The position numbers and the translations under genes are program-made. A stretch of DNA of 64,000 nucleotides from Vibrio taketomensis (GTDB taxonomy: Bacteria > Pseudomonadota > Gammaproteobacteria > Enterobacterales > Vibrionaceae), in NCBI RefSeq assembly GCF_009938165.1, contig NZ_AP019650.1:248001-312000 (forward strand). The letters are read 5' to 3'. Shown in pieces: positions 1 through 64,000 of the stretch (its first letter is position 1; each line of letters opens with the position of its first letter). A model generated the notes under the pieces. That model had not been told where the DNA came from. It searched no databases and was given only the letters and a program-made list of their open reading frames with translations.

Positions 1-1026
1 CAACCAGTCTGGGAACAGCAGGAATATGGTAATCGCGATTAAAGAGATAAGCCCCGCGACCAAGATACCAATCTTACTGCGTTCAATCGCGCCTAGTTCA
101 TCTTTTGCTCCCAATGAATGACCAACACGAATGGTGATGCCAAATGACACACTCATTGGAATCACGTAAGTCATACTTGAGATATTCAGTGCAATTTGCG
201 CGGCTGCGACATTTTCTGCACCAATGCGACCGATGAGCAGGGCGATAACGGCAAAAATACTGCCACATACCGCGATATTCATACCAATTGGCAAGCCCAG
301 TTTTAATAAGTACACCATTTTACTTCCGATCGGTTTGGCATCAGACAAGCGAATGATGGTTTTGTAATGGTGATGGCCTTTAATGTAGGACAGCAGTAAA
401 GCTGACATCATCCAATACACGAGACTGGTTGCCCAACCGCAACCTACAGCGCCAAGTTCAGGGAAGCCAAACTTGCCGTAGATAAGGACATAGTTAACAG
501 GAATATTGACCAATAAACCGAGCAGCGAAATGACCATCGGTGCACGGGTGTTATTCATCCCCTCACAAAAACCATTGAGGGTATAGAAAAGGGCAATGCC
601 AGGCACACCAAAAGCTAAAGCGAATGCATAGTCACTAGCAATTGGGATAATTTCTGTGGCGACGCCAATCCACTGTAAAATAGGTTCAGCACAGATCAGA
701 TAAATGATCAGTAAAGTGCTAGAGATGAGCGCGAGCCATACCATTTGAAAGAATTCTACCGAAATACTTCCAAAATCTTGTGCGCCTCGGTGGTAAGCGA
801 CAACGGGTGTCAATGCCATGATAACGCCACGTAATAATAGCAATACGGGAATCCAAAGACTGCCGCCAAGTGCGATTGCAGCAAGGTCTGCAGCACTTAC
901 TTGACCAGCCATGGTGGTGTCGACAAAGCCCATCGCTTGGGTTGCGAGTTGCGTCAAAATAATAGGGATCGACAGCTGCATTAATGCACGTGATTCGTGA
1001 ATAAAACGACTAAGAGATGTTTGCAT
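1..1026 (-). CDS. MATE family multidrug/Na+ efflux transporter (3' end beyond window)
   Basis: A membrane antiporter of the MATE (NorM-like) family that would expel cationic drugs in exchange for Na+ or H+. The frame opens with ATG at 1026 and stays open for 342 codons to the window edge, so about 100 C-terminal residues are missing. The N terminus reads MQTSLSRFIHESRALMQLSI and is followed by the family signature around QAMGFVDTTMAGQVSAADLA (residues 30-50), then repeated hydrophobic helices. No partner gene is close; the next gene upstream is the START-domain gene on the same strand. Family assignment is firm; the substrate cannot be read from the sequence. Confidence 0.9.
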   Translation of the reverse strand, partial: MQTSLSRFIHESRALMQLSIPIILTQLATQAMGFVDTTMAGQVSAADLAAIALGGSLWIPVLLLLRGVIMALTPVVAYHRGAQDFGSISVEFFQMVWLALISSTLLIIYLICAEPILQWIGVATEIIPIASDYAFALAFGVPGIALFYTLNGFCEGMNNTRAPMVISLLGLLVNIPVNYVLIYGKFGFPELGAVGCGWATSLVYWMMSALLLSYIKGHHHYKTIIRLSDAKPIGSKMVYLLKLGLPIGMNIAVCGSIFAVIALLIGRIGAENVAAAQIALNISSMTYVIPMSVSFGITIRVGHSLGAKDELGAIERSKIGILVAGLISLIAITIFLLFPDWL

Positions 1027-1240
1027 GTTTGCTCTAAAACACCAATATAAATGCACCAGTGATGGCAGGATAGCGGATGTGCATTTTAGGGTGTGCCCGA
1101 TCAGGCGGCGACAATATAATCAGCTTGTTAATAAGAGTCAATCGTCGCTATAACGTGTAAATTCCGCTCTTGTTGATTCAAGGTATTCCGACTGCAAGTC
1201 CATGCTTCATTTGAACCAATAGGCTGGTTGTATTGGTATT

Positions 1241-1877
1241 CTACTCTGCAATTTGAGGGTGAGAGTAAGCTTGGTATTTGGGAAGCTGTAACCTTAAATT
1301 GTTGAAGGTATCTCGAGCACTTTGTTTTGATAGTCGATTGATTAACCAGCTTGGTAGTGCGCCGCCGGGATTGGCAAACGCAGTGTATTCAATAAAGGTC
1401 GTTCCGTTCGTCAGCTTCTGTAAGGTCCAACTTGCCTTGACTGAATGAATGCGTAAGTACTCACTTTGTTCGGCAAATATCGATGCTGGAGCATCACTTA
1501 TTGCAATGTTTAATCCAGCTTCATCCACCCAAAATTTTGAGTAGGTAACCATATCTCTGTCCTTGGCTGGCCATGGCGCTTTGAATTGGGTATAGACGAT
1601 ATTTTCGTTGTTAGAAATTTGCTTAAGCACTCGGCTATGGCTTGCATTGTCAATCCAGTTAGAATGTTGTCACTGTCTTCGAGTAGGGTTAAAATGCGCC
1701 ATAACTTGTTGGCGTAAACATTTGTGCTCGAATTTCGACTAAGCCTTGTTTGTGTTCTCGAGTGTGGATGGTAATGCCGTTGGTACTGCTTTCGAATTGC
1801 CAGCTTTGCTCTAAAGCCGCTGAAGAAGTGGATACCAAAGATAGAGCGATAAAGGTGCTTACCCTGAGTGACAACAT
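1241..1877 (-). pseudogene. START-domain lipid-binding-like exported protein, two frameshifts
   Basis: The start is ATG at 1877, giving a signal peptide (MLSLRVSTFIALSLVSTSSA), then a START-like domain with WQFESSTNGITIHTREH and, downstream, YTQFKAPWPAKDRDMVTYSK and TWTLQ-like segments. The product would be a periplasmic or exported lipid/hydrophobe-binding protein of unknown ligand. Two single-base losses break the frame. Near 1690 a run of four T (coding strand) needs a fifth to continue GAF-LTLLEDSDNI. Near 1662 one C is missing in the codon before NWIDNASHSRVLKQIS. Both are in or beside short homopolymers, and homology resumes at once, so a consensus error is at least as likely as a real pseudogene. 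Confidence 0.75.
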
Positions 1878-2097
1878 AAAACATCCATTTAAATAAATTA
1901 GTGCCATACCAACAAATTTATACGGTGTATATCGAACCTTGGTATCAATAATCTTGCCGCTACGCCACTGAGCAAGTTATCAATTCCATCATTTGTTCCA
2001 AACATCGCTTATCTAACAGCGGATGAGGTTCGATGCCAGTGATCAACACGATATCTACAGCAGGCAAGGGAGGCATATTTTCCAGTATGGTTAGATC

Positions 2098-2286
2098 GCT
2101 GCTGACGCTATGTATGCGCCGGTTGCCTAGCGTTTTCAAACCTATGGCATTGAGTTATCTCCCAGCGCCAGAGCGTACCAGCAGAAAGTATTGAACAGCC
2201 CTTCGCTACAAGCATGGTTAGAGCAAGCCAGTTTAGAGATCGATATTGTGGCTGAAGATGAAGCGGGCGAAGACGTATCGTTCTAA
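2098..2286 (+). pseudogene. Glutathione S-transferase C-terminal fragment
   Basis: The plus strand encodes a GST C-terminal helical segment: AADAMYAPVA, an in-frame TAG, then RFQTYGIELSPSARAYQQ and QAWLEQASLE, ending at TAA 2284-2286. An ADAM-YAPV-RF-TYGI-LSP pattern is characteristic of bacterial GSTs such as YfcF-like enzymes. The catalytic thioredoxin-like N-terminal half is not visible upstream. Weak in-frame GST-like sequence with a second stop (2092-2094) extends to about 2071. In the stretch 1960-2095 the minus strand instead has a better coding look (ILENMPPLPAVDIVLITGIE, stop near 1963). So this is a remnant or a damaged/chimeric stretch. Confidence 0.55.
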
Positions 2287-2465
2287 ATTTGCATGCAAAA
2301 TCAGCGTCGCTATACCCAAATACAGCAATATAGATAGTGGCGCTTTTGTTTTTCCTACTAAAGGTAAAATGACAGTTGGAGAACGATTGCTTAAGTAAAA
2401 CATTGCTGCTAGATTGCGCACGTTTTTATTAAATCAACGATTTCACAAGCAAGGAGGTATTTGCA

Positions 2466-2516
2466 ATGATTAATTTTCAAGCTACTAATTTTACACACGT
2501 TCTTACCGCATTTTAG
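2466..2516 (+). CDS. Possible 16-residue leader ORF
   Basis: A very short ORF (MINFQATNFTHVLTAF) is preceded by a perfect Shine-Dalgarno AAGGAGGT at 2451-2458 with 7-nt spacing. It ends 74 nt before the methyltransferase, whose own ribosome site is poor. It may be a leader peptide, or the broken start of a longer gene in this error-prone stretch. The ribosome site is the only real support. Confidence 0.25.
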   Translation: MINFQATNFTHVLTAF

Positions 2517-2590
2517 AATAGCGCTACTCATTAATTGAACGCCTAATTTAAGTAAGGACGACCTCAAAATTTATTGTCGGAATTACAAAT

Positions 2591-3430
2591 ATGTTTAAGA
2601 AACTTAGTCAATCTACTGAAAAACCGGTTGTTTGGTCAGCGTATACCGCAGAAGTGCTGTGGGCGGATGAGCACATCGCCAAGCAGATGCTTGCGTATCA
2701 TCTCAATCCTAATATTGAAGCGGCCTCACGCTCTTTTGACTTTATTGATCAATCGGTTAACTGGCTAGTGTCTGAGTTTGGTTTAAACCAAAATTCACAA
2801 ACTATTGATTTTGGTTGTGGCCCTGGTTTGTACACTCAGCGTCTGAAGCAGTGCGGAGTCGGCACTGTTGTTGGATTAGATTTTTCTTCTAATTCACTTG
2901 AGTATGCAAATCAACAAGCGAAGCAAGCAGAGCTAGACATCGAATACCATCTTGGCAACTACCTTGAATATCAAGATGATCGTCAATTTGATTTGATCAC
3001 TCTAGTAATGTGCGATTTTTGTGCGCTTAGCCCAGCACAACGCTCCGTTTTGCTTGGTAAATTTAAGTCTATGCTAGCACCGAACGGTGTGATTGCTTTT
3101 GATGTTTATACCGCGACACGTTTTGATCAGCAAAGTGACTTCATCACGTTAGGTAAAAACACCATGAATGGTTTTTGGAGTGCTGACGATTATTGGTGCA
3201 TTCAGTCATCATTTGCATATCAGCCAGAACTCGTGACCTTGGACAAGTATGTGATTAGCGAAGCGAATCGTGAATGGACGGTATATAACTGGCTGCAACA
3301 CTTCACGCTCGACATGATCAAAAACGAGTTGGAGCCTCATGGGTTAGCAATCAAAGCAAGTTACAGCGACCTTCGTGGTAATCCACTGGTCGAGAGCGAT
3401 GAAATGGCGTTTGTTGTGAGCCATAAATAA
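2591..3430 (+). CDS. Class I SAM-dependent methyltransferase
   Basis: A 279-residue Rossmann-fold methyltransferase. Motif I, TIDFGCGPGLYTQRL, lies near residues 73-87, and an acidic residue ending strand 2 follows (VVGLDFSSNS). A motif-IV-like segment, FDLITLVMCDFCALS, is in the middle, and a C-terminal region of FWSADDYW type follows, as in small cytosolic methyltransferases acting on small molecules. The start ATG 2591 has no clear ribosome site; an alternative frame start at 2574 gives no homology. The substrate is unknown. It is monocistronic with a strong terminator directly downstream. Confidence 0.85.
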   Translation: MFKKLSQSTEKPVVWSAYTAEVLWADEHIAKQMLAYHLNPNIEAASRSFDFIDQSVNWLVSEFGLNQNSQTIDFGCGPGLYTQRLKQCGVGTVVGLDFSSNSLEYANQQAKQAELDIEYHLGNYLEYQDDRQFDLITLVMCDFCALSPAQRSVLLGKFKSMLAPNGVIAFDVYTATRFDQQSDFITLGKNTMNGFWSADDYWCIQSSFAYQPELVTLDKYVISEANREWTVYNWLQHFTLDMIKNELEPHGLAIKASYSDLRGNPLVESDEMAFVVSHK

Positions 3431-3435
3431 AATCT

Positions 3436-3460
3436 AAGGGCGAGTTCTCGCCCTTTTTTT
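3436..3460 (+). terminator. Rho-independent terminator after methyltransferase
   Basis: Perfect 9-bp stem AAGGGCGAG / CTCGCCCTT with a 2-nt loop followed by a T run. Confidence 0.85.
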
Positions 3461-3495
3461 CATATGTTGAGCACTGATTTATTGGTGAACGCTCA

Positions 3496-4752
3496 CTACG
3501 CCACCAAACTCCACAATAGATAACCATTCAACGCCAATACAAAGCTTACAATGATCGCACCTAAGACGGATGTGAGACGATTATTGCTAAATGAACCCAT
3601 AATATCTCGGCGGCTAGTGAAGATAAGTAACGGAATAATCGCCAGTGCAACACCAAAGCTGAGGACGACTTGGCTAGCAACCAGAATGTCAGTGGTACTC
3701 ACTCCCATGGCAATAAAACCGAATGCTGGCAGCATGGTAATGGTGCGACGAAGCCACATAGGGATAGAAAAGTGGACGAAGCCTTGCATCACCACTTGAC
3801 CTGCCAGAGTGCCGACAACCGTTGATGACAAACCTGAAGCGATCAAAGACAAACCAAATAGCAGCGCAGCGCCTTTACCAAGCATTGGTGTCAATGTTTG
3901 ATAAGCCGTTTCAATGCTTGCGATATCACTACGTCCTGTTTGGTGAAACACTGCAGCGGCCATGGCAATAATTGCGATATTAACGAAGCCAGCGATGGTC
4001 ATTGCGATTAACACATCAACGCGAGTCATTTTTAGGCGTTTTTGCGCGCTATGTTCGCTCTTTGCACTGAATAACGCAGAGTGAAGGTACACTACATGAG
4101 GCATGACGGTTGCACCTAAAATCGCTGCGGCTAAGTACACTTGTTTTGGATCATTCAGTGTTGGAATCAATAGACCTGCCGCCATTGGCGCCGCTTCTGG
4201 TTTTGCCATCATCAATTCAAAAATATAGATAACGGCGACGAAGACCAATAATGCACCGATCACCATCTCAAGCGGTTTTTGATTTTTACGACCGAGTGTA
4301 AGGATGGCAAGGCTAAACAGTGCGGTAATCGCTGCACCTTCAAATAGGCTAACGCCGAGCAGCAATTGAAAGCCGACTGCAGCGCCAATAAACTCGGCTA
4401 AATCGGTTGCCATCGCAATAATTTCAGCTTGAATCCAGTATGGAACGACAGCCCAACGAGGTAGATTGTCACGAAGATGTTCAGCAAGATTTTTACCAGT
4501 GACAATACCCAATTTAGCTGACAAATATTGAATCAACATTGCCATGAGATTGGCCCAAAGCACTACCCATAATAGTTGATAGCCAAAAGCAGAACCAGAT
4601 TCGATATTGGTAGCAAAGTTACCTGGATCAATGTAACCAATCGCGGCGATAAATGCAGGGCCAATAAGACGCTTACTGCTGCCTTTTAGTGATTTCAGGT
4701 TGGCTGCTTGGCCAATGTTTGTCGTGTTGGAGGTGGTAGTAAGCGTTGTCAT
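3496..4752 (-). CDS. mntH: Nramp family divalent metal (Mn2+/Fe2+) transporter
   Basis: A 418-residue inner-membrane, proton-coupled importer of Mn2+ and related metals. The TM1 metal-binding motif DPGN is at residues 42-45, in [11 protein letters not shown]. The TM6 signature MPH is in [13 protein letters not shown] near residue 213, and about eleven hydrophobic helices are visible. Length fits the family. The gene stands alone, convergent with the methyltransferase and divergent from the patatin gene. I did not find a convincing MntR or Fur box in the 230-bp upstream gap. Confidence 0.92.
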
Positions 4753-4982
4753 TACGAGTGTCCAGTGATTCAGATGCTGAGAACATTACGCCTGCAATGG
4801 ATAATGCGCTAATTCACTGTGACTATAATTTTGATAGCGAAAACCTATGAATAATGGGACCGAGTGGAATGGATTGATAGGAAAATCTAATTAGTGAGAT
4901 AACTATAAGCAATTTGAGCGATGTAAATTGTTTGGTTAATCTTATCAGCAGAAAAGTTAAGAATGAAAGTTAAGGTTAAGTC

Positions 4983-5852
4983 ATGAATAAACAAGCGCTG
5001 GTTGTCGAAGGCGGAGCAATGCGTGGTATTTTCGCCAGTGGAGTGCTCGATGCTTTTATGGCGCAGGATTATAAACCTTACGATTTTGCTATTGGGGTTT
5101 CAGCGGGTGCATCAAATTTACTTGGTTATCTTTCCAATGCACCAAAGCGCAGTTATAAAGTCATCATGGATCTGGCAACAGATAAGCACTTTTTCAACCG
5201 TACACGGTTTGCTCGAGGTGGCGATTTAGTTGACGTAAAATGGCTTATTGAGGAGTCAAATCGACGCTATCCTTTAGATCAAGATACGTTGTTTTCTATC
5301 CCGATGTTGGCTGCTGTCACCAATATTGAAACAGGTAATGCCGATTATTTTCAGCTCAACTCTAGTAATCTACCGTGTGTAATGGAAGCGACGACAGCGC
5401 TGCCTATCGCTTATCGACATACACCATGTTTTTCGGGTGGTTGCTATACCGATGGTGGTGTTGCCGATTCTATACCAGTAAAAGAAGCATACCGTCGTGG
5501 GGCTCGTGATATCACGGTAGTGCTGTCACAACCATTAAATTACCACATGCGTCCAACCCGTGCGCCTTGGTTGATGAAACGCTTGCTTGCACGTTATCCA
5601 AGCGTTGCTGAATCAATGCTAGTACGCGCGGAAAACTACAATCAGTCATTAGACTTTATTCGCAACCCACCTTCTGATGCGGTGATTCGCGTTATTGCGC
5701 CACCGGAAGATTTTGCGGTTAAGCGCTTAACGATGAATAAAGCAACCCTAGAACAGGGTTACGAAATGGGTTATCACGCAGGTCAAACACATTTAGCGAG
5801 TCGTAATGGAATTCATGGTCTCAATGACGATAATTGTCACTTTTGTTTATAA
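4983..5852 (+). CDS. Patatin-like phospholipase (YjjU-type)
   Basis: A 289-residue serine hydrolase predicted to act on phospholipid or lysophospholipid acyl esters. It has the glycine-rich oxyanion loop GGAMRG (residues 10-15), the nucleophile elbow GVSAG with Ser40, and the catalytic Asp motif YTDGG in the middle of the protein, so the Ser-Asp dyad is intact. There is no signal peptide, so it is probably cytoplasmic. The C terminus ends with a Cys/His cluster (DDNCHFCL). The start at 4983 has a weak ribosome site (TTAAGG). Confidence 0.88.
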   Translation: MNKQALVVEGGAMRGIFASGVLDAFMAQDYKPYDFAIGVSAGASNLLGYLSNAPKRSYKVIMDLATDKHFFNRTRFARGGDLVDVKWLIEESNRRYPLDQDTLFSIPMLAAVTNIETGNADYFQLNSSNLPCVMEATTALPIAYRHTPCFSGGCYTDGGVADSIPVKEAYRRGARDITVVLSQPLNYHMRPTRAPWLMKRLLARYPSVAESMLVRAENYNQSLDFIRNPPSDAVIRVIAPPEDFAVKRLTMNKATLEQGYEMGYHAGQTHLASRNGIHGLNDDNCHFCL

Positions 5853-6013
5853 CTATAAGAAGTTGGTTGATTGGGTGGATAAGTTAACAGACTTACACCT
5901 TGTTGCACCAAAAGAGCGTTTAGACGATCAATGTTGTCACGGTTGCTGATGCTCGCATCTCTTCTCAACAGGGTATATTCTAGTCAGATATTTTTACGCT
6001 GGTGGAGTTGATG

Positions 6014-6643
6014 ATGAGTAAGGCCAAATTGTATTACGTTCATGATCCTATGTGCGCTTGGTGTTGGGGTTATCAGCCAACGTGGAAGCAGATAGAGCAA
6101 AGCCTTGCTCACGATTTTGAGACCAGCTTAGATGTACATTATTTAGTTGGTGGTTTGGCACCGGATACCGACGAGCCAATGCCGCTACTCATGCAAGAGC
6201 AAATCGCATCCTATTGGTTAAAAATATCTGATTACCTAGGTACTGAGTTTAACTTTGATTTTTGGCGTAATAATACGCCAAGACGCTCCACCTATCCTGC
6301 TTGTCGTGCTGTGTTAGCTGCAAGGGAGGAAGGGGCTGAGCGAGCAATGGTTAGAGCGATTCAAAAAGCCTACTATTTGAGAGCCTTGAACCCAAGTGAT
6401 GATGAGGTTCTATTCCAGCTTGCGAAAGAGTTGCAGCTTGATAGTAAGCAATTTGAGCGCGATTATTACAGCGAACGCATCAGCCATGCTTTGTTAGAAG
6501 AGATTGATTTTGCACGCTCCATTGGTGGTAATAGTTTCCCTTCATTATTCTTTGAATATCAGGGGACAATCACCGAGCTACCAATAGAGTATCAAGAAGC
6601 GGAAAAAACATTAGAGCGCGTTGCAGAGTTGATGAAAGCTTAA
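6014..6643 (+). CDS. DsbA-family thioredoxin-fold oxidoreductase (FrnE-like)
   Basis: A cytoplasmic thioredoxin-fold protein with the CAWC redox motif at residues 14-17 (HDPMCAWCWGY) and the helical insertion typical of the DsbA/FrnE group. No signal peptide is present. The start is set at ATG 6014 because GGTGGAG at 6001-6007 lies 6 nt before it; GTG 6002 and ATG 6011 are in frame but badly placed. The cis-Pro loop is likely GGNSFPSLFF near residue 175. Likely a disulfide isomerase/oxidoreductase; the substrate is unknown. Confidence 0.85.
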   Translation: MSKAKLYYVHDPMCAWCWGYQPTWKQIEQSLAHDFETSLDVHYLVGGLAPDTDEPMPLLMQEQIASYWLKISDYLGTEFNFDFWRNNTPRRSTYPACRAVLAAREEGAERAMVRAIQKAYYLRALNPSDDEVLFQLAKELQLDSKQFERDYYSERISHALLEEIDFARSIGGNSFPSLFFEYQGTITELPIEYQEAEKTLERVAELMKA

Positions 6644-6658
6644 CGTCTTAACAACGCG

Positions 6659-6688
6659 AAAAAAGCAGCCGATGATGGCTGCTTTTTT
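6659..6688. terminator. Bidirectional terminator
   Basis: A6-GCAGCC hairpin GGCTGC-T6 between convergent genes; it can serve both strands. Confidence 0.85.
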
Positions 6689-6718
6689 GTATTCAGCGAA
6701 TCTCTCGCTCGATTATTC

Positions 6719-7636
6719 TTATCGGTGAGCAATCACATACTCAAGACCACCGATAATAGCCGCTACCTGAGCTCGGTTGCACTCTTCATCGGTCACTTTC
6801 GGACTGTCTGGGTACACTTCAGTCGTCGTGTGGAATTGGCAAGTTGTCACGCTACCGCATAGGCCTAGTTTGGTCATTGGGTACATGATTACACCTTCTT
6901 GCACAACGTCAGAACCAATGATTTGGCCGTTGCTATCAGCGGGTGCAATGTGCGTCACTTTGGCAACAGAATTGATCACGGCCGCTTGGAACTCAAGTTG
7001 TGGATTTTCACTGTCACCCACGGTGTAGAAACCATCCGGAATAATATCTTCTTCGTAGTCGATGCCATCGCGAGCTGCGAGTGCTGGGCGGAATTCCGTT
7101 TCGTCGGTATCGGTGGTTTCATGTAGGTCAAAATGCACCAATACATCACCAAGTTCCGCCGCGAGTGACATCAGGGCCGCAGACTCTTCTGCAGTGCTAT
7201 TGGCGTAAAATGAACGGTTTGGATCGATCGCGAGTGGGTTCCAGCGATTAATGGTTTCGTAACCCCAAGGGCTAACACATGGCGCAATCGCAATATTGAA
7301 ATGTTGGCTGTAGTTTTCTAAATGCTGGTCAGCGAACAACAATGCACCTTGCACGCCACTGGTTTCGTAACCGTGAACACCACCAGAGATCAATACGGTT
7401 GGTTTGTTTGCATCCCAGTTATTGCTTTTGATGCAGTAAAGTGGAAAACGCTCTGCATCGTAAGAAAGCGCACCGTATTGTTCTACATTGAATCGAGTTT
7501 TCAGTGCTTCGATTTTCGGTAGAACCTCTTCACTGTAGAGACGTTTAATTTGGGTAGATGCGCGCCAAGCTTGGCGGTCAGTATCGGTCCATTTTTGGCC
7601 AGGAGTGCCAATTGGGTAGAATGCTTGTTTAGTCAT
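6719..7636 (-). CDS. M14-family zinc carboxypeptidase-like protein
   Basis: A metallopeptidase of the M14 (succinylglutamate desuccinylase/aspartoacylase-like) group, about 305 residues. The zinc ligands are likely in SGGVHGYETSG (HxxE) and in LVHFDLHETTDTDETEF, followed by the acidic catalytic region. I place the start at ATG 7636 (MTKQAFYPIGTPGQ) because the family begins here; an upstream ATG at 7672 adds 12 residues without homology. It has no signal peptide. The downstream gene on the same strand is an AraC-like cupin protein 103 bp upstream in transcription, possibly unrelated. Confidence 0.85.
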   Translation of the reverse strand: MTKQAFYPIGTPGQKWTDTDRQAWRASTQIKRLYSEEVLPKIEALKTRFNVEQYGALSYDAERFPLYCIKSNNWDANKPTVLISGGVHGYETSGVQGALLFADQHLENYSQHFNIAIAPCVSPWGYETINRWNPLAIDPNRSFYANSTAEESAALMSLAAELGDVLVHFDLHETTDTDETEFRPALAARDGIDYEEDIIPDGFYTVGDSENPQLEFQAAVINSVAKVTHIAPADSNGQIIGSDVVQEGVIMYPMTKLGLCGSVTTCQFHTTTEVYPDSPKVTDEECNRAQVAAIIGGLEYVIAHR

Positions 7637-7738
7637 GATGTATTTAATGTTAACTAACGATGCATGCAGCATAGCGACAGGCTAGCCACTATGCCAAGAA
7701 GAATTTAATGAAAACTAAGCTTTATGGCGCTTAAGGTC

Positions 7739-8344
7739 TTATTCACCACAGATGCTTTGGTACATCGCTTCGAATGCCGCTTGATTGTCATCAAACAACT
7801 CCGCGACGACCTGCTCTTTTTTACTACCAGAGAGTAACTTACGGCGCGCTTCTCTTACTCGCAGGGTTAACTGTACTTCCTTCGATAGTTCACTCGTCTC
7901 TTGTTGTGGAGACCATTGAGCAATGCGTTGGCTCGGTGCGTTCAGTTTAAGCACAGGTTGTAGTGTGGTTAGCTCGCTCAGTAGCACTCGGTACAAATCG
8001 AGTTTTTGTTCATGCGGCGCATTCATGGATGCTAAACGCTCTACTACAGCGGTAGTGAGTGGGTTGAGTTTTACGTAGCCTGCTTGTTTTGGCATCGTTT
8101 GCGAGACGCGGCTTGATACTTCGGTGAGTGCGACTTTCGTTTGTGGGAAGTAGCTAATCGAAGTCAGGCAATCGAATGGAAGCCAAATTGAATGTCCCGC
8201 TTCTAGCGCATATTCGTGTTTGCCCAACCTGACCAGCGCTAATCCTTCTTCAACACGTAATAGGGTGTGTTTTAGCAGCTTTTTACGCGGTGTAATGGAT
8301 AAAAAGCCAAATTCTTTAGTTTGAAGAGCGATAGAATAATGCAT
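7739..8344 (-). CDS. AraC-type cupin-domain regulator-like protein (short)
   Basis: A 201-residue protein with an N-terminal cupin-like sensor segment (TLLRVEEGLALVRLGKHEYA, EAGHSIWLPFDCLTSISYFP) as found in AraC/XylS regulators. The C-terminal half has only a charged helical part (SELSKEVQLTLRVREARRKL) and lacks a clear pair of AraC helix-turn-helix motifs. It may be a reduced regulator. It is transcribed toward the M14 gene. Identification rests on the cupin half only. Confidence 0.6.
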   Translation of the reverse strand: MHYSIALQTKEFGFLSITPRKKLLKHTLLRVEEGLALVRLGKHEYALEAGHSIWLPFDCLTSISYFPQTKVALTEVSSRVSQTMPKQAGYVKLNPLTTAVVERLASMNAPHEQKLDLYRVLLSELTTLQPVLKLNAPSQRIAQWSPQQETSELSKEVQLTLRVREARRKLLSGSKKEQVVAELFDDNQAAFEAMYQSICGE

Positions 8345-8532
8345 GGATAAGCTCGGTTTTTATGGGCCGCTAAGAGTAGCGTGTCTCGATCAAAAAAGCC
8401 ATATTGAACCCATGACGATAGGTATGCAAATTGTTAAGCTGGTCTGACCTTGGTGTTAATTCGCGTATCTTAGCTGTCAAGAATCGAATCTATGCGTAGA
8501 ATGACCGCGATTTGTCTCTGATGTAGATTAAA

Positions 8533-9630
8533 ATGACTATAAATACTGATCCTTATATTGATATTCGTCCATACAACGATGACGAAATACCAGCGGCAAT
8601 TGACCGCCTGATCCAAGATGATGAATTTATCTCAGCCATCTTACAGCATCGATTTACTAATCACGCGCCATGGTTTAAAGCATTAATGAGCCCTGTCGTG
8701 AAAATGTACCTCAAACATAAGTGGTCTAAGCTGAACACCACAGACCTGATTCAGCTTGAAGTGAAGAAGTACTTACAACAAACACTGAATAGCACCACAA
8801 ATGGCGTGACCTATTCAGGTTTAGACAAACTGGATAAAGAGACAGCGTACCTTTTTGTGTCGAACCACCGTGATATCGCGATGGATCCTGCATTAGTTAA
8901 TTACTGCTTGCATCAAAACAATCACAAAACAGTACGAATTGCGATTGGCGACAACTTGTTGAAGAAGCCGTGTGCGACGGAACTTATGCGCCTGAACAAG
9001 AGCTTTATCGTTAAACGCTCGGCGAAAGGTCCGCGTGAAATGATGAAAGCGTTAGGCACTCTTTCTTCTTACATTAAGCATTCGTTAGAGACTGGTCATT
9101 CAATTTGGATTGCGCAAAAAGAGGGACGCGCTAAAGATGGCAACGATTTTACCGATCCTGCTATTTTGAAAATGTTCCATGTTGAAGGTCGCCGTCAGAA
9201 AATTGAGTTTCCTGACTATATTCAGTCATTGAAGATTGTGCCGGTTTCAATTTCATACGAGAACGACCCTTGTGATACTGCAAAAGCTCGTGAGCTTTAT
9301 GAAAAGTCGGTAAACGGCAGTTACGAGAAGGGTGAATTTGAAGATATTGAAAGCATCATTCAAGGTATTATTGGCGATAAAGGCCGTGTACATGTGGCAT
9401 TTGGTGATGTGATTGAGCAACCTTTTGCGACGCCTGATTTATTGGCCGAGGAAATTGATCGCCAGATCCATGCGAATTACCAGCTGTTCCCAATCAATTT
9501 GTTGGCAGCAGGGGATACCAGTGTTGGTGGCCAAGTTGAATCGGTATTGAAACAAAAGCTGGCGCAGTTACCAGAAGGTGCACATCAGTTCTTAATCGAT
9601 AGCTACGCGAACCCAGTTAGAAATAGATAA
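8533..9630 (+). CDS. 1-acylglycerol-3-phosphate acyltransferase-family protein
   Basis: A 365-residue phospholipid/glycerol acyltransferase domain protein. It has the HX4D catalytic motif NHRDIAMD at residues 111-118, the FIVKRSAKGPREMMKALG block near 165-185 and IWIAQKEGRAKDG (the E-G-R motif III) near 200. It is probably peripheral to the inner membrane. The start ATG 8533 has a poor ribosome site. It is monocistronic with its own terminator. The acyl acceptor is not certain from sequence. Confidence 0.85.
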   Translation: MTINTDPYIDIRPYNDDEIPAAIDRLIQDDEFISAILQHRFTNHAPWFKALMSPVVKMYLKHKWSKLNTTDLIQLEVKKYLQQTLNSTTNGVTYSGLDKLDKETAYLFVSNHRDIAMDPALVNYCLHQNNHKTVRIAIGDNLLKKPCATELMRLNKSFIVKRSAKGPREMMKALGTLSSYIKHSLETGHSIWIAQKEGRAKDGNDFTDPAILKMFHVEGRRQKIEFPDYIQSLKIVPVSISYENDPCDTAKARELYEKSVNGSYEKGEFEDIESIIQGIIGDKGRVHVAFGDVIEQPFATPDLLAEEIDRQIHANYQLFPINLLAAGDTSVGGQVESVLKQKLAQLPEGAHQFLIDSYANPVRNR

Positions 9631-9651
9631 CTGAGCAATACCAATAAGCAG

Positions 9652-9677
9652 AAGGGCAGTTGAGACTGCCCTTTTTT
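9652..9677 (+). terminator. Terminator after acyltransferase
   Basis: Perfect stem AAGGGCAGT / ACTGCCCTT, loop TGAG, then T6. Confidence 0.85.
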
Positions 9678-9693
9678 GTGTTTATTGATCTTA

Positions 9694-10290
9694 CTAAGGT
9701 GCGACAGCACCGCCTAAAGTCAGATTCGTTGGCCATTTTGTTACGCGATTGCCACCTAAATAGATATTGCCTTCAACCGTCATAGTGTCAGGAAACTGAG
9801 TGATCTTAGAGCCGCCAATATACAAATTTCCCTTAACGACAATGCCTTCGGGTAGGGTTTCTAACGACGTTCGAATGAGGCTTAAGTCACCGTTAACCCG
9901 CATTCGTGCTGGCAGTTGGCTTAACGGCGTATCGGTGAAATTTAGATAGCCGCCAACTTTAATCCCCTTGGGCCAACGCGTGATTTTGCTACCGAGAAAG
10001 TTGCCGTAACCTTGAATTATTGTGCCCTTACCGAGAGTTTGCAGAGCGCTGTTATCGGCGATAAGGCTGCCATTTACGGTAAGACCGGGAGGTAAGCGCT
10101 TAATTTGGGTTTTGGCAATATTGAGGTTGCCTTTGATGGTGATACCAGAAGGCAGTTCAGTATAGGGTTTGTTGCGAAGGTCCAAGTTGCCGTAGTTGTC
10201 GAGATGATTCAACATTCGATAACTGTCCAAAGGTTGTGCCGTAACATTAGCAGTAATGATTAACAGCAATGTACTTAGGTATCGAAGCAT
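9694..10290 (-). CDS. Exported repeat protein with LPxGLxVxGNL units
   Basis: A 198-residue protein with a signal peptide (MLRYLSTLLLIITANVTAQ). Seven or more degenerate units of about 20 residues follow, each of the form ph-P-x-G-h-x-h-x-G-N/S-L-x-h-x-x-T/S-x-h. Examples are LPSGITIKGNLNIAKTQI, LPPGLTVNGSLIADNS and LPEGIVVKGNLYIGGSKI. This looks like a short leucine-rich/beta-solenoid repeat; each unit would be one coil. It is probably periplasmic or surface-exposed. The function is unknown; recognition of a ligand or surface role is inference. Confidence 0.8.
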   Translation of the reverse strand: MLRYLSTLLLIITANVTAQPLDSYRMLNHLDNYGNLDLRNKPYTELPSGITIKGNLNIAKTQIKRLPPGLTVNGSLIADNSALQTLGKGTIIQGYGNFLGSKITRWPKGIKVGGYLNFTDTPLSQLPARMRVNGDLSLIRTSLETLPEGIVVKGNLYIGGSKITQFPDTMTVEGNIYLGGNRVTKWPTNLTLGGAVAP

Positions 10291-10372
10291 AAATGGCGCG
10301 CAATAAGTTGAATGAAAACCAAGTATTCATAACTCAGCTTGTTAGGTCAACAGATTCGGCGAGAGAGATGTG

Positions 10373-10396
10373 AAAAAGCGGGCCGAAGCCCGCTTT
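10373..10396 (-). terminator. Terminator after YfcZ/YiiS gene
   Basis: GCGGGC / GCCCGC stem with CGAA (TTCG on the transcript) tetraloop and a T run on the minus strand. Confidence 0.85.
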
Positions 10397-10400
10397 GGAA

Positions 10401-10697
10401 TTAGCGTGCTAGTGAGCGAGATTTTAGTTCAAAAATCAGCTTCTCTGCACTTACTTCAAACTTAAAGCGTGCAGATAGTTCAGTTGAATCTTCAGTGATT
10501 TCACTCGTTTCGTACTCAACTTCAGCAGATACTTGCTTAGCGAGTTCGATGTATTTTTGTAGTTCAGCTTCTAGCAGTGCTTTGCCTTGAGCAAAGATCG
10601 TTACTTCAGCGACATCATCACCTTCTTTGATGATGAAACCCATTTCGCCTGCGCAACCACATGCTTCACATACTTGAGCTTCTTGTTCGATACTCAT
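10401..10697 (-). CDS. YfcZ/YiiS family protein (DUF406)
   Basis: A 98-residue cytosolic protein of the DUF406 (YfcZ/YiiS) family. The N terminus has a Cys-rich CEACGCAG patch (residues 9-16), followed by a long charged helix and a C-terminal FKFEVSAEKLIFELKSRSL. The ribosome site before ATG 10697 is GAAGAGGAT. The function of the family is not established. It has a dedicated terminator and stands alone. Confidence 0.85.
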   Translation of the reverse strand: MSIEQEAQVCEACGCAGEMGFIIKEGDDVAEVTIFAQGKALLEAELQKYIELAKQVSAEVEYETSEITEDSTELSARFKFEVSAEKLIFELKSRSLAR

Positions 10698-11185
10698 CGC
10701 GTAATCCTCTTCAAAAAATTATGGATATTTTATAGCGAGATTTGAAAATTGGCTACACCTATACGCGTTGGTAATGAATATGTTTTCAAATGCAAATGGT
10801 TGTGTATAAAAGTTTGCACATATGTAGGTTAATTAACAATTGTAATGTGATCGCTATCAAATAGATTGGAAGTGAAAGGTTGAAATTTAACCAGAATGCT
10901 GTGCGTTTAGTTGTAAGTGTTTTATTTTTGTAACACTATCCCTGTTCACTAAAGTGTGCACAATTGCTCGAATAATCGATACGGTAGACAGTGAATCAAT
11001 AATGAGAATTGAGCTTTACCGAACTGATTTGGCGCGAGATGCCATTGATGCACATGTTAAAATATTGGCAAAATTAACCGCAGTTACCGTAGGTTTAGTT
11101 AGATAAATTAACATTTGAACCGATTTTTTGCCGACTTTTTGATTCGAATGGAATCACTGAATATACAAAATAGAAGAGCCAGAAC
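10698..11185. other. 488-bp intergenic region
   Basis: AT-rich divergent promoter region between the DUF406 gene and the TetR gene. The only coding hint is a 34-codon ORF on the plus strand at 11002-11106 (MRIELYRTDLARDAIDAHV...) without a good ribosome site. I see no RNA gene or repeat. Confidence 0.5.
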
Positions 11186-11647
11186 ATGCCGAAGCGTAGT
11201 AAAGAAGATACTGAAATCACCATACAGAAAATCATGGATGCAGTTGTAGATCAGCTACTGCGTCTGGGTTATGACAAGATGTCTTACACCACGTTAAGTC
11301 AGCAAACAGGTGTCTCTCGCACGGGTATTAGCCACCATTTCCCAAAGAAAACCGATTTTACCGCAGCTTTAGATGGTCGTATTTTTAGAATGTTTGTCGA
11401 GCATTTGGATTTTGATAATTCATTGAGTGATTTCTCAGAGAGCTGGATTAAAGCGCTAGATAGTGAAGAATTTTTAGCGATTTTACGTTTGTTGTTCCAC
11501 CATATCGTGACCACCGAGAGCGCACATGAATTTGCAGCCAATGGTATTGAACGTTTGTATAAAGCTGTGGAAGCAAAATTTGGCGCAGAAAGCGATAAAG
11601 AACTTGAGTGGTTAATTGGTAAGTCGCTTATTCGTATGGCAGCATAG
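11186..11647 (+). CDS. TetR-family transcriptional regulator (short form)
   Basis: A 153-residue DNA-binding protein with an N-terminal TetR helix-turn-helix (MSYTTLSQQTGVSRTGISHH, residues 32-51, then FPKKTDFTAAL). It has a short helical C-terminal domain instead of the usual 130-150 residues, so it is smaller than typical TetR proteins. A clearly related short regulator is at 53782-54246. The ligand and targets are unknown. Terminator follows at 11671. Confidence 0.85.
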   Translation: MPKRSKEDTEITIQKIMDAVVDQLLRLGYDKMSYTTLSQQTGVSRTGISHHFPKKTDFTAALDGRIFRMFVEHLDFDNSLSDFSESWIKALDSEEFLAILRLLFHHIVTTESAHEFAANGIERLYKAVEAKFGAESDKELEWLIGKSLIRMAA

Positions 11648-11670
11648 TTCAACAACACATGCTTTCAATA

Positions 11671-11693
11671 GCCAGCATTATTGCTGGCTTTTT
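11671..11693 (+). terminator. Terminator after TetR gene
   Basis: GCCAGCA / TGCTGGC stem, loop TTAT, followed by TTTTT. Confidence 0.8.
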
Positions 11694-11862
11694 GCTATCT
11701 GGACTATGCTAACTATACCTCACTACCTTGAGGTGATGAGGTATCGTGGATATGAAAAACGCAAGAAATGGTTTTTGAATAAACGAATACTTAACCGTAT
11801 GTGACTTATTGATAATTTGTTAGAATTTGCTGATAAATCTAATCAACGCAGTGGGTGAGACA

Positions 11863-12873
11863 ATGGCTTCTTCAGTCCTTATTTGTGACGATTCCGCATT
11901 AGCGCGCAAGCAGATGGCTCGTTCTTTGCCCGCTTCTCTGAATGCTGACATCAGCTTTGCTATGCATGGGCTAGATGCACTAGAGCAACTCAAAAATAAA
12001 CGATTTGATATCTTATTTTTAGATTTAACGATGCCCGAATTGGATGGCTTTGGCACACTAGAAGAAATTCAGAAGCAAGGCATTGATATCAACGTAGTAG
12101 TGGTCTCCGGCGATATACAACCTAAAGCACAAGAGCGAGTGATGGCATTAGGTGCGAAAGCATTCATTCGCAAACCCATTGACCAAGACGCGCTTAAAGC
12201 GGTGTTAAAACAATTGGTTCCAACACAGATAAATCGCAACGTAGTTTACGCGCCTGCACAATCTGTTCATTTGCCGACATTGCGCCGCAGAGATGTGTAT
12301 ATGGAAGTGGCGAACGTTGCCATTGGCCGTGCTGCCGATGCCTTAGCAAGGCATTTTGATGTGTTTGTGCACCTACCGTTACCTAACGTGAACATTTTTG
12401 AAGTCAGCGAATTGCACATGGCGTTGAGAGACTTGGCCTCCAACGATCAAGTCTCCGGCGTTTGCCAAGGATTTAGCGGGGAAGGCATTGCTGGGGAAGC
12501 ATTGGTCTTACTTAGTGACTCTAGCGTGAGCGATCTGAAAAAAATCATGAAAGTGCCAAGCGCCAGTGATGAACTGGAAGAGTTGGAACTGATTATGGAT
12601 GTTTCCAATATTTTGGTCGGCTCTTTCTTAAGTGGTTTAGGCGAACAAGTTGGCGCTCGTTTTTTCCAAAGCGCGCCAGCCCTTTTAGGCCAACACGTCT
12701 CGATTGATTCTGTTATCAACTCAACCGCAGGTAGTTTTAATAAAACCATTACCTTTGAAGTGAGTTATACCATCGATAGAACATCCATTCGTTGCGATTT
12801 ACTGTTTATGTTTGTTGATGAGTCGTTGCCTTTGCTTGATAACAAATTGTCTTACCTATTTGAGGAGTTGTGA
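11863..12873 (+). CDS. Response regulator with C-terminal CheC/CheX-like domain
   Basis: The first 125 residues (from MASSVLICDDSALARKQ) form a receiver domain with acidic pocket DD at 9-10, phospho-acceptor Asp54 in DILFLDLTMP and the conserved Lys in FIRKP. The remainder (about 200 residues) resembles the CheC/CheX/FliY phosphatase fold, with EVANVAIGRAADALARHF and a second ELELIMDVSNILVGSFLSGL block. Such proteins usually dephosphorylate receiver domains. The start ATG 11863 is chosen for GGGTGAG just upstream. It lies immediately before a PAS protein in an operon (2-bp gap), suggesting a small signalling pair. Confidence 0.85.
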   Translation: MASSVLICDDSALARKQMARSLPASLNADISFAMHGLDALEQLKNKRFDILFLDLTMPELDGFGTLEEIQKQGIDINVVVVSGDIQPKAQERVMALGAKAFIRKPIDQDALKAVLKQLVPTQINRNVVYAPAQSVHLPTLRRRDVYMEVANVAIGRAADALARHFDVFVHLPLPNVNIFEVSELHMALRDLASNDQVSGVCQGFSGEGIAGEALVLLSDSSVSDLKKIMKVPSASDELEELELIMDVSNILVGSFLSGLGEQVGARFFQSAPALLGQHVSIDSVINSTAGSFNKTITFEVSYTIDRTSIRCDLLFMFVDESLPLLDNKLSYLFEEL

Positions 12874-12875
12874 GC

Positions 12876-13310
12876 ATGACCCTGCCTGCTGAATTTGAGC
12901 AATTCCATTGGATGGTCGACATGGTGCAAAATGTCGATTTAGGGCTAGTCGTATTGGATCGCGATTACAACGTTCAGCTATGGAACGGTTTTATGACTGA
13001 CCATAGTGGTATTCAAGCCCATGATGCCATCGGTAAATCCTTGTTTGAATTGTTTCCTGAGATCCCAGTTGAGTGGTTTAAGTTTAAAACTAAGCCCGTG
13101 TACGATTTAGGCTGCCGCAGTTTTATTACTTGGCAGGTTCGCCCATACCTGTTTAAGTGTCGTAATGTGCGTCCGGTAACTCAATCGGCTGAATTTATGT
13201 ACCAGAATATTACCCTCAATCCAATGCGAACAACGACAGGAGAAGTGAAGTCTTTGTTCCTTTCGGTTCAGGATGCAACCGCAGAAGCTATTGTGTATAA
13301 AAACACCTAA
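12876..13310 (+). CDS. PAS-domain protein
   Basis: A single PAS fold of about 144 residues (MVQNVDLGLVVLDRDYNVQL, HDAIGKSLFELFPEIP, then the C-terminal strand block VKSLFLSVQDAT). No kinase or GGDEF output domain is attached, so it must act through a partner, probably the preceding CheC-type response regulator. ATG 12876 is preferred because GAGGAG lies about 8 nt upstream; an overlapping GTG at 12870 is in frame. Confidence 0.8.
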   Translation: MTLPAEFEQFHWMVDMVQNVDLGLVVLDRDYNVQLWNGFMTDHSGIQAHDAIGKSLFELFPEIPVEWFKFKTKPVYDLGCRSFITWQVRPYLFKCRNVRPVTQSAEFMYQNITLNPMRTTTGEVKSLFLSVQDATAEAIVYKNT

Positions 13311-13419
13311 CCGCGTATCCTTATCCAAATTTGAAACCTTCCACAAAATACCAAGCTAGCTTGCGATAAGCTGGCTTGATGAGTCTTTAGCATGAGCGAT
13401 AAGGAGGGCAGGGAGCCTG

Positions 13420-14907
13420 ATGAAAGATTGCAAACCCCTTTACACTGCACAGCAAGTGAAATCCGGAGAAGTTATCGCTGCCAAATTAGCGGGTATTGGT
13501 ATGTATCAGCTAATGTTACGCGCCGGTAGTGCGGTCTTTGATTTGGCTTTGAAACATTATCCTCATAGTCAGCATTGGTTAATTATTTGTGGGGGCGGTA
13601 ACAATGGAGGTGATGGCTATGTCGTAGCAAAACACGCTTTGCAACAAGGTATTGCCGTGACGTTATTGGCGACTAAATCGCCTTTGCTATTACAAGGTGA
13701 TGCACTACAAGCCTACAACGAATTTATGCAGGCTGGTGGCGTGGTTAACCTCGAATTACCAGACGCTTTGGATGACTTTGATTTAGTCATCGATGCGCTA
13801 TTAGGTACGGGTTTATCCGGAGAGGTACAAGGCTCGCTTGCGACGGTCATTCGTCGCCTTAATCAAGCTGAACTACCGGTGATATCCGTCGATATCCCAT
13901 CGGGTTTATGCAGCGATACTGGCTTTGCCTTTGGGCATTGTATACGAGCGGATCATACCGTTACTTTCATTGGCATCAAGCAAGGTTTGACTACAGGGAT
14001 GGCTCGCCGCTACGTAGGGCACTTACATTTTGCTAGTCTCGATATTGCACATCAGTTTTCCCAAGTTGAATCTCCCAGTGCTTATTGGGATTTCCCCCAA
14101 CTAATAGAACAGATACCAGCTCGCGATCCATGTGCCCATAAAGGCAAACAAGGTCGAGCATTGTTAATCGGTGGCGATGAGGGGCTTGGAGGAGCAATTC
14201 TTATTGCGTCACGCGCATGTATTAAAACCGGTGCCGGCCTAACCGCATGCTTAACCCATGCAAAAAATATTCTGGCAGGATTAGTTTCAACGCCGGAAGT
14301 GATGTTCGCTGAATGGAACCAAGAAAACATCAAAGAGCGATTAGACTGGAGTGATGCGATTGCATTGGGGCCAGGATTAGGGCAGAGCAAATTTGCCGAT
14401 AAGTTGTTTGCAATCGTAACGCAATTGACTAAACCCAAAGTGTTGGACGCGGATGCACTCAATATATTGGCAAGCAGCAATGCTCGCTCAGATGCTACGC
14501 GTATTATTACTCCTCACCCAGGCGAGGCAGCGCGATTACTTGGTTGCACTGTCGCCGAAATTGAATCCAACCGTTTTAAGGCAGCAACCCGGTTGCAGGC
14601 AAAATATGGCGGCGTAGTGGTGCTTAAAGGGGCAGGGACGGTCATTTGCGATGGGACTGATCATTATGTGTGTAGCGCTGGTAATTCAGGAATGGCTACC
14701 GGTGGTATGGGAGATGCACTCACAGGAGTGATCATTTCTTTACTTGCTCAGGGCATAGAGATCAGCTTGGCAGCGCGTCTTGGAGTCATGATTCATAGTT
14801 ACGCTGCAGATTTGGACGTGCTAGAAAACGGTGCTTGCGGGTTAACCGCAACCGATGTAGCGAATAAGCTTCGTCAAGTTATCAATCGACAGGGCGGCGT
14901 TTTGTAA
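13420..14907 (+). CDS. nnr: Bifunctional NAD(P)H-hydrate epimerase / ADP-dependent dehydratase
   Basis: This cytosolic enzyme repairs hydrated NAD(P)H. The N-terminal NnrE epimerase half (residues 1-215) contains CGGGNNGGDGYVVA and the Asp-rich VIDALLGTGLSG. The C-terminal NnrD dehydratase half (from about 235) contains GPGLG, DADALN, TPHPGEAARLLG and the ATP/ADP-binding GNSGMATGGMGDALTG. Length of 495 fits the fusion. A strong ribosome site (AAGGAGGG ... GGGAG) precedes ATG 13420. Confidence 0.92.
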   Translation: MKDCKPLYTAQQVKSGEVIAAKLAGIGMYQLMLRAGSAVFDLALKHYPHSQHWLIICGGGNNGGDGYVVAKHALQQGIAVTLLATKSPLLLQGDALQAYNEFMQAGGVVNLELPDALDDFDLVIDALLGTGLSGEVQGSLATVIRRLNQAELPVISVDIPSGLCSDTGFAFGHCIRADHTVTFIGIKQGLTTGMARRYVGHLHFASLDIAHQFSQVESPSAYWDFPQLIEQIPARDPCAHKGKQGRALLIGGDEGLGGAILIASRACIKTGAGLTACLTHAKNILAGLVSTPEVMFAEWNQENIKERLDWSDAIALGPGLGQSKFADKLFAIVTQLTKPKVLDADALNILASSNARSDATRIITPHPGEAARLLGCTVAEIESNRFKAATRLQAKYGGVVVLKGAGTVICDGTDHYVCSAGNSGMATGGMGDALTGVIISLLAQGIEISLAARLGVMIHSYAADLDVLENGACGLTATDVANKLRQVINRQGGVL

Positions 14908-15025
14908 AAAGAGTCAAAATAAATTAAAAATAGCGAAAATTTTGCTTTTAGCGGTGCGTTTTTGAGATGAATTGAGTGACCTGTCACATTGTGGTGAGTT
15001 TCTATTACGTTCTGCGGTAGTAATG

Positions 15026-15041
15026 ACGCAAACCTTTGCGT
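15026..15041. promoter_or_regulatory. PurR-type operator upstream of guaC
   Basis: ACGCAAACCTTTGCGT differs by one base from the PurR consensus ACGCAAACGTTTGCGT and is a perfect 7+7 inverted repeat around CC. It overlaps a possible -35 (TTTGCG) with TAATGT 16 bp downstream. This would place guaC, a purine salvage gene, under purine control through a leader of about 250 nt. Confidence 0.7.
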
Positions 15042-15167
15042 AATAAAAATGAAAGCTAATGTTTAAATGGTTGATAAATATGGGGAACGTATATTTTACA
15101 AGGGGATAGGATTGCTGGATATGCAAATTTCGCCTAACTGTATCATAAAAAAATAGAATTATCAGTC

Positions 15168-15195
15168 TTGCGAGAAAGAAATCCCGACCTATAAT
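15168..15195 (+). promoter_or_regulatory. Candidate sigma-70 promoter in guaC leader
   Basis: TTGCGA (15168-15173) and a perfect TATAAT (15190-15195) are separated by 16 bp. Transcription would start inside or just before the downstream hairpin, so either the terminator must be read through or the match is a coincidence. Confidence 0.4.
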
Positions 15196-15201
15196 GCTGA
15201 A

Positions 15202-15234
15202 AACCGGAGCGTCTGCCAACGCTCCGGTTTTTTT
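15202..15234 (+). terminator. Strong intrinsic terminator inside guaC leader
   Basis: Ten-bp perfect stem AACCGGAGCG / CGCTCCGGTT with an 8-nt loop and a run of 7 T, ending 89 bp before the guaC start codon and 295 bp after nnr. It could end an nnr transcript, an sRNA, or act as an attenuator of guaC. Confidence 0.85.
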
Positions 15235-15322
15235 GTGTCCGACAAACAGCAATAACGTCTATAACGTTAGTGCCAACGCAAACTGTTGTGACACATAAGT
15301 ATATGAATCAAGGAATTACACA

Positions 15323-16366
15323 ATGCGTATCGAACAAGAACTTAAGTTAGGTTTTAAAGATGTACTGTTTCGCCCTAAGCGTTCAACACTAAAAAGCCGT
15401 TCTCAAGTAAATTTAACCCGCGAGTTTACATTCAAGCATAGCGGTCGTCAATGGTCTGGTGTACCTGTTATCGCAGCGAATATGGACTCAGTGGCAAGTT
15501 TCGCAATGGCGAAAGCACTTGCTGAGCATGGTGTAATGACCGCAGTTCATAAACACTACACAGTGGCTGATTGGGCGGAGTTTGTTGCAGGCGCTGATAA
15601 ATCAGTATTAAACAACGTGATGGTATCTACAGGTACTTCTGATGCTGACTTCCAGAAGACAAAAGACATCATGGCGCTATCTGAAGAGCTAATCTTCATC
15701 TGTGTTGATATCGCGAACGGTTATTCTGAGCATCTAGTTGATTACGTTGAAAAAGTACGCGCAGCATTCCCTGATAAAGTTATCTCAGCAGGTAACGTTG
15801 TAACTGGCGATATGTGTGAAGAACTTATCCTAGCGGGTGCAGACATCGTTAAAGTAGGTATCGGCCCTGGTTCTGTATGTACAACTCGCGTTAAAACTGG
15901 CGTTGGTTACCCACAACTTTCAGCAATTATCGAGTGTGGTGATGCAGCGCACGGTCTAGGCGGCATGATCATCGGTGACGGTGGTTGTACTTGTGCTGGT
16001 GATGTATCGAAAGCGTTCGGCGGCGGTGCTGACTTCGTAATGCTTGGTGGTATGCTAGCAGGCCACGAAGAATCAGGCGGCGAAGTAATTGAGCAAAACG
16101 GCGAGAAGTTCATGAAGTTCTACGGCATGTCTTCACAATCAGCAATGGACAAGCACTCTGGTGGCGTTGCTCAATACCGCGCTGCAGAAGGTAAAACAGT
16201 ACTATTGCCATACCGCGGCAGTGTACATGGCACTATTTCAGACATCCTTGGTGGTGTGCGTTCAACTTGTACATACGTTGGTGCAGCGAAGCTTAAAGAG
16301 CTAACAAAGCGCACGACATTCATCCGTGTACAAGAGCAAGAGAACAACGTTTACGGTAAAGAGTAA
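15323..16366 (+). CDS. guaC: GMP reductase
   Basis: A 347-residue cytosolic enzyme converting GMP to IMP with NADPH (purine salvage). It belongs to the IMPDH/GMPR barrel family, with the catalytic loop [11 protein letters not shown] (Cys about residue 186), [11 protein letters not shown] near the N terminus and [20 protein letters not shown]. It has no CBS insert, as expected for GMPR rather than IMPDH. Ribosome site AAGGAA precedes ATG 15323. It is fully intact, in sharp contrast to the genes that follow. Its 3' end is a known insertion neighbourhood for Tn7-like I-F3 transposons. Confidence 0.95.
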
Positions 16367-16379
16367 ACATTAGTCTACG

Positions 16380-16422
16380 ACAGCCTATAGATTAATTGAG
16401 AGCCGCTTTTAGCGGCTCTTTT
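16380..16422 (+). repeat. Direct repeat copy 1 (guaC terminator, left edge of island)
   Basis: A 43-bp sequence beginning ACAGCCTATAGATTAATTGA and containing the guaC terminator hairpin GAGCCGC-TTTT-GCGGCTC plus T tail. It recurs at 50180-50222 with one mismatch (G16401 versus A50201). The stem is perfect here, so this is probably the original guaC terminator. The 5-bp GCCTA at 16383-16387 equals the 5 bp next to the transposon end at 50182. Confidence 0.9.
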
Positions 16423-16441
16423 GCTGCGCAACGCTTTATGC

Positions 16442-17383
16442 TTATATCAAACTATAAGTTTGCAAGATTAATACACCAAGAGTGCACGTGATGGTGGATG
16501 CGACAGTGGTGAAGGCAATGATGTTTGCTGCCAGAATCGAGTTTCCACCATTGAGCGCGCCATCACGTAGTTTGCTGCCGCAACGGGTGAAGCGTTCATA
16601 AAGAACAAAATGCCAAGCTCAATACCCTAAAACCAACCCAGTAAGCGATCGATGTGATCGTACTGGCGCTATAATTAATTTGTAGCTGCTAGCAAAACCA
16701 CTGTGCTGTTTTTTCCGCTTTGAGCATTCATATTTAGTGACCCTCCGGTTATAACAGTGCCAAAGGTAGCGTCATTTTCGATAAGTAATTACCAGCTTCA
16801 GTAATTACAGTTGGCACTGGAATGGCGAGAACGTAGAAAAGAAGACCAAGTGAAATGGCAATGATCAATGGATCTTGGTTAATGTTTTCCATCATCTTCA
16901 GGTGCTTGCATGCTGATGCTGAGCTCGTGGAGAAAGACAGATGACAGCTTGGATATTATATAGAAATGTCGTTGCTGCAACGAATAATGCGCCTAGCGCA
17001 ACTGGAACCACAAAATGCATTCGCGACGTAAGCAATACCAATACGCCGGTATTGGCACGAAAGCCTGGATAATCACCCTTGGTCTGGTGATGATTTAAAA
17101 ACAATCATTACAGAAATCAGAGTGAACAGGAAAATGCGATACCAGAGATTATACCGAAAACCAATGAACTGGCTTGCCGCTGAAAAGTCATGTTTCGTTG
17201 TCACGATACTCAAAACAACATCGCGGAAGTGTAACTTGAAGACGAGTTTCGAACCGATTTCAATGAAGTTGTCATTGATCAAACCAATGCCTTAAATAGC
17301 ACGCCCAGAATAAGCATTAGGCATATCGGGCCAGTGATGGATAGAGAGAACTGCAACTGTTTAAGATAACTTCCATGGTTCAT
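16442..17383 (-). pseudogene. AEC-family permease (auxin efflux carrier type), frameshifted
   Basis: An inner-membrane permease for small organic acids by family. It starts at ATG 17383 (MNHGSYLKQLQFSLSITGPI) and ends at TAA 16442. Recognisable segments in shifting frames include CLMLILGVLFK, INDNFIEIGSKLVFK, FLFTLISVMIVFKSSPDQG, GFRANTG and ALGALFVAATTFLYN. The C-terminal end is VASTITCTLGVLILQTYSL. At least five frame breaks are needed. It is the first gene inside the island next to guaC and is convergent with it. Confidence 0.7.
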
Positions 17384-17460
17384 CCATAATCAGGGTGAGT
17401 TTATTTGTCGCTACAATTAAATCACAGTTTGGTAGATGTGTAGTAGTAAATTTTAGATGT

Positions 17461-17492
17461 AAAAAAGCGGTTGAATTTTCAACCGCTTTTTT
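17461..17492. terminator. Bidirectional terminator
   Basis: 15-bp perfect stem AAAAAAGCGGTTGAA / TTCAACCGCTTTTTT, 15 nt past the symporter stop codon on the minus strand. Confidence 0.85.
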
Positions 17493-17506
17493 CTTATCAG
17501 TAATGA

Positions 17507-19265
17507 TTATGCATTATCTGTTGCTGTACATCGACGTGTTTTCTCGACTTTACCATCTACTGCTTTCATCAGTAAAACGCCCACACAAGTACGATAACAC
17601 CACAGAATACGAAGAATCATTCGACCCCAGAACTCGTTTGGTAGTAGCGCCATTAGTGCCACACCTACACCGGATACAGCGATTAGTGACCCAGCATGTG
17701 ACGTTGTTTGTTATCTAGTTTCTTCTGTTCAGTTGAATTGAAACAAGAGAGTTGCTAGGTTGTCGAAGAAGCGGTCAACGTCTTTGACGGTTTTCTGAGT
17801 GGTTTGTAGAATAGTGTCGACAGAGCAAAAGAAACCTGCAGTAAACACTAGGTGACCAACCAAACCAACAGCAACTTTTAGATCGACCATTCACGGCCAG
17901 TTAATGGTTGTAAGTCAAACCAGTTTTGGATCATTTCTGGAGTGATGATGAAACCTACGAAGTAAGAAACAAAACCACCGACCACTAAAGTACCCCAGCC
18001 AGCCCAATCAGGTGTCTTCTTAATGAAGAAACCGCAGAGGCAGAATAGTCATTGGGAAGCCAATCAGCGCACCTACATACATCATGGTGTCAAACAGGCT
18101 CAGACCTTTAGTGAGTTAATAAATAGTGCGATTAAGATGATCGCAAGACCAAATATGGTTGATGTGATCTTAGATACGAACATCAATTCCTTTCTGTCGC
18201 GTTAGGAAGAATCGGTAGGTAGAAGTTCATTACAAAGATACCAGAGTTACGGTTTAGACCTGAGTCCATTGAGACATGGTCGCTGCGAACATAGCCGAGA
18301 TCAGTAAGCCTACCATACCCGCTGGCATGTATTTTCTACGAAGTACAAGTACGCAAAGTCACCCGCTTTAGAGCCCGCTTCTGGTACTGCGCTGCTAGAT
18401 CAACGCCTGACCAGCAATGAACCATGAAGGTGTGAACAAATAAACACACCATGGTCATTAATACGCACGCAAGCAGAGCTGCTTTCTTAGCGTTCTTAGA
18501 GTCTTTGCTGCTAGTAACGGTGGCAGTTCAACATGTTGTTATTGATAGAGAACTGCTTCAAGAAGATAAATACCGCCCAAATACCGAAGATACTTAGATA
18601 ATTGAGGTTGTTACCAGTAGCAAAGAACCATTTTCTTGTACAGGAAGTTAGCTACGATCTCAGTGATGCCACCGCCTTTACTACTGCTACAACAGCGCAA
18701 GTTACGGTTACGGCCATGATAATGACCATCTGCATAAAGTCAGATGCGATAACGGCCCATGAACCGCCAGTTACTGACATTAAAAGTACAACAAGACCTG
18801 TAATCCAGATTGTTGTGCTCATATCGAAACCGAAGATACCAGACGCAATAATAGCAAGGCCATTTAGCCAGATACCCGCAGAGATTACGCTGCTAGGCAT
18901 ACCTGACCAAGTAAACACTTGCTCGTTGAACTTACCAAAGCGCATGCGGATAGCATCAATAGGTGTAATCACTCGTAGTTGACGGAACTTCGGTGCAAAG
19001 TACAAGTAGTTCATCAAGTAGCCGAATGCGTTTGCCAAGAAAATTGTTGCTACAGCAAAACCGTCGGTGTAAGCCTTACCGGCTGCTCCCGTGAATGTCC
19101 AAGCACTGAATTGAGTCATGAATGCTGTTGCACCAACCATCCACCACAACATATTACCGCCCCACGGAAGTAATCACTAGTTGTGCTTGTAAATGTACGG
19201 AACATCCAACCTATCGCGATGAGGAATAGGAAATAGACGCCGACTATAACAGTATTGAGTTCCAT
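17507..19265 (-). pseudogene. Sodium:solute symporter 1 (alginate-oligomer type), frameshifted
   Basis: An SSS-family inner-membrane Na+ symporter of about 585 residues, like the ToaA/B/C alginate-oligomer transporters of alginolytic vibrios (family inference). It starts at ATG 19265 (MELNTVIVGVYFLFLIAIGW). An intact stretch is at 18652-19152, with GNMLWWMVGATAFMTQFSAW and SGIWLNGLAI-type core helices; AMFAATMSSMDSGLNRNSG follows in later frames. Stop is TAA 17507. It carries many single-base losses. It is closest to symporter 4 (47672-49421). The TTGTACTACAA operator lies 60 bp upstream. Confidence 0.8.
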
Positions 19266-19324
19266 TTTAGACCTTCTGTTAGTCATTAATTTCTGTTGCT
19301 TATATTATCTGTTCAAATATTTAT

Positions 19325-19335
19325 TTGTACTACAA
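19325..19335. promoter_or_regulatory. Island operator TTGTACTACAA
   Basis: Perfect palindrome with a central base, 60 bp upstream of symporter 1. It is the same sequence (reverse complement) as the site before symporter 4. A variant TTGTTATACAA lies at 19519-19529. Confidence 0.65.
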
Positions 19336-20120
19336 TAACTCAAATGTGTGATGGGGTGATTAATACTGAAAATCCATACTTTTGGTGTATGCGGATGCTC
19401 TCGTATTGTTATAGTTTTGTGTTTAATATTATCTATTATTTTTCAATAACTTATAGTGTTAGCTTTGTGTTTTATAACGCGATGCATTTGCTGTTTTAAT
19501 CGTGTTGATTGATAATTATTGTTATACAAACACTTAAATTGTATGATTATTTAATTGTTATTTATGTTCGTTAAATTTAAAAATAAATTGACGATCTTTG
19601 GTTTAGATTGCTTTCTGGTTGCTGGTTTGTTGAGTGACTTTGAGGTTGAAAGCAAATGTGTCACGATATTTTATATGTGGCATTGCTTTTGTGATGATGT
19701 TCAGCTCTTACTAAGAAAGGTGAATTTGGAACTTATGTTTTGTATTGCATGAATTATGTACTGGGTAAACGAAATTTAGTTGGTAATGGTGGTAATAAAT
19801 AATACAAATGGCGTGAAATAGGATAGGGAGTGATATACCACGTAGATCTTTGGACCCGGCTAATTTGATTGTGTGTCCAATAAAAAGCCCGCGATAGCCT
19901 GTAAATCGTATAAAAGGGTCAGCAATAGTTTGCCCTGACTGTCGAGACCCGCATCACGTAATCAAAGAAAGCGTTTGGAATGATGACGTAAAGAGTTATG
20001 ACCCTACCATTTCAATTTACGTCATTTATCAGTATCGCAAGCTTTGACTTAGCCTTACGTTAAGAGAGAGTCACTAAGAAGATTTCTATTGTCTCGCATG
20101 CTTATTAAGAGCGTACAGGT
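19336..20120. other. 785-bp AT-rich region without a recognised gene
   Basis: Mostly promoter-like AT-rich DNA. The minus strand at 19860-20030 has a broken coding-like stretch (VITLYVIIPNAFFDYVM, then DAGLDSQGKLLLTLLYDLQA, stop 19860) that I cannot assign; it may be the tail of a lost gene. No IS ends or RNA genes seen. Confidence 0.4.
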
Positions 20121-21286
20121 TTATTTTGCTAGTTTATAAACTTCTACAATATCTTCTTTGGTAATCGGTCGAACACCTATCGTGTTGGTTCCAGGGATCG
20201 CAAACATACGTACAACGTCATCGGCCATTTGCTCATATTTGTCTTCTGGAATTTGATCATCAGATAATGTGATAAGCATACCGGTACGTTCAAACCATTC
20301 TTTTACTTTTACCGACAACAATTTAGCTGCTAGTTGATCATTTTGTTCTGTTACGCCAAAACAACGACGCGCAAGCTGTGCCCAACGCTCAGGACGTACA
20401 TCAGCAAAGTACTCAAGATAAGGAGGTACTACCATAGCCATTCCGCGTGCGTGGCGAACGTCAAAGCGCTGACAGCGGCATTTCAATCGAGTGCATCGGA
20501 ATTGAGCCTAGGCGACCTAACGCTTGAATACCAGACCAACCGAAGATCGAGCACAATGCAAGTTGACCACGTACGTCCAAATTGGTCGGATTCGTTGAAC
20601 TTTATCAAAGTTATCCATTAAGTTTAGGATCATGCCTTCTGTTAAGCGATCAGCGAAGCCGGAATCTGCATCACTTGATAAGTAGTGTCGATTAAGTGTG
20701 AGAAAATATCAATACAACTTTCGTTAGTGATAAAGTCAGTGATGTATGTAATTCAGGGTCAAGGATAGCGACTTTAGAATACGGTATTCACTGCGGCTGA
20801 AACTTTCTCTTTGTTTCCCAGTTAGTTAGTACGCCACCAGCATTACATCTGAGCCTGACGCTGCAACTGTCGGGATAGAAATGATTGGGAACGCTCGGTA
20901 TATTGCGTGGCGTGCGATCGCCAAGAACAACGTAGTCCCAGCAAGAGCCGCCGCTGAATGACGTTGCTGCGATGTATTTTGAGCCATCAATAACAGAGCC
21001 GCCACCGAGAGCAATCACAAGATCGCATTTCTCTTGGTTGAAAATTTGAATTGCCTTGTCGATAGTGTGCGCACGAGGGTTAGGTTCAATCTGTGAAAGT
21101 CACGACTTCACGCCGGCTGCCGTGAGAGATGTAATCACTTTGTCAATCACTGGAGCAAATGTTTCGTCTTCTTCGTAGGTTGCAAGCATTGCTTTTTACC
21201 AAAAGTTTTAGCCACTTGACCAACTTCAGCGAGTTTACCTGCACCGTACACTAATTTAGTTTGAAGTTCCACGCAAAATTTTGCAT
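20121..21286 (-). pseudogene. Iron-containing alcohol dehydrogenase, frameshifted
   Basis: A cytosolic NAD(P)-dependent type III alcohol dehydrogenase by family. The start is ATG 21286, with GAGGAAC as ribosome site, giving MQNFAWNFK. The cofactor motif is ALGGGSVIDGSKYIAA, preceded by EPNPRAHTIDKAI in another frame, then PTVAASGSD. The metal-binding His region is only partly readable (ARGMAMVVPPYLEYFADVRP), and the C terminus VGVRPITKEDIVEVYKLAK-like is intact. It may reduce aldehydes in uronate metabolism, but that is inference. An island operator lies 136 bp upstream. Confidence 0.8.
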
Positions 21287-21421
21287 TAATATGTTCCTCT
21301 ATTTGGACTCACAATCGACAAACCTTAGGTGTAATATGAGCTATCGAATCTGTTGAATGAATGTGTCTGATAAGCGAATGTTCTAAATTAAAGACTTATG
21401 TCTTAATGTGTTATTAGTTTA

Positions 21422-21432
21422 TTGTATTACAA
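21422..21432. promoter_or_regulatory. Island operator TTGTATTACAA
   Basis: The site lies in the gap upstream of the alcohol dehydrogenase gene and downstream of the EamA permease gene; flanks extend it to ATTGTATTACAAAT. Confidence 0.6.
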
Positions 21433-21664
21433 ATGAACTTTAAATGCTCTGATATCCAAATCATGCGCCAAAGCACACTTTTACTTTCTGATATAGGACG
21501 CGGTGGCTATAAGTATTTGATTGGTAATGCTTTGTGTTTTATTGCTTTGAATGGTGGTTTTGGAGAGAGATAAAAACTTGAACCATTTGTAGTACTAATA
21601 GCCTCTTGGGAATGTAAAGGGATTACCGTTGAGAGGCTAGATAGGAGAGTGGACGTTGAGGTGT

Positions 21665-22545
21665 TCAAGCCTGTCTGAAAGAATGGGCTTGCTTTCGTTT
21701 GAACTGATTGAATAGGCGACGCCATTTTATCGGCATCATCGGTAACACGATAAGTATAATGCCTACTGCTGTGAGCAAATCGGGTACTTCATCGAACCAG
21801 ATAACGCCAAATAGCGTGACAAAAGCTAAACCTGAATATTCTGCTAAAGCGATTTGGTTTGCGGAGCGAGCCTGAAAGCTTTGACAACCAGCGCGTGGTA
21901 AGCGAGAACAAAGAGGTTTATTGCGATTATCCACATCACGTGATTCCAATGTATGGTTTGCCACCCAGGTACCGCAAAGAGCAGCGCGCCAGGAATCGTC
22001 ATCAGTGTCGTCCAAAATAGCGTGCATACTAATGGTTGCTCTTGGGGCATCTTTGCGAATGAGTACGTTACCTACACCAATTGCTATAGGCCACCAAGCG
22101 CGATGATAGCTGCCCAGTGGAAGTGTTCTGGTCTTAACACAACTAAAACACCAGAAAATCCTATCATAGTCGCAGCTACCTTTGCTCTGGTTGGTCTCTC
22201 TTTAAGAATAGGACAGAGAGCGGTAGTACTAAACAATGGTCCGACGTAAAGATGGCATTTGGTGCAAGTGGTAAATGTGTAATAGCGACCATGGCGCTTG
22301 CGCTGCCGATCAATATCAGTGCGGCTCGCCAAAACGTAATCCAGTCACATCCCATATTTCGTTTAGGCTGCTCTAAACGCCACCACAGTGGTAAAAGTAA
22401 AATCAAACTGATGATTTGTCGAATAAATACGTACTGAAAGGTAGGGACTTCACCGTTAAGCATTTTAAGCGATACGTCAGAGAGAGAAGCGACTAGGTTC
22501 GCCGCTAAATAATAGAATAGCGTTAGTTACATTGGTTCTGGACAT
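21665..22545 (-). pseudogene. EamA/DMT-family permease, frameshifted
   Basis: A drug/metabolite transporter of about 295 residues with two EamA repeats. It starts at ATG 22545 (MSRTNVTNAIL) and ends at TGA 21665. Segments are MLNGEVPTFQYVFIRQIISL, the TM pair around RAALILIGSASAMVAITHLP, AKVAATMIGFSGVLVVL (second half of repeat 1), GNVLIRK, and repeat 2 with ANQIALAEYSGLAFVTLFGV. Several single-base losses occur, often in short runs. The substrate is unknown. Confidence 0.75.
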
Positions 22546-22553
22546 TTTAGATC

Positions 22554-23268
22554 TCATTTACTGAGGCGATAAAGAGTGCCGATGGTGGTATAACCTTGTG
22601 GGTTAATGCGATGTTGTTGTGCTAAGAGTAACTCTGCGGTAGCAACAGCATCGATCAACGCGCTATGGTTGTTATATTCTGGCAAAGCGTATCTTTGTCT
22701 GGTGTTCGAAAGAGTGACGTCAATTTGCTCGTGAGTATTAAACGTTTTTGTAACTGCTTTTCGATACGAAGCGTATCAATCCAGATTAATGGAGGCTGGT
22801 GAATCCCATAACACGCTCAAGATACTTATTGATGAAATTGGTCTCAACCATACATCCATGCGCGACTAAAATTTTGCCATGTGCAGCTTCAAATAAGGTT
22901 GCCATCGCTTGGTGAATGGTGACTCCTTCAGATAACATTTGCGGTGTAATATGATTAATTACTGCGGTTTCTGGTTTTATTTGGAGTCACTGTTGATATA
23001 CATGTGCTGGCTAGAAGCGAGATCTATTTTACTGCCAGTCATGAAAACCCATCCTATAGAGAGTATTAGGTCTTCATTGCAGTCTAAACCTGTCGTTTCG
23101 ATGTCGAGAACGATAAAGCTTACATCATTAGTGGGTTGGCTAGCTTCAAGTTGAGGTCCAAGCAAAAGCGCAAGCAACGACTCAGGTAACGAGTGGCGTT
23201 TTTACAAAACTTTCTCGCGCTCTTGTGATTTGAGCAAATGGGTGAAAGTAGTTGAATAGGCGCTTCAC
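22554..23268 (-). pseudogene. DnaQ-like 3'-5' exonuclease, frameshifted
   Basis: A DEDD-family exonuclease of about 238 residues. ExoI motif FIVLDIETTGLDCNEDLILS carries the catalytic D-x-E. ExoII is in ILVAHGCMVETNFI, and the H/YxxxD region is DTLCQN..ALIDAVATAELLL. The start GTG overlaps the TAG stop of the DUF294 gene (TAGTG at 23268), so the two are translationally coupled. Such DnaQ-DUF294 pairs often sit beside SSS symporter genes in proteobacteria. Confidence 0.78.
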
Positions 23269-25112
23269 TATCGACTCCCAAAACGCACTTTTGCGGCATC
23301 TTGCAGGTCTGCAATGATACGAAATGCATCTTTAAGTGTTGACGCTCGAAACTACCAAAAGTGTTTGGATCGATATGGTTGTTTGGTTCCTCGCCGCGTT
23401 TTAATGCTTCAAGTTGATGAGCAAAACGGAACGATAGTATGAACTGGTAAGCGTTGAGCATATTCTTGTAAGCGTCTTCACTGAGTACATTGTTCTCATA
23501 CGCGGCTTTAAACCTGTCGTCAGTTGCAGTTAAATCGCATTCCACCGCAAGACCGTAAATACGCGCTAAATCAATAATTAAATTGATAGCGTATTTTTAC
23601 ATCTAAGGTTTTTATTCTCGCCAGACTTTTCCAAAACTAGGCTATTAAAAATACCTAAGGGAGGATTAGTGTTTACCGCATCGTTAACCAACATCGACAG
23701 AAACTCACGGTTATCCCTGATGTTTCGGTGTAACTCATCGCGTAACTCTGTTTCGAACTGTTTGTTGCCAAAATTGTGCGAATCTCAAGAAAACGCTGAT
23801 ATTCAGCAGGCGTTCGTATTCTGGGTTCGCAACCCACTTCTTATAATATTTTCGCCACACATTGAGAGGTTGACACCATTTTGGTGTGGCAGCCATGAAC
23901 TTGCCACTACACAGAGGGTAGTCACAGCTTGCCAATCCATTGGTCACAATCATTGCTAAGTGTTTAAAGTAAATATGATCATTTTCAGTTGCGTCATCAC
24001 TCAAGACGATGGCACTGTCTTGATCAGACAGCATATGAACTTCGCTGCGAGCATGGGAACCCGCAACAATCCACGAGAAGTCACAGGGAGGAGGACCGAG
24101 TTTATCAATGGCGATTTGAATCAAGCGGCGTGTATGAGTCCATGATCATTGTCATCACTTTACCAATGACTTCTGGAGACTCGACCTTCAACAAGTGCTT
24201 CAAAATTGCTTGCCTTTCAGGAGTAAAACTAGAAAGCGATTTGACGCTGCCTGCATATTTGATTTTCTATCAAGAAGATGGCTTGTATGCGGTGGTTTTG
24301 TACTAGATGAGACGTTGTTAATACGCCGACTACTTTGTTGTCTTTACTAAAGGTAAATTACGAATGTTGTGTTGCATCATTAGAGATGCGGCATGAAGCA
24401 CTAAATCATCGGGTTTGACCGTAATAGGATCTGGAGTCATCACAGTTGAAATTGGGCTGTCAGTGCTAATGCCTTGCGCAATCACGCGTTTAGTCATATC
24501 TCGGTCAGTAATCAAACCAACGATACGTTGGTCTTGATAAATTACAGCACAAGGAGCATTTACACAGCATTTGGTTTGCGACTTGCTGAATGGATTGCTC
24601 GGTTGTCACAACAGCCACTTGACCACTGGCGACCCTTCGACGCGACGTATGAATAAGCCTTTTTCTTTATTAGACCAAACAACATCGAGCCCGGATTTAA
24701 GTCTCAGTTGAGCTTGAGATGCAAAATGCTCAGCGCATTCTGGGTAGGATTCAAATAATTGAGTCAATGCTTTATTAGGGAATGACGTAAAGCAGGGAAC
24801 TTTCAATTGCGATGGCATTGTAGCCCTGTTCGTTTGTAACGTTAGGCTCAAGCATTGTGAAGCCAAACAGGTCTTCAGGTCCTAGTTTTGCTCTCAATAC
24901 ACCATCATGCTTACGTTGTTCAACAGAGCCAGTACGAATGACGTACAGTGATTTTTCCGTCTTAGGGTTACACAGGTCAATATGCTGCCCTTTGCCAGGT
25001 AGGTTATTTGAACATGGCTAGCGAGTTCACGTAATGCGGCATTCGATATTTTATCGAAAGGATCGATTGAACTGAGAAACTGAAGAATGTTGGGTAGCAA
25101 AGAGTCAGTCAT
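23268..25112 (-). pseudogene. DUF294 nucleotidyltransferase-like protein with cNMP-binding and CBS domains, frameshifted
   Basis: A cytosolic signalling-type protein of about 620 residues. Order: an N-terminal cyclic-nucleotide-binding domain (MTDSLLPNILQFLSSIDPFD), CBS domains (ITDRDMTKRVIAQGISTDSP, VMTPDPITVKPDDLVLHAAS), then the DUF294 nucleotidyltransferase-like core with WIVAGSHARSEVHMLSDQDS (a GlnD-like GS..R.E...SDxD motif). A helical C-terminal domain with AYQFILSFRFAHQLEALKRG closes it. Multiple frame breaks. It is coupled to the exonuclease gene and probably senses a nucleotide signal for a neighbouring symporter (inference). Confidence 0.8.
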
Positions 25113-25199
25113 AGCATCGCGAGAAAAGGTGATTTGTATTATTATATATCCTAAATTTTACGATGTATTCTACAATCTCGTTTATTTATCTCTTTTGCT

Positions 25200-25233
25200 C
25201 ACAAACAAAAGAGCACGTTGATAACGCGCTCTT
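25200..25233 (-). terminator. Terminator after GntR regulator 1
   Basis: Stem AAGAGC-A-CGTT / AACG-C-GCTCTT, with TTTTGTTTGT tail on the minus strand. Confidence 0.65.
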
Positions 25234-25260
25234 CAGTCAAAGATAATTCGTCGAAACTTA

Positions 25261-25941
25261 TTAGATTAAACGGTGCTTAGACTCGAGCAGATGGTTTGCT
25301 GATGCTTGGCGCTCTTCATTACCGGCCATGATTGCATCGTAGATTTGACGGTGTTCTTTAATGCAACTGCCTTCTTCTGAAGAGTGCAATGAAGTTGACA
25401 AACATAGTCGTCAAAATATTACCAAATGGTAGATAGAAGTCATTGCCTGTTGCGTTAAAGATTAGGCTATGGAAACGAGTATCGACTTTCATCCACGCGT
25501 TTTGGTCAAAGTCATCAGCTTCAGCAATCTCAACCATTTGTTGGAAAGTTTCAGATAATTCAATTCGTTGTTCAGTCAGAAGGTGTTTTGCTGCTAGCGC
25601 ACAGGCCTCAGGCTCGATTGCGTCGTAAGCCTAAAATTGTGAGCAAAATTGGTGTATCTGCGAGCCCGTCCATCCACTCAATGAGCTGAGGGTCAAGAAA
25701 GTTCCAATAAGCGCGCTTATGACGCGAGCCCACTTTCGGACGAGATTCTAAAGACCTTTAGATGTGAGAAGTTTTACAGCCTCGCGAAGTGCCGTACGGC
25801 TAATCCCGAACTGTTCACAGCGCTATTTCACCAGGAAGAATCGAACCTTGCGCAAGTTTCTGACAAATACCGCGAGCAATCGCGCGCGACTTGAACGTGC
25901 AGGCTTTTAGAGCCAGAAATTGAATGAAATTCGCCAGACAT
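25261..25941 (-). pseudogene. GntR/FCD-family regulator 1, frameshifted
   Basis: A FadR-subfamily repressor of about 235 residues. It starts at ATG 25941 (MSGEFHSISGSKSLHVQVAR). The winged-helix part is readable (ILPGEIALCEQFGISRTALR, then LLTSKGLLESRPKVGSRHK), followed by the FCD ligand domain with ACALAAK-HLL, FHSLIFNATGNDFYLPFGN. FCD regulators commonly bind uronate-type sugar acids and TnGTnnnACnA-like operators. This matches the TTGTANTACAA sites of the island, making it a prime candidate for the local repressor. It is paralogous to regulator 2. Confidence 0.8.
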
Positions 25942-26280
25942 AAATTCACTTATTGGTTAAATATGTATTATTTAAGCCGTACTATAACACCACCTACTCA
26001 CATACCAAGCGGATGTTCACGTAATAGTAGAGACATGTCGCATCATAGGTTTGTAGAACACAGCTTGTTGTGACGGTGTTGTAGGTTGCGATTTTGATAG
26101 CTTGATTAATGTCAATTATTCATACAAAAGTCGTTATTTAGGCAAGTACTTTGATCAATCCACAAAAACAGCCAGGATTAGCGTCGTTTTACCATTTTAG
26201 AGTTAATTACCCTTGTAAGTAAAAATCTTATTGTATGATTATTTGAAATTGCACTAACTATGAATGATAGGTAAACCACA
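25942..26280. promoter_or_regulatory. Divergent promoter region GntR1 / SDR
   Basis: 339 bp between divergent genes. A degenerate operator (TTGTATGATTATTT at 26231-26244) lies about 40 bp before the SDR start. No other gene seen. Confidence 0.4.
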
Positions 26281-27030
26281 ATGTTTAACGATCTTAAAGG
26301 TAAACGAATTCTAATCACTGGCTCTACTGGTATGGGCAGCAGCGCGTGTATTTGCAAAATACGGTGCAAAAATTGGTATCAATAGCCATAGGTCCAGCAG
26401 ATGCAGTCAGAATCGAATTAACTGCTCTTGGTGGTGACGTTAAGTTTTCCAAGCTAATCTGATGGAAACGGCGGAATGTGAAAAGCTAGTAAAGAATTTA
26501 CTGCGCACTGGTGGTATGGATGTATTGATCAACAATGCAGGTGGTTTAGGTGGTCGTGAGAACTTAGAAAACATCGACGATGAATTCTGCAACCGTGTTA
26601 TGGATTTGAATGCACGTTCTGCGTTAATGACAACTAAGTATTCGATTCTCATCTACGCGCATCGGCTGCGGAATCTGGTGAAACGGCTTGTGTTATCAGT
26701 ACGGTTCAACGCCGCTCGCGAAGGCGGTGGTGTTGGTGCAGGTATTTATGCAGCATCAAAAGCATGGTTGCATGATATTCACCGTAACTGGGTTAAAGAA
26801 TTCACGAAAGATGGTATTCGTTTCAATATTGTTTCTCCAGGCACCATTGATACAGCATTCCACGATGGCAAATCAGATGAACTAAAAGCGGCGATTGCAA
26901 ACAGCATCCCTATGGGTCGTTTTGGTCGTATCGATGAAGTCGCACCAACGTTCGCTTTCTTTCACATGCATGTGCTGGTTATATCACGGGTCAAATCCTT
27001 GATGTAAACGGCGGTCAAATGGCGCCATAA
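26281..27030 (+). pseudogene. SDR-family DEH reductase (4-deoxy-L-erythro-5-hexoseulose uronate to KDG), frameshifted
   Basis: A short-chain dehydrogenase of about 250 residues: MFNDLKGKRILITGSTGMG (cofactor TGxxxGxG), NNAG in MDVLINNAGGLGGRENLE, and catalytic Tyr-x-x-x-Lys in IYAASKAW. The middle block is SPGTIDTAFH and the C terminus is GYITGQILDVNGGQMAP. In alginate pathways an SDR of this kind reduces DEH to 2-keto-3-deoxygluconate with NAD(P)H; the context (kdgF, kdgK, eda, lyases) supports this role. Frame breaks occur near 26333, 26388, 26450, 26655 and 26965. Confidence 0.8.
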
Positions 27031-27070
27031 GCGCAAGTGGTTTCGTTGTCTTGACGAATACTCTGACCAG

Positions 27071-27094
27071 AAAAGCCAGCTTCGTCTGGCTTTT
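27071..27094 (+). terminator. Terminator after DEH reductase
   Basis: AAAAGCCAG / CTGGCTTTT stem with a CTTCGT loop, ending in T4. Confidence 0.75.
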
Positions 27095-27190
27095 GATCGC
27101 AACTATTCTTAGATATTTAAACAATGGAGAAATATCGAGGAGCTGAGCATCCAGGCTCAGTTTTATTATAATTATTAGTAAGGAACGTCC

Positions 27191-27893
27191 ATGGCCAAAT
27201 TTCAATCGTTGACGAATCTCATCGAAAGATCCATGTCCAAGTTGCAAGACAAATTGCTCGTAAAATTTTGTCCGGTGAGCTCAAGCCAGGAGAAGCTCCC
27301 TAGTGAGATGGCGCTGTGCTGCGTTTGGCGTTAGTCGAACGGCATTAAGAGAATCAACAGTTACTTTCAGCTAAAGGCTTGATTGAATCGAGACCGAAAG
27401 TGGTACCACTATACGACCACGTAATCACTGGCATTTTAGATCCACAACTTCTGGAATGGATTCAGGATCTGGAGGATACAGAACCATTTCTAGCTCAATT
27501 TCTCGGAATGAGAAAAGCATTGGAGCCTGAGGCATGTGCTTTAGCTGCAAACAACGCCAGTGCAGACCATAGAAAAGCATTGTCTGTCATCTTTCAAAAA
27601 TGACATTAGCGGCTAATCGTTACGATTACGCTGATTGGACGGAGAACGATCATCTCTTCCACCAGACGATTTTCCTTGCAACAGGTAACCAATTTTATAT
27701 CCCTTTAGTAATATATTATCGACCATTTTAGATTATTTATTGATCATTCCGCTGAGGGCGGACGCTTTTGTTGGATGAGCACCAACAAATCTACGACGCG
27801 ATAATGGCGGGCAATGGCGATAAAGCAAGAATGGCATCTCATATGTTACTTAATGATGATAATCAGAGACTTGCTCAAGTTGCAAACGGTTAG
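27191..27893 (+). pseudogene. GntR/FCD-family regulator 2, frameshifted
   Basis: The start ATG 27191 gives MAKFQSLTNLIERSMSKLQ. The DNA-binding domain runs through SGELKPGEKLPSEMALC and FGVSRTALRESTKLL-like sequence in shifted frames. The FCD domain follows with DPQLLEWIQDLEDTEPFLAQ, MRKALEPEACALAANNASAD, HLFHQTIFLATGNQFYIPF and a tail ending QRLAQVANG at TAG 27891. It is a close paralogue of regulator 1, read in the opposite direction. It is followed by a MATE gene. Confidence 0.8.
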
Positions 27894-27977
27894 TTTTACG
27901 ATGGTTTTATACTGGGTTAGTTTAATAGTTAACAGAATAAAATCATCGTTGTATCTTCAGATTTAGTAGGCTACTCA

Positions 27978-29304
27978 GTGTCTAGCAAAAATATATTCGT
28001 ACAAATCTATCTCTCGCTTGGCCATTGGCAATAAACGCGCTGTTAATGCAGTCGATGCTAATGATTGATGTCTACCTTGTCTCTTCACTTGGTGAAATAT
28101 CACTTGCTGCGATGGGGATTGCATCCACTATTATTTCCTTCGTGCTCGGTATTCAAATGGCGTTTGCTAATGGTTCGCAATTGGTGCTTAGTCGTGCGGT
28201 TGGTTCAGGGCAAGTGAGTTCGTTGAATAAAGGCTTTTGGGCAGGGCTGTTTATTAACGGCATGATTGGGCTGTCATTTTGGCTTGCTTTGAGTTTATTT
28301 GATCGTGTTATCGTTGCATGGCTTACCAGCGATACGAGCTATTTACTGAAACACTTGGCTATTTGATGATAGCGAAATATATCGTGGTATTTAACGCGAT
28401 TACTCAAGTCGTCATTGCGCTGTTTAATGCAAGAGGAAAACTCGAACTCCATTTAAAGGTTACTTGATTGAACTACCAGTCAATGTGCTATGTTCGTACT
28501 TCTTGATTTTGGTTTAACGATTTTCAAGGCTTCGGTGTGATAGGTGCCGCAGCGGCATTGATCGCCATTCGATTGCTGTATTTGGTGACCTGTATCTTTT
28601 AGATAATTCACTAAAGTTGTCAACAAGGGCGTTAGATTCATCAATAAAGCGTAACGCTTTGAATCATTTTACGAAATATTTCCCGTTGCGGCCAACGTAA
28701 CCATGTTGCAAGTTGGTGCTACTGTTTACATGCTTTTCAAACTTTCAATAAATGCGTATGTTGCGATTACTATTATGCCTTGGGTCCGTGCGGGTACTCA
28801 ATTTATTACCGCCTGGGCATTGTCTTCGCCATTACGATTAGTCAGGCTATTGGCGCGAGAAGTTTGATGACTTGCGTAAAATGTTGATACAAGTATTGAT
28901 GTCTCTGTCGCTATTTCATTTTTATCTGCTTTGTTCTTCTTGGGATTAAGCCTGGTGTTACCGAGTTTTTATCCAGAGTTAGAGTCTTCAACTTATCATG
29001 CGTTAAGTGCGATTGCACCGTTGTACATTTTTTACCCATTGCTCGTGGATATAACACGGTTCATGGGCATGTTTTATGCTTTAGGTAAAACAACGGAAGT
29101 ATTCAAAGTTAACTTTACTGGTCAATGGCTCATCGCAATACCACTTTGTGCGTTAGTGATTATCTATTTTGATGGCTCAATTTTTGGGCGTTTGCCGTTA
29201 TGCCACTGGAAGAAATAGTGAAAATGTTGCCGTTTAGGATGATTGCGAGAAAGTCACTTATCGAATTTGATATGCACAAAGCTGATAAATTGATGTATGA
29301 CTAG
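27978..29304 (+). pseudogene. MATE-family efflux transporter, frameshifted
   Basis: An inner-membrane antiporter of about 445 residues. It starts with GTG 27978 (MSSKNIFVQIYLSLAWPLAI). An intact segment at 28025-28366 holds LMIDVYLVSSLGEISLAAMG and IQMAFANGSQLVLSRAVGSG, the usual MATE start. The second half has MLQVGATVYMLF and ALFFLGLSLVLPSFYPELES. Stop TAG 29302. It is distinct from the MATE gene at position 1. Its link to alginate use is unclear. Confidence 0.75.
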
Positions 29305-29396
29305 GTGTGTTGTCGATTTTGAGCCCTCAGGTTTCTCAGAGGGTCTTGTCTATATCATAGTCTTAAACATGATTAATATAAGTGAGTATCAATTAA

Positions 29397-29417
29397 AAGC
29401 CCATTTTCAATGGGCTT
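29397..29417. terminator. Hairpin between convergent MATE and lyase genes
   Basis: Perfect AAGCCCATT / AATGGGCTT stem with a 3-nt loop; a T-rich tail lies on the minus side. Confidence 0.6.
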
Positions 29418-29437
29418 CAAGTGTGCTGATTATGCTT

Positions 29438-31587
29438 CTAGGGGATGGTTAGAGACTGCTCAGCCCATTCCAAGGTAATAGGTTTGTGGTCTAAATCGAC
29501 ACATGCGATCGCATCAATTGAGCATGCCGCAACGACTAAATGCCGTTTTCTGATTTAAGTTGCCATTCTATATGGGTAACATTTGGGTTTGCATCAGAAA
29601 CGACGACAACATCGCCCTGGCTACAATCATAACCAAATTCGCAGGTTGGTTTGATATCGGTATGGCTCAGTAGCGACAGTTGATAGCTATGATTAGGGTG
29701 TTCTAACTTGAGTGTTGTGTTATCTATTTGACTCGCTAATTCAGTATGTAATCGCCATTGTAACGGCATGTCGTACTTTAATTCGATATCATCGATGATT
29801 ACTAACCCTTGTTTTGCAATAAACAATAAATAGCGAACGTGTCGTAAAGAATCTTGATAGGTGTTCGAAAGATCATTGCCACCAGATGCCAGTGTTTGCT
29901 GTTTTTCATACAGTACACACGCTGATGCCGATTCATCATCCAGTTTTGGCCGACACCATCAATCAGCGGTAAATTGTGAGCTTTACTGTTCCGAGTCCAA
30001 CTAAAATGGTGGTCACTGCCAAAACGATAACCGTAGCTACCCGTTGGGATGAGCACTCCAGGCCATTATCAATTAGTGCAATATTTCCTTGATCAGCGTG
30101 ACGATGAGAACTGTTGCCAAAAGGACTGGCACGGTATGCCAACGAGATATCGTGGTACTGGACCTTTCCTAGGCCTGCAAATGGATAAAAGCGATACTTA
30201 ATGTCACTGATACCTTCCGTCTTGTTTGCTGTTTCTTTATAGGTATTCGTGCAATGCAGTTGCTTAACCGTAGGGATCACATCTAGTAAATGTAAATCAA
30301 AGCTTTGGATATTTCGTTCCATTTCTCGGCATAAACTGCGCGCTTGTTTACTACCAAAACGCTCAGCATAGATTCGGAGGGTTTTGAGCAAAGAACCCTG
30401 GCCATTCGATACCATCACGTTTACACCAAAATCCGTCTCCAAATGGATGAATGGTGTCATTATTAGCAACAAAATCCATCGCAAAATGACTATATTGCTG
30501 ATAGAACGGATGGTTGTAAAAGCTGAAATTACTTAATCGTTCAACAGACAAGAAAATGGATGGTGCCATTTGCTGTATGACGAAGAGTAAAATGGACCTT
30601 CGGCCCAACTACCATCTTCACCACCATAAAATGGTAAAACGCATTGATAAATCATTAAGGCATAATTCAGCCAGCGTTCACATTCCTCAAGTTTATACTC
30701 CTTATGCAGCACAAGCAGCAATGCCAAGTATGAAGGAAGGCGAGAAGTATGAGAGTGCCCAGGATACTGTTTGAATTCATCTTGTGCTAAACGTTCTTCC
30801 ATCTGATAAGCAATACGAACGAGCATTGGACGAACATATTCTTTCTCGCTCTCGGTTAAAAGCGGTGACAACCAGTGATAGGCTAAAATAGGTTGCGTGA
30901 AAGAGACAAGCCAACTTCATCTCCCCATGTACATGGGCGAAGTAGGGATGCAGGACCTTCCGGCTCCACTCCGCTAATTGTAAAAGTAATTTAACCGCCA
31001 GTTGGCCATCGTCTTCAACTCCCCAAATTTTATAGAGTAGAGTTAATGACATTAAATCTCTGTCAATCCAACGGCGCACATTAGCAATAGCAGTGTTTGC
31101 CTCTTCTTTACCTCTTCGATAATGATTTGGGTATTGAATTGCATCGAGATCGGTAAACGAAGCAGTGCGTTTGAATTTTTCATATACCAACCAAGATTCT
31201 TGTTTTACTTCTTGAATATCTTCGTCGAAATACATCATGAACTGTTCGCGATTTGAGCAAAGTTCAAATAATTCTTTAGCGCTAGGTGGTAAATATGCTT
31301 GGCTAGTTTGATTTATCGAGAAATGATGCCATTGAGAGCGCAATCCATTTGAGTCACTAACATACCATCGGTAATCACCATTAGGTAATATTTGAGGGAT
31401 TTGTACAGGTGAGCTGGTGTTCTCGTATAGCCAACGATGGTTAAATGTCGTGTGCTCTAATACAAATGTGTAATTTTCTCTCCGTTTTGTTCTGGCCAAG
31501 TGAATCGAGGAGGGTTAACCGATGACACTTGATGATTTTAGGCGAAACAAATACTTGAAAATCGTGGTTACGCTCTAGGGTTAACAT
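29438..31587 (-). pseudogene. Heparinase II/III-fold oligoalginate lyase (PL15-like), frameshifted
   Basis: An exolytic polysaccharide lyase of about 716 residues, most like the PL15 enzyme OalA of V. splendidus by architecture. It has an N-terminal DUF4962 segment (PPRFTWPEQNG, HTTFNHRWLYENTSSPVQIP, NGDYRWYVSDSNG), then the alpha/alpha toroid with RRWIDRDLMSLTLLYKIWGV and a His/Tyr-rich centre (YGGEDGSWAEGPFY, GNSSHRHADQGNIALI). A C-terminal beta-sandwich closes it. Start ATG 31587 overlaps the acetyltransferase stop region (TAACATG). No signal peptide, so it would degrade imported oligomers in the cytoplasm. About seven frame breaks. Confidence 0.7.
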
Positions 31588-31588
31588 G

Positions 31589-32133
31589 TTATTTCTCTCT
31601 GCATACCAAGTGTATTGACCTGTTTTCGAATCGACATGACCAATTTGTTGAGCAGGTGCTCCGGCCATAATCGCATAGGCTGGTACATCGCCAGTTACAA
31701 CTGCATTCGCACAGATAAGTGCACCTTGACCGATTATCACCCTGGGTGATGACTACGTTTGAAGTGATCCAAACACCATCTTCAATAGTGACTTTACCTT
31801 CTAAGTCACTACGCCCACTGTAGTAGCCTGTTACTGGGTCAAAATATGATTTGAAGCGACGATTGAAACGTGTGGACCAATAAACACACGCTGGCCAATA
31901 TGGATATCACCATTAACATAGCTGTATAAACCTACGTATGAATGTGAGCCAATTTGGTTCTCACCAATACGTACAATTGTTCTGGTGCGATACGGACTTC
32001 TGGTTGAGTGAAGCCTAAAATTTGTGCACGTGTAGTATCATCGGCATGGTTGTTACTTTGTGCTGTGTAGAGAGTAAACTTGCAGAAATTCTTCGTCGCT
32101 GAGTTCACCACCGAATTTCTTTTGTACAGACAT
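31589..32133 (-). pseudogene. Hexapeptide-repeat acetyltransferase, frameshifted
   Basis: A left-handed beta-helix acyltransferase of about 185 residues. It starts at ATG 32133 (MSVQKKFGGELSDEEFLQ). Hexapeptide units run through IGSHSYVGLYSYVNGDIHIG, the catalytic-His region HVSIVASNHIFDPVTGYYSG and IIGQGALICANAVVTGDVPA, ending AYAIMAGAPAQQIG. It lies between symporter 2 and the PL15-like lyase in one operon, so it may acetylate or handle a modified oligomer (inference). Confidence 0.72.
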
Positions 32134-32186
32134 GATTTTTCCTAAAGATAGAGATAGAGGCAAAGCCCATCTCTATAAGTAAATAA

Positions 32187-33959
32187 TTAGATAGACTGTG
32201 ACGCCGTATTGGTAAAGCGGGGTAGTTTGCGTTTGGTTGCGATTAGTAGTAAACCAATACCAGCAACAATGGCGGCAACTAATATGAACAGCATTTTGCC
32301 CCAGATAGGGTTTGGAATTAGGGCTAGGCCGCTAGGAATACAGAAGCAACTAATAGCATTTTTGCCAATAATTCATGCTGTTTGTTGTCCATCATGATGC
32401 TCGTTTCTGTTTCTTCGACAACGATTTCGGTATCGATGTTGTGGAAGAATTTTGCGATGTCGGCAGCACGTTCAGGTGATGGTTCTTTGTAGAAGAATTG
32501 AGATAACACAAAGAACGGTAGTGTTATTGTCATATGACCGATTACACCTAACGTAACAGACTTCATTTCTGAGAATTCACGTGCGGTAAGTGGAGTTTCA
32601 AGGTTTAACAGAGATTCAATCGTTTCAGGAGTGATACCAAATGCGATAATTGCAGAGACACACATACCAACTAAGATCGTACCCCAACCGGCCCAATCTG
32701 GTGTTTTACGGATAAAGAAACATAAAATAGAAGGGATAAGCACCGGGAAGCCCACAAGAGTGCCAACCAGCATCATAAGGTCAAATAAGCCAAACTCTTT
32801 GAGTGATGTTAAGAATAGACCAGTCACGATGATCAGAATACCAAAAGCACCGGTTAAAATTTTGCTGACGAACATTAAGTTCTTTTCAGAGAAATCTTTA
32901 CATAGGTATGGTTCATAAACACTCTTTAAGATAATACCTGCGTTACGGTTTAATGCAGAATCCATTGAAGACATCGTGGCTGCAAACATAGCGGCAAGCA
33001 TCAAACCAACCATGCCGACAGGCATTTCGCGTTTAACGAACATGTAATAAGTTGCATCGGCAATTTTGCTACCAAGACCAGTAAGACCCCATGTGTTTGT
33101 GTCTGATAATGACCAGCGACATACCAAGCAGGAAGGAACCACATTAGTGGACCCACAATCATTAGTGAACATGCCAATAGTGCAGCTTTACGAGCGTTTT
33201 GGTGTCTTTAGATGCGATAAAACGGTAGGAATCCACCATATTATTGGTACTGAAGAACTGTTTTACAAAATACAGATAAACCAACCAACAAACAAATAGG
33301 TGTAACTGTAATTCTCACCAATCAGTTTTGTGCCGGAAGACCAACTTCAATTAGGTTAGTGAGACCACCTGATTTCCAAATTGCAACGAATGCAGCGACA
33401 AAAGTCATCACTGTGATGATGATCATTTGCATAAAATCAGATGCAATAACTGCCCAACTGCCCCAACAAGTGACATGACTAATACGACTAAACCTGCACC
33501 AATGATTGTTTGTTCAAGTGGAACGTCAACGACAGCACTTGTAAAGACCGCAAGGCCGTTTAGCCAAATTGCAGCTTGAAGAACGCTTAGTGGAACGTTA
33601 GCCCAAGTAAAAACTTGTTCGTTTACTTTTCCAAGGCGCATGCGAGCCCCTTCAAGTGGTGTGATGACTCGCATTTGACGAGCTTTTGCTGCGAAGAATA
33701 AGTAGTTACAGAAGTAACCTAATGCGTTAGCAAAAACGACGGCAACAGACATACCACTTGTAAGAGCTTTTCCCATCAAGCCTGTAAATGTCATTGCACT
33801 GAGCGCCATCATGAAAGCACTAGAGCCGACCATCCACCAAAGCATACGACCACCACCGCGAAAGTATTCACTAGTATTGTCAGCGGCAGAGCGGAATACC
33901 CAGCCTAAAGCGATTAAGAAGGCAAAGTAAACCAACACTATCAGAATATCGATATCCAT
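32187..33959 (-). pseudogene. Sodium:solute symporter 2 (alginate-oligomer type), frameshifted
   Basis: An SSS-family symporter of about 590 residues: MDIDILIVLVYFAFLIALGW, SEYFRGGGRMLWWMVGSSAF, LNGLAVFTSAVVDVPLEQTI, AAMFAATMSSMDSALNRNAG and ETPLTAREFSEMKSVTLGVI. It ends at TAA 32187. The 32324-33172 and 33423-33959 stretches are intact; the break between them includes several losses. It is the closest relative of symporter 3 and differs from the symporter 1/4 pair. It heads the operon symporter-acetyltransferase-PL15-like lyase. Confidence 0.8.
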
Positions 33960-34128
33960 TTTGTAAGTTCCTATACGTAGGGAGCGAATATTGTTTTGTT
34001 TTGTAAGACTCTCTCGACCAAAATCCTGCCGTTTGGAGAGTTGTTGCGGCTAGTACTATAAAATTGATGGGATTAATGAGGAAATGATATTATTGTATAA
34101 TCATAATACAAAAACGAATAAGCAAATT

Positions 34129-35038
34129 ATGGATATAAAAACACTGAGAACCTTCGTTGTTGCGGTGAAACATAAGAATTTCTCTGCCGCAGCTCAGAGT
34201 TACATACCGTTCAACCTACAGTTTCTCGGCATATATCTGAGCTTGAGAGTAAGTTGGTGTGAAGCTATTCTATCGCAACACACATCTGGTAGAGCTTACT
34301 CCTGCTGGTGTATTACTCTATTCTGAGGCATTGAAAATACTCGAGAATAATAGCAGGGTGATTGATTTAGTCAGCCAAGCAAATAGTGATCGAGTTAGCA
34401 AAATGAACATTGGTTACCTTGCTACAGCGGCCTCTTTGTTTTATTCCTGAGATTATTAGTGACTATTCAATGCAACATCCCCATGTCACAACCTATTTGT
34501 ATGAGATGTCAGGTCAAGAACAATGCACTGCGTTGATGGAAAACGTGTCGACGTTATTTTCTGCCGTGATCAACCACTATTGAATGATCAACAGTTTGTT
34601 CGACGTCAAATTTACGTAGATGATTTGGTGGCTGTTGTACCAAGTAATCATCATTTAGCGAATAAATCAGAGCTCTCCATAGCAGATTTGAATAAAGAGC
34701 GTTTTATGATGTTCCACAGAGCAGTTTGGTCTAATGTTTTCAAACATATACTGGATTTATGTGAACAACATGGCTTTACACCACAAATGAGTTACTACCC
34801 AGACAATATGCGGCATATGGCGACTTTCGTCTCATCGGGATTAGGGGTATCAATTGCTCCAAGCTGTATCAAGTTTCTAACCAACGAGCACTGCGTTTGT
34901 CGACGTATCAAAGAATTGAGCTACCCAATGCCGCTGTATATGTATTACCACAAAGAAAATACGAGCGTAGAGTTAGATAGTTTTGTGAAAATATGTGAGG
35001 AACATAAAGTCCGCATTGAAAACATGATAGGTAATTAA
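34129..35038 (+). pseudogene. LysR-type transcriptional regulator, frameshifted
   Basis: A LysR regulator of about 303 residues, divergent from symporter 2. The helix-turn-helix is readable as MDIKTLRTFVVAVKHKNFSA, then (shifted) TVSRHISELE, KLFYRNTHLVELTPAG. The co-inducer domain carries VDDLVAVVPSNHHLANKSEL and FVSSGLGVSIAPSC. Frame breaks lie near 34200, 34255, 34440 and 34540. Divergent placement suggests it controls symporter 2. TATTGTATAATCATAATACA just upstream of its start resembles the island operator with a longer spacer. Confidence 0.78.
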
Positions 35039-35688
35039 ATTTATATTCGTTAGATGAATCAATAGCTCATTATTTACAATGAGCTTTTGTTTTAAAAACT
35101 AGTGTAAAAAGTTTAAAACATCACTATTTGTTTGTGTTTATAACATATCAAAGCGTGTTACCCTCCTCAAATATTTCATATCACTTAAATTCAATTATCC
35201 AACAACCTGTTGAACTTGTGCTTGATCACGGCCAGAAGCATTCGATGTGAAGATGATCACTAATATTGTATGACAAATTTGACTAACTTCTGTTGAGAGA
35301 TAATTCTAACTGTAGAAGTGTGAATTTGTGGCATTTGTGTGATCTTGCTTTGATATTGAACTTTCTTGTGAATTTTAGGTAATTCAGCTTTGTTGGTAAA
35401 AGTTGGCATTATTAAATGTATGATTTATCAATTGGCATGACACTGTGCTCGAAAAGTTTTGCAACCGGAATCAAGTTTAATTCATCTAATATTTGGTGTC
35501 GCGACCACTTCTTTTAACAATATCGCGTTTGGGTAAATAGCCTAGGATAGGCTTGGAAGTTTCTGGCTTAGATATCTATAAAGATAGGTTTTACATCTTC
35601 AAATCGGCGCTATTGACGATTTGAATACCAACGTTATCTCTATATTAAGAAAGTTTTCATGGATTGCTTTCTATTAAAGGTTATGGAT
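35039..35688. promoter_or_regulatory. 650-bp intergenic region with terminator and operator
   Basis: A LysR terminator (AGCTCATT / AATGAGCT stem, 35064-35085, then TTTGTTTT) and an island operator TTGTATGACAA (35266-35276) are visible. The rest is AT-rich with only a 21-codon coding-like stretch on the minus strand (IIFTSNASGRDQAQVQQVVG) that I cannot assign. Confidence 0.5.
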
Positions 35689-37464
35689 ATGAATATAGAT
35701 ATCATAATTGTGCTCGTATATTTCCTCTTCCTGATTGGACTGGGAATGATGTTTAAGGATACATCTGGATCATCAACGAGCGAATACTCCGTGGCGGCGG
35801 CAAAATGTTGTGGTGGATGGTTGGTTCCACTGCATTTATGACAGCACTCAGTGCAATGACATTCACCGGTGTAATGGGTAAGGCGTTAACGGTAGGTATA
35901 TCCGTTGTTGTGATTTTTATGCTAACGCATTAGGTTATTTCTGCAACTACTTGTTCTTTGCTGCAAAGCTCGTCAGATGCGCATTATCAGCCCTATTGAG
36001 GGTATTCGTATGCGTTTTGGCCCGGTTAGTGAGCAAGTATTTACTTGGGCAACCGTTCCATCAAGCGTCTTGCAAGCATCGTTATGGCTTAATGGTTTGG
36101 CTTGTATTTGCAAGTGCGGTATTTAACATTCCATTAGCACGACAATTATTGCAACTGGTCTAGTTGTACTCGTTATGTCTCTAATTGGTGGTAGTTGGGC
36201 TGTTGTTGCGTCAGATTTCTACAGATGATCATTATTACTGTGGTGACATTTATTGCGACTGTCGTAGCTGTTTGGAAATCGGGTGGTGTTGCTCCAATTT
36301 TAGAAGCCGGATTGCCTGATCGTGAATTCGTAGGTGAAGGTTATACCTATGCTTATCTATTTGTTGGTTGGTTTATCTGTATTTTGTGAAGCAGTTCTTT
36401 AGTACGAACAATATGATCGATTCATATCGTTATATTGCAGCTAAAGATACGCGCAATGCAACGCAAAGCTGCGATTTTAGCCTGTTCACTAATGGCGGTT
36501 GGCCCGCTAATTTGGTTCCTACCAGCATGGTTTGTAGCAGGGCATTACCCAGATACATCTACATGGGGATTAGAGGCTCGGCTCAAAAGTGAGTGATGCG
36601 ACTTACTTTGTTTTGTTCGCAATGAAATGCCTTTGGGTATGATTGGTTTGATGATGTCAGCAATGTTTGCTGCGACGATGTCTTCAATGGACTCAGCGTT
36701 AAATCGTAATGCAGGTATTTTCATCAAAAAACGTTTATGAGCCATACATCAATAAGAATGCATCTGAAGCTAAAGTACTAGCAGCAAGTAAGATTGTGAC
36801 CATTCTATTCGGTTTATTGATTATTGTTGCTGGTTTGGCGATGAGCGAATTGAAAGGCTTTGGTCTATTCGATGCATTAATGCTAGTAAGTACACTGGTT
36901 GCATTCCTGTTCTGATTCCGTCATTACTTTGTTTTCATTCGTAAAACGCCAGATTGGGCTGGATGGGCAACGATTGCTGTAGGTGCTTGTGTGTCATTTA
37001 TTGCGTTTGTTGTTTCTCCTGAAATGATCCAGAACGTTTTCAATTTAGATACACCGTTGACTGCTCGTGAATTTGCGGAGATGAAGTCAATTACTCTCGG
37101 TGTTGTTGGTCACGTATGTATTACAGGTGGCTTTTCTTGTGTACAATTCTTCTACAAAGAACCTGTAGGTAAACGAGCTGAAGAGATCAATAAGTTCTTT
37201 AGCAATGTCGATACGCCTGTAGTGGTTGAAGAATCGGCCGAGACACGCCAAATGGATAGAAAGCAGCATTACTTGTTTGGTCGAGTATTGCTCATGGCTA
37301 GCGGAGCACTAACACTATTGGTACTGGTTCCAAATCCTCTATGGGGACGAGTTCTCTATCTATTGATGGCGGCAATTGTCGGCTTTATTAGCTTCTTACT
37401 ATTACGTGCTGCGAAAGTTAAAGATGAAGATAAAGCGTTGGTTTTAAGTCAAGAATCAGCATAA
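35689..37464 (+). pseudogene. Sodium:solute symporter 3 (alginate-oligomer type), frameshifted
   Basis: An SSS symporter paralogous to symporter 2. ATG 35689 (MNIDIIIVLVYFLFLIGLGM) is preferred because AAAGG lies 8 nt upstream; ATG 35683 is an alternative. Readable blocks: GKMLWWMVGSTAFMTALSAM, GFRMRF-like and SVLQASLWLNGLA, MFAATMSSMDSALNRNAGIF, DTPLTAREFAEMKSITLGVV, and the intact C-terminal 157 residues. Frame breaks occur about every 100-200 bp up to 36910. It imports uronate oligomers or monomers by inference. Confidence 0.8.
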
Positions 37465-37662
37465 CATCATCTTATCTTGTAAGCCCAAGCCAAAGTCTTG
37501 AGGCTTTTTGATCAAAATTTAGGAAAGTCATTACACGTTTAGTTCAAATAGCAAACGAGAAGATATTATTGATGAAATCAAATAGGCACGGAATGTTGTG
37601 AAAATGTAGACGAAAATAAAAGGCAAGCAGAGATATTCTGATGCCTTTATCATAATAAATAA

Positions 37663-38736
37663 TCAGTAGGTTGTTAGTGAGGTGGGTAGCACGAGAAGTT
37701 CCACCCCATCTGTTGATTCGATGTTGAGTGAGTCTAAGCCTGCAGGACAGAAAAATTTATCAAACTGTTTTAAATGATGGACATGGTTGCCGCATCGAAC
37801 AGTACATTCACCTTGGACGATGATGCCAATATAGAAGCTTGGTCAGATTTGCAGATATTACCTTTGATAGTTGATTTGCTGACTTGGAAGCAGGATGTTA
37901 CTGATTGATCGATTAGTACTTCCTTATAGGAGATTGAGTCGTAATTGCGTTGCTTCGTTGTTTAAGGTATTCAGGACTTCTTGTTTGACATTGTATCCAT
38001 ATTAAATACGTCAAGACAGAAGTCAAGTCGCGTTTCATAAAGCGTGCTTCTTCTGGTAGTGTATAGCCCGATTTTTCAAACTCAAAACGAACAGCCCAAT
38101 CGGATGGCTCCATGATTTCTACCATGAGAATATTTTCACCGATGGCATGAGGCATTCCACCTGGTATATAAAACAATCGCCTCGAGAAATGCTTATTTTT
38201 TCAAAACAATGCTCCATTGCGTCTATATCTTGAGTTTCTATCATCTTTTAGCTCTTCTTTGAAGGCGGGTTTTGAAACCGAGATAGATATAAGGCTCTTC
38301 GATTGACTCTCTGAAATCAATAAAGTAGTACGCTTCAGCTTTCCCTGAATTGGAATTGAGATATTGACGCGAAAACTCTACAGTTGGATGAACTTGGAAG
38401 TGTAAACGCACAGATGAGTCTAAGTATTTGACTAATAGCATTGGATTATTACCATATCGTGCAGTGTGTTCACTTCCTAAAAAGTAACTCGGTTGGACTC
38501 AATTAGCTTTGTGAACTCGACATCACTACCATCTATGTTTGTAATAGAAATGCCTTCACTAATATCTTCTCGACCGCTATTTACTGCTTTTACCGTTGAT
38601 GCAATCCATTCCTCTGGGAAGTGTGAATCTTGTGGTGATGGATGATTATTTATTTTGTCGAGTAACATGCCTCCTTGATATGTTCTCCATACACGATTTC
38701 TTTAAAACAAATAATATCTTCTTGATAGTTCTTCAT
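37663..38736 (-). pseudogene. Class I mannose-6-phosphate isomerase-like protein, frameshifted
   Basis: A cupin-fold protein of about 358 residues. It starts at ATG 38736 (MKNYQEDIICFKEI), then reads RVWRTYQGGMLLDKINNHP, the family motif DSHFPEEWIASTVKAVNSGR, and LVKYLDSSVRLHFQVHPT (metal ligand His region). The second cupin with FYIPGGMPHAIGENILMVEI (metal His) follows, and a C terminus read in another frame ends at TGA 37663. The real substrate may be a uronate or aldose other than mannose-6-P. Its position between symporter 3 and PL6 suggests a role with alginate-derived or co-occurring sugars. Confidence 0.75.
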
Positions 38737-38801
38737 GTTGTAATTCTTTTATATGATTCAATAAAATTAGCCACCAATAAAATTAATTATCGATGGCGTA
38801 C

Positions 38802-40341
38802 TTAGTTAAAAATTGAGTGTTTATTTGTTGATGATGTAGTCTGGCCTGCTGTATCAGCAGTAACAATATTTAGTTTAGATACATCAACACCAACGGCTGG
38901 TGATGATGTGAATCCGCGTATTTTGTGATCTTGGTAAAGTTGTTTGATGTGATTTAACAAAGGTAGGGTTGATTATCTCTCCGATGTATACTTCGCCTTC
39001 ATTAGTCACGTTAGTCAGAGGTGTAATGCCTGTCTTTTACCGCCACATTATTTAGTGTGCCTGCATCAACTAGATTGTAACTAAAGTGAATTTGGTCTCC
39101 TCCAAAGACGTTTTGACGATGTTGTTGTCATATGCTGACTCGGTGAACTTGTTCGCCATATACAATACCGTATTCATTTCCTATTAAAGTGTTGTTAGAA
39201 ATCTGAATGTTTTTTGGTGTCCATTGTTTGTTTAACTCTTGCCTTTAGTTTCTTTGGAGCTTTTCACCTTTGGCTACATCAATAATACCGGTGTTGATTA
39301 CTATCCTGCTCGCACATCGGCATTACCGGCAACCCCTCATCGCCCCCAGCAGTTTGTATGATGTAATTGTTATGGATTACGTGGTCTTCATCGTAAATAC
39401 GAATGCCGCCAGTCTGTGCTTTATGGGCGCCAATAATGATATTATTTTCAATGTTATTGGCTTTGCCGTGTCTTAGAGAAATTAAGCCGGCCGATTGATA
39501 AATCGTATTTCCGTCAATTTTATTACCGCCTGATTTCACAGCTATTAATTCTTGTTCACCATCCATATTTATCATTAAGTTATGGCTGAAACTAGAATTA
39601 GAAGGAAACTGCGATGTGGTGCTAAATCCCATTTGATAGCTTCCAGCTATTGGTGTTATAGCGAATTGCTCTGTTTGTTATCGAGCTCACCATAGAGATT
39701 TTTCTGCATATCTAGGAAGATGTTGTGCTCGACTTTGTGATTATCAGGTGTTGAATCTTTGTAGTAAAATCAGCGCGCCGCGTTTTGTTTGCCTTCAAAG
39801 CGGTTATAGCTAATAGTGGCATTTTCTCCCATACGGTGATCCATAAACGTTTGGGGTACTTTGGCGCTTGTCATCGGGTTGATAACGGTAACCATCGTTA
39901 AAGTAGTAAAACGTTGAGTTGGTTAGGTGTTATTATCACCATTGAAAACGAGACCACCAGATTCTCATCTGGACCACCTTCCGTAAATACAACGCCTTCA
40001 ATGAGTGTGATTACCGTTGATATTAAGTTGAACTAAACCGGTTAACCATGCTTGTCCCGCATTGTCGGCTTTGATGATTAGATTATTAGCCGAGACTTTA
40101 ACGCTACCTAAATTTGGGTATTTACCATTGGCTATTGAAATAATATCGCCATCTTTGGCTGATTCTAATTTTTCTTTCAGAAGTTGAACCGTTTGTTCTG
40201 AATGAGTGGTTAGCGTTTCAGATGAAATTGGAGACAAGCGCTCACTGCTAAGTAAACCATCGCGAGAAATATCATCTAAGTCAATGGCATAAGATGAGTT
40301 GCAACAAAGCAAAATGATTGTCGATAAAATAGATTTTTCAT
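38802..40341 (-). pseudogene. PL6-family alginate lyase, exported, frameshifted
   Basis: A beta-helix alginate (or dermatan-type) lyase of about 513 residues. A hydrophobic signal peptide starts at ATG 40341 (a frame break lies within it, near ILLCCNSSYA). The helix begins with QLLKEKLESAKDGDIISIAN and NLIIKADNAGQAWLTGLVQL. The catalytic Lys/Arg segments of PL6 are preserved as GEQELIAVKSGGNKIDGNTI and AGLISLRHGKANNIENNIII. It is likely periplasmic or secreted and makes oligomers for the symporters and exolyases. The C-terminal 150 codons are badly broken. Confidence 0.82.
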
Positions 40342-40719
40342 ATTACGTCTCTGTATATGTAAAAAGCCAGTAGGGTAATTTAGCCAAGAAATTCTAGCTA
40401 AAGAACATAATATGAATAAATATTCTTGTATTACAATATTATTTTATTGTTTTTGGTTAAGCTTGATTGTGGTCTCAAAAATGTATGTTGATGATTTATC
40501 GGAGGATTGAGTTGGGCGAATAATGTTAAAACAATGTGTGTGAGAAAGGATAAGGGCCGACTAGTTTGCTGAATTATGTTGGTTGATATTGGTGTTTTAG
40601 CTTTCCAATTCACGTAAAACATGAGAGTGGCAATAATGTTGTGTATTTATAAAAAGCCGAGATTAACTCGGCTTTGACTTATTTTCCGAATGTTTAATCA
40701 CTATGAGGCTGTATAGTAA
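40342..40719. promoter_or_regulatory. Promoter of PL6 gene with operator and upstream terminator
   Basis: The operator TTGTATTACAA is at 40426-40436, 85 bp before the PL6 start. A terminator for the PL17 operon is at 40647-40675 (AAAGCCGAG / CTCGGCTTT with T tail on the minus strand). No gene is seen; minus-strand ORFs here are chance. Confidence 0.6.
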
Positions 40720-42871
40720 TTAAATTTGTGCGAATGCGCCTTCCCAAGCGTAATCTACACCATCAAACTCAACACTATGCATTGCGTTTTGATTCTCTTC
40801 ATTTAAGTTACAAATAGCGAAACGGTATGTCGTACCAGATGTTGTTTCGATGCTAATAACAGTACCCGTATCATTGCAACCTAAAACATTAACTGTTTTA
40901 ACTAAACCTCGAGCTCTACAGATGCTTCAATAGACTCATTGAAGTAACCATGTGTCTCTAGTACTGAGGCAAATACATGGTTCTGGCCTGATTGACGTAG
41001 GATCAGTGCAGGCTCGCTCTTCAAGTTGAAGTCTGGATCATTTGCGCCAGTGCGAGTGAAGAACACTTTGCCGCCGTTTGTCGCGCTTGTGATTAGCGAG
41101 TAGTAGCTGTTGTCGTGCAACCAGCTTACTAGTGAGCTGCCTTCAACTTGGCCTGAACCTACATTCCATAGGTGCTGGTAGCCGTTGTCTTCGCCCATTG
41201 GGCGCAGCGTGCTTTCGACATCGTATTCAAAATCTGTACGGATGATTTGACCAGAGTAGTGCACTGGCAGGTCGTATTGGTGCTCTTGGTCTGCTTCGAT
41301 TCGGTAAACATCAATCACAAGTGGTTTTCAAATTCTGGCAATTCAGCAAGAATGATGCTGCGCTGCATGTCAACGCCATTGTAGTAACCAGAAATGCGAC
41401 CACTCATGCCTTGCAGTTTTTCATCATCAGCTTTGAAGAAGTGCTTCGAGCCAATTTGGTTTCAGCTAGCGCTGTGTCAAAGTTGTTTTGCGTCTTTTGG
41501 TCAACCGTTACCGTGTTGTGCGCGACCGTCTGCTTACAGTAAGACTTGTTCTCTGGGATGTAACGACCACCAAATTTTGGCTCAACGTTTACCCAACGAC
41601 CAAAGCCGTAATCGTGCAGCACTTCATGACCGCGGTTAAACACGCTCAGGTGTAGACCATCGTAGTGACCGTGGTCTAGGGCTGAGTGGTACTGGTGATC
41701 GCTGCCGTGTTGACCAAACCAGATAAGGCCATAGTGTCGTCATCTTTCTCGTCACGGTGACGAAGAATGCTGACGCCGCCTTTTCGCCTTCTGGGCCATC
41801 AGTTACGAATAGGCTACCCCAGTTGAACGGTTTGATGTTGTCTGTCGCTGCAACCGCATCAGACAACGTTTTACCTGAGATATGAACCCAAACGTCTTGC
41901 TGGTGGTCTGCCATGCCAAGTAGCGTTTCAGACTGCTCGTAACGGTGGAAACATACTGATGTTGCCATGATTACGCCTTCATCATTAATCGAAATCGTTT
42001 TCGATGAATCGTTTAGGCAGGCAAAGTACCATCTGGGAATGCCGTCTTAAATACTGCGTAAGACGTTGTCTTGATTACTGAATCGTTGAACTCGTAAATA
42101 CCAAGCTCAGGCTGACGACGTTCAATCGCTTCTGCGAATAGGTAGATTGGACGTAGCGAGAAACGGTGGTAGTAAGGACCTTCCATGTAGTAGCCGTCTG
42201 GCGAGAACAGTTGGTCTAGCTGAGCTAGGAAGCCGCCGCTGACTTTGTCCAGTTTCAAGCCATAAAGTGCTTTGTCTACCGCTTCTTGATCGTTAATCGC
42301 GTAACCACAGATACCGACTGCTGCTACTGCCCACAAACCGTGGTTGTGTACGATATCAAAGTCATGACCGTAAGTTACCACGAACAGCTCAATCATTTGC
42401 TTGAACAGGTCGTTTTCAATCAGTGTTTTTGCTCTTCTTCCAAGGTGAATGCAGCTATACGCACAAGACGCGTATAGCATCCACATGTTCTCATTTAGAG
42501 TTTGGTGGAAGATCACCCGGAGGGTTAGAGTCACGGCTGGTGTTGCTTTCTAGCGTTGGGTAAACCTTCGCGTAAGCCGTTAGCATATCTACGATGTAAT
42601 TGCGGTATTTCTGTTCGCCAGTGATAAGGAATAGGCGACCCGCGAGATCGATGTGGATGTAGTTTTGCTTATGGCGGTTGTGTTCGTAACCACCGCCTTC
42701 GCCGTGACCAGGAACTTCAATACCTACTTGTGCCATGTAAGCGTCAGTTTGTTTGATATCACGCGCTAGTGCCTTGCCTAATAGGCTATCCGTGCCAAGT
42801 GCTTTGCTCAGCTCTGCCGCTTCTTCAAAGTTCATTAATAGCGGTTGGTAAGGTTGGTTTTGGTAACTCAT
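40720..42871 (-). pseudogene. PL17-family oligoalginate lyase A, frameshifted
   Basis: A cytoplasmic or periplasmic exolyase of about 717 residues releasing unsaturated uronate monomers. From ATG 42871 it has GEGGGYEHNRHKQNYIHIDL, the catalytic Asn-His in DIVHNHGLWAVAAVGICGYA, Tyr in MEGPYYHRFSLRPIYLFAEA, and the heparinase II/III-like C-terminal sheet (HEVLHDYGFGRWVNVEPKFG, KQTVAHNTVTVDQKT). Breaks lie near 42505, 42015, 41740, 41640, 41410, 41320 and 40905. It is 2 bp downstream of the second PL17 gene, so they form one operon. Confidence 0.85.
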
Positions 42872-42873
42872 TA

Positions 42874-45047
42874 TTATTTCTCCTGCTCGAATGCGTTGTT
42901 TTCTACACTAGTCACTTCTAGAGAGTAGAAACCATTCCAGCTATAGGTTTTACCGTTAAATTCTACTTGATGTGGGGTTTGGTCGTTAGCGCCTAGTACA
43001 TTGCTGATCATCACAGTAACGAGTGATTTCTTGGTTGCGATTTCTACGATGCTACCAACGGCGTTGTAACCCACGACGCGGATATCTTTCACCTGACCAC
43101 GTGCATTCACCGACTGCTCAAACTCTTCGTTGAAGTAGCCGTGTGTTTCTAGCACAGAAGCAAATAGCGTCGATTCGCCCTTGCTGCGCAGAATGAATGC
43201 GGGTTCGCTACGTAAGTTAAAGCTTGGGTCATTGGCGCCAGTGCGAGTGAAGATCACTTCATTGTCACCGTTCTGCTTGGTGCTGTTGCTCGTGCCTAAC
43301 CAAGTGTAGTAGGTGTTGTTTGTAGCCAGCTAACCAGTGCCGTATCTTGCACGTTGCCGCTAGCGACTTTCCAAAGGTGTTGGTAACCGAAGTCTTTGCC
43401 AAGAGTGCTCAATTCACCAAAGCTTTGGTAATCAAAGTTAGTACGTACGATTTGACCATCGTATTGATGAGAGTAGTCGTACTGATGTTCGCATTTACTT
43501 TCGATGCGATAAAGGTCTAGTAATAACGGTGCTTCAAGCTCATCTAGGTTAAGCATGAACACACTGCGTTGCATGTCTGTATTTGGGTAATGGTCGTTCG
43601 CAAACGCACTCATACCGTTGATTTCTGTGCCCTCTACTTTAAAGAAGTGAGGCAAGCCATGGACTGAATCAGCGCGCTCAACATCGAAACCATTCTGACA
43701 TTGTTCATCAATCGTCACCGCATTATGTGCGATGGTTTGACGAGCGTACGATTTGTTTTCATCTAGGTAGCGACCGCCGAATTTAGGTTCTACGTTAACC
43801 CAGCGACAGAAGCCGTATTCACGTAGCACTTTGACCTCGGTTGAAGAAAGTAATTCCAAGCGTATCGAAGTTTCCATGTCCCATACCGTGTTGACCGTAG
43901 TTCATCACTAGCTGTGATACGTCACCGGCTTTATCTTGCATACGGATAAAACCTTGGGCACCATTGTTACCTTTGGACCTTCGTTTAACTCTACGCTAGG
44001 CCAGAAAGGCATGCCGATTTCACGGTCTGCGATGGTTTTATCGTAGGCTTGAGAAAGCTCAAGACCACATGGGTGCATCCAAACGGCGTTTTGAATCTTC
44101 GCCATGCCTAGGATGTTGTCATCCATACCGTAGTGTTTGCTGTAAACGCTCACTGCAACTTGAACACCCATATCGGTAATGCTCATGGTGCGAGATGCAT
44201 CATTCAAGGCTGGAACTCACCATTCGGATAAGCCGTTGCTAGCATTGCTTGTACTGTATTACCAATCACTTTGTCTTTGTAGTTATAGATGTCTACTTCA
44301 GGCATATGACGGTGTACCACTTCAGCCAATACACAAAGAGGACGAATGGCGTAGCGATGATAGTAAGGACCTTCCATATAGTAACCAGAAGGGGCAAACA
44401 GTCGAGAGATTTGTGCTAAGAAGCCACCCGTATCGTCACGGTCTTGACCGTATACCGACATCTCAAGATATTCCGGCTTGCCAATCGCTAACCCACAAAT
44501 ACCGACAGCCGCGACAGCCCAAATACCATGGTTATGAATACGGTCAAAGTCATGAGCGTATTTTACCGTGAACATCTCAAGCATTGGTTCGAAAACACCT
44601 TCAACTACGGCTTTGCGCTCTTCTGCTGTCATGACAGATGCAACGCAAGAGTACGCAAGACTGGTAAACATCAACCAACAGTGTTCGTTTAGGATCTGGT
44701 GGAAAAGGCGACCGGTTGGGTTAGTGTTTTCTGTACGTGGAAATCAAAGTTAGGTACTTCTCTGCGTATATAGCGAGAAGATCTTTAACAAATTGTGCGT
44801 ATTTCTCTTCTTGAGTGATCAAGAATAAACGACCTGCCAAGTTCATGTAGGTATAGTTTTGCTTATGGCGGTTGTGCTCATAGCCGCCAGCTTCGCCGTG
44901 AGCTGGTACGTCTAAAGGTAGACGCATAAACAATTCGAGCTCTTTGCGGTTCGCTTCGATGGATTTACCCATCAAACTCGGCTTTCCGACTTCTTTTCGT
45001 AGTAATTCGACTTCTGCCTCAGTCAATAAAATCGGTTGTGCAGTCAT
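42874..45047 (-). pseudogene. PL17-family oligoalginate lyase B, frameshifted
   Basis: A tandem paralogue of the preceding lyase, about 724 residues. ATG 45047 starts MTAQPILLTEAEVELLRKEV. Active-site blocks are again intact: GEAGGYEHNRHKQNYTYMNL, FDRIHNHGIWAVAAVGICGL, YYMEGPYYHRYAIRPLCVLA and RQTIAHNAVTIDEQC. It diverges enough from copy A (different N terminus and C terminus NNAFEQEK) to suggest different substrate preference, as for OalB/OalC. Breaks lie near 44740, 44215, 43970, 43850 and 43300. A half-preserved operator (ATTGTATTAC, 45095-45104) lies just upstream. Confidence 0.85.
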
Positions 45048-45383
45048 TTATTATGACCCTCAATAATTGGAATATGAAAACGTCTCGACATAAAGTAATA
45101 CAATAATAACTTTATTTTAAGTTCCATTAGGGAAAAGAGAGATCAAGCTCACTATAAATTATATAAGCAATTGATTTATAAGCGGTCTATTATTGGTGGT
45201 TAGGTTTTTATGGCATGTTGCGATCTTGTTTTATCGTCTTGTTTATGACTTGAATCACACAAATAATGATATATTGTATGACAAATTATGTCGTTGATTT
45301 ATGATTTGTATTGCAATTTACCACCAATCGTTAAGCTCACGGTTTAACGTATTTAGGTGGTTTCAACATTTAGGAGTCAAAGC
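45048..45383. promoter_or_regulatory. Divergent promoter region PL17 / kdgF with two operators
   Basis: 336 bp hold TTGTATGACAA (45274-45284) and TTGTATTGCAA (45306-45316), 32 bp centre to centre (about three helical turns), plus the degenerate copy near the PL17 start. This is the densest operator cluster of the island and would coordinate lyase and kdgF-kdgK-eda expression. Confidence 0.65.
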
Positions 45384-45750
45384 ATGAACCCATTTTTATC
45401 GCTAGTGAGCACCCATGGGAAGAACTCGGTGATGGTATAAAACGAAAAATTGTCGCTTATACAGACGATTTAATGGCTGTGCACGTTTGTTTTGATAAAG
45501 GTGCGATTGGTACTGCACACACCCATGAAATTCACGATCAGATTGGTTATGTCGTTAATGGTAGCTTCGAAGCGGAAGTTGATGGTCAAAACCATCCTTA
45601 AAGGGTGACGCGTTTATTGCCCGCAAGCATCTGCTTCATGGAGCGGTAGCGCTTGAGCAAGACAGTGTCCTACTTGATATTTTAACCCAGCCCGTGAAGA
45701 CTTTCTTAAATAAACGTTCGCGCAACCTCGTTGCTAAGGCAAGCATATGA
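45384..45750 (+). pseudogene. kdgF: KdgF cupin (uronate-linearising enzyme), frameshifted
   Basis: A small cupin of about 123 residues that converts the cyclic 4,5-unsaturated uronate to the open-chain keto form. Start ATG 45384 has AGGAG upstream. Readable: WEELGDGIKRKIVAYTDDLM, metal-binding AHTHEIHDQIGYVVNGSFE, EVDGQNHP, KGDAFIARKHLLHGAVALEQ and LLDILTQPVKTFL. Two single-base losses (near 45401 and 45600) break it. Its stop overlaps the kdgK start (ATATGA), so the two are coupled. Confidence 0.85.
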
Positions 45751-46676
45751 AAAAAATGAATATTGCAATCATTGGCGAATGTATGGTTGAGCTACAGAAA
45801 AGGATGGTCAGCTTCGTCAAACGTTTGGTGGTGATACTCTAAATACGGCGGTGTACTTATCGCGTTTAACGCAATCTTATGACCTAAAAGTGAGTTATGT
45901 CACTGCTGTGGGTCATGATCCATTTAGTCAAGAAATGGTGGATTCTTGGTCTCAAGAAGGTATTGATACTGGCTTGGTACTCAAGGTAAGAGAAGCAACC
46001 TGGTATCTATTACATTGAAACGGATGAGGCAGGTGAGCGTTATTTCCATTATTGGCGAAGTGACTCGGCGGCAAAGTATTTGTTCGAGCAAGATGATTCA
46101 AAACGAATCATAGATCAACTTTATCGTTATGATGCGGTTTATCTGAGCGGAATTACCCTAGCTATCTTAACGGAAGAAGGAAGGGCGCAATTATTTAGCT
46201 TCCTTGCTGATTTCAAGGCTCAAGGTGGGCAAGTTATTTTCGATAATAACTATCGTCCTAAACTGTGGAAAAATCGTGAAGAAGCGATTTCATGGTATCT
46301 AAAAGCCCTGAAAAACACGGACATTGCTTTATTAACGTTTGAAGACGATCAGTTACTTTACGGCGATACAAATCTAGAACAGTGTGTTGAGAGAACGGCT
46401 TCGCTCGGCGTTAAAGAAATAATCATCAAACGAGGTAGCCAAGCGTGTCTCGTTGTTGCCGAAGATCAGCAGCACTTTGTTGAGCCGAATAAGGTCGATA
46501 ATGTGGTCGATACCACTGCGGCAGGCGACTCTTTTAGCGCGGGTTTTCTCGCGAAAAGGTTTGTGGGTGGCACGCCAACGGAGTCAGCTTTTAGTGGGCA
46601 CTGTATGGCTGGTACCGTTATTCAATACAAAGGCGCCATCATTCCTTTAGAGGCGATGACCCAAATTTCATTGTAA
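45747..46676 (+). pseudogene. kdgK: 2-keto-3-deoxygluconate kinase, N-terminal frameshifts
   Basis: A PfkB-family sugar kinase phosphorylating KDG to KDPG with ATP. MKKMNIAIIGECMVELQK starts it; substrate-binding FGGDTLNTAVYLSRL follows after a break. The C-terminal 198 residues are intact, with IFDNNYRPKLWKN, the GTAGDSF-type catalytic motif as DTTAAGDSFSAGFLAKRFVG and the C-terminal QYKGAIIP. Breaks near 45797 and 45995. Coupled to kdgF and followed by eda. Confidence 0.88.
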
Positions 46677-46683
46677 TCGAACG

Positions 46684-46713
46684 AGTTGATATCATGACCA
46701 AGTGATATCAACT
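46684..46713 (+). promoter_or_regulatory. Perfect inverted repeat between kdgK and eda
   Basis: AGTTGATATCA / TGATATCAACT, an 11-bp perfect stem with an 8-nt loop, followed by GTTTTATTG and then the eda ribosome site GAG. It may be an mRNA hairpin tuning eda relative to kdgK, a weak terminator, or an operator. Confidence 0.5.
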
Positions 46714-46730
46714 GTTTTATTGAGAGCTTT

Positions 46731-47348
46731 ATGACTACGTTAAATGATCAACTGCACAGTTAAAGTAATTCCTGTTATTGCCATCAATAAGGTTGAAGAT
46801 GCGATTCCTTTAGGTCGTGCACTGGTTGAAAATGGCATGCCTTGTGCTGAAATCACGTTCCGTACCGAGTGCGCTGTCGACGCGATTCGTGTCATGCGTA
46901 ATGAGTTCCTGAAATGCTTATTGGCGCAGGTACCGTGTTGACGAACGAGCAAGTTGACCAAGCGATAGATGCTGGCGTGGATTTCATTGTTAGCCCTGGT
47001 TTTAACCCACGCACAGTTCAGTACTGTCTTGATAAGCAGGTTCCGATTGTACCTGGAGTGAACAACCCAAGCTTGGTTGAACAAGCGATGACATGGGGTT
47101 ACGCACATTAAAGTTTTCCCAGCGGAGCCTTCAGGTGGTGTGGCGATGCTCAAAGCGTTAACGGCTGTATATCCAGTTAAGTTTATGCCTACAGGTGGCG
47201 TTAGCCTTTCAAACATTGACCAATACTTAGCTGTGCCGTCGGTGCTAGCTTGTGGTGGTACTGGATGGTGCCAACCAACCTGATCGACGAAGGGCGCTGG
47301 GACGAACTGGGTAAACTCGTGCGCGATGCGGTTGACAATGTAGCGTAA
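46731..47348 (+). pseudogene. eda: KHG/KDPG aldolase, frameshifted
   Basis: Class I aldolase splitting KDPG to pyruvate and glyceraldehyde-3-phosphate, the last step of the alginate route. ATG 46731 (MTTLNDQL); after a break VIPVIAINKVEDAIPLGRAL, the catalytic Glu region CAEITFRTECA, IGAGTVLTNEQVDQAIDAGV, FIVSPGFNP and the Schiff-base Lys in KVFPAEPSGG, then FMPTGGVS. Breaks near 46755, 46907, 47105 and 47245. Third gene of the kdgF-kdgK-eda operon. Confidence 0.88.
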
Positions 47349-47387
47349 ACTTCTGATATTAAATTAGAATCATATTTAGTTACTTTG

Positions 47388-47411
47388 AAGCGAGCTTAGG
47401 CTCGCTTTTTT
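47388..47411 (+). terminator. Terminator of kdgF-kdgK-eda operon
   Basis: AAGCGAGC / GCTCGCTT stem, TTAG loop, T tail. Confidence 0.8.
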
Positions 47412-47598
47412 GCCTATAATGTGATTTCGGTTTTAATGTGGACCATAACTACAGAGATCTTTTGCTTATTTGTATTACATAATGGTTGATTGATTCAATG
47501 TTTATTAAGTCTCAATGGCAAGTGTTGCTTATTTTGAAAGGGATTTTCATGGTTTTATTGTCACGATAAGTTTTGTTTGAGATCACAATAAAAGATTA

Positions 47599-47609
47599 TT
47601 GTAGTACAA
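47599..47609. promoter_or_regulatory. Island operator TTGTAGTACAA before symporter 4
   Basis: Perfect palindrome 62 bp before the symporter start, the mirror image of the site before symporter 1 (60 bp upstream). A weaker copy TTGTATTACAT is at 47470-47480. Confidence 0.65.
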
Positions 47610-47671
47610 ATGAAAAATAAATCGAAGTAAGCTAGAAATCATAAAATGATCACACTTAAGAGGCTGAAAAA

Positions 47672-49421
47672 ATGACTATAGATACTCGTTGTTCTTGCCT
47701 ACTTCTTCTTCCTTGTTGCAATTGGTTGGATGTTTCGTAAGTTCACTACATCGACCAGCGATTACTTTAGAGGTGGTGGTAAGATGTTGTGGTGGATGGT
47801 AGGTGCTACCGCCTTCATGACTCAATTTTCAGCATGGACGTTTACAGGTGCCGCAGGACGCGCGTTCAGCGACGGTTTCGTTGTTGTAATCCTATTCTTG
47901 GCTAATGCATTTGGCTATTTCTTAAACTACCTTTATTTCGCCCCGAAATTCCGTCAATTGCGTGTAGTGACAGCCATTGAAGCTATTCGTCAGCGTTTCG
48001 GTAAAACTTCAGAGCAGTTTTTCGTGGGCAGGCATGCCGGACAGCTTGATTTCTGCGGGTATTTGGTTGAACGGTCTCGCAATCTTTGTTGCGGCGGTCT
48101 TCAATATTCCTATGGAAGCGACCATCATCGTAACCGGTTTAGTGCTGATGCTGATGGCGGTAACTGGAGGTTCGTGGGCGGTTGTTGCTTCTGACTTTAT
48201 GCAAATGCTGGTTATCATGGCGGTAACGATTACATGTGCGGTCGCTGCTTACTTTCAGGGCGGTGGTATCGGTAACATCGTGTCAAAATTCCATGGCGAC
48301 TTTATGTTGGGTAACAACTTAAATTACATCAGTATTTTGTTCTTTGGGTGGTCTTTATATTCGTTAAGCAGTTTGGTGTGATGAATAATAGCATCAACGC
48401 GTATCGCTACTATTGCTAAAGACAGTGAGAATGCGCGTAAAGCTGCAGGTCTTGCTTGCGTATTGATGATTGTGGGTCCAATTATTTGGTTCCTACCGCC
48501 TTGGTATGTCGCGGCATTTATGCCTGACTTTGCCGAGCAATACGGGTCGGTTGGCGGTGATGCAGCTTATTTAGCCTTCGTACAAAACGTAATGCCAGCA
48601 GGTATGGTGGGTCTTCTTATGTCAGCGATGTTCGCAGCAACCATGTCTTCAATGGACTCGGGTCTTAACCGAAATGCGGGCATATTTGTGATGAATTTTA
48701 TAGTCCAATTGTTCGCCCGCATGCGTCACAAAAGAGCTGGTGGTTGTTAGTAAAGTAACGACGATCATGATGGGCTTCATCATCATAGGTATTGGTTTGT
48801 TCATTAACTCTCTTCGCCACTTGAGTCTATTTGATATCGTATTAAACGTTGGTGCTTTGATTGGTTTCCCGATGCTTATTCCTGTACTGCTTGGTATGTG
48901 GATTCGTAAGACTCCTGACTGGGCGGGGTGGGCAACGCTAGTGGTTGGTGGTTTTGTTTCTTATATATTCGGTATATCACCGCAAGCAGAAGACGTTGAG
49001 CGCCTGTTTGGCTTAGAACAAGCTTTCACTGCACGTGAATGGGCGGATCTGAAAGTTGGTTTGAGCCTAGCGGCACACGTTGTCTTCACCGGTGGTTTCT
49101 TCTTACTCACCACTCGTTTTACAGGGGCTATCGCCTGAGCGTGAGAAAGAAGTCGATCAACTGTTTGAAAACTGGAATACGCCGTTAGTTGCCGATAGCG
49201 AAGAGCAGCAAAATCTAGATACTAAACAACGCGGTATGCTAGGTAAGCTGATTAGTGTTGCCGGCTTTGGTATCCTAGCGATGGCGTTGATTCCAAATGA
49301 ACCAACAGGGAGAATGTTGTTTATTTTATGTGGTTCAATTGTCTTATCGGTTGGGGTGTTGCTGGTCAACGCAGCGCGAGGTAATCAAAGCCCAAAGTTG
49401 TTGGCTAGAAGTCGCAGTTAA
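47672..49421 (+). pseudogene. Sodium:solute symporter 4 (alginate-oligomer type), frameshifted
   Basis: An SSS symporter of about 585 residues, paralogue of symporter 1. ATG 47672 (MTIDT), then VLAYFFFLVAIGWMFRKFTT, GKMLWWMVGATAFMTQFSAW, FNIPMEATIIVTGLVLMLMA, AMFAATMSSMDSGLNRNAGI and RKTPDWAGWATLVVGGFVSY. It ends at TAA 49419. Breaks near 47688, 48025, 48390, 48700, 48740 and 49125. It uses the same operator arrangement as symporter 1. Confidence 0.82.
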
Positions 49422-49447
49422 TTGTGACTAACAGGTCGAGCGATAAT

Positions 49448-49473
49448 AAAAATCACCCAACGGGGTGATTTTT
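49448..49473. terminator. Bidirectional terminator after symporter 4
   Basis: AAAAATCACCC / GGGTGATTTTT perfect 11-bp stem with AACG loop. Confidence 0.85.
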
Positions 49474-49565
49474 ATCGAATATCTTATCGTTGGGCTAATG
49501 CTTGGCATGAGCTTCGTTTAATTATGTTACACGGTACAACAACTTTTTATACGTGGCTTTTGTTA

Positions 49566-49754
49566 TTAACGAGCGCAATCTTTGCTGTCTCCTTCGCTAA
49601 TGGTTGCGATTTCTGAATCTTTCGTTGTGGCAAGTTTGGATGTCATATCTACTAGATATTGATCTTTCAGTTTACAGAAACGTGAGTAGGTGAAGTATGA
49701 GATGACTGCAACGATAATTGGGAATGCTAAGAACAGAAATTCAGTATTTACAAT
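49566..49754 (-). pseudogene. C-terminal fragment of a membrane transporter
   Basis: An open stretch of about 62 codons reading IVNTEFLFLAFPIIVAVISY (a last transmembrane helix), then FTYSRFCKLKDQYLVDMTSK and a hydrophilic tail ending KDCAR at TAA 49566. It resembles the end of a major-facilitator/GPH-type sugar symporter. The rest of the gene is absent; it lies between symporter 4 and the transposon end. Confidence 0.4.
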
Positions 49755-50078
49755 AAGTTCTGTTTAGGGATTAAAACAGAATTTCCAAATAAGTAAGAAG
49801 TGATATTTATACTTTGGCACTTTCTGGTTGGTGTCTGAAAATGTCACTGGCCTTAACATAGAAGTGTTCAATACGTATCGCGAATCTCCTAAACAGTGAG
49901 GGCTGTAAACTGGTGATTGCATTATTTGACCCAAAAAGTTCATACACTCTTTTTGTCTATTGAGCCTTCTGACTAGACACTAAAATGATCCAACATAAAT
50001 AGGGTTGATGATGCATTCTCACTAATACTGTAAGTAATTTTCTTACGGCGAACCTTGTAGTGCATCGATGGGTTCACA
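49755..50078. other. Degraded DNA inside the Tn7-like end
   Basis: Two short minus-strand coding-like ORFs lie here: 49807-49947 (VYELFGSNNAITSLQPSLFR...) and 49973-50065 (MHYKVRRKKITYSISENASS...). The second starts directly next to the innermost end repeat, where the first transposon gene (tnsA) would begin, but I cannot match it to TnsA. Confidence 0.35.
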
Positions 50079-50182
50079 AAATATCAACTTATGGTTGTTT
50101 TGGAAATATCAAAATATGGTTGTTTTTGATAACATTATGAAAGAAAAGAAGTTGTAAATATCACTTTATGGTTGTTTCAACA
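50079..50182 (-). mobile_element. Transposon end of a Tn7-like (type I-F3 CRISPR-associated, Tn6677-like) element
   Basis: Three repeats of the form AAATATCA-N4-ATGGTTGT at 50079-50098, 50104-50123 and 50156-50175 (17 of 20 positions invariant) match the TnsB-binding sites of Tn6677-like ends. The terminal sequence, on the minus strand, is TGTTGAAACAACCATAA, starting TGT at 50182 as in the Tn7 group. Spacing is tight between the two inner sites (25 bp) and wide to the outermost (52 bp), as in the left, TnsA-side end. The next five bases, GCCTA, are the expected 5-bp target duplication. No tnsABC, tniQ or cas genes remain in the window. Confidence 0.82.
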
Positions 50183-50222
50183 GCCTATAGATTAATTGAG
50201 AACCGCTTTTAGCGGCTCTTTT
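50180..50222 (+). repeat. Direct repeat copy 2 (second guaC terminator, right edge of island)
   Basis: 42 of 43 bases equal 16380-16422, including the terminator hairpin; the single difference (A50201) weakens the stem. It abuts the transposon end and is followed by backbone-like sequence (TTGTCTGAGTCG) unlike that after copy 1. Confidence 0.9.
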
Positions 50223-50333
50223 TGTCTGAGTCGTAGGTAAGTATCCACACTAGAGACACATCGACTTTGCAAAATGTAGCAAATTGAATTGAAACCCGGA
50301 GATTATGCTCCTCGGGTTTATTCTAGTTGATGC

Positions 50334-52623
50334 CTAACTGATCCATGCCCCTTGGCTGTTATCTCGTTTTTCTTTGCGAGGTTTGCTCTTTCGACTATTT
50401 GATCGGTAAGAAAACAGCATCAATAGAGCAAGTACGCCAAAAAGTGCCATCAGAGCATGCTCAATAATATTCTCTAGTGCTTGTTGGTGGCTAATCGGTG
50501 GGGCTAGGCTGATCCTCATTGGCCCCCCGTCAGCGTAGATCTCTAGGATGGTTCCTTGAATCGATTGTTGAGCCATTTCCGTTTGTAGAGGCATCAATTC
50601 GTCTAACAGCTCAACTTTTCCAGAAAGATAATCGTGCTTTAACTCTGTACGTAGTCGAGTGATTTGATACAAATCAGCATGATCAGTTTCATTCCAATTG
50701 ACGACGATATACGCCTGATTTGGGCGTGCCACGTGCAACGACTCTCTAGTTTGCAGCCAAATCGCGTCTTGCAGTTGGTTTAAACTCATTTTGTATTGCG
50801 TGAGTTCATCGATGTTTTTTATCGTCTCATCATCATCGAATTCCCTTTCTTGCAAAGCCTCATTCCAACAGGAGTTTTCACATTCACTGCTGGTGGTTTC
50901 GCGCCATAGAATAGAAAACTCGGCTTTAAAATTTTGGCAATTCTCAGCGATAGCGTTTTCCGTTTCTGTCAACTTAACCGTTGTCGTTTTTCTATTCTCA
51001 GGACAGTAAAGTGCCAAGTGGTTGGCGATTGCTCTAAGGTTAGCAATGTTAAACATCATCAGCTCTCTGCGAGGGCGAATAGTCTTGTTGTATAGGTCGT
51101 CAGAAGATTGTTGCTTTAATAGGAACAGTGTTGACAGGTATGAATACAAACCTTCTGTTATTTGAGGGAAATAATCAGGCTGTTTTGTTATGAAATGCTT
51201 GTAGGATTCTACGAATGTTGTATCAGGAAGCACGTTGAATGCTTCATTGGTCAATGGGTAAAAAAAGCTTTGGCAGTAGACGGGGTTGTATTGCTCATCG
51301 TAACCATCAATGCACAAACGGGGCTGATTTATGGAGATGGTATCGCCTACTTTTAAGTCGAGAGTCGACCAGTCATCAACGTTGCTAATATTGTGTGATT
51401 CACTGTGTTTAAGTATCGCGATACTCGCGTCTCGCCATGCAAATTTGGTATTGCTTGCAATAATCGCGATGCTTATCAGTAAACCGAGAGCAGCGAAAAG
51501 ATATTTAGGCTTTTTCTTGGCGAGATCTTGTTCTGAGATCTCGTTTAGGTCAACACGTAGTGCAGCAGAATGCGTTGGTTCCACTTCAAAATAGACTTCG
51601 CGTGTTAAGTTAATGGTGTTCTGCCATCGGTTGGGTATCCACGCCTTACTCGTTTCTCCGTTAGGATCGGTGAATAGAATCCAACTTATATTCGCCGAAG
51701 TTTCAATGGCATCTATTTTGCCGAAGTAGCGCTTTACAGTTAGGCGTGTTGGATTAATTTTGGTGGTATCTTTTTTAAGTAACAGTAGGGCGATAATACA
51801 AACTGTAGCGAGCGTTGCGGCTGGAAGCCACGTTGGCTCTATCGCAAAGTCAAACGTTTGTGTACGTGAAAAAATGACAGTCGCGACGACGATAAGAGCA
51901 GCCATCAAAAGTCTGAATGATGACGGTGAGAGATACTGAGCCTCAGTAAGTGTCGCCTGGCGTTCTGATTTCAACACGGTTTTAGGTTTAGTGGGTGATG
52001 TCGATTCTATCGACTCGTTTGAGTGGGTCTCAACATTGACCGCTTGATACAGTTCGCCGATGTTTTGCTCTTTATTTGAGAGAGTTGTTTTGGTTCGATC
52101 TGAGTTTGGTTGTTGGCTAGTGAATTTGTGAGTTACTTGTTCTGTGTTGGCTTGGGTATTTGCTGGTTGAGTAAGCGTGTCATTCAAATCATCAACAATT
52201 GTGTAATCATTTAAGCGGACAACGAACATGACATCATTGCTAACGACGACTTCAGCCATCATCTCTTCTTCATCAAGGTAATAGAAGGCATTTTCGGGCA
52301 TTGCGACAACGTAATCGCAAATGGCCATAAATAACCGTTTTTGCCCTTCCTCTTCTTCATCAGGCATAGAATGCAATTCGAAATGATCCGTAATGTAGTA
52401 AACTTCTTTAGCATCAACATCAAATTCTAAAAGTTTTGATATTGCTAAACGTTCATCTTCTGTCAGATCTGTATCTCTGCGTACACTAAGTAATTTAGCT
52501 TTCTTTTCTTCTAAAGCTTTGGCTTCACTTTTCGTAAAGAAAAATTAAAATTATCCAAATTAATAAGCCGATTTTAGTATTAATAAAAATGATCCATGAG
52601 ATTTTATAATCCTTTTGCTTCAA
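50334..52623 (-). pseudogene. IgaA/UmoB-like inner-membrane protein, one N-terminal frameshift
   Basis: A membrane protein of about 760 residues. In enterobacteria, IgaA restrains the Rcs envelope-stress relay. Here: an N-terminal TM helix (IGLLIWIILIFLY, from about TTG 52623), a cytosolic part with LTEDERLAISKLLEFD, two TM pairs (FRLLMAALIVVATVIF, TWLPAATLATVCIIALLLL; YLFAALGLLISIAIIAS), and a periplasmic part with LKVGDTISINQPRLCI and several Cys. A terminal TM helix precedes a basic tail. The 50334-52376 frame is intact. One A is missing near 52530 (GAAAAGTGAA), separating the first helix. Similarity to IgaA is by motif order only; Vibrio generally lacks canonical Rcs. Confidence 0.55.
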
Positions 52624-53086
52624 TATCGTTCCATGCCACTTGTTACGAATCGACTTAATAAAACCATTGGTAGAGTGATAAGGTATTGTTAAAAAAATAA
52701 TTGTCTTGCTTGAGTTACGAGAACGGCAGTCGGTCTGCTCATATACAGAGATTTAATTTGCTATTGATTAATCTGTATTTATGATCTGCAACAAAATCGC
52801 AAGTGGTGTCGAGATTATATTGTTTAAACAAAAGCGCTAAAATGACTAAGTGCATGAATGATCGTATGAATCGAAGTAATTTCTATAATTCTAAAAAAAT
52901 TCTTACTATTAGGATCTGTTGTGCTTATTGCAAAATAAATGCGAGAGAAAGCAAGTAGAAGTAGTAACTTTTTGCTCTGGTTGAGATGTTGTATGGCAAG
53001 CTAGAACCGAGAGAAGGTGAGGCTGGTTGATGAATAGGGCGAGTTACCTTCTCAAATGAAGCAACTTGCCCATTGGTGCATTACGG
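52624..53086. other. 463-bp gap without recognised gene
   Basis: AT-rich sequence with no ribosome-site-supported ORF, repeats or RNA gene that I can see. Confidence 0.4.
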
Positions 53087-53332
53087 TCAAAGAGGTTCAT
53101 TCCAACGTTCAAGACATACCAGCATGGTCTGGCGAGAAATGTATTTGGCATCAATGCACATGTCTTCTTGGTCGACAAGGGCGAGGAAGTATTTTGATTG
53201 TCCCTTTGTGCGTGGAGTCAGAAGCCATTGTGTAACGACTTCTCCATTATTACTCTTTTCCATTGAGCTTAACTCGACGCCATCTCCTTGATCGTTTTTA
53301 TAATACAGCTTCAAACAATATAATTTTTTCAC
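53087..53332 (-). CDS. Small hypothetical protein (81 aa)
   Basis: GTG start at 53332 with AAGGA upstream; MKKLYCLKLYYKNDQGDGVE... ending LERWNEPL. A compact mixed alpha/beta protein with two Cys and no signal or TM segment. It is the second gene of a two-gene unit (17-bp gap). No family recognised. Confidence 0.6.
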   Translation of the reverse strand: MKKLYCLKLYYKNDQGDGVELSSMEKSNNGEVVTQWLLTPRTKGQSKYFLALVDQEDMCIDAKYISRQTMLVCLERWNEPL

Positions 53333-53349
53333 AGTGGCATCCTTCTTAC

Positions 53350-53550
53350 TTAGAGATTCATCAAGTTTTCTATGGACTCGTCAATGGTGCAAAAGGTGTA
53401 AGAATGAATATTTTCTTCGTTATCGATAGCGTCAACTTCAACACGTTCGATATCACGATGTTCTTCTAACCATTCCAGTGTCTCTTCAACACAGGTAAAA
53501 CGAAAGGTTTGGAGGTTTTTTTTGACTATTCTACAAGCGCTTAAATGCAT
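53350..53550 (-). CDS. Small hypothetical protein (66 aa)
   Basis: ATG 53550; MHLSACRIVKKNLQTFRFTC then an acidic helix VEETLEWLEEHRDIERVEVD and a tail TIDESIENLMNL. First gene of the pair with the 81-aa protein. Acidic, cytosolic; no family recognised. Confidence 0.55.
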   Translation of the reverse strand: MHLSACRIVKKNLQTFRFTCVEETLEWLEEHRDIERVEVDAIDNEENIHSYTFCTIDESIENLMNL

Positions 53551-53781
53551 TTTGAGTGTCCTAAGTTTTCTTAATTATTATTTATCCATATTTTCAAAGC
53601 ACTACATGGTTGAATGATCACTGTTAACCGTCAAACAGGTTGAGTGGATCGTTTATTTACACCCTTAATGAGTACTGGTACGCTTTATGGTTCAAAATAA
53701 AGGGAGCATATGTGCTCCCCACAAGAGAATACTAAAATAATGAGTACTCGTTCGCAATAATTTTTAGTCTGTATTTTGTCG

Positions 53782-54246
53782 TTATTGGTTTGCTGGGGCC
53801 AGAAAAAACAGCACGGTCTTCCCTAGGCAGGTTGTTATCGCTGCATCCGCATCATTATTTGACATGGTGTTTCTCATAATATGCAGTAGGCGATTTACGC
53901 CTTGCCAGCCACCAACACCAGAACCTGTCGCATTTTCTATTAGCAGTTTGTTTACTTCGCGAAACGTTTGGTTGTCGAGTGCCAGTAGCCAAGAGGCGAT
54001 AAACGCCTCTTTGTCAGAAAAGTCGAGCAACGGAAGGATGATAGGTAGGATCTTACCTTGTAATGCGTTACCAAAGTCCAGACGTTTTCCATAATAGCGC
54101 TGGATACTTGATTTGCGAGTACCGAAGTCTTTGGCCATTCTTTCATACGTGACGGCATCCCATCCTTCATTAATAAAAATGTCATAGATGTGAGCATCAA
54201 ATTCTGCTTTTTTGCGGTGCTTTTCTTCTGCCGATATTTTAGCCAT
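53782..54246 (-). CDS. TetR-like regulator (short form)
   Basis: About 154 residues from ATG 54246 (MAKISAEEKHRKKAEFDAHI). The helix-turn-helix is VTYERMAKDFGTRKSSIQRY with YGKRLDFGNAL following, exactly the layout of the protein at 11186-11647 (both have K/R-x-DF-x-x-AL after the HTH and a short C-terminal domain). The two are members of one Vibrio-type short TetR group. An upstream in-frame start (54279) has no ribosome site. Confidence 0.75.
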   Translation of the reverse strand: MAKISAEEKHRKKAEFDAHIYDIFINEGWDAVTYERMAKDFGTRKSSIQRYYGKRLDFGNALQGKILPIILPLLDFSDKEAFIASWLLALDNQTFREVNKLLIENATGSGVGGWQGVNRLLHIMRNTMSNNDADAAITTCLGKTVLFFLAPANQ

Positions 54247-54279
54247 GAATGGACTCTCTGATGGTATAGCAAAATGCAT

Positions 54280-54607
54280 ACAACGATGGAAACGGAGACG
54301 AAGGTTGTACTACGTTACCATTAAAGACCAAATTGTATGAGATAACGAATTGTATTTTAAACAAAGAAATAAATGAATGAGATAGAGTGAAAAGCTATAA
54401 AGAGTGACGTTAAACAAGAGAAATGCGGTTGCCGTTAATTTTCTCCCGTAAAGGTGCTTTCAAACAGTTTTTGTGCGTAATGTTGGAATTAACACTAAAA
54501 GCGATGTTGTTTTGTTCGATAGCAATTACATTTAAAACAAATGTTTGACTTTGTTTTACCTTGAAATTATTTTAGTCACGAATTTTTATCTACAAGGAAT
54601 GGTTTTA
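54280..54607. other. 328-bp divergent promoter region
   Basis: AT-rich gap between the TetR-like gene and the HD-GYP gene; the TetR protein may act here. No clear palindrome seen. Confidence 0.35.
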
Positions 54608-57600
54608 GTGAAAAAGTACGTTCGCAATCGGATTTCGCTAAGAGTGGTACTTGGTGCTATGTTTGTATGCTGTACGATCATAACCGCCGTGACGGCGATA
54701 TCGTTACAGTACTATTTTTCGAGTAAGAAAGAGTTAGAGCACACCTTAAATCGATACAATACTATTGCAGCAAGTGTTTCACAGAATCTATCAAATCTAG
54801 AAAGTTTGGCTGAAAATGCCGCGCGCAGTGGGGCGCAACTTGTCTCTCTTACCGGTATTGATTTTGCTGATAAACGGATTGTGATTCCTCTTTCTGAATT
54901 ACTTGCGCGCGACTCAAACTTACATAGTATTTTTGTCGCGAAATCAAATAACGACTTTTTCCAACTTATCAGCCTGACGTCAGAAGATGTTAGGGCTCGT
55001 GTCGGCGCGAAAAACAGCGATCGATGGTTACTCGTTTTGCACCAAGGTGAAGGCAAGCAAAGACGTAAGACTTCGGCTTTTTATGACGAGAACTTTAAAC
55101 AAACGGCGAGTAAAGTAGAATTTAGCAACTTTTTGCCGACTCAACGCAGTTGGTATGAAAATGCGAGCACGGAACGAATTTACGCAACCACACCTTATTT
55201 ATTCAACACTCTAAAAGTGAACGGTGAGAGTTTCACTATCAAAGTTGACGGCTCTGATACGGTCGTTGGTATTGATGTATTGTTGTCTTCACTTGAAAAA
55301 CAGCTCACGAGTCGCTTCGTCGAAAACAAAAAAAATCTCAAGGCGGAATCTTTTATCTTCGGCGGTGATGGTCAACTTATTGCCACCAATAAGCAGATCG
55401 ATATTGAAGACCGTATTCCTCTCGTGACGCCTGTTGTTTTGACTGAAGAACAACAAGCATTCGTTAAATCAGCCCCTGAGCTCAAAGTTTCTAACCAAAA
55501 TGATTGGGGGCCTCTTGATTATACGGTAGGGGGGCGTCCTAACGGTTTCACGATTGATTTGTTTAAAATGATATCAGAAATGACTGGGCTGAAATTTAAG
55601 TTCGTCAATGGACGCTCATGGGACGAGTTAGAGAATGATTTTTCTCAAGGCAATATAGATATATTGCAGTCGATCTCGGATCCAAGCGATTTTGCTCAAA
55701 TGGGCATTTTGGGCGAGGTTTTGTATCGAGGTAACTTTGCTTTACTCACTAAGCAAGAGAATGTTGGCATTACAACGTTAGAATCCATTCAAAATCAGCG
55801 GATTGGTATATTGAGGGGTTGGAGTATTCAAGACAATTTGCTCAAGGCGTTTCCAAACTTGACGTTGATATCTTATCCGTCGTTGCATGCAGCGATAGAT
55901 GATGTTGAATCGGGTAACATTGCGGCCGTGCTGGATATGAAGCAAATTCTACAAAGTAAAGTACAAGAAAAGTTTCGCCAAGGGTTGAAGATTGTTCCGA
56001 TAGAATCACCAATTTTACCTCGTGAGTTTTACTATTCGATACGAAAGAATATCAGGAGCTTGCTGATATTATCGATTTAGCCATCAACAGTATTACGCCA
56101 GCTCAAAGGCAGGAACTTCGTGAAAAATGGTTCACTGAAGGAGCGGCACAATCAACATTCACTTATATTCCGTATCCGGAATTGTTGGAATTTAGTCACC
56201 ATCAAGATAGTGACAATAGCGCAAAATTAATGACCATCAACGGCGTCGAAAAGTATTTGTATATCTCAAAGCTTAGAGAGTCTAACTCACGGTACTTTGC
56301 AGTTGTTGTCCCTCAATCTTACATAATGGCGGGTGTGCACGAAGCTATTTTTTATTCCATCGGTGCATCACTACTGGTTTTACTCTTGTTACTGCCATTT
56401 GCATGGTTGTTCGCGGCACCCATATCAAAACCTATTAATCAGTTAAGAGAACAAGTTCAGTGGATTAAGTTACGTCAGTACTCAAAAGTAAATCGAGTGC
56501 ATAGCCGGATTGAAGAAATCCATCAGTTAGGTTTATCGGTCATTCGTGGGCGTAACGCGTTGCAGAATTTTGAAGAGCAGCAGAATCAGTTCTTTGAGTC
56601 CATGATTCAATTAGTCGCACGAGCCATCGATGAAAAGTCAGCGTATACCGCAGGGCACTGTAATCGCGTACCAGAAATCGCTTTAATGCTGGCCGAAGCG
56701 GCTGAAAAATCGCAATGTGACAAGCTCAAAGATTTTCAATTCAACAATGATGAAGAGCGTCGTGAGTTTCGTGTCGCAGCTTGGCTGCATGATTGTGGCA
56801 AGATCGCCACGCCTGAGTATGTCGTCGATAAAGGCAGTAAGCTTGAAACGAACTACAACCGTATTCACGAAGTTCGTATGCGCTTTGAGGTATTGTGGAG
56901 AGATGCTCAGATTCAATACTTGTTATCAAAGCTAGATTCAGAGGTTGATCTCGATAACGATTTGCGTCCCCAATTAGACAAGTTGAGAGAAGAGTTTGCA
57001 TTTATTGCGAACGCAAATATCGGTGGTGAGTTTATGTCTGACCAAGATATTGAACGATTAAAGCAACTAGCTGAGCAAGAATGGGTACGTTATTTTGATT
57101 GTGGCTTAGGGTTATCGCCACTTGAAGAAACGCGCTATCACCCACAACCTACACCGGCCGTTGAAAAGCTTTTAGCAGATCGACCAGACCATATCGTTGC
57201 AAGAGATCAGCCCTTTGCTGATGTGACGCAGTTTGGGATAAACATGACGGTTCCGACTCATCTATATAATCATGGAGAAATCTATAACCTTTCTGTAAGA
57301 CGTGGAACCTTGTCGGAAGAAGAGCGCTTTAAGATTAATGAACACATGATCAGTGGTATTAAGATGCTCGAGAGCATTCCATTCCCACCTGAACTGGAGC
57401 GAGTGCCTCGGTATGCGACGACTCATCATGAGACACTCATTGGAACCGGCTATCCGCGCGGATTGAGTCGTGAGGATCTGTCAATTCCGGAAAGAATTTT
57501 GGTGGTGGCTGATATTTTTGAAGCACTGACAGCCTCAGATCGACCATATAAAAAAGCCAAACCGCTGAGCGAAGCAATCGATATTCTTTCAAAGATGGTT

Positions 57601-57732
57601 GAAAATGGTCATATTGATAAGGATATTTTTGAGCTGTTGTTAACCAGTGGCGTCTACCAACGATATGCAAAGGCTTATTTACCAGAAAGGCTCATTGATA
57701 TTGAGAATGTGGATAGATATCTCAAGCGTTAG
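54608..57732 (+). pseudogene. HD-GYP c-di-GMP phosphodiesterase with periplasmic solute-binding sensor, one frameshift
   Basis: About 1040 residues. An N-terminal TM helix (VVLGAMFVCCTIITAVTAIS) and a dCache-like region precede a family-3 solute-binding domain (VSNQNDWGPLDYTVGGRPNG, NGRSWDELENDFSQGNIDIL). A second TM (FYSIGASLLVLLLLLPFAWL) with HAMP follows, then an HD-GYP domain: AYTAGHCNRV, AAWLHDCGKIATPEYV, INEHMISGIKML, HHETLIGTGYP. About 150 residues are inserted between the HD and GYP halves. GTG 54608 is preferred (AAGGA 9 nt upstream). One G is missing near 56046 (CGAAAGAATATC), ending the first frame at 56080. Confidence 0.85.
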
Positions 57733-57756
57733 CTTTTTTGATTAGTCATAAGCGAT

Positions 57757-57786
57757 AAAAAACGCCTTCTAACGAGGCGTTTTTTG
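57757..57786. terminator. Terminator after HD-GYP gene
   Basis: AAAAAACGCCT / AGGCGTTTTTT stem with T tail; usable on both strands. Confidence 0.85.
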
Positions 57787-57824
57787 TATATCTTGAGTGC
57801 TTCTGGTGAATTCTAATCAAGCAT

Positions 57825-57857
57825 CATTCTGGTATAACGTATACGTGTACCAGAATG
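57825..57857. repeat. Hairpin just downstream of the secreted-protein gene
   Basis: CATTCTGGTA / TACCAGAATG perfect 10-bp arms around 13 nt (TAACGTATACGTG), 5 bp before the stop codon of the minus-strand gene. No T tail on either side, so not a standard terminator. Confidence 0.55.
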
Positions 57858-57861
57858 TGGA

Positions 57862-58866
57862 TTATTTCACTGTGATGCTCATCGCGAGACCTGGCGAGTA
57901 GTTTTTGTCACCAGAATAGTAGGTTTTGCTACCTTCTTTGGCTTTGGCAATCGCTGAACCGTAAACCCAGTAGGTTTTCTCGTCATACGTGTCTTGTACG
58001 ATACCATAAGGTTTATCGCCTAATCCTTGGAATGTTTCGCCAATACGGTCGTATTGGAACCAATCCATAATTTCGCCGCTGTCGTCGGTCGCTTTAATAT
58101 TAGGCATTTTCTTACCTTGTCCTAATACTTGCGCGCTACTTACCGACATATGTGCCTGTTCTTGGTTTTTACACTCTTTATTACATGACGGCTTACTGTC
58201 TGCGCTTAGCGTCCAGTAAACAGGGATACGCTCGCCTTTGGCGTAAAAGTAGTCCGCATGATTGAAAGGAATGTCTTGTTTCGCTTCAACAAAACCGACA
58301 ATAACATTATCGAGAATATCGGTGACTACAACCTTAAAGAAGTCGTGTGCGCGTGAGCTTTTCACGAAACTAGGGACGTTCAGATACGGCTGTTTTGCAG
58401 GTACGTATTTACCGTCAATGTTTACGTGCAGCATTGGAACGCCATTCTTGTGGAACAAGGTCGCATGTCCAACCGTGCCACCTGCAACATATTCGTTGGC
58501 AAGGCTCAAATTGAGATCAAATGATTCTGCAAATTCTCGTCCTCCCGTTGCTTTTACGTCAACAGGCATCTCTTGAAAGTCAGCGATATTGTCGTAGCTT
58601 GACATCATTGCCAATACGTCATCAAAGCTCTCGCCTGAATTTGCAACATACTGAACGGTTTTCGAGTACTTTTTCGTTTTCTCTTTGCCTTTGTCGTTCG
58701 TGTATGTGTATTTATCTTTGAGATGTAGAATAACCGAAATGTCACCATCAGCGTTGGTGTCCATATGGCGGATTGAGCCATTGCTCTCTGTGGTATAAAT
58801 ATTTGCAAAGCTAGAGGTTGCACAGAGAGTAGCCATAATGCCAAGAGCAAGCGTGGATTTTTTCAT
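57862..58866 (-). CDS. Secreted/periplasmic hypothetical protein
   Basis: 334 residues with a clear signal peptide (MKKSTLALGIMATLCATSSFA). A Lys-rich strand region (KDKYTYTNDKGKEKTKKYSK) follows the cleavage site. The centre has HATLFHKNGVPMLHVNIDGK, and one Cys pair (PSCNKECKN) probably forms a disulfide. The C terminus is YSGDKNYSPGLAMSITVK. Predominantly beta by pattern. No family recognised; the neighbour is a pseudopilin on the same strand. Confidence 0.7.
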   Translation of the reverse strand: MKKSTLALGIMATLCATSSFANIYTTESNGSIRHMDTNADGDISVILHLKDKYTYTNDKGKEKTKKYSKTVQYVANSGESFDDVLAMMSSYDNIADFQEMPVDVKATGGREFAESFDLNLSLANEYVAGGTVGHATLFHKNGVPMLHVNIDGKYVPAKQPYLNVPSFVKSSRAHDFFKVVVTDILDNVIVGFVEAKQDIPFNHADYFYAKGERIPVYWTLSADSKPSCNKECKNQEQAHMSVSSAQVLGQGKKMPNIKATDDSGEIMDWFQYDRIGETFQGLGDKPYGIVQDTYDEKTYWVYGSAIAKAKEGSKTYYSGDKNYSPGLAMSITVK

Positions 58867-59268
58867 GATCTAAGTTTCCGTTCAGTTTTCACTAAACTCA
58901 GTAATGCAGCCCAGAATCTTAAATTCTGCTGTCACTTTGCGTCCCTGCCTCACGACAAGTTTGCCCTTAGAGTTATTTCCGCGAATATGGTATCCGTTTG
59001 TGTGACACTGGTTCCACAATTACAGCATCTACAATCGGTGATGGAGTTCACAAGTTTGTGATATTCCTTCAAAAAACAAAACGATAACGCTCACCTCTCA
59101 GTGCTTAACTGTGAGGTGGGTCATAGTGTTTGGGCGCTTTGGGGAAGCGTAGGTGTGAATTGATAAGTGTTGCGAATTGATGAGTATCGACTGAGGGCTT
59201 AAGGCGATATTGTGCAGGAAGACAATCTACTCTATGGGTGAAAATTTTTATTTTTTAGCCAGAAGGTG
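58867..59268. other. 402-bp gap with pseudopilin terminator
   Basis: An imperfect hairpin (CACCTCTCAGT / ACTGTGAGGTG, 59092-59119) followed on the minus strand by T-rich GTTTTGTTTTTTG probably ends the pseudopilin transcript. The rest is promoter DNA for the secreted-protein gene. Confidence 0.5.
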
Positions 59269-59781
59269 TTAACAACCGCTCGTTGAGAATTGGAATTTCT
59301 TTTGGTCATAATAAATACGGCAGCCGCCATTCTTAATATCGTTGTTCCCAAGCATATCGAAACCAATATAAGCTTGATGTTTTTGATCACCCACCACCGC
59401 GACTAATTCGTCACTCACATCGACCAGTTTTAACAGTTGATGATTGTCGATGTTTGTCTCATTAATCATCATGATGTCGATACCATCTTTACCATAAAGC
59501 GTACTTTGGTCGTAGTCGCCACTGTCGCTATCGATGATCCCGTTACCATTAACGTCTACCCAAAATTGTTCACCTTGGGGTATTAATGCACCTGGAATCT
59601 GTGCCTTTGCGTAGAGTCTTTGATGAGCTTCTTCAAAAGTAGCGTGCAAGGTTTCGATTACGTTGATGCGAGCTTCACGCTGCATGTTTTGAAATCTAGG
59701 TAACGCGACTACAGCCAAAACACCCAAAATAGCAATGACAACCACGAGCTCAATCAGCGTGAATCCCTTCATTTTTTTCAT
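59269..59781 (-). CDS. Type IV pilin / type II secretion pseudopilin-like protein
   Basis: 170 residues with the prepilin-peptidase motif MKKMKG-FTLIELVVVIAILG: cleavage after Gly6, with the conserved Glu5 of the mature protein. The helix continues through ALPRFQNMQREARINVIE. A beta-rich globular head follows, with an acidic WVDVNGNGIIDSDSGDYD loop (possible Ca2+ site) and a C-terminal Cys pair (GGCRIYYD ... STSGC). It is monocistronic, away from any pilus or secretion operon, so it is an orphan pilin. Confidence 0.85.
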   Translation of the reverse strand: MKKMKGFTLIELVVVIAILGVLAVVALPRFQNMQREARINVIETLHATFEEAHQRLYAKAQIPGALIPQGEQFWVDVNGNGIIDSDSGDYDQSTLYGKDGIDIMMINETNIDNHQLLKLVDVSDELVAVVGDQKHQAYIGFDMLGNNDIKNGGCRIYYDQKKFQFSTSGC

Positions 59782-60088
59782 AAATAGGTCAACTTCAACA
59801 TGTCAATTTAACGAACTAGCACTCAGCCAGTGTTATGGATAACGAAATGAGGGCACGGATTCTATTAGAAAGACAAATGTAAATTCAATCAGGGAGAGTT
59901 TGAAAGCGCAAAAATATTGCGAGATAAGTGATGGTGATATCGTTTTGTAGGCCTTATGGACTCAAGGAGGCGGCGTGTGATTAAGTTGAATTACATCATT
60001 TTGAATCGCGGATTGATGTGTGACTCGTTAGGTTAATCTGCACTCCTGTATATACTTTAATCAGTTCTATTGCATAGGAAGTGGACTG
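59782..60088. other. 307-bp divergent promoter region
   Basis: Between the pilin gene and the gene at 60089. No further gene; GGAAGTGGACTG just before ATG 60089 supplies a ribosome site. Confidence 0.4.
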
Positions 60089-60979
60089 ATGTCTGAAGAG
60101 CAAATCTATGAGCGATATCTTCCAGGGTATTCTAAGTCTATGAGTTTTTCTGAAATTCAGAGCCTCATGGAGCAAGTCAGTGTTGATATTCAATATAAAA
60201 TCAATACCGAGTTGCAGCAAATTCATGGACAGGGGGATGATAGGTTGAGCTTTGAGAACCTATTTCGATCGCAGAACGATCCCTATCAATGGCCGAATTT
60301 GCTCGCTTTGGATGTGGCTTATTGGAGCAGGCAACCATGGCATGTGGCAAACACGCAACCAAGCTCTGAACAATCAAGCTTTGAAATAGGTACGACCAAG
60401 GACAGCGAGCATGCTCATGATGTACCGAGCGACTATTTAAACCTCTATTGTGGTGAAAGAGTTAGGTTGTTCTACCGAGATCGGTTTGTTTATGGCCGAC
60501 TTTTTAGCGCTTTGCACTACGTATTGATTCATGCCAAATTGTTCGCCGACCACTGGGGCCAACAACGTTATCCTTATCAGTTGCCAATGGAAACCTTTAT
60601 CAAGACATCACGTGAACATGGCGACACCTCTTCATTTATGCAAAAACTGATCAACCGTAAAGCTTATCAATCGCTTAGAGAGTATTTTAATCAGCACTAC
60701 ATTTCGTGGGTATCAGAGCATTATCTGGATTGGATGATTGAACTCAATACAAGCCTAAATCATCAAACGGCAGCCACTTACATTATCGAATACCAAAATG
60801 CGGATGGTTTGCCATGGGTAGATTTTATTTGTAAAAACGAAGCGACGCTACGCAATATACGTCCCTCTCATTTTGTTGAAGATATTGACCACATGCGATC
60901 ATCGGAAACGTATCTTGAACATGAAGTGCAAAAAATGGCCGCGCAAATCGTAGACCATTGTCGAACGCAAGGTTGGTGA
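60089..60979 (+). CDS. Hypothetical protein upstream of oxyR
   Basis: 296 residues, no signal peptide or TM segment. Helical, rich in Tyr/Trp/His (DPYQWPNLLALDVAYWSRQP, CGERVRLFYRDRFVYGRLFS, WVSEHYLDWMIELNTSLNHQ). Ribosome site GGAAGTGG precedes ATG 60089. It lies 82 bp upstream of oxyR on the same strand. No family recognised. Length and clean codon structure support a real gene. Confidence 0.65.
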   Translation: MSEEQIYERYLPGYSKSMSFSEIQSLMEQVSVDIQYKINTELQQIHGQGDDRLSFENLFRSQNDPYQWPNLLALDVAYWSRQPWHVANTQPSSEQSSFEIGTTKDSEHAHDVPSDYLNLYCGERVRLFYRDRFVYGRLFSALHYVLIHAKLFADHWGQQRYPYQLPMETFIKTSREHGDTSSFMQKLINRKAYQSLREYFNQHYISWVSEHYLDWMIELNTSLNHQTAATYIIEYQNADGLPWVDFICKNEATLRNIRPSHFVEDIDHMRSSETYLEHEVQKMAAQIVDHCRTQGW

Positions 60980-61061
60980 GCCTCAGTCATGACAGTAAAA
61001 ATCGAACGTAGACGCTGAGAGCCTCTAATATTGATAGTATGACTTGGTTAGAGCGAGACTT

Positions 61062-61951
61062 ATGTTATCAATAAAGCAATTATCTTATGCGTTGGCAGTG
61101 GCGAAAACATTGCACTTTCGAAAAGCGGCAGAGCTTTGTCATGTGCGTCAATCGACGTTAAGTGCGGGCATTAGTGAGCTCGAGAAACAGTTGGGCATTA
61201 AGATTTTTGAACGGGATAATAAAAAGTACTGGTGACGCCGATTGGTCAAGAGGTATTGGACAAAGCCCAAAATATCATGGCACAACTGGATGATATGACG
61301 CATTTGGATGACAGCTTTGGCCGACCTTTTTGTTTCCCCCTCTCCGTTGGCATGATACCCACAATTGCTCCTTATCTTCTGCCTAAGTTGCTACCCCTAC
61401 TCAAACGGCATTACCCAAACGCCAAGATTGATATTGTTGAAGAACAATCGCATGTGTTGGTCGAGATGGTTCGCCAAGCTGAAATTGATACTGCTGTGCT
61501 GGCCATTCCATATCCATGTGAAGGACTACTTACGCTTGAATTCTGGCAAGAGGACTTTTATTGGGTGGCGCTAAAAGAAGATGAACGCGCGAGGCAGGAA
61601 GAGGTGTCATCACAACAATTGCAAGATACGCATCTCATGTTGCTCAAAGATGGCCATTGTCTTAAAGATCATGTTTTGGATGCGTGTCGGCTATCGGAAC
61701 AAAGTGATAGCCAGGAATATCGCGCAACCAGTTTAAATACATTAATTCAGATGGTCATGAGTGGTTTGGGAACCACTTTCATTCCGCATATGGCGCTTGA
61801 GCAACTCGTTAGCCATTACAGTGAATTAACTGCCATTCACTTAAATGAACCGGGGCCACACCGACGTATTGCTCTTGTTTTCCGCCCCAATTATGCCGAT
61901 GTAGAAACGTTGGAACAGTTAGCGACTATCAGTAAGCAAGCGCTTACATAA
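61062..61951 (+). pseudogene. oxyR: Hydrogen-peroxide sensor OxyR, one frameshift
   Basis: A LysR-family activator of peroxide defence. HTH: ALAVAKTLHFRKAAELCHVR, STLSAGISELEKQLGIKIFE. The redox pair is preserved in LLKDGHCLKDHVLDACRLSE (two Cys 9 residues apart), followed by YRATSLNTLIQMVMSGLGTT, as in E. coli OxyR. One G is lost at about 61226 (AAAAAGTACTGG should continue KKVLVTPIGQEVL), splitting it into 61062-61235 and 61232-61951. It lies directly upstream of katG, its classical target. Confidence 0.88.
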
Positions 61952-62136
61952 ATAGGGTACGATGAGTCGTAAACGCAGGTTATCGATAGCTGGAACGTTG
62001 CCTTTCGTGAGCAATCGAAATTTCCGAACGTAGTAATCACATTTATCATTTTTACAAATGAGCATATCTCTCCAATACTTCTGTTAGTCATTGATAAGTA
62101 CATCAAGGCAGCATCATTCGCTGAAGGAGATAGAAC

Positions 62137-64000
<1,864 letters not shown>

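Follow-up and report, generated by a model that had tools for sequence, protein, structure and literature searches.

The DNA analysed here, referred to as the window, is a stretch of 64,000 nucleotides from Vibrio taketomensis. Coordinates follow the numbering of the window, its genome is designated G000, and LE denotes a transposon left end. The window carries an intact guaC gene with its terminator, a broken cluster for alginate/uronate utilisation, and an LE that stands before a second copy of the guaC terminator:

15323-16366, plus strand: guaC (GMP reductase), attachment gene, intact open reading frame, 96% identical to the V. renipiscarius protein
16307-16338, plus strand: guaC stretch matched by guide-like sequences in related elements (comparison with G122, G134 and G047)
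16380-16422, plus strand: guaC terminator copy 1, with GCCTA inside at 16383-16387
16473-49421, no strand assigned: cluster for alginate/uronate utilisation, its frames broken by numerous small deletions (colinear blocks shared with G119, G091 and G078; Pfam domains of ten intact relatives)
49440-50000, no strand assigned: junction stretch between the cluster and the transposon end (sequence comparison)
50030-50046, no strand assigned: conserved inner box GTAAGTAATTTTCTTAC (alignment of 17 ends; consensus GAAAGTAACTTTCTTAC)
50079-50098, plus strand: innermost TnsB-site-like repeat (site scan, 17-end alignment)
50104-50123, plus strand: middle TnsB-site-like repeat (site scan, 17-end alignment)
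50156-50175, plus strand: terminal TnsB-site-like repeat (site scan, 17-end alignment); the transposon stops at 50182 (TTTCAACA)
50183-50187, plus strand: GCCTA, candidate target-site duplication on the left-end side
50180-50222, plus strand: guaC terminator copy 2, which differs from copy 1 by a single mismatch

The scan of the window returned three exact AAATATCA-N4-ATGGTTGT sites within 50079-50182, together with the terminal TTTCAACA, exactly as a first-pass annotation had described them. The complete site, AAATATCANNNNATGGTTGT, is found without mismatch on the plus strand at 50079, 50104 and 50156, and five other matches in the window carry three mismatches each; shuffled sequence yields a mean of 1.35 matches at up to three mismatches. 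In the whole 4.3-Mb genome these three are the only exact sites, the five additional ones at two mismatches are scattered singles, and no other site cluster, whether in an unrelated context or as a partner right end, was found at up to two mismatches. The start-to-start spacings of 25 and 52 and the terminal TGT...ACA are those of left ends of I-F3 Tn7-like elements of the guaC group, and the end reads ...GTTTCAACA, with GCCTA following at 50183. Over 152-154 columns the window end is 70-77% identical to 16 other Vibrio left ends, all of which precede guaC-type terminators. The 17 aligned ends have in common the sites, the outer TTTCAACA and the inner box GAAAGTAACTTTCTTAC; the window end has gaps at three places (four columns) that are absent from all other 16. 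The inner box, which resembles a palindrome, lies approximately 33 bp inward of the innermost site. Conservation extends inward to about 50000-50030, which gives the feature a length of approximately 155-180 bp rather than the 104 bp initially assigned. The alignment identifies 50000-50182 as the left end of a family that stands before guaC-type terminators in many Vibrio. A search of plasmids for this end returned one weak Photobacterium match.

With regard to the insertion point, the two terminator copies form a 43-bp direct repeat with 42 of 43 bases identical, and the guaC stop codon ends at 16366, so that the GCCTA at 16383-16387 lies 17-21 bp beyond it; both features had been anticipated by the annotation. 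The GCCTA that follows the LE equals this guaC site, but evidence for the putative target-site duplication comes from one side, as no right end borders the copy at guaC. In relatives, the 5-mers flanking both ends, compared by eye, agree in G047, G005, G175 and G030 and do not in G078. Four elements were searched for guide-like sequences: a 32-base sequence differs from the genome's own guaC by 6 mismatches in G134 and 7 in G122, a weaker one in G047 by 10, and G078 had none. Compared with the window guaC, the sequences of G122, G134 and G047 differ at 7, 9 and 11 of 32 positions, respectively, mostly at every third base. The guide-like sequences of G134 and G122 have similar flanks, which we take to be atypical repeats. 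A script placed the start of the guaC-side end at +47 to +51 past the guide-matched stretch in 13 genomes, and returned no value for four more genomes with an end beside guaC. In the window, 49 bp separate the end of 16307-16338 from the end of GCCTA, which corresponds to +49 if the GCCTA at guaC was the target. This spacing and the guide-like matches of related elements tie the relic to guided insertion at guaC, the target that had been proposed, and the guaC-distal position of the left end is likewise as expected. Taken together, the left-end alignment and the insertion spacing identify the window feature as an I-F3-type left end, from an element that targeted guaC.

The remainder of this element was sought in the whole genome. 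TnsB was not found, although the same search was positive in all six genomes with a guaC-adjacent right end, and Csy3/Cas7 was not found either. The annotation had regarded the other end and all transposition and cas genes as missing, which holds for the partner end and, among the genes, for TnsB and Cas7; the TnsA search gave a signal in none of 14 controls and carries no weight on TnsA. No guaC guide above the shuffled level was found in the window between 16425 and 64000. A candidate CRISPR-repeat remnant, one 18-base match with three mismatches at 1817, lies far from the locus and was taken as chance. The relic cannot be mobile by itself.

The same layout was found in other Vibrio genomes. 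With a 176-base query spanning the feature, matches at E <=0.001 were obtained in 69 of 196 genomes of the genus, the window's own included, many of them by the terminator alone; in 25 other genomes the matches span at least query positions 45-123, where the left-end sites lie. Thirty of the 69 were followed, again including our own, and four of these (G119, G096, G143 and G097) match by the end tip and terminator only. By eye, guaC was readable in 29 of the 30, running straight into a transposon end in 17 and into a terminator in 12. In nine of the 30 (G000, G119, G124, G074, G143, G097, G004, G195 and G060; eight of 29 besides our own), guaC and its terminator are followed 6.6-49 kb downstream on the same contig by a left end, or its tip, with a terminator. 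The other three of the 12 have the end on a different contig (G029, G096) or 266 kb away (G153). Fifteen genomes were searched for TnsB: at >=60% identity it was found in none of the nine, compared with six of the six with a guaC-adjacent right end, one of which was the source of the query. G143 and G004 have matches of approximately 30% on other contigs, and the absence carries little weight in the drafts G124 (91% completeness) and G097 (94%). Cas7 was not found in seven of the nine; G143 and G004 have it on a contig other than that of guaC. As nine genomes have this layout without a close TnsB, solo left ends behind guaC and a terminator recur. Solo left ends at guaC were not mentioned among the papers listed by a literature search that was weak and partly swamped by unrelated papers.

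Two of these genomes are informative with regard to displacement. Vibrio sp. AND4 (G124) resembles the window in having guaC with a terminator, a distant LE with a terminator, and no TnsB found; in contrast to the window, its tyrosine integrases are clear and a 3' fragment of guaC is present. At its loci L156-L158, a terminator, paired repeats, and an integrase or part of one stand behind each of guaC, the guaC 3' fragment and the LE. This stack indicates that islands pile up at guaC and push older elements away. G119 likewise has guaC and its terminator, then 29 kb, then a left-end tip and a second terminator, and neither TnsB nor Cas7 was found in its genome. Unlike in the window, its duplication runs past the terminator, the terminator and flank being repeated over 1.13 kb at 97% around the interval, and its alginate cluster lies outside, 16 kb beyond the LE. 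As paired repeats are absent there, this duplication suggests a homology-anchored event. In G074 the terminator of guaC is unlike that after the LE, and behind it lie paired repeats and an integrase fragment; the guaC terminator thus probably came with an island. A separate arrangement was observed in G122, G134 and G191 (L050, L051 and L052), where the end beside guaC (TGTAAAA...ACCATACGTTGA) and the left end are of different families; the left end lies downstream in G122 and G134 and on another contig in G191. These are perhaps stacked elements of two families.

The interval itself comprises the 33-kb cluster, and the LE lies 34 kb downstream of the guaC terminator. Ten intact relatives examined with Pfam include alginate lyase/heparinase-type lyases, an SSF symporter, a PfkB kinase, a KDPG aldolase and an Fe-ADH, among others. 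For the most part, 16473-29308 and 40651-49406 run colinear with G119, as does a good share of the remainder with G078. The junction stretch, 49440-50000, is present in a single copy in the genome, and no relative was found among loci L069-L191 besides the window's own. To the right of the LE, only the gene region 54593-57723 was matched among 80 guaC loci (up to 10 kb downstream), namely in V. rhodolitus (75%, approximately 9 kb after guaC) and at one V. sinaloensis locus (54%). Also outside the interval, at 54545-57732, a break around 56080-56182 leaves two ORFs in place of one gene with a solute-binding domain; we read this gene as HD-GYP type. A c-di-GMP-I riboswitch lies at 58897-58975 on the minus strand, upstream of a 334-aa gene (57862-58866).

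We consider it probable that an element inserted by guidance at guaC, that the locus was later rewritten from the guaC side, and that the LE was left stranded, insertion and replacement being steps that we infer. The insertion site of an I-F3-type element would have been GCCTA, 49 bp beyond the guaC protospacer, and the arrangement produced would have been guaC-GCCTA-RE-tnsABC...LE-GCCTA-terminator. At a later stage, DNA anchored in guaC and bringing an intact, same-lineage guaC terminator would have taken the place of the RE and of the tns and cas genes, which made up the guaC-proximal part; its inner junction would have arisen by illegitimate or site-specific recombination. guaC and its terminator would thereby have been restored, with the LE and the old terminator cut off behind the alginate cluster, 34 kb further downstream. 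Such rewriting from the guaC side would also be the best account of the recurring layout. The left-end similarity, the +49 position compared with 13 genomes, the guide-like matches, the 43-bp repeat, the recurring TnsB-less layout and the displaced layouts of AND4 and G119 all argue for this reading. It is weakened by the failure to find a trace of the displacing event in the window (tblastn with one AND4 integrase), by the loss of the right end, which leaves the target duplication on one side, and by the very many small deletions, which may make the assembly unreliable there. The terminator repeat includes a spacer held by no fetched locus outside the window genome, and the restoring DNA was thus probably of the same lineage. 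The available text of PMC5361080 proposes for Vibrio T6SS loci that illegitimate recombination, anchored by homology, moves old modules downstream; the same text describes such recombination as rare, which counts against it here. Between a decayed element and a replaced interior, the two options initially offered, the replaced interior fits better than simple decay.

The cluster could instead be the transposon's own cargo; the losses would then be confined to the RE and the tns and cas genes, and the guaC terminator would have been restored. Its position between the guaC terminator and the LE agrees with this, and large cargo is described for V. parahaemolyticus Tn7-like elements with mini I-F CRISPR systems (PMC6360697 and PMC6537148, in excerpt). 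However, among the matches listed, none of 14 other left-end genomes has a symporter-region match between guaC and the LE on one contig, and in G119, G074 and G031 this match lies approximately 38-41 kb beyond the LE. We regard original cargo as plausible, if on balance doubtful.

An alternative modelled on AND4, in which the older element was pushed away by a tyrosine-integrase island that had stacked at guaC and subsequently lost its integrase, is unlikely. Paired GTGGCGACA-type repeats do follow the guaC terminator in five of the nine genomes (G074, G124, G004, G060 and G143), and integrase matches abut such terminators in AND4, with fragments in G074 and G047. In the window, however, neither paired repeats after terminator copy 1 nor a guaC 3' duplicate is present, and tblastn with one AND4 integrase, run as a search for a trace of the displacing event, returned no match. 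The window resembles G119 in its lack of integrase traces; the choice between displacement routes is one that we infer.

A low-quality or mis-joined assembly, which would make the adjacency of cluster and LE spurious, appears unlikely. The window differs from its relatives by 4.2-16.2 frame-breaking indels per kb in nine aligned blocks, compared with 0-1.6 in three controls. Two of the nine blocks are the same stretch aligned to a second relative; the seven non-overlapping blocks hold 240 frame-breaking indels over 28,428 aligned bases. Of 264 indels in all, 236 are deletions, 147 of one base and 52 of two (199 together); none of the deletions reaches 15 bases, and two insertions are of 15 and 19 bases, in blocks picked by BLAST, between which larger losses escape counting. 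Genuine decay is expected to include larger deletions, and this spectrum of small indels therefore favours assembly error, as does the density, which peaks on the left edge at 16 per kb without a steady fall rightward. On the other hand, open reading frames of >=150 aa cover approximately 0.27 of 17-50 kb, whereas 57 of 60 other 20-kb stretches (54 on C2, 6 on C1) reach >=0.62, the exceptions being C2:700-720 kb (L233) and C2:740-780 kb (L234 and L235; 0.49 and 0.46). Moreover, the LE and terminator copy 2 agree with relatives. Changes on the window branch fall on codon positions 1, 2 and 3 in 48, 18 and 169 cases (G091: 14, 7 and 119; G119: 59, 23 and 321); the raised share of positions 1 and 2 may reflect relaxed selection, although random errors would give the same pattern. 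Breakage may also fall on dispensable clusters, since the cluster at C2:703-715 kb shows a similar spectrum. We favour real decay of dispensable clusters over poor sequence.

This second cluster, in L233 (G000:C2:700001-720000), is likewise broken by small deletions, at 3-5 frame-breaking indels per kb against relatives 67-69% identical; the control comparison gave no alignment. Judged from its translations alone, it looks like aryl-polyene-type biosynthesis. A superintegron was rejected as the cause of the few long ORFs at C2:700-720 kb, as no direct repeats of >=40 bases were found there.

A chance origin of the repeats, unrelated to any transposon, is so improbable that it can be dismissed: the site scan against shuffles, the genome-wide scan and the hits in relatives contradict it, and the alignment of 17 ends rules it out.

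The surprising part is the frequency of the same half-lost layout. We tentatively propose, while judging it somewhat unlikely, that half-eviction is a regular fate of CRISPR-transposons at guaC and that the nine of 30 genomes with this layout are its products. Recombination anchored in guaC would repeatedly restore guaC and its terminator, remove the RE, tns and cas genes, and strand the distal cargo and LE; if true, a mobile element would be turned into a fixed genomic island. Solo ends are invisible to a tnsB-seeded boundary search such as that described in the available part of PMC8649781. A left end with a displaced guaC terminator could serve as a tag for past insertions, which opens the question of how hosts lose guided transposons, and guaC emerges as a place where mobile elements of two kinds stack in Vibrio.

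The relic is well identified and sits in a known hot spot; it is a fossil, not a new kind of system. Type I-F3a elements at guaC/IMPDH in V. cholerae HE-45, which we take to be Tn6677, and in V. parahaemolyticus ISF-25-6 use the same attachment gene as the window. The window differs from them: searches of its genome returned neither a right end nor TnsB nor Cas7, and a guaC terminator lies on both sides. The proposed match to Tn6677-type ends is borne out by the left ends in Table 1 of PMC6360697 (in excerpt), attaaatatcactttatggttgcatcaaca for HE-45 and tacaattatcaatttatggttgtttcaaca for ISF-25-6, compared with gtaaatatcactttatggttgtttcaaca in the window. By convention, the right end is the one upstream of the transposition genes (PMC11406308, in excerpt). 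In the V. renipiscarius element (G078, L151) the right end adjoins guaC and is followed by genes with TnsA-like (PF08722), rve and Mu C-terminal (TnsB-like), and TniB (TnsC-like) domains. The tnsA-tnsB-tnsC genes thus adjoin the guaC-proximal end, which rules out the initial assignment of the window feature as the TnsA-side end. Neither Cas7, sought in the genome, nor a guide-like guaC match, sought in the element, was found in V. renipiscarius. This element nevertheless provides what had been suggested as a search in related Vibrio, the same end with tnsA-tnsB-tnsC attached: a left end of the same family lies at a distance of 10.5 kb from guaC, ahead of a terminator of the same kind, and, unlike in the window, the right end and the tnsABC-like genes are kept.
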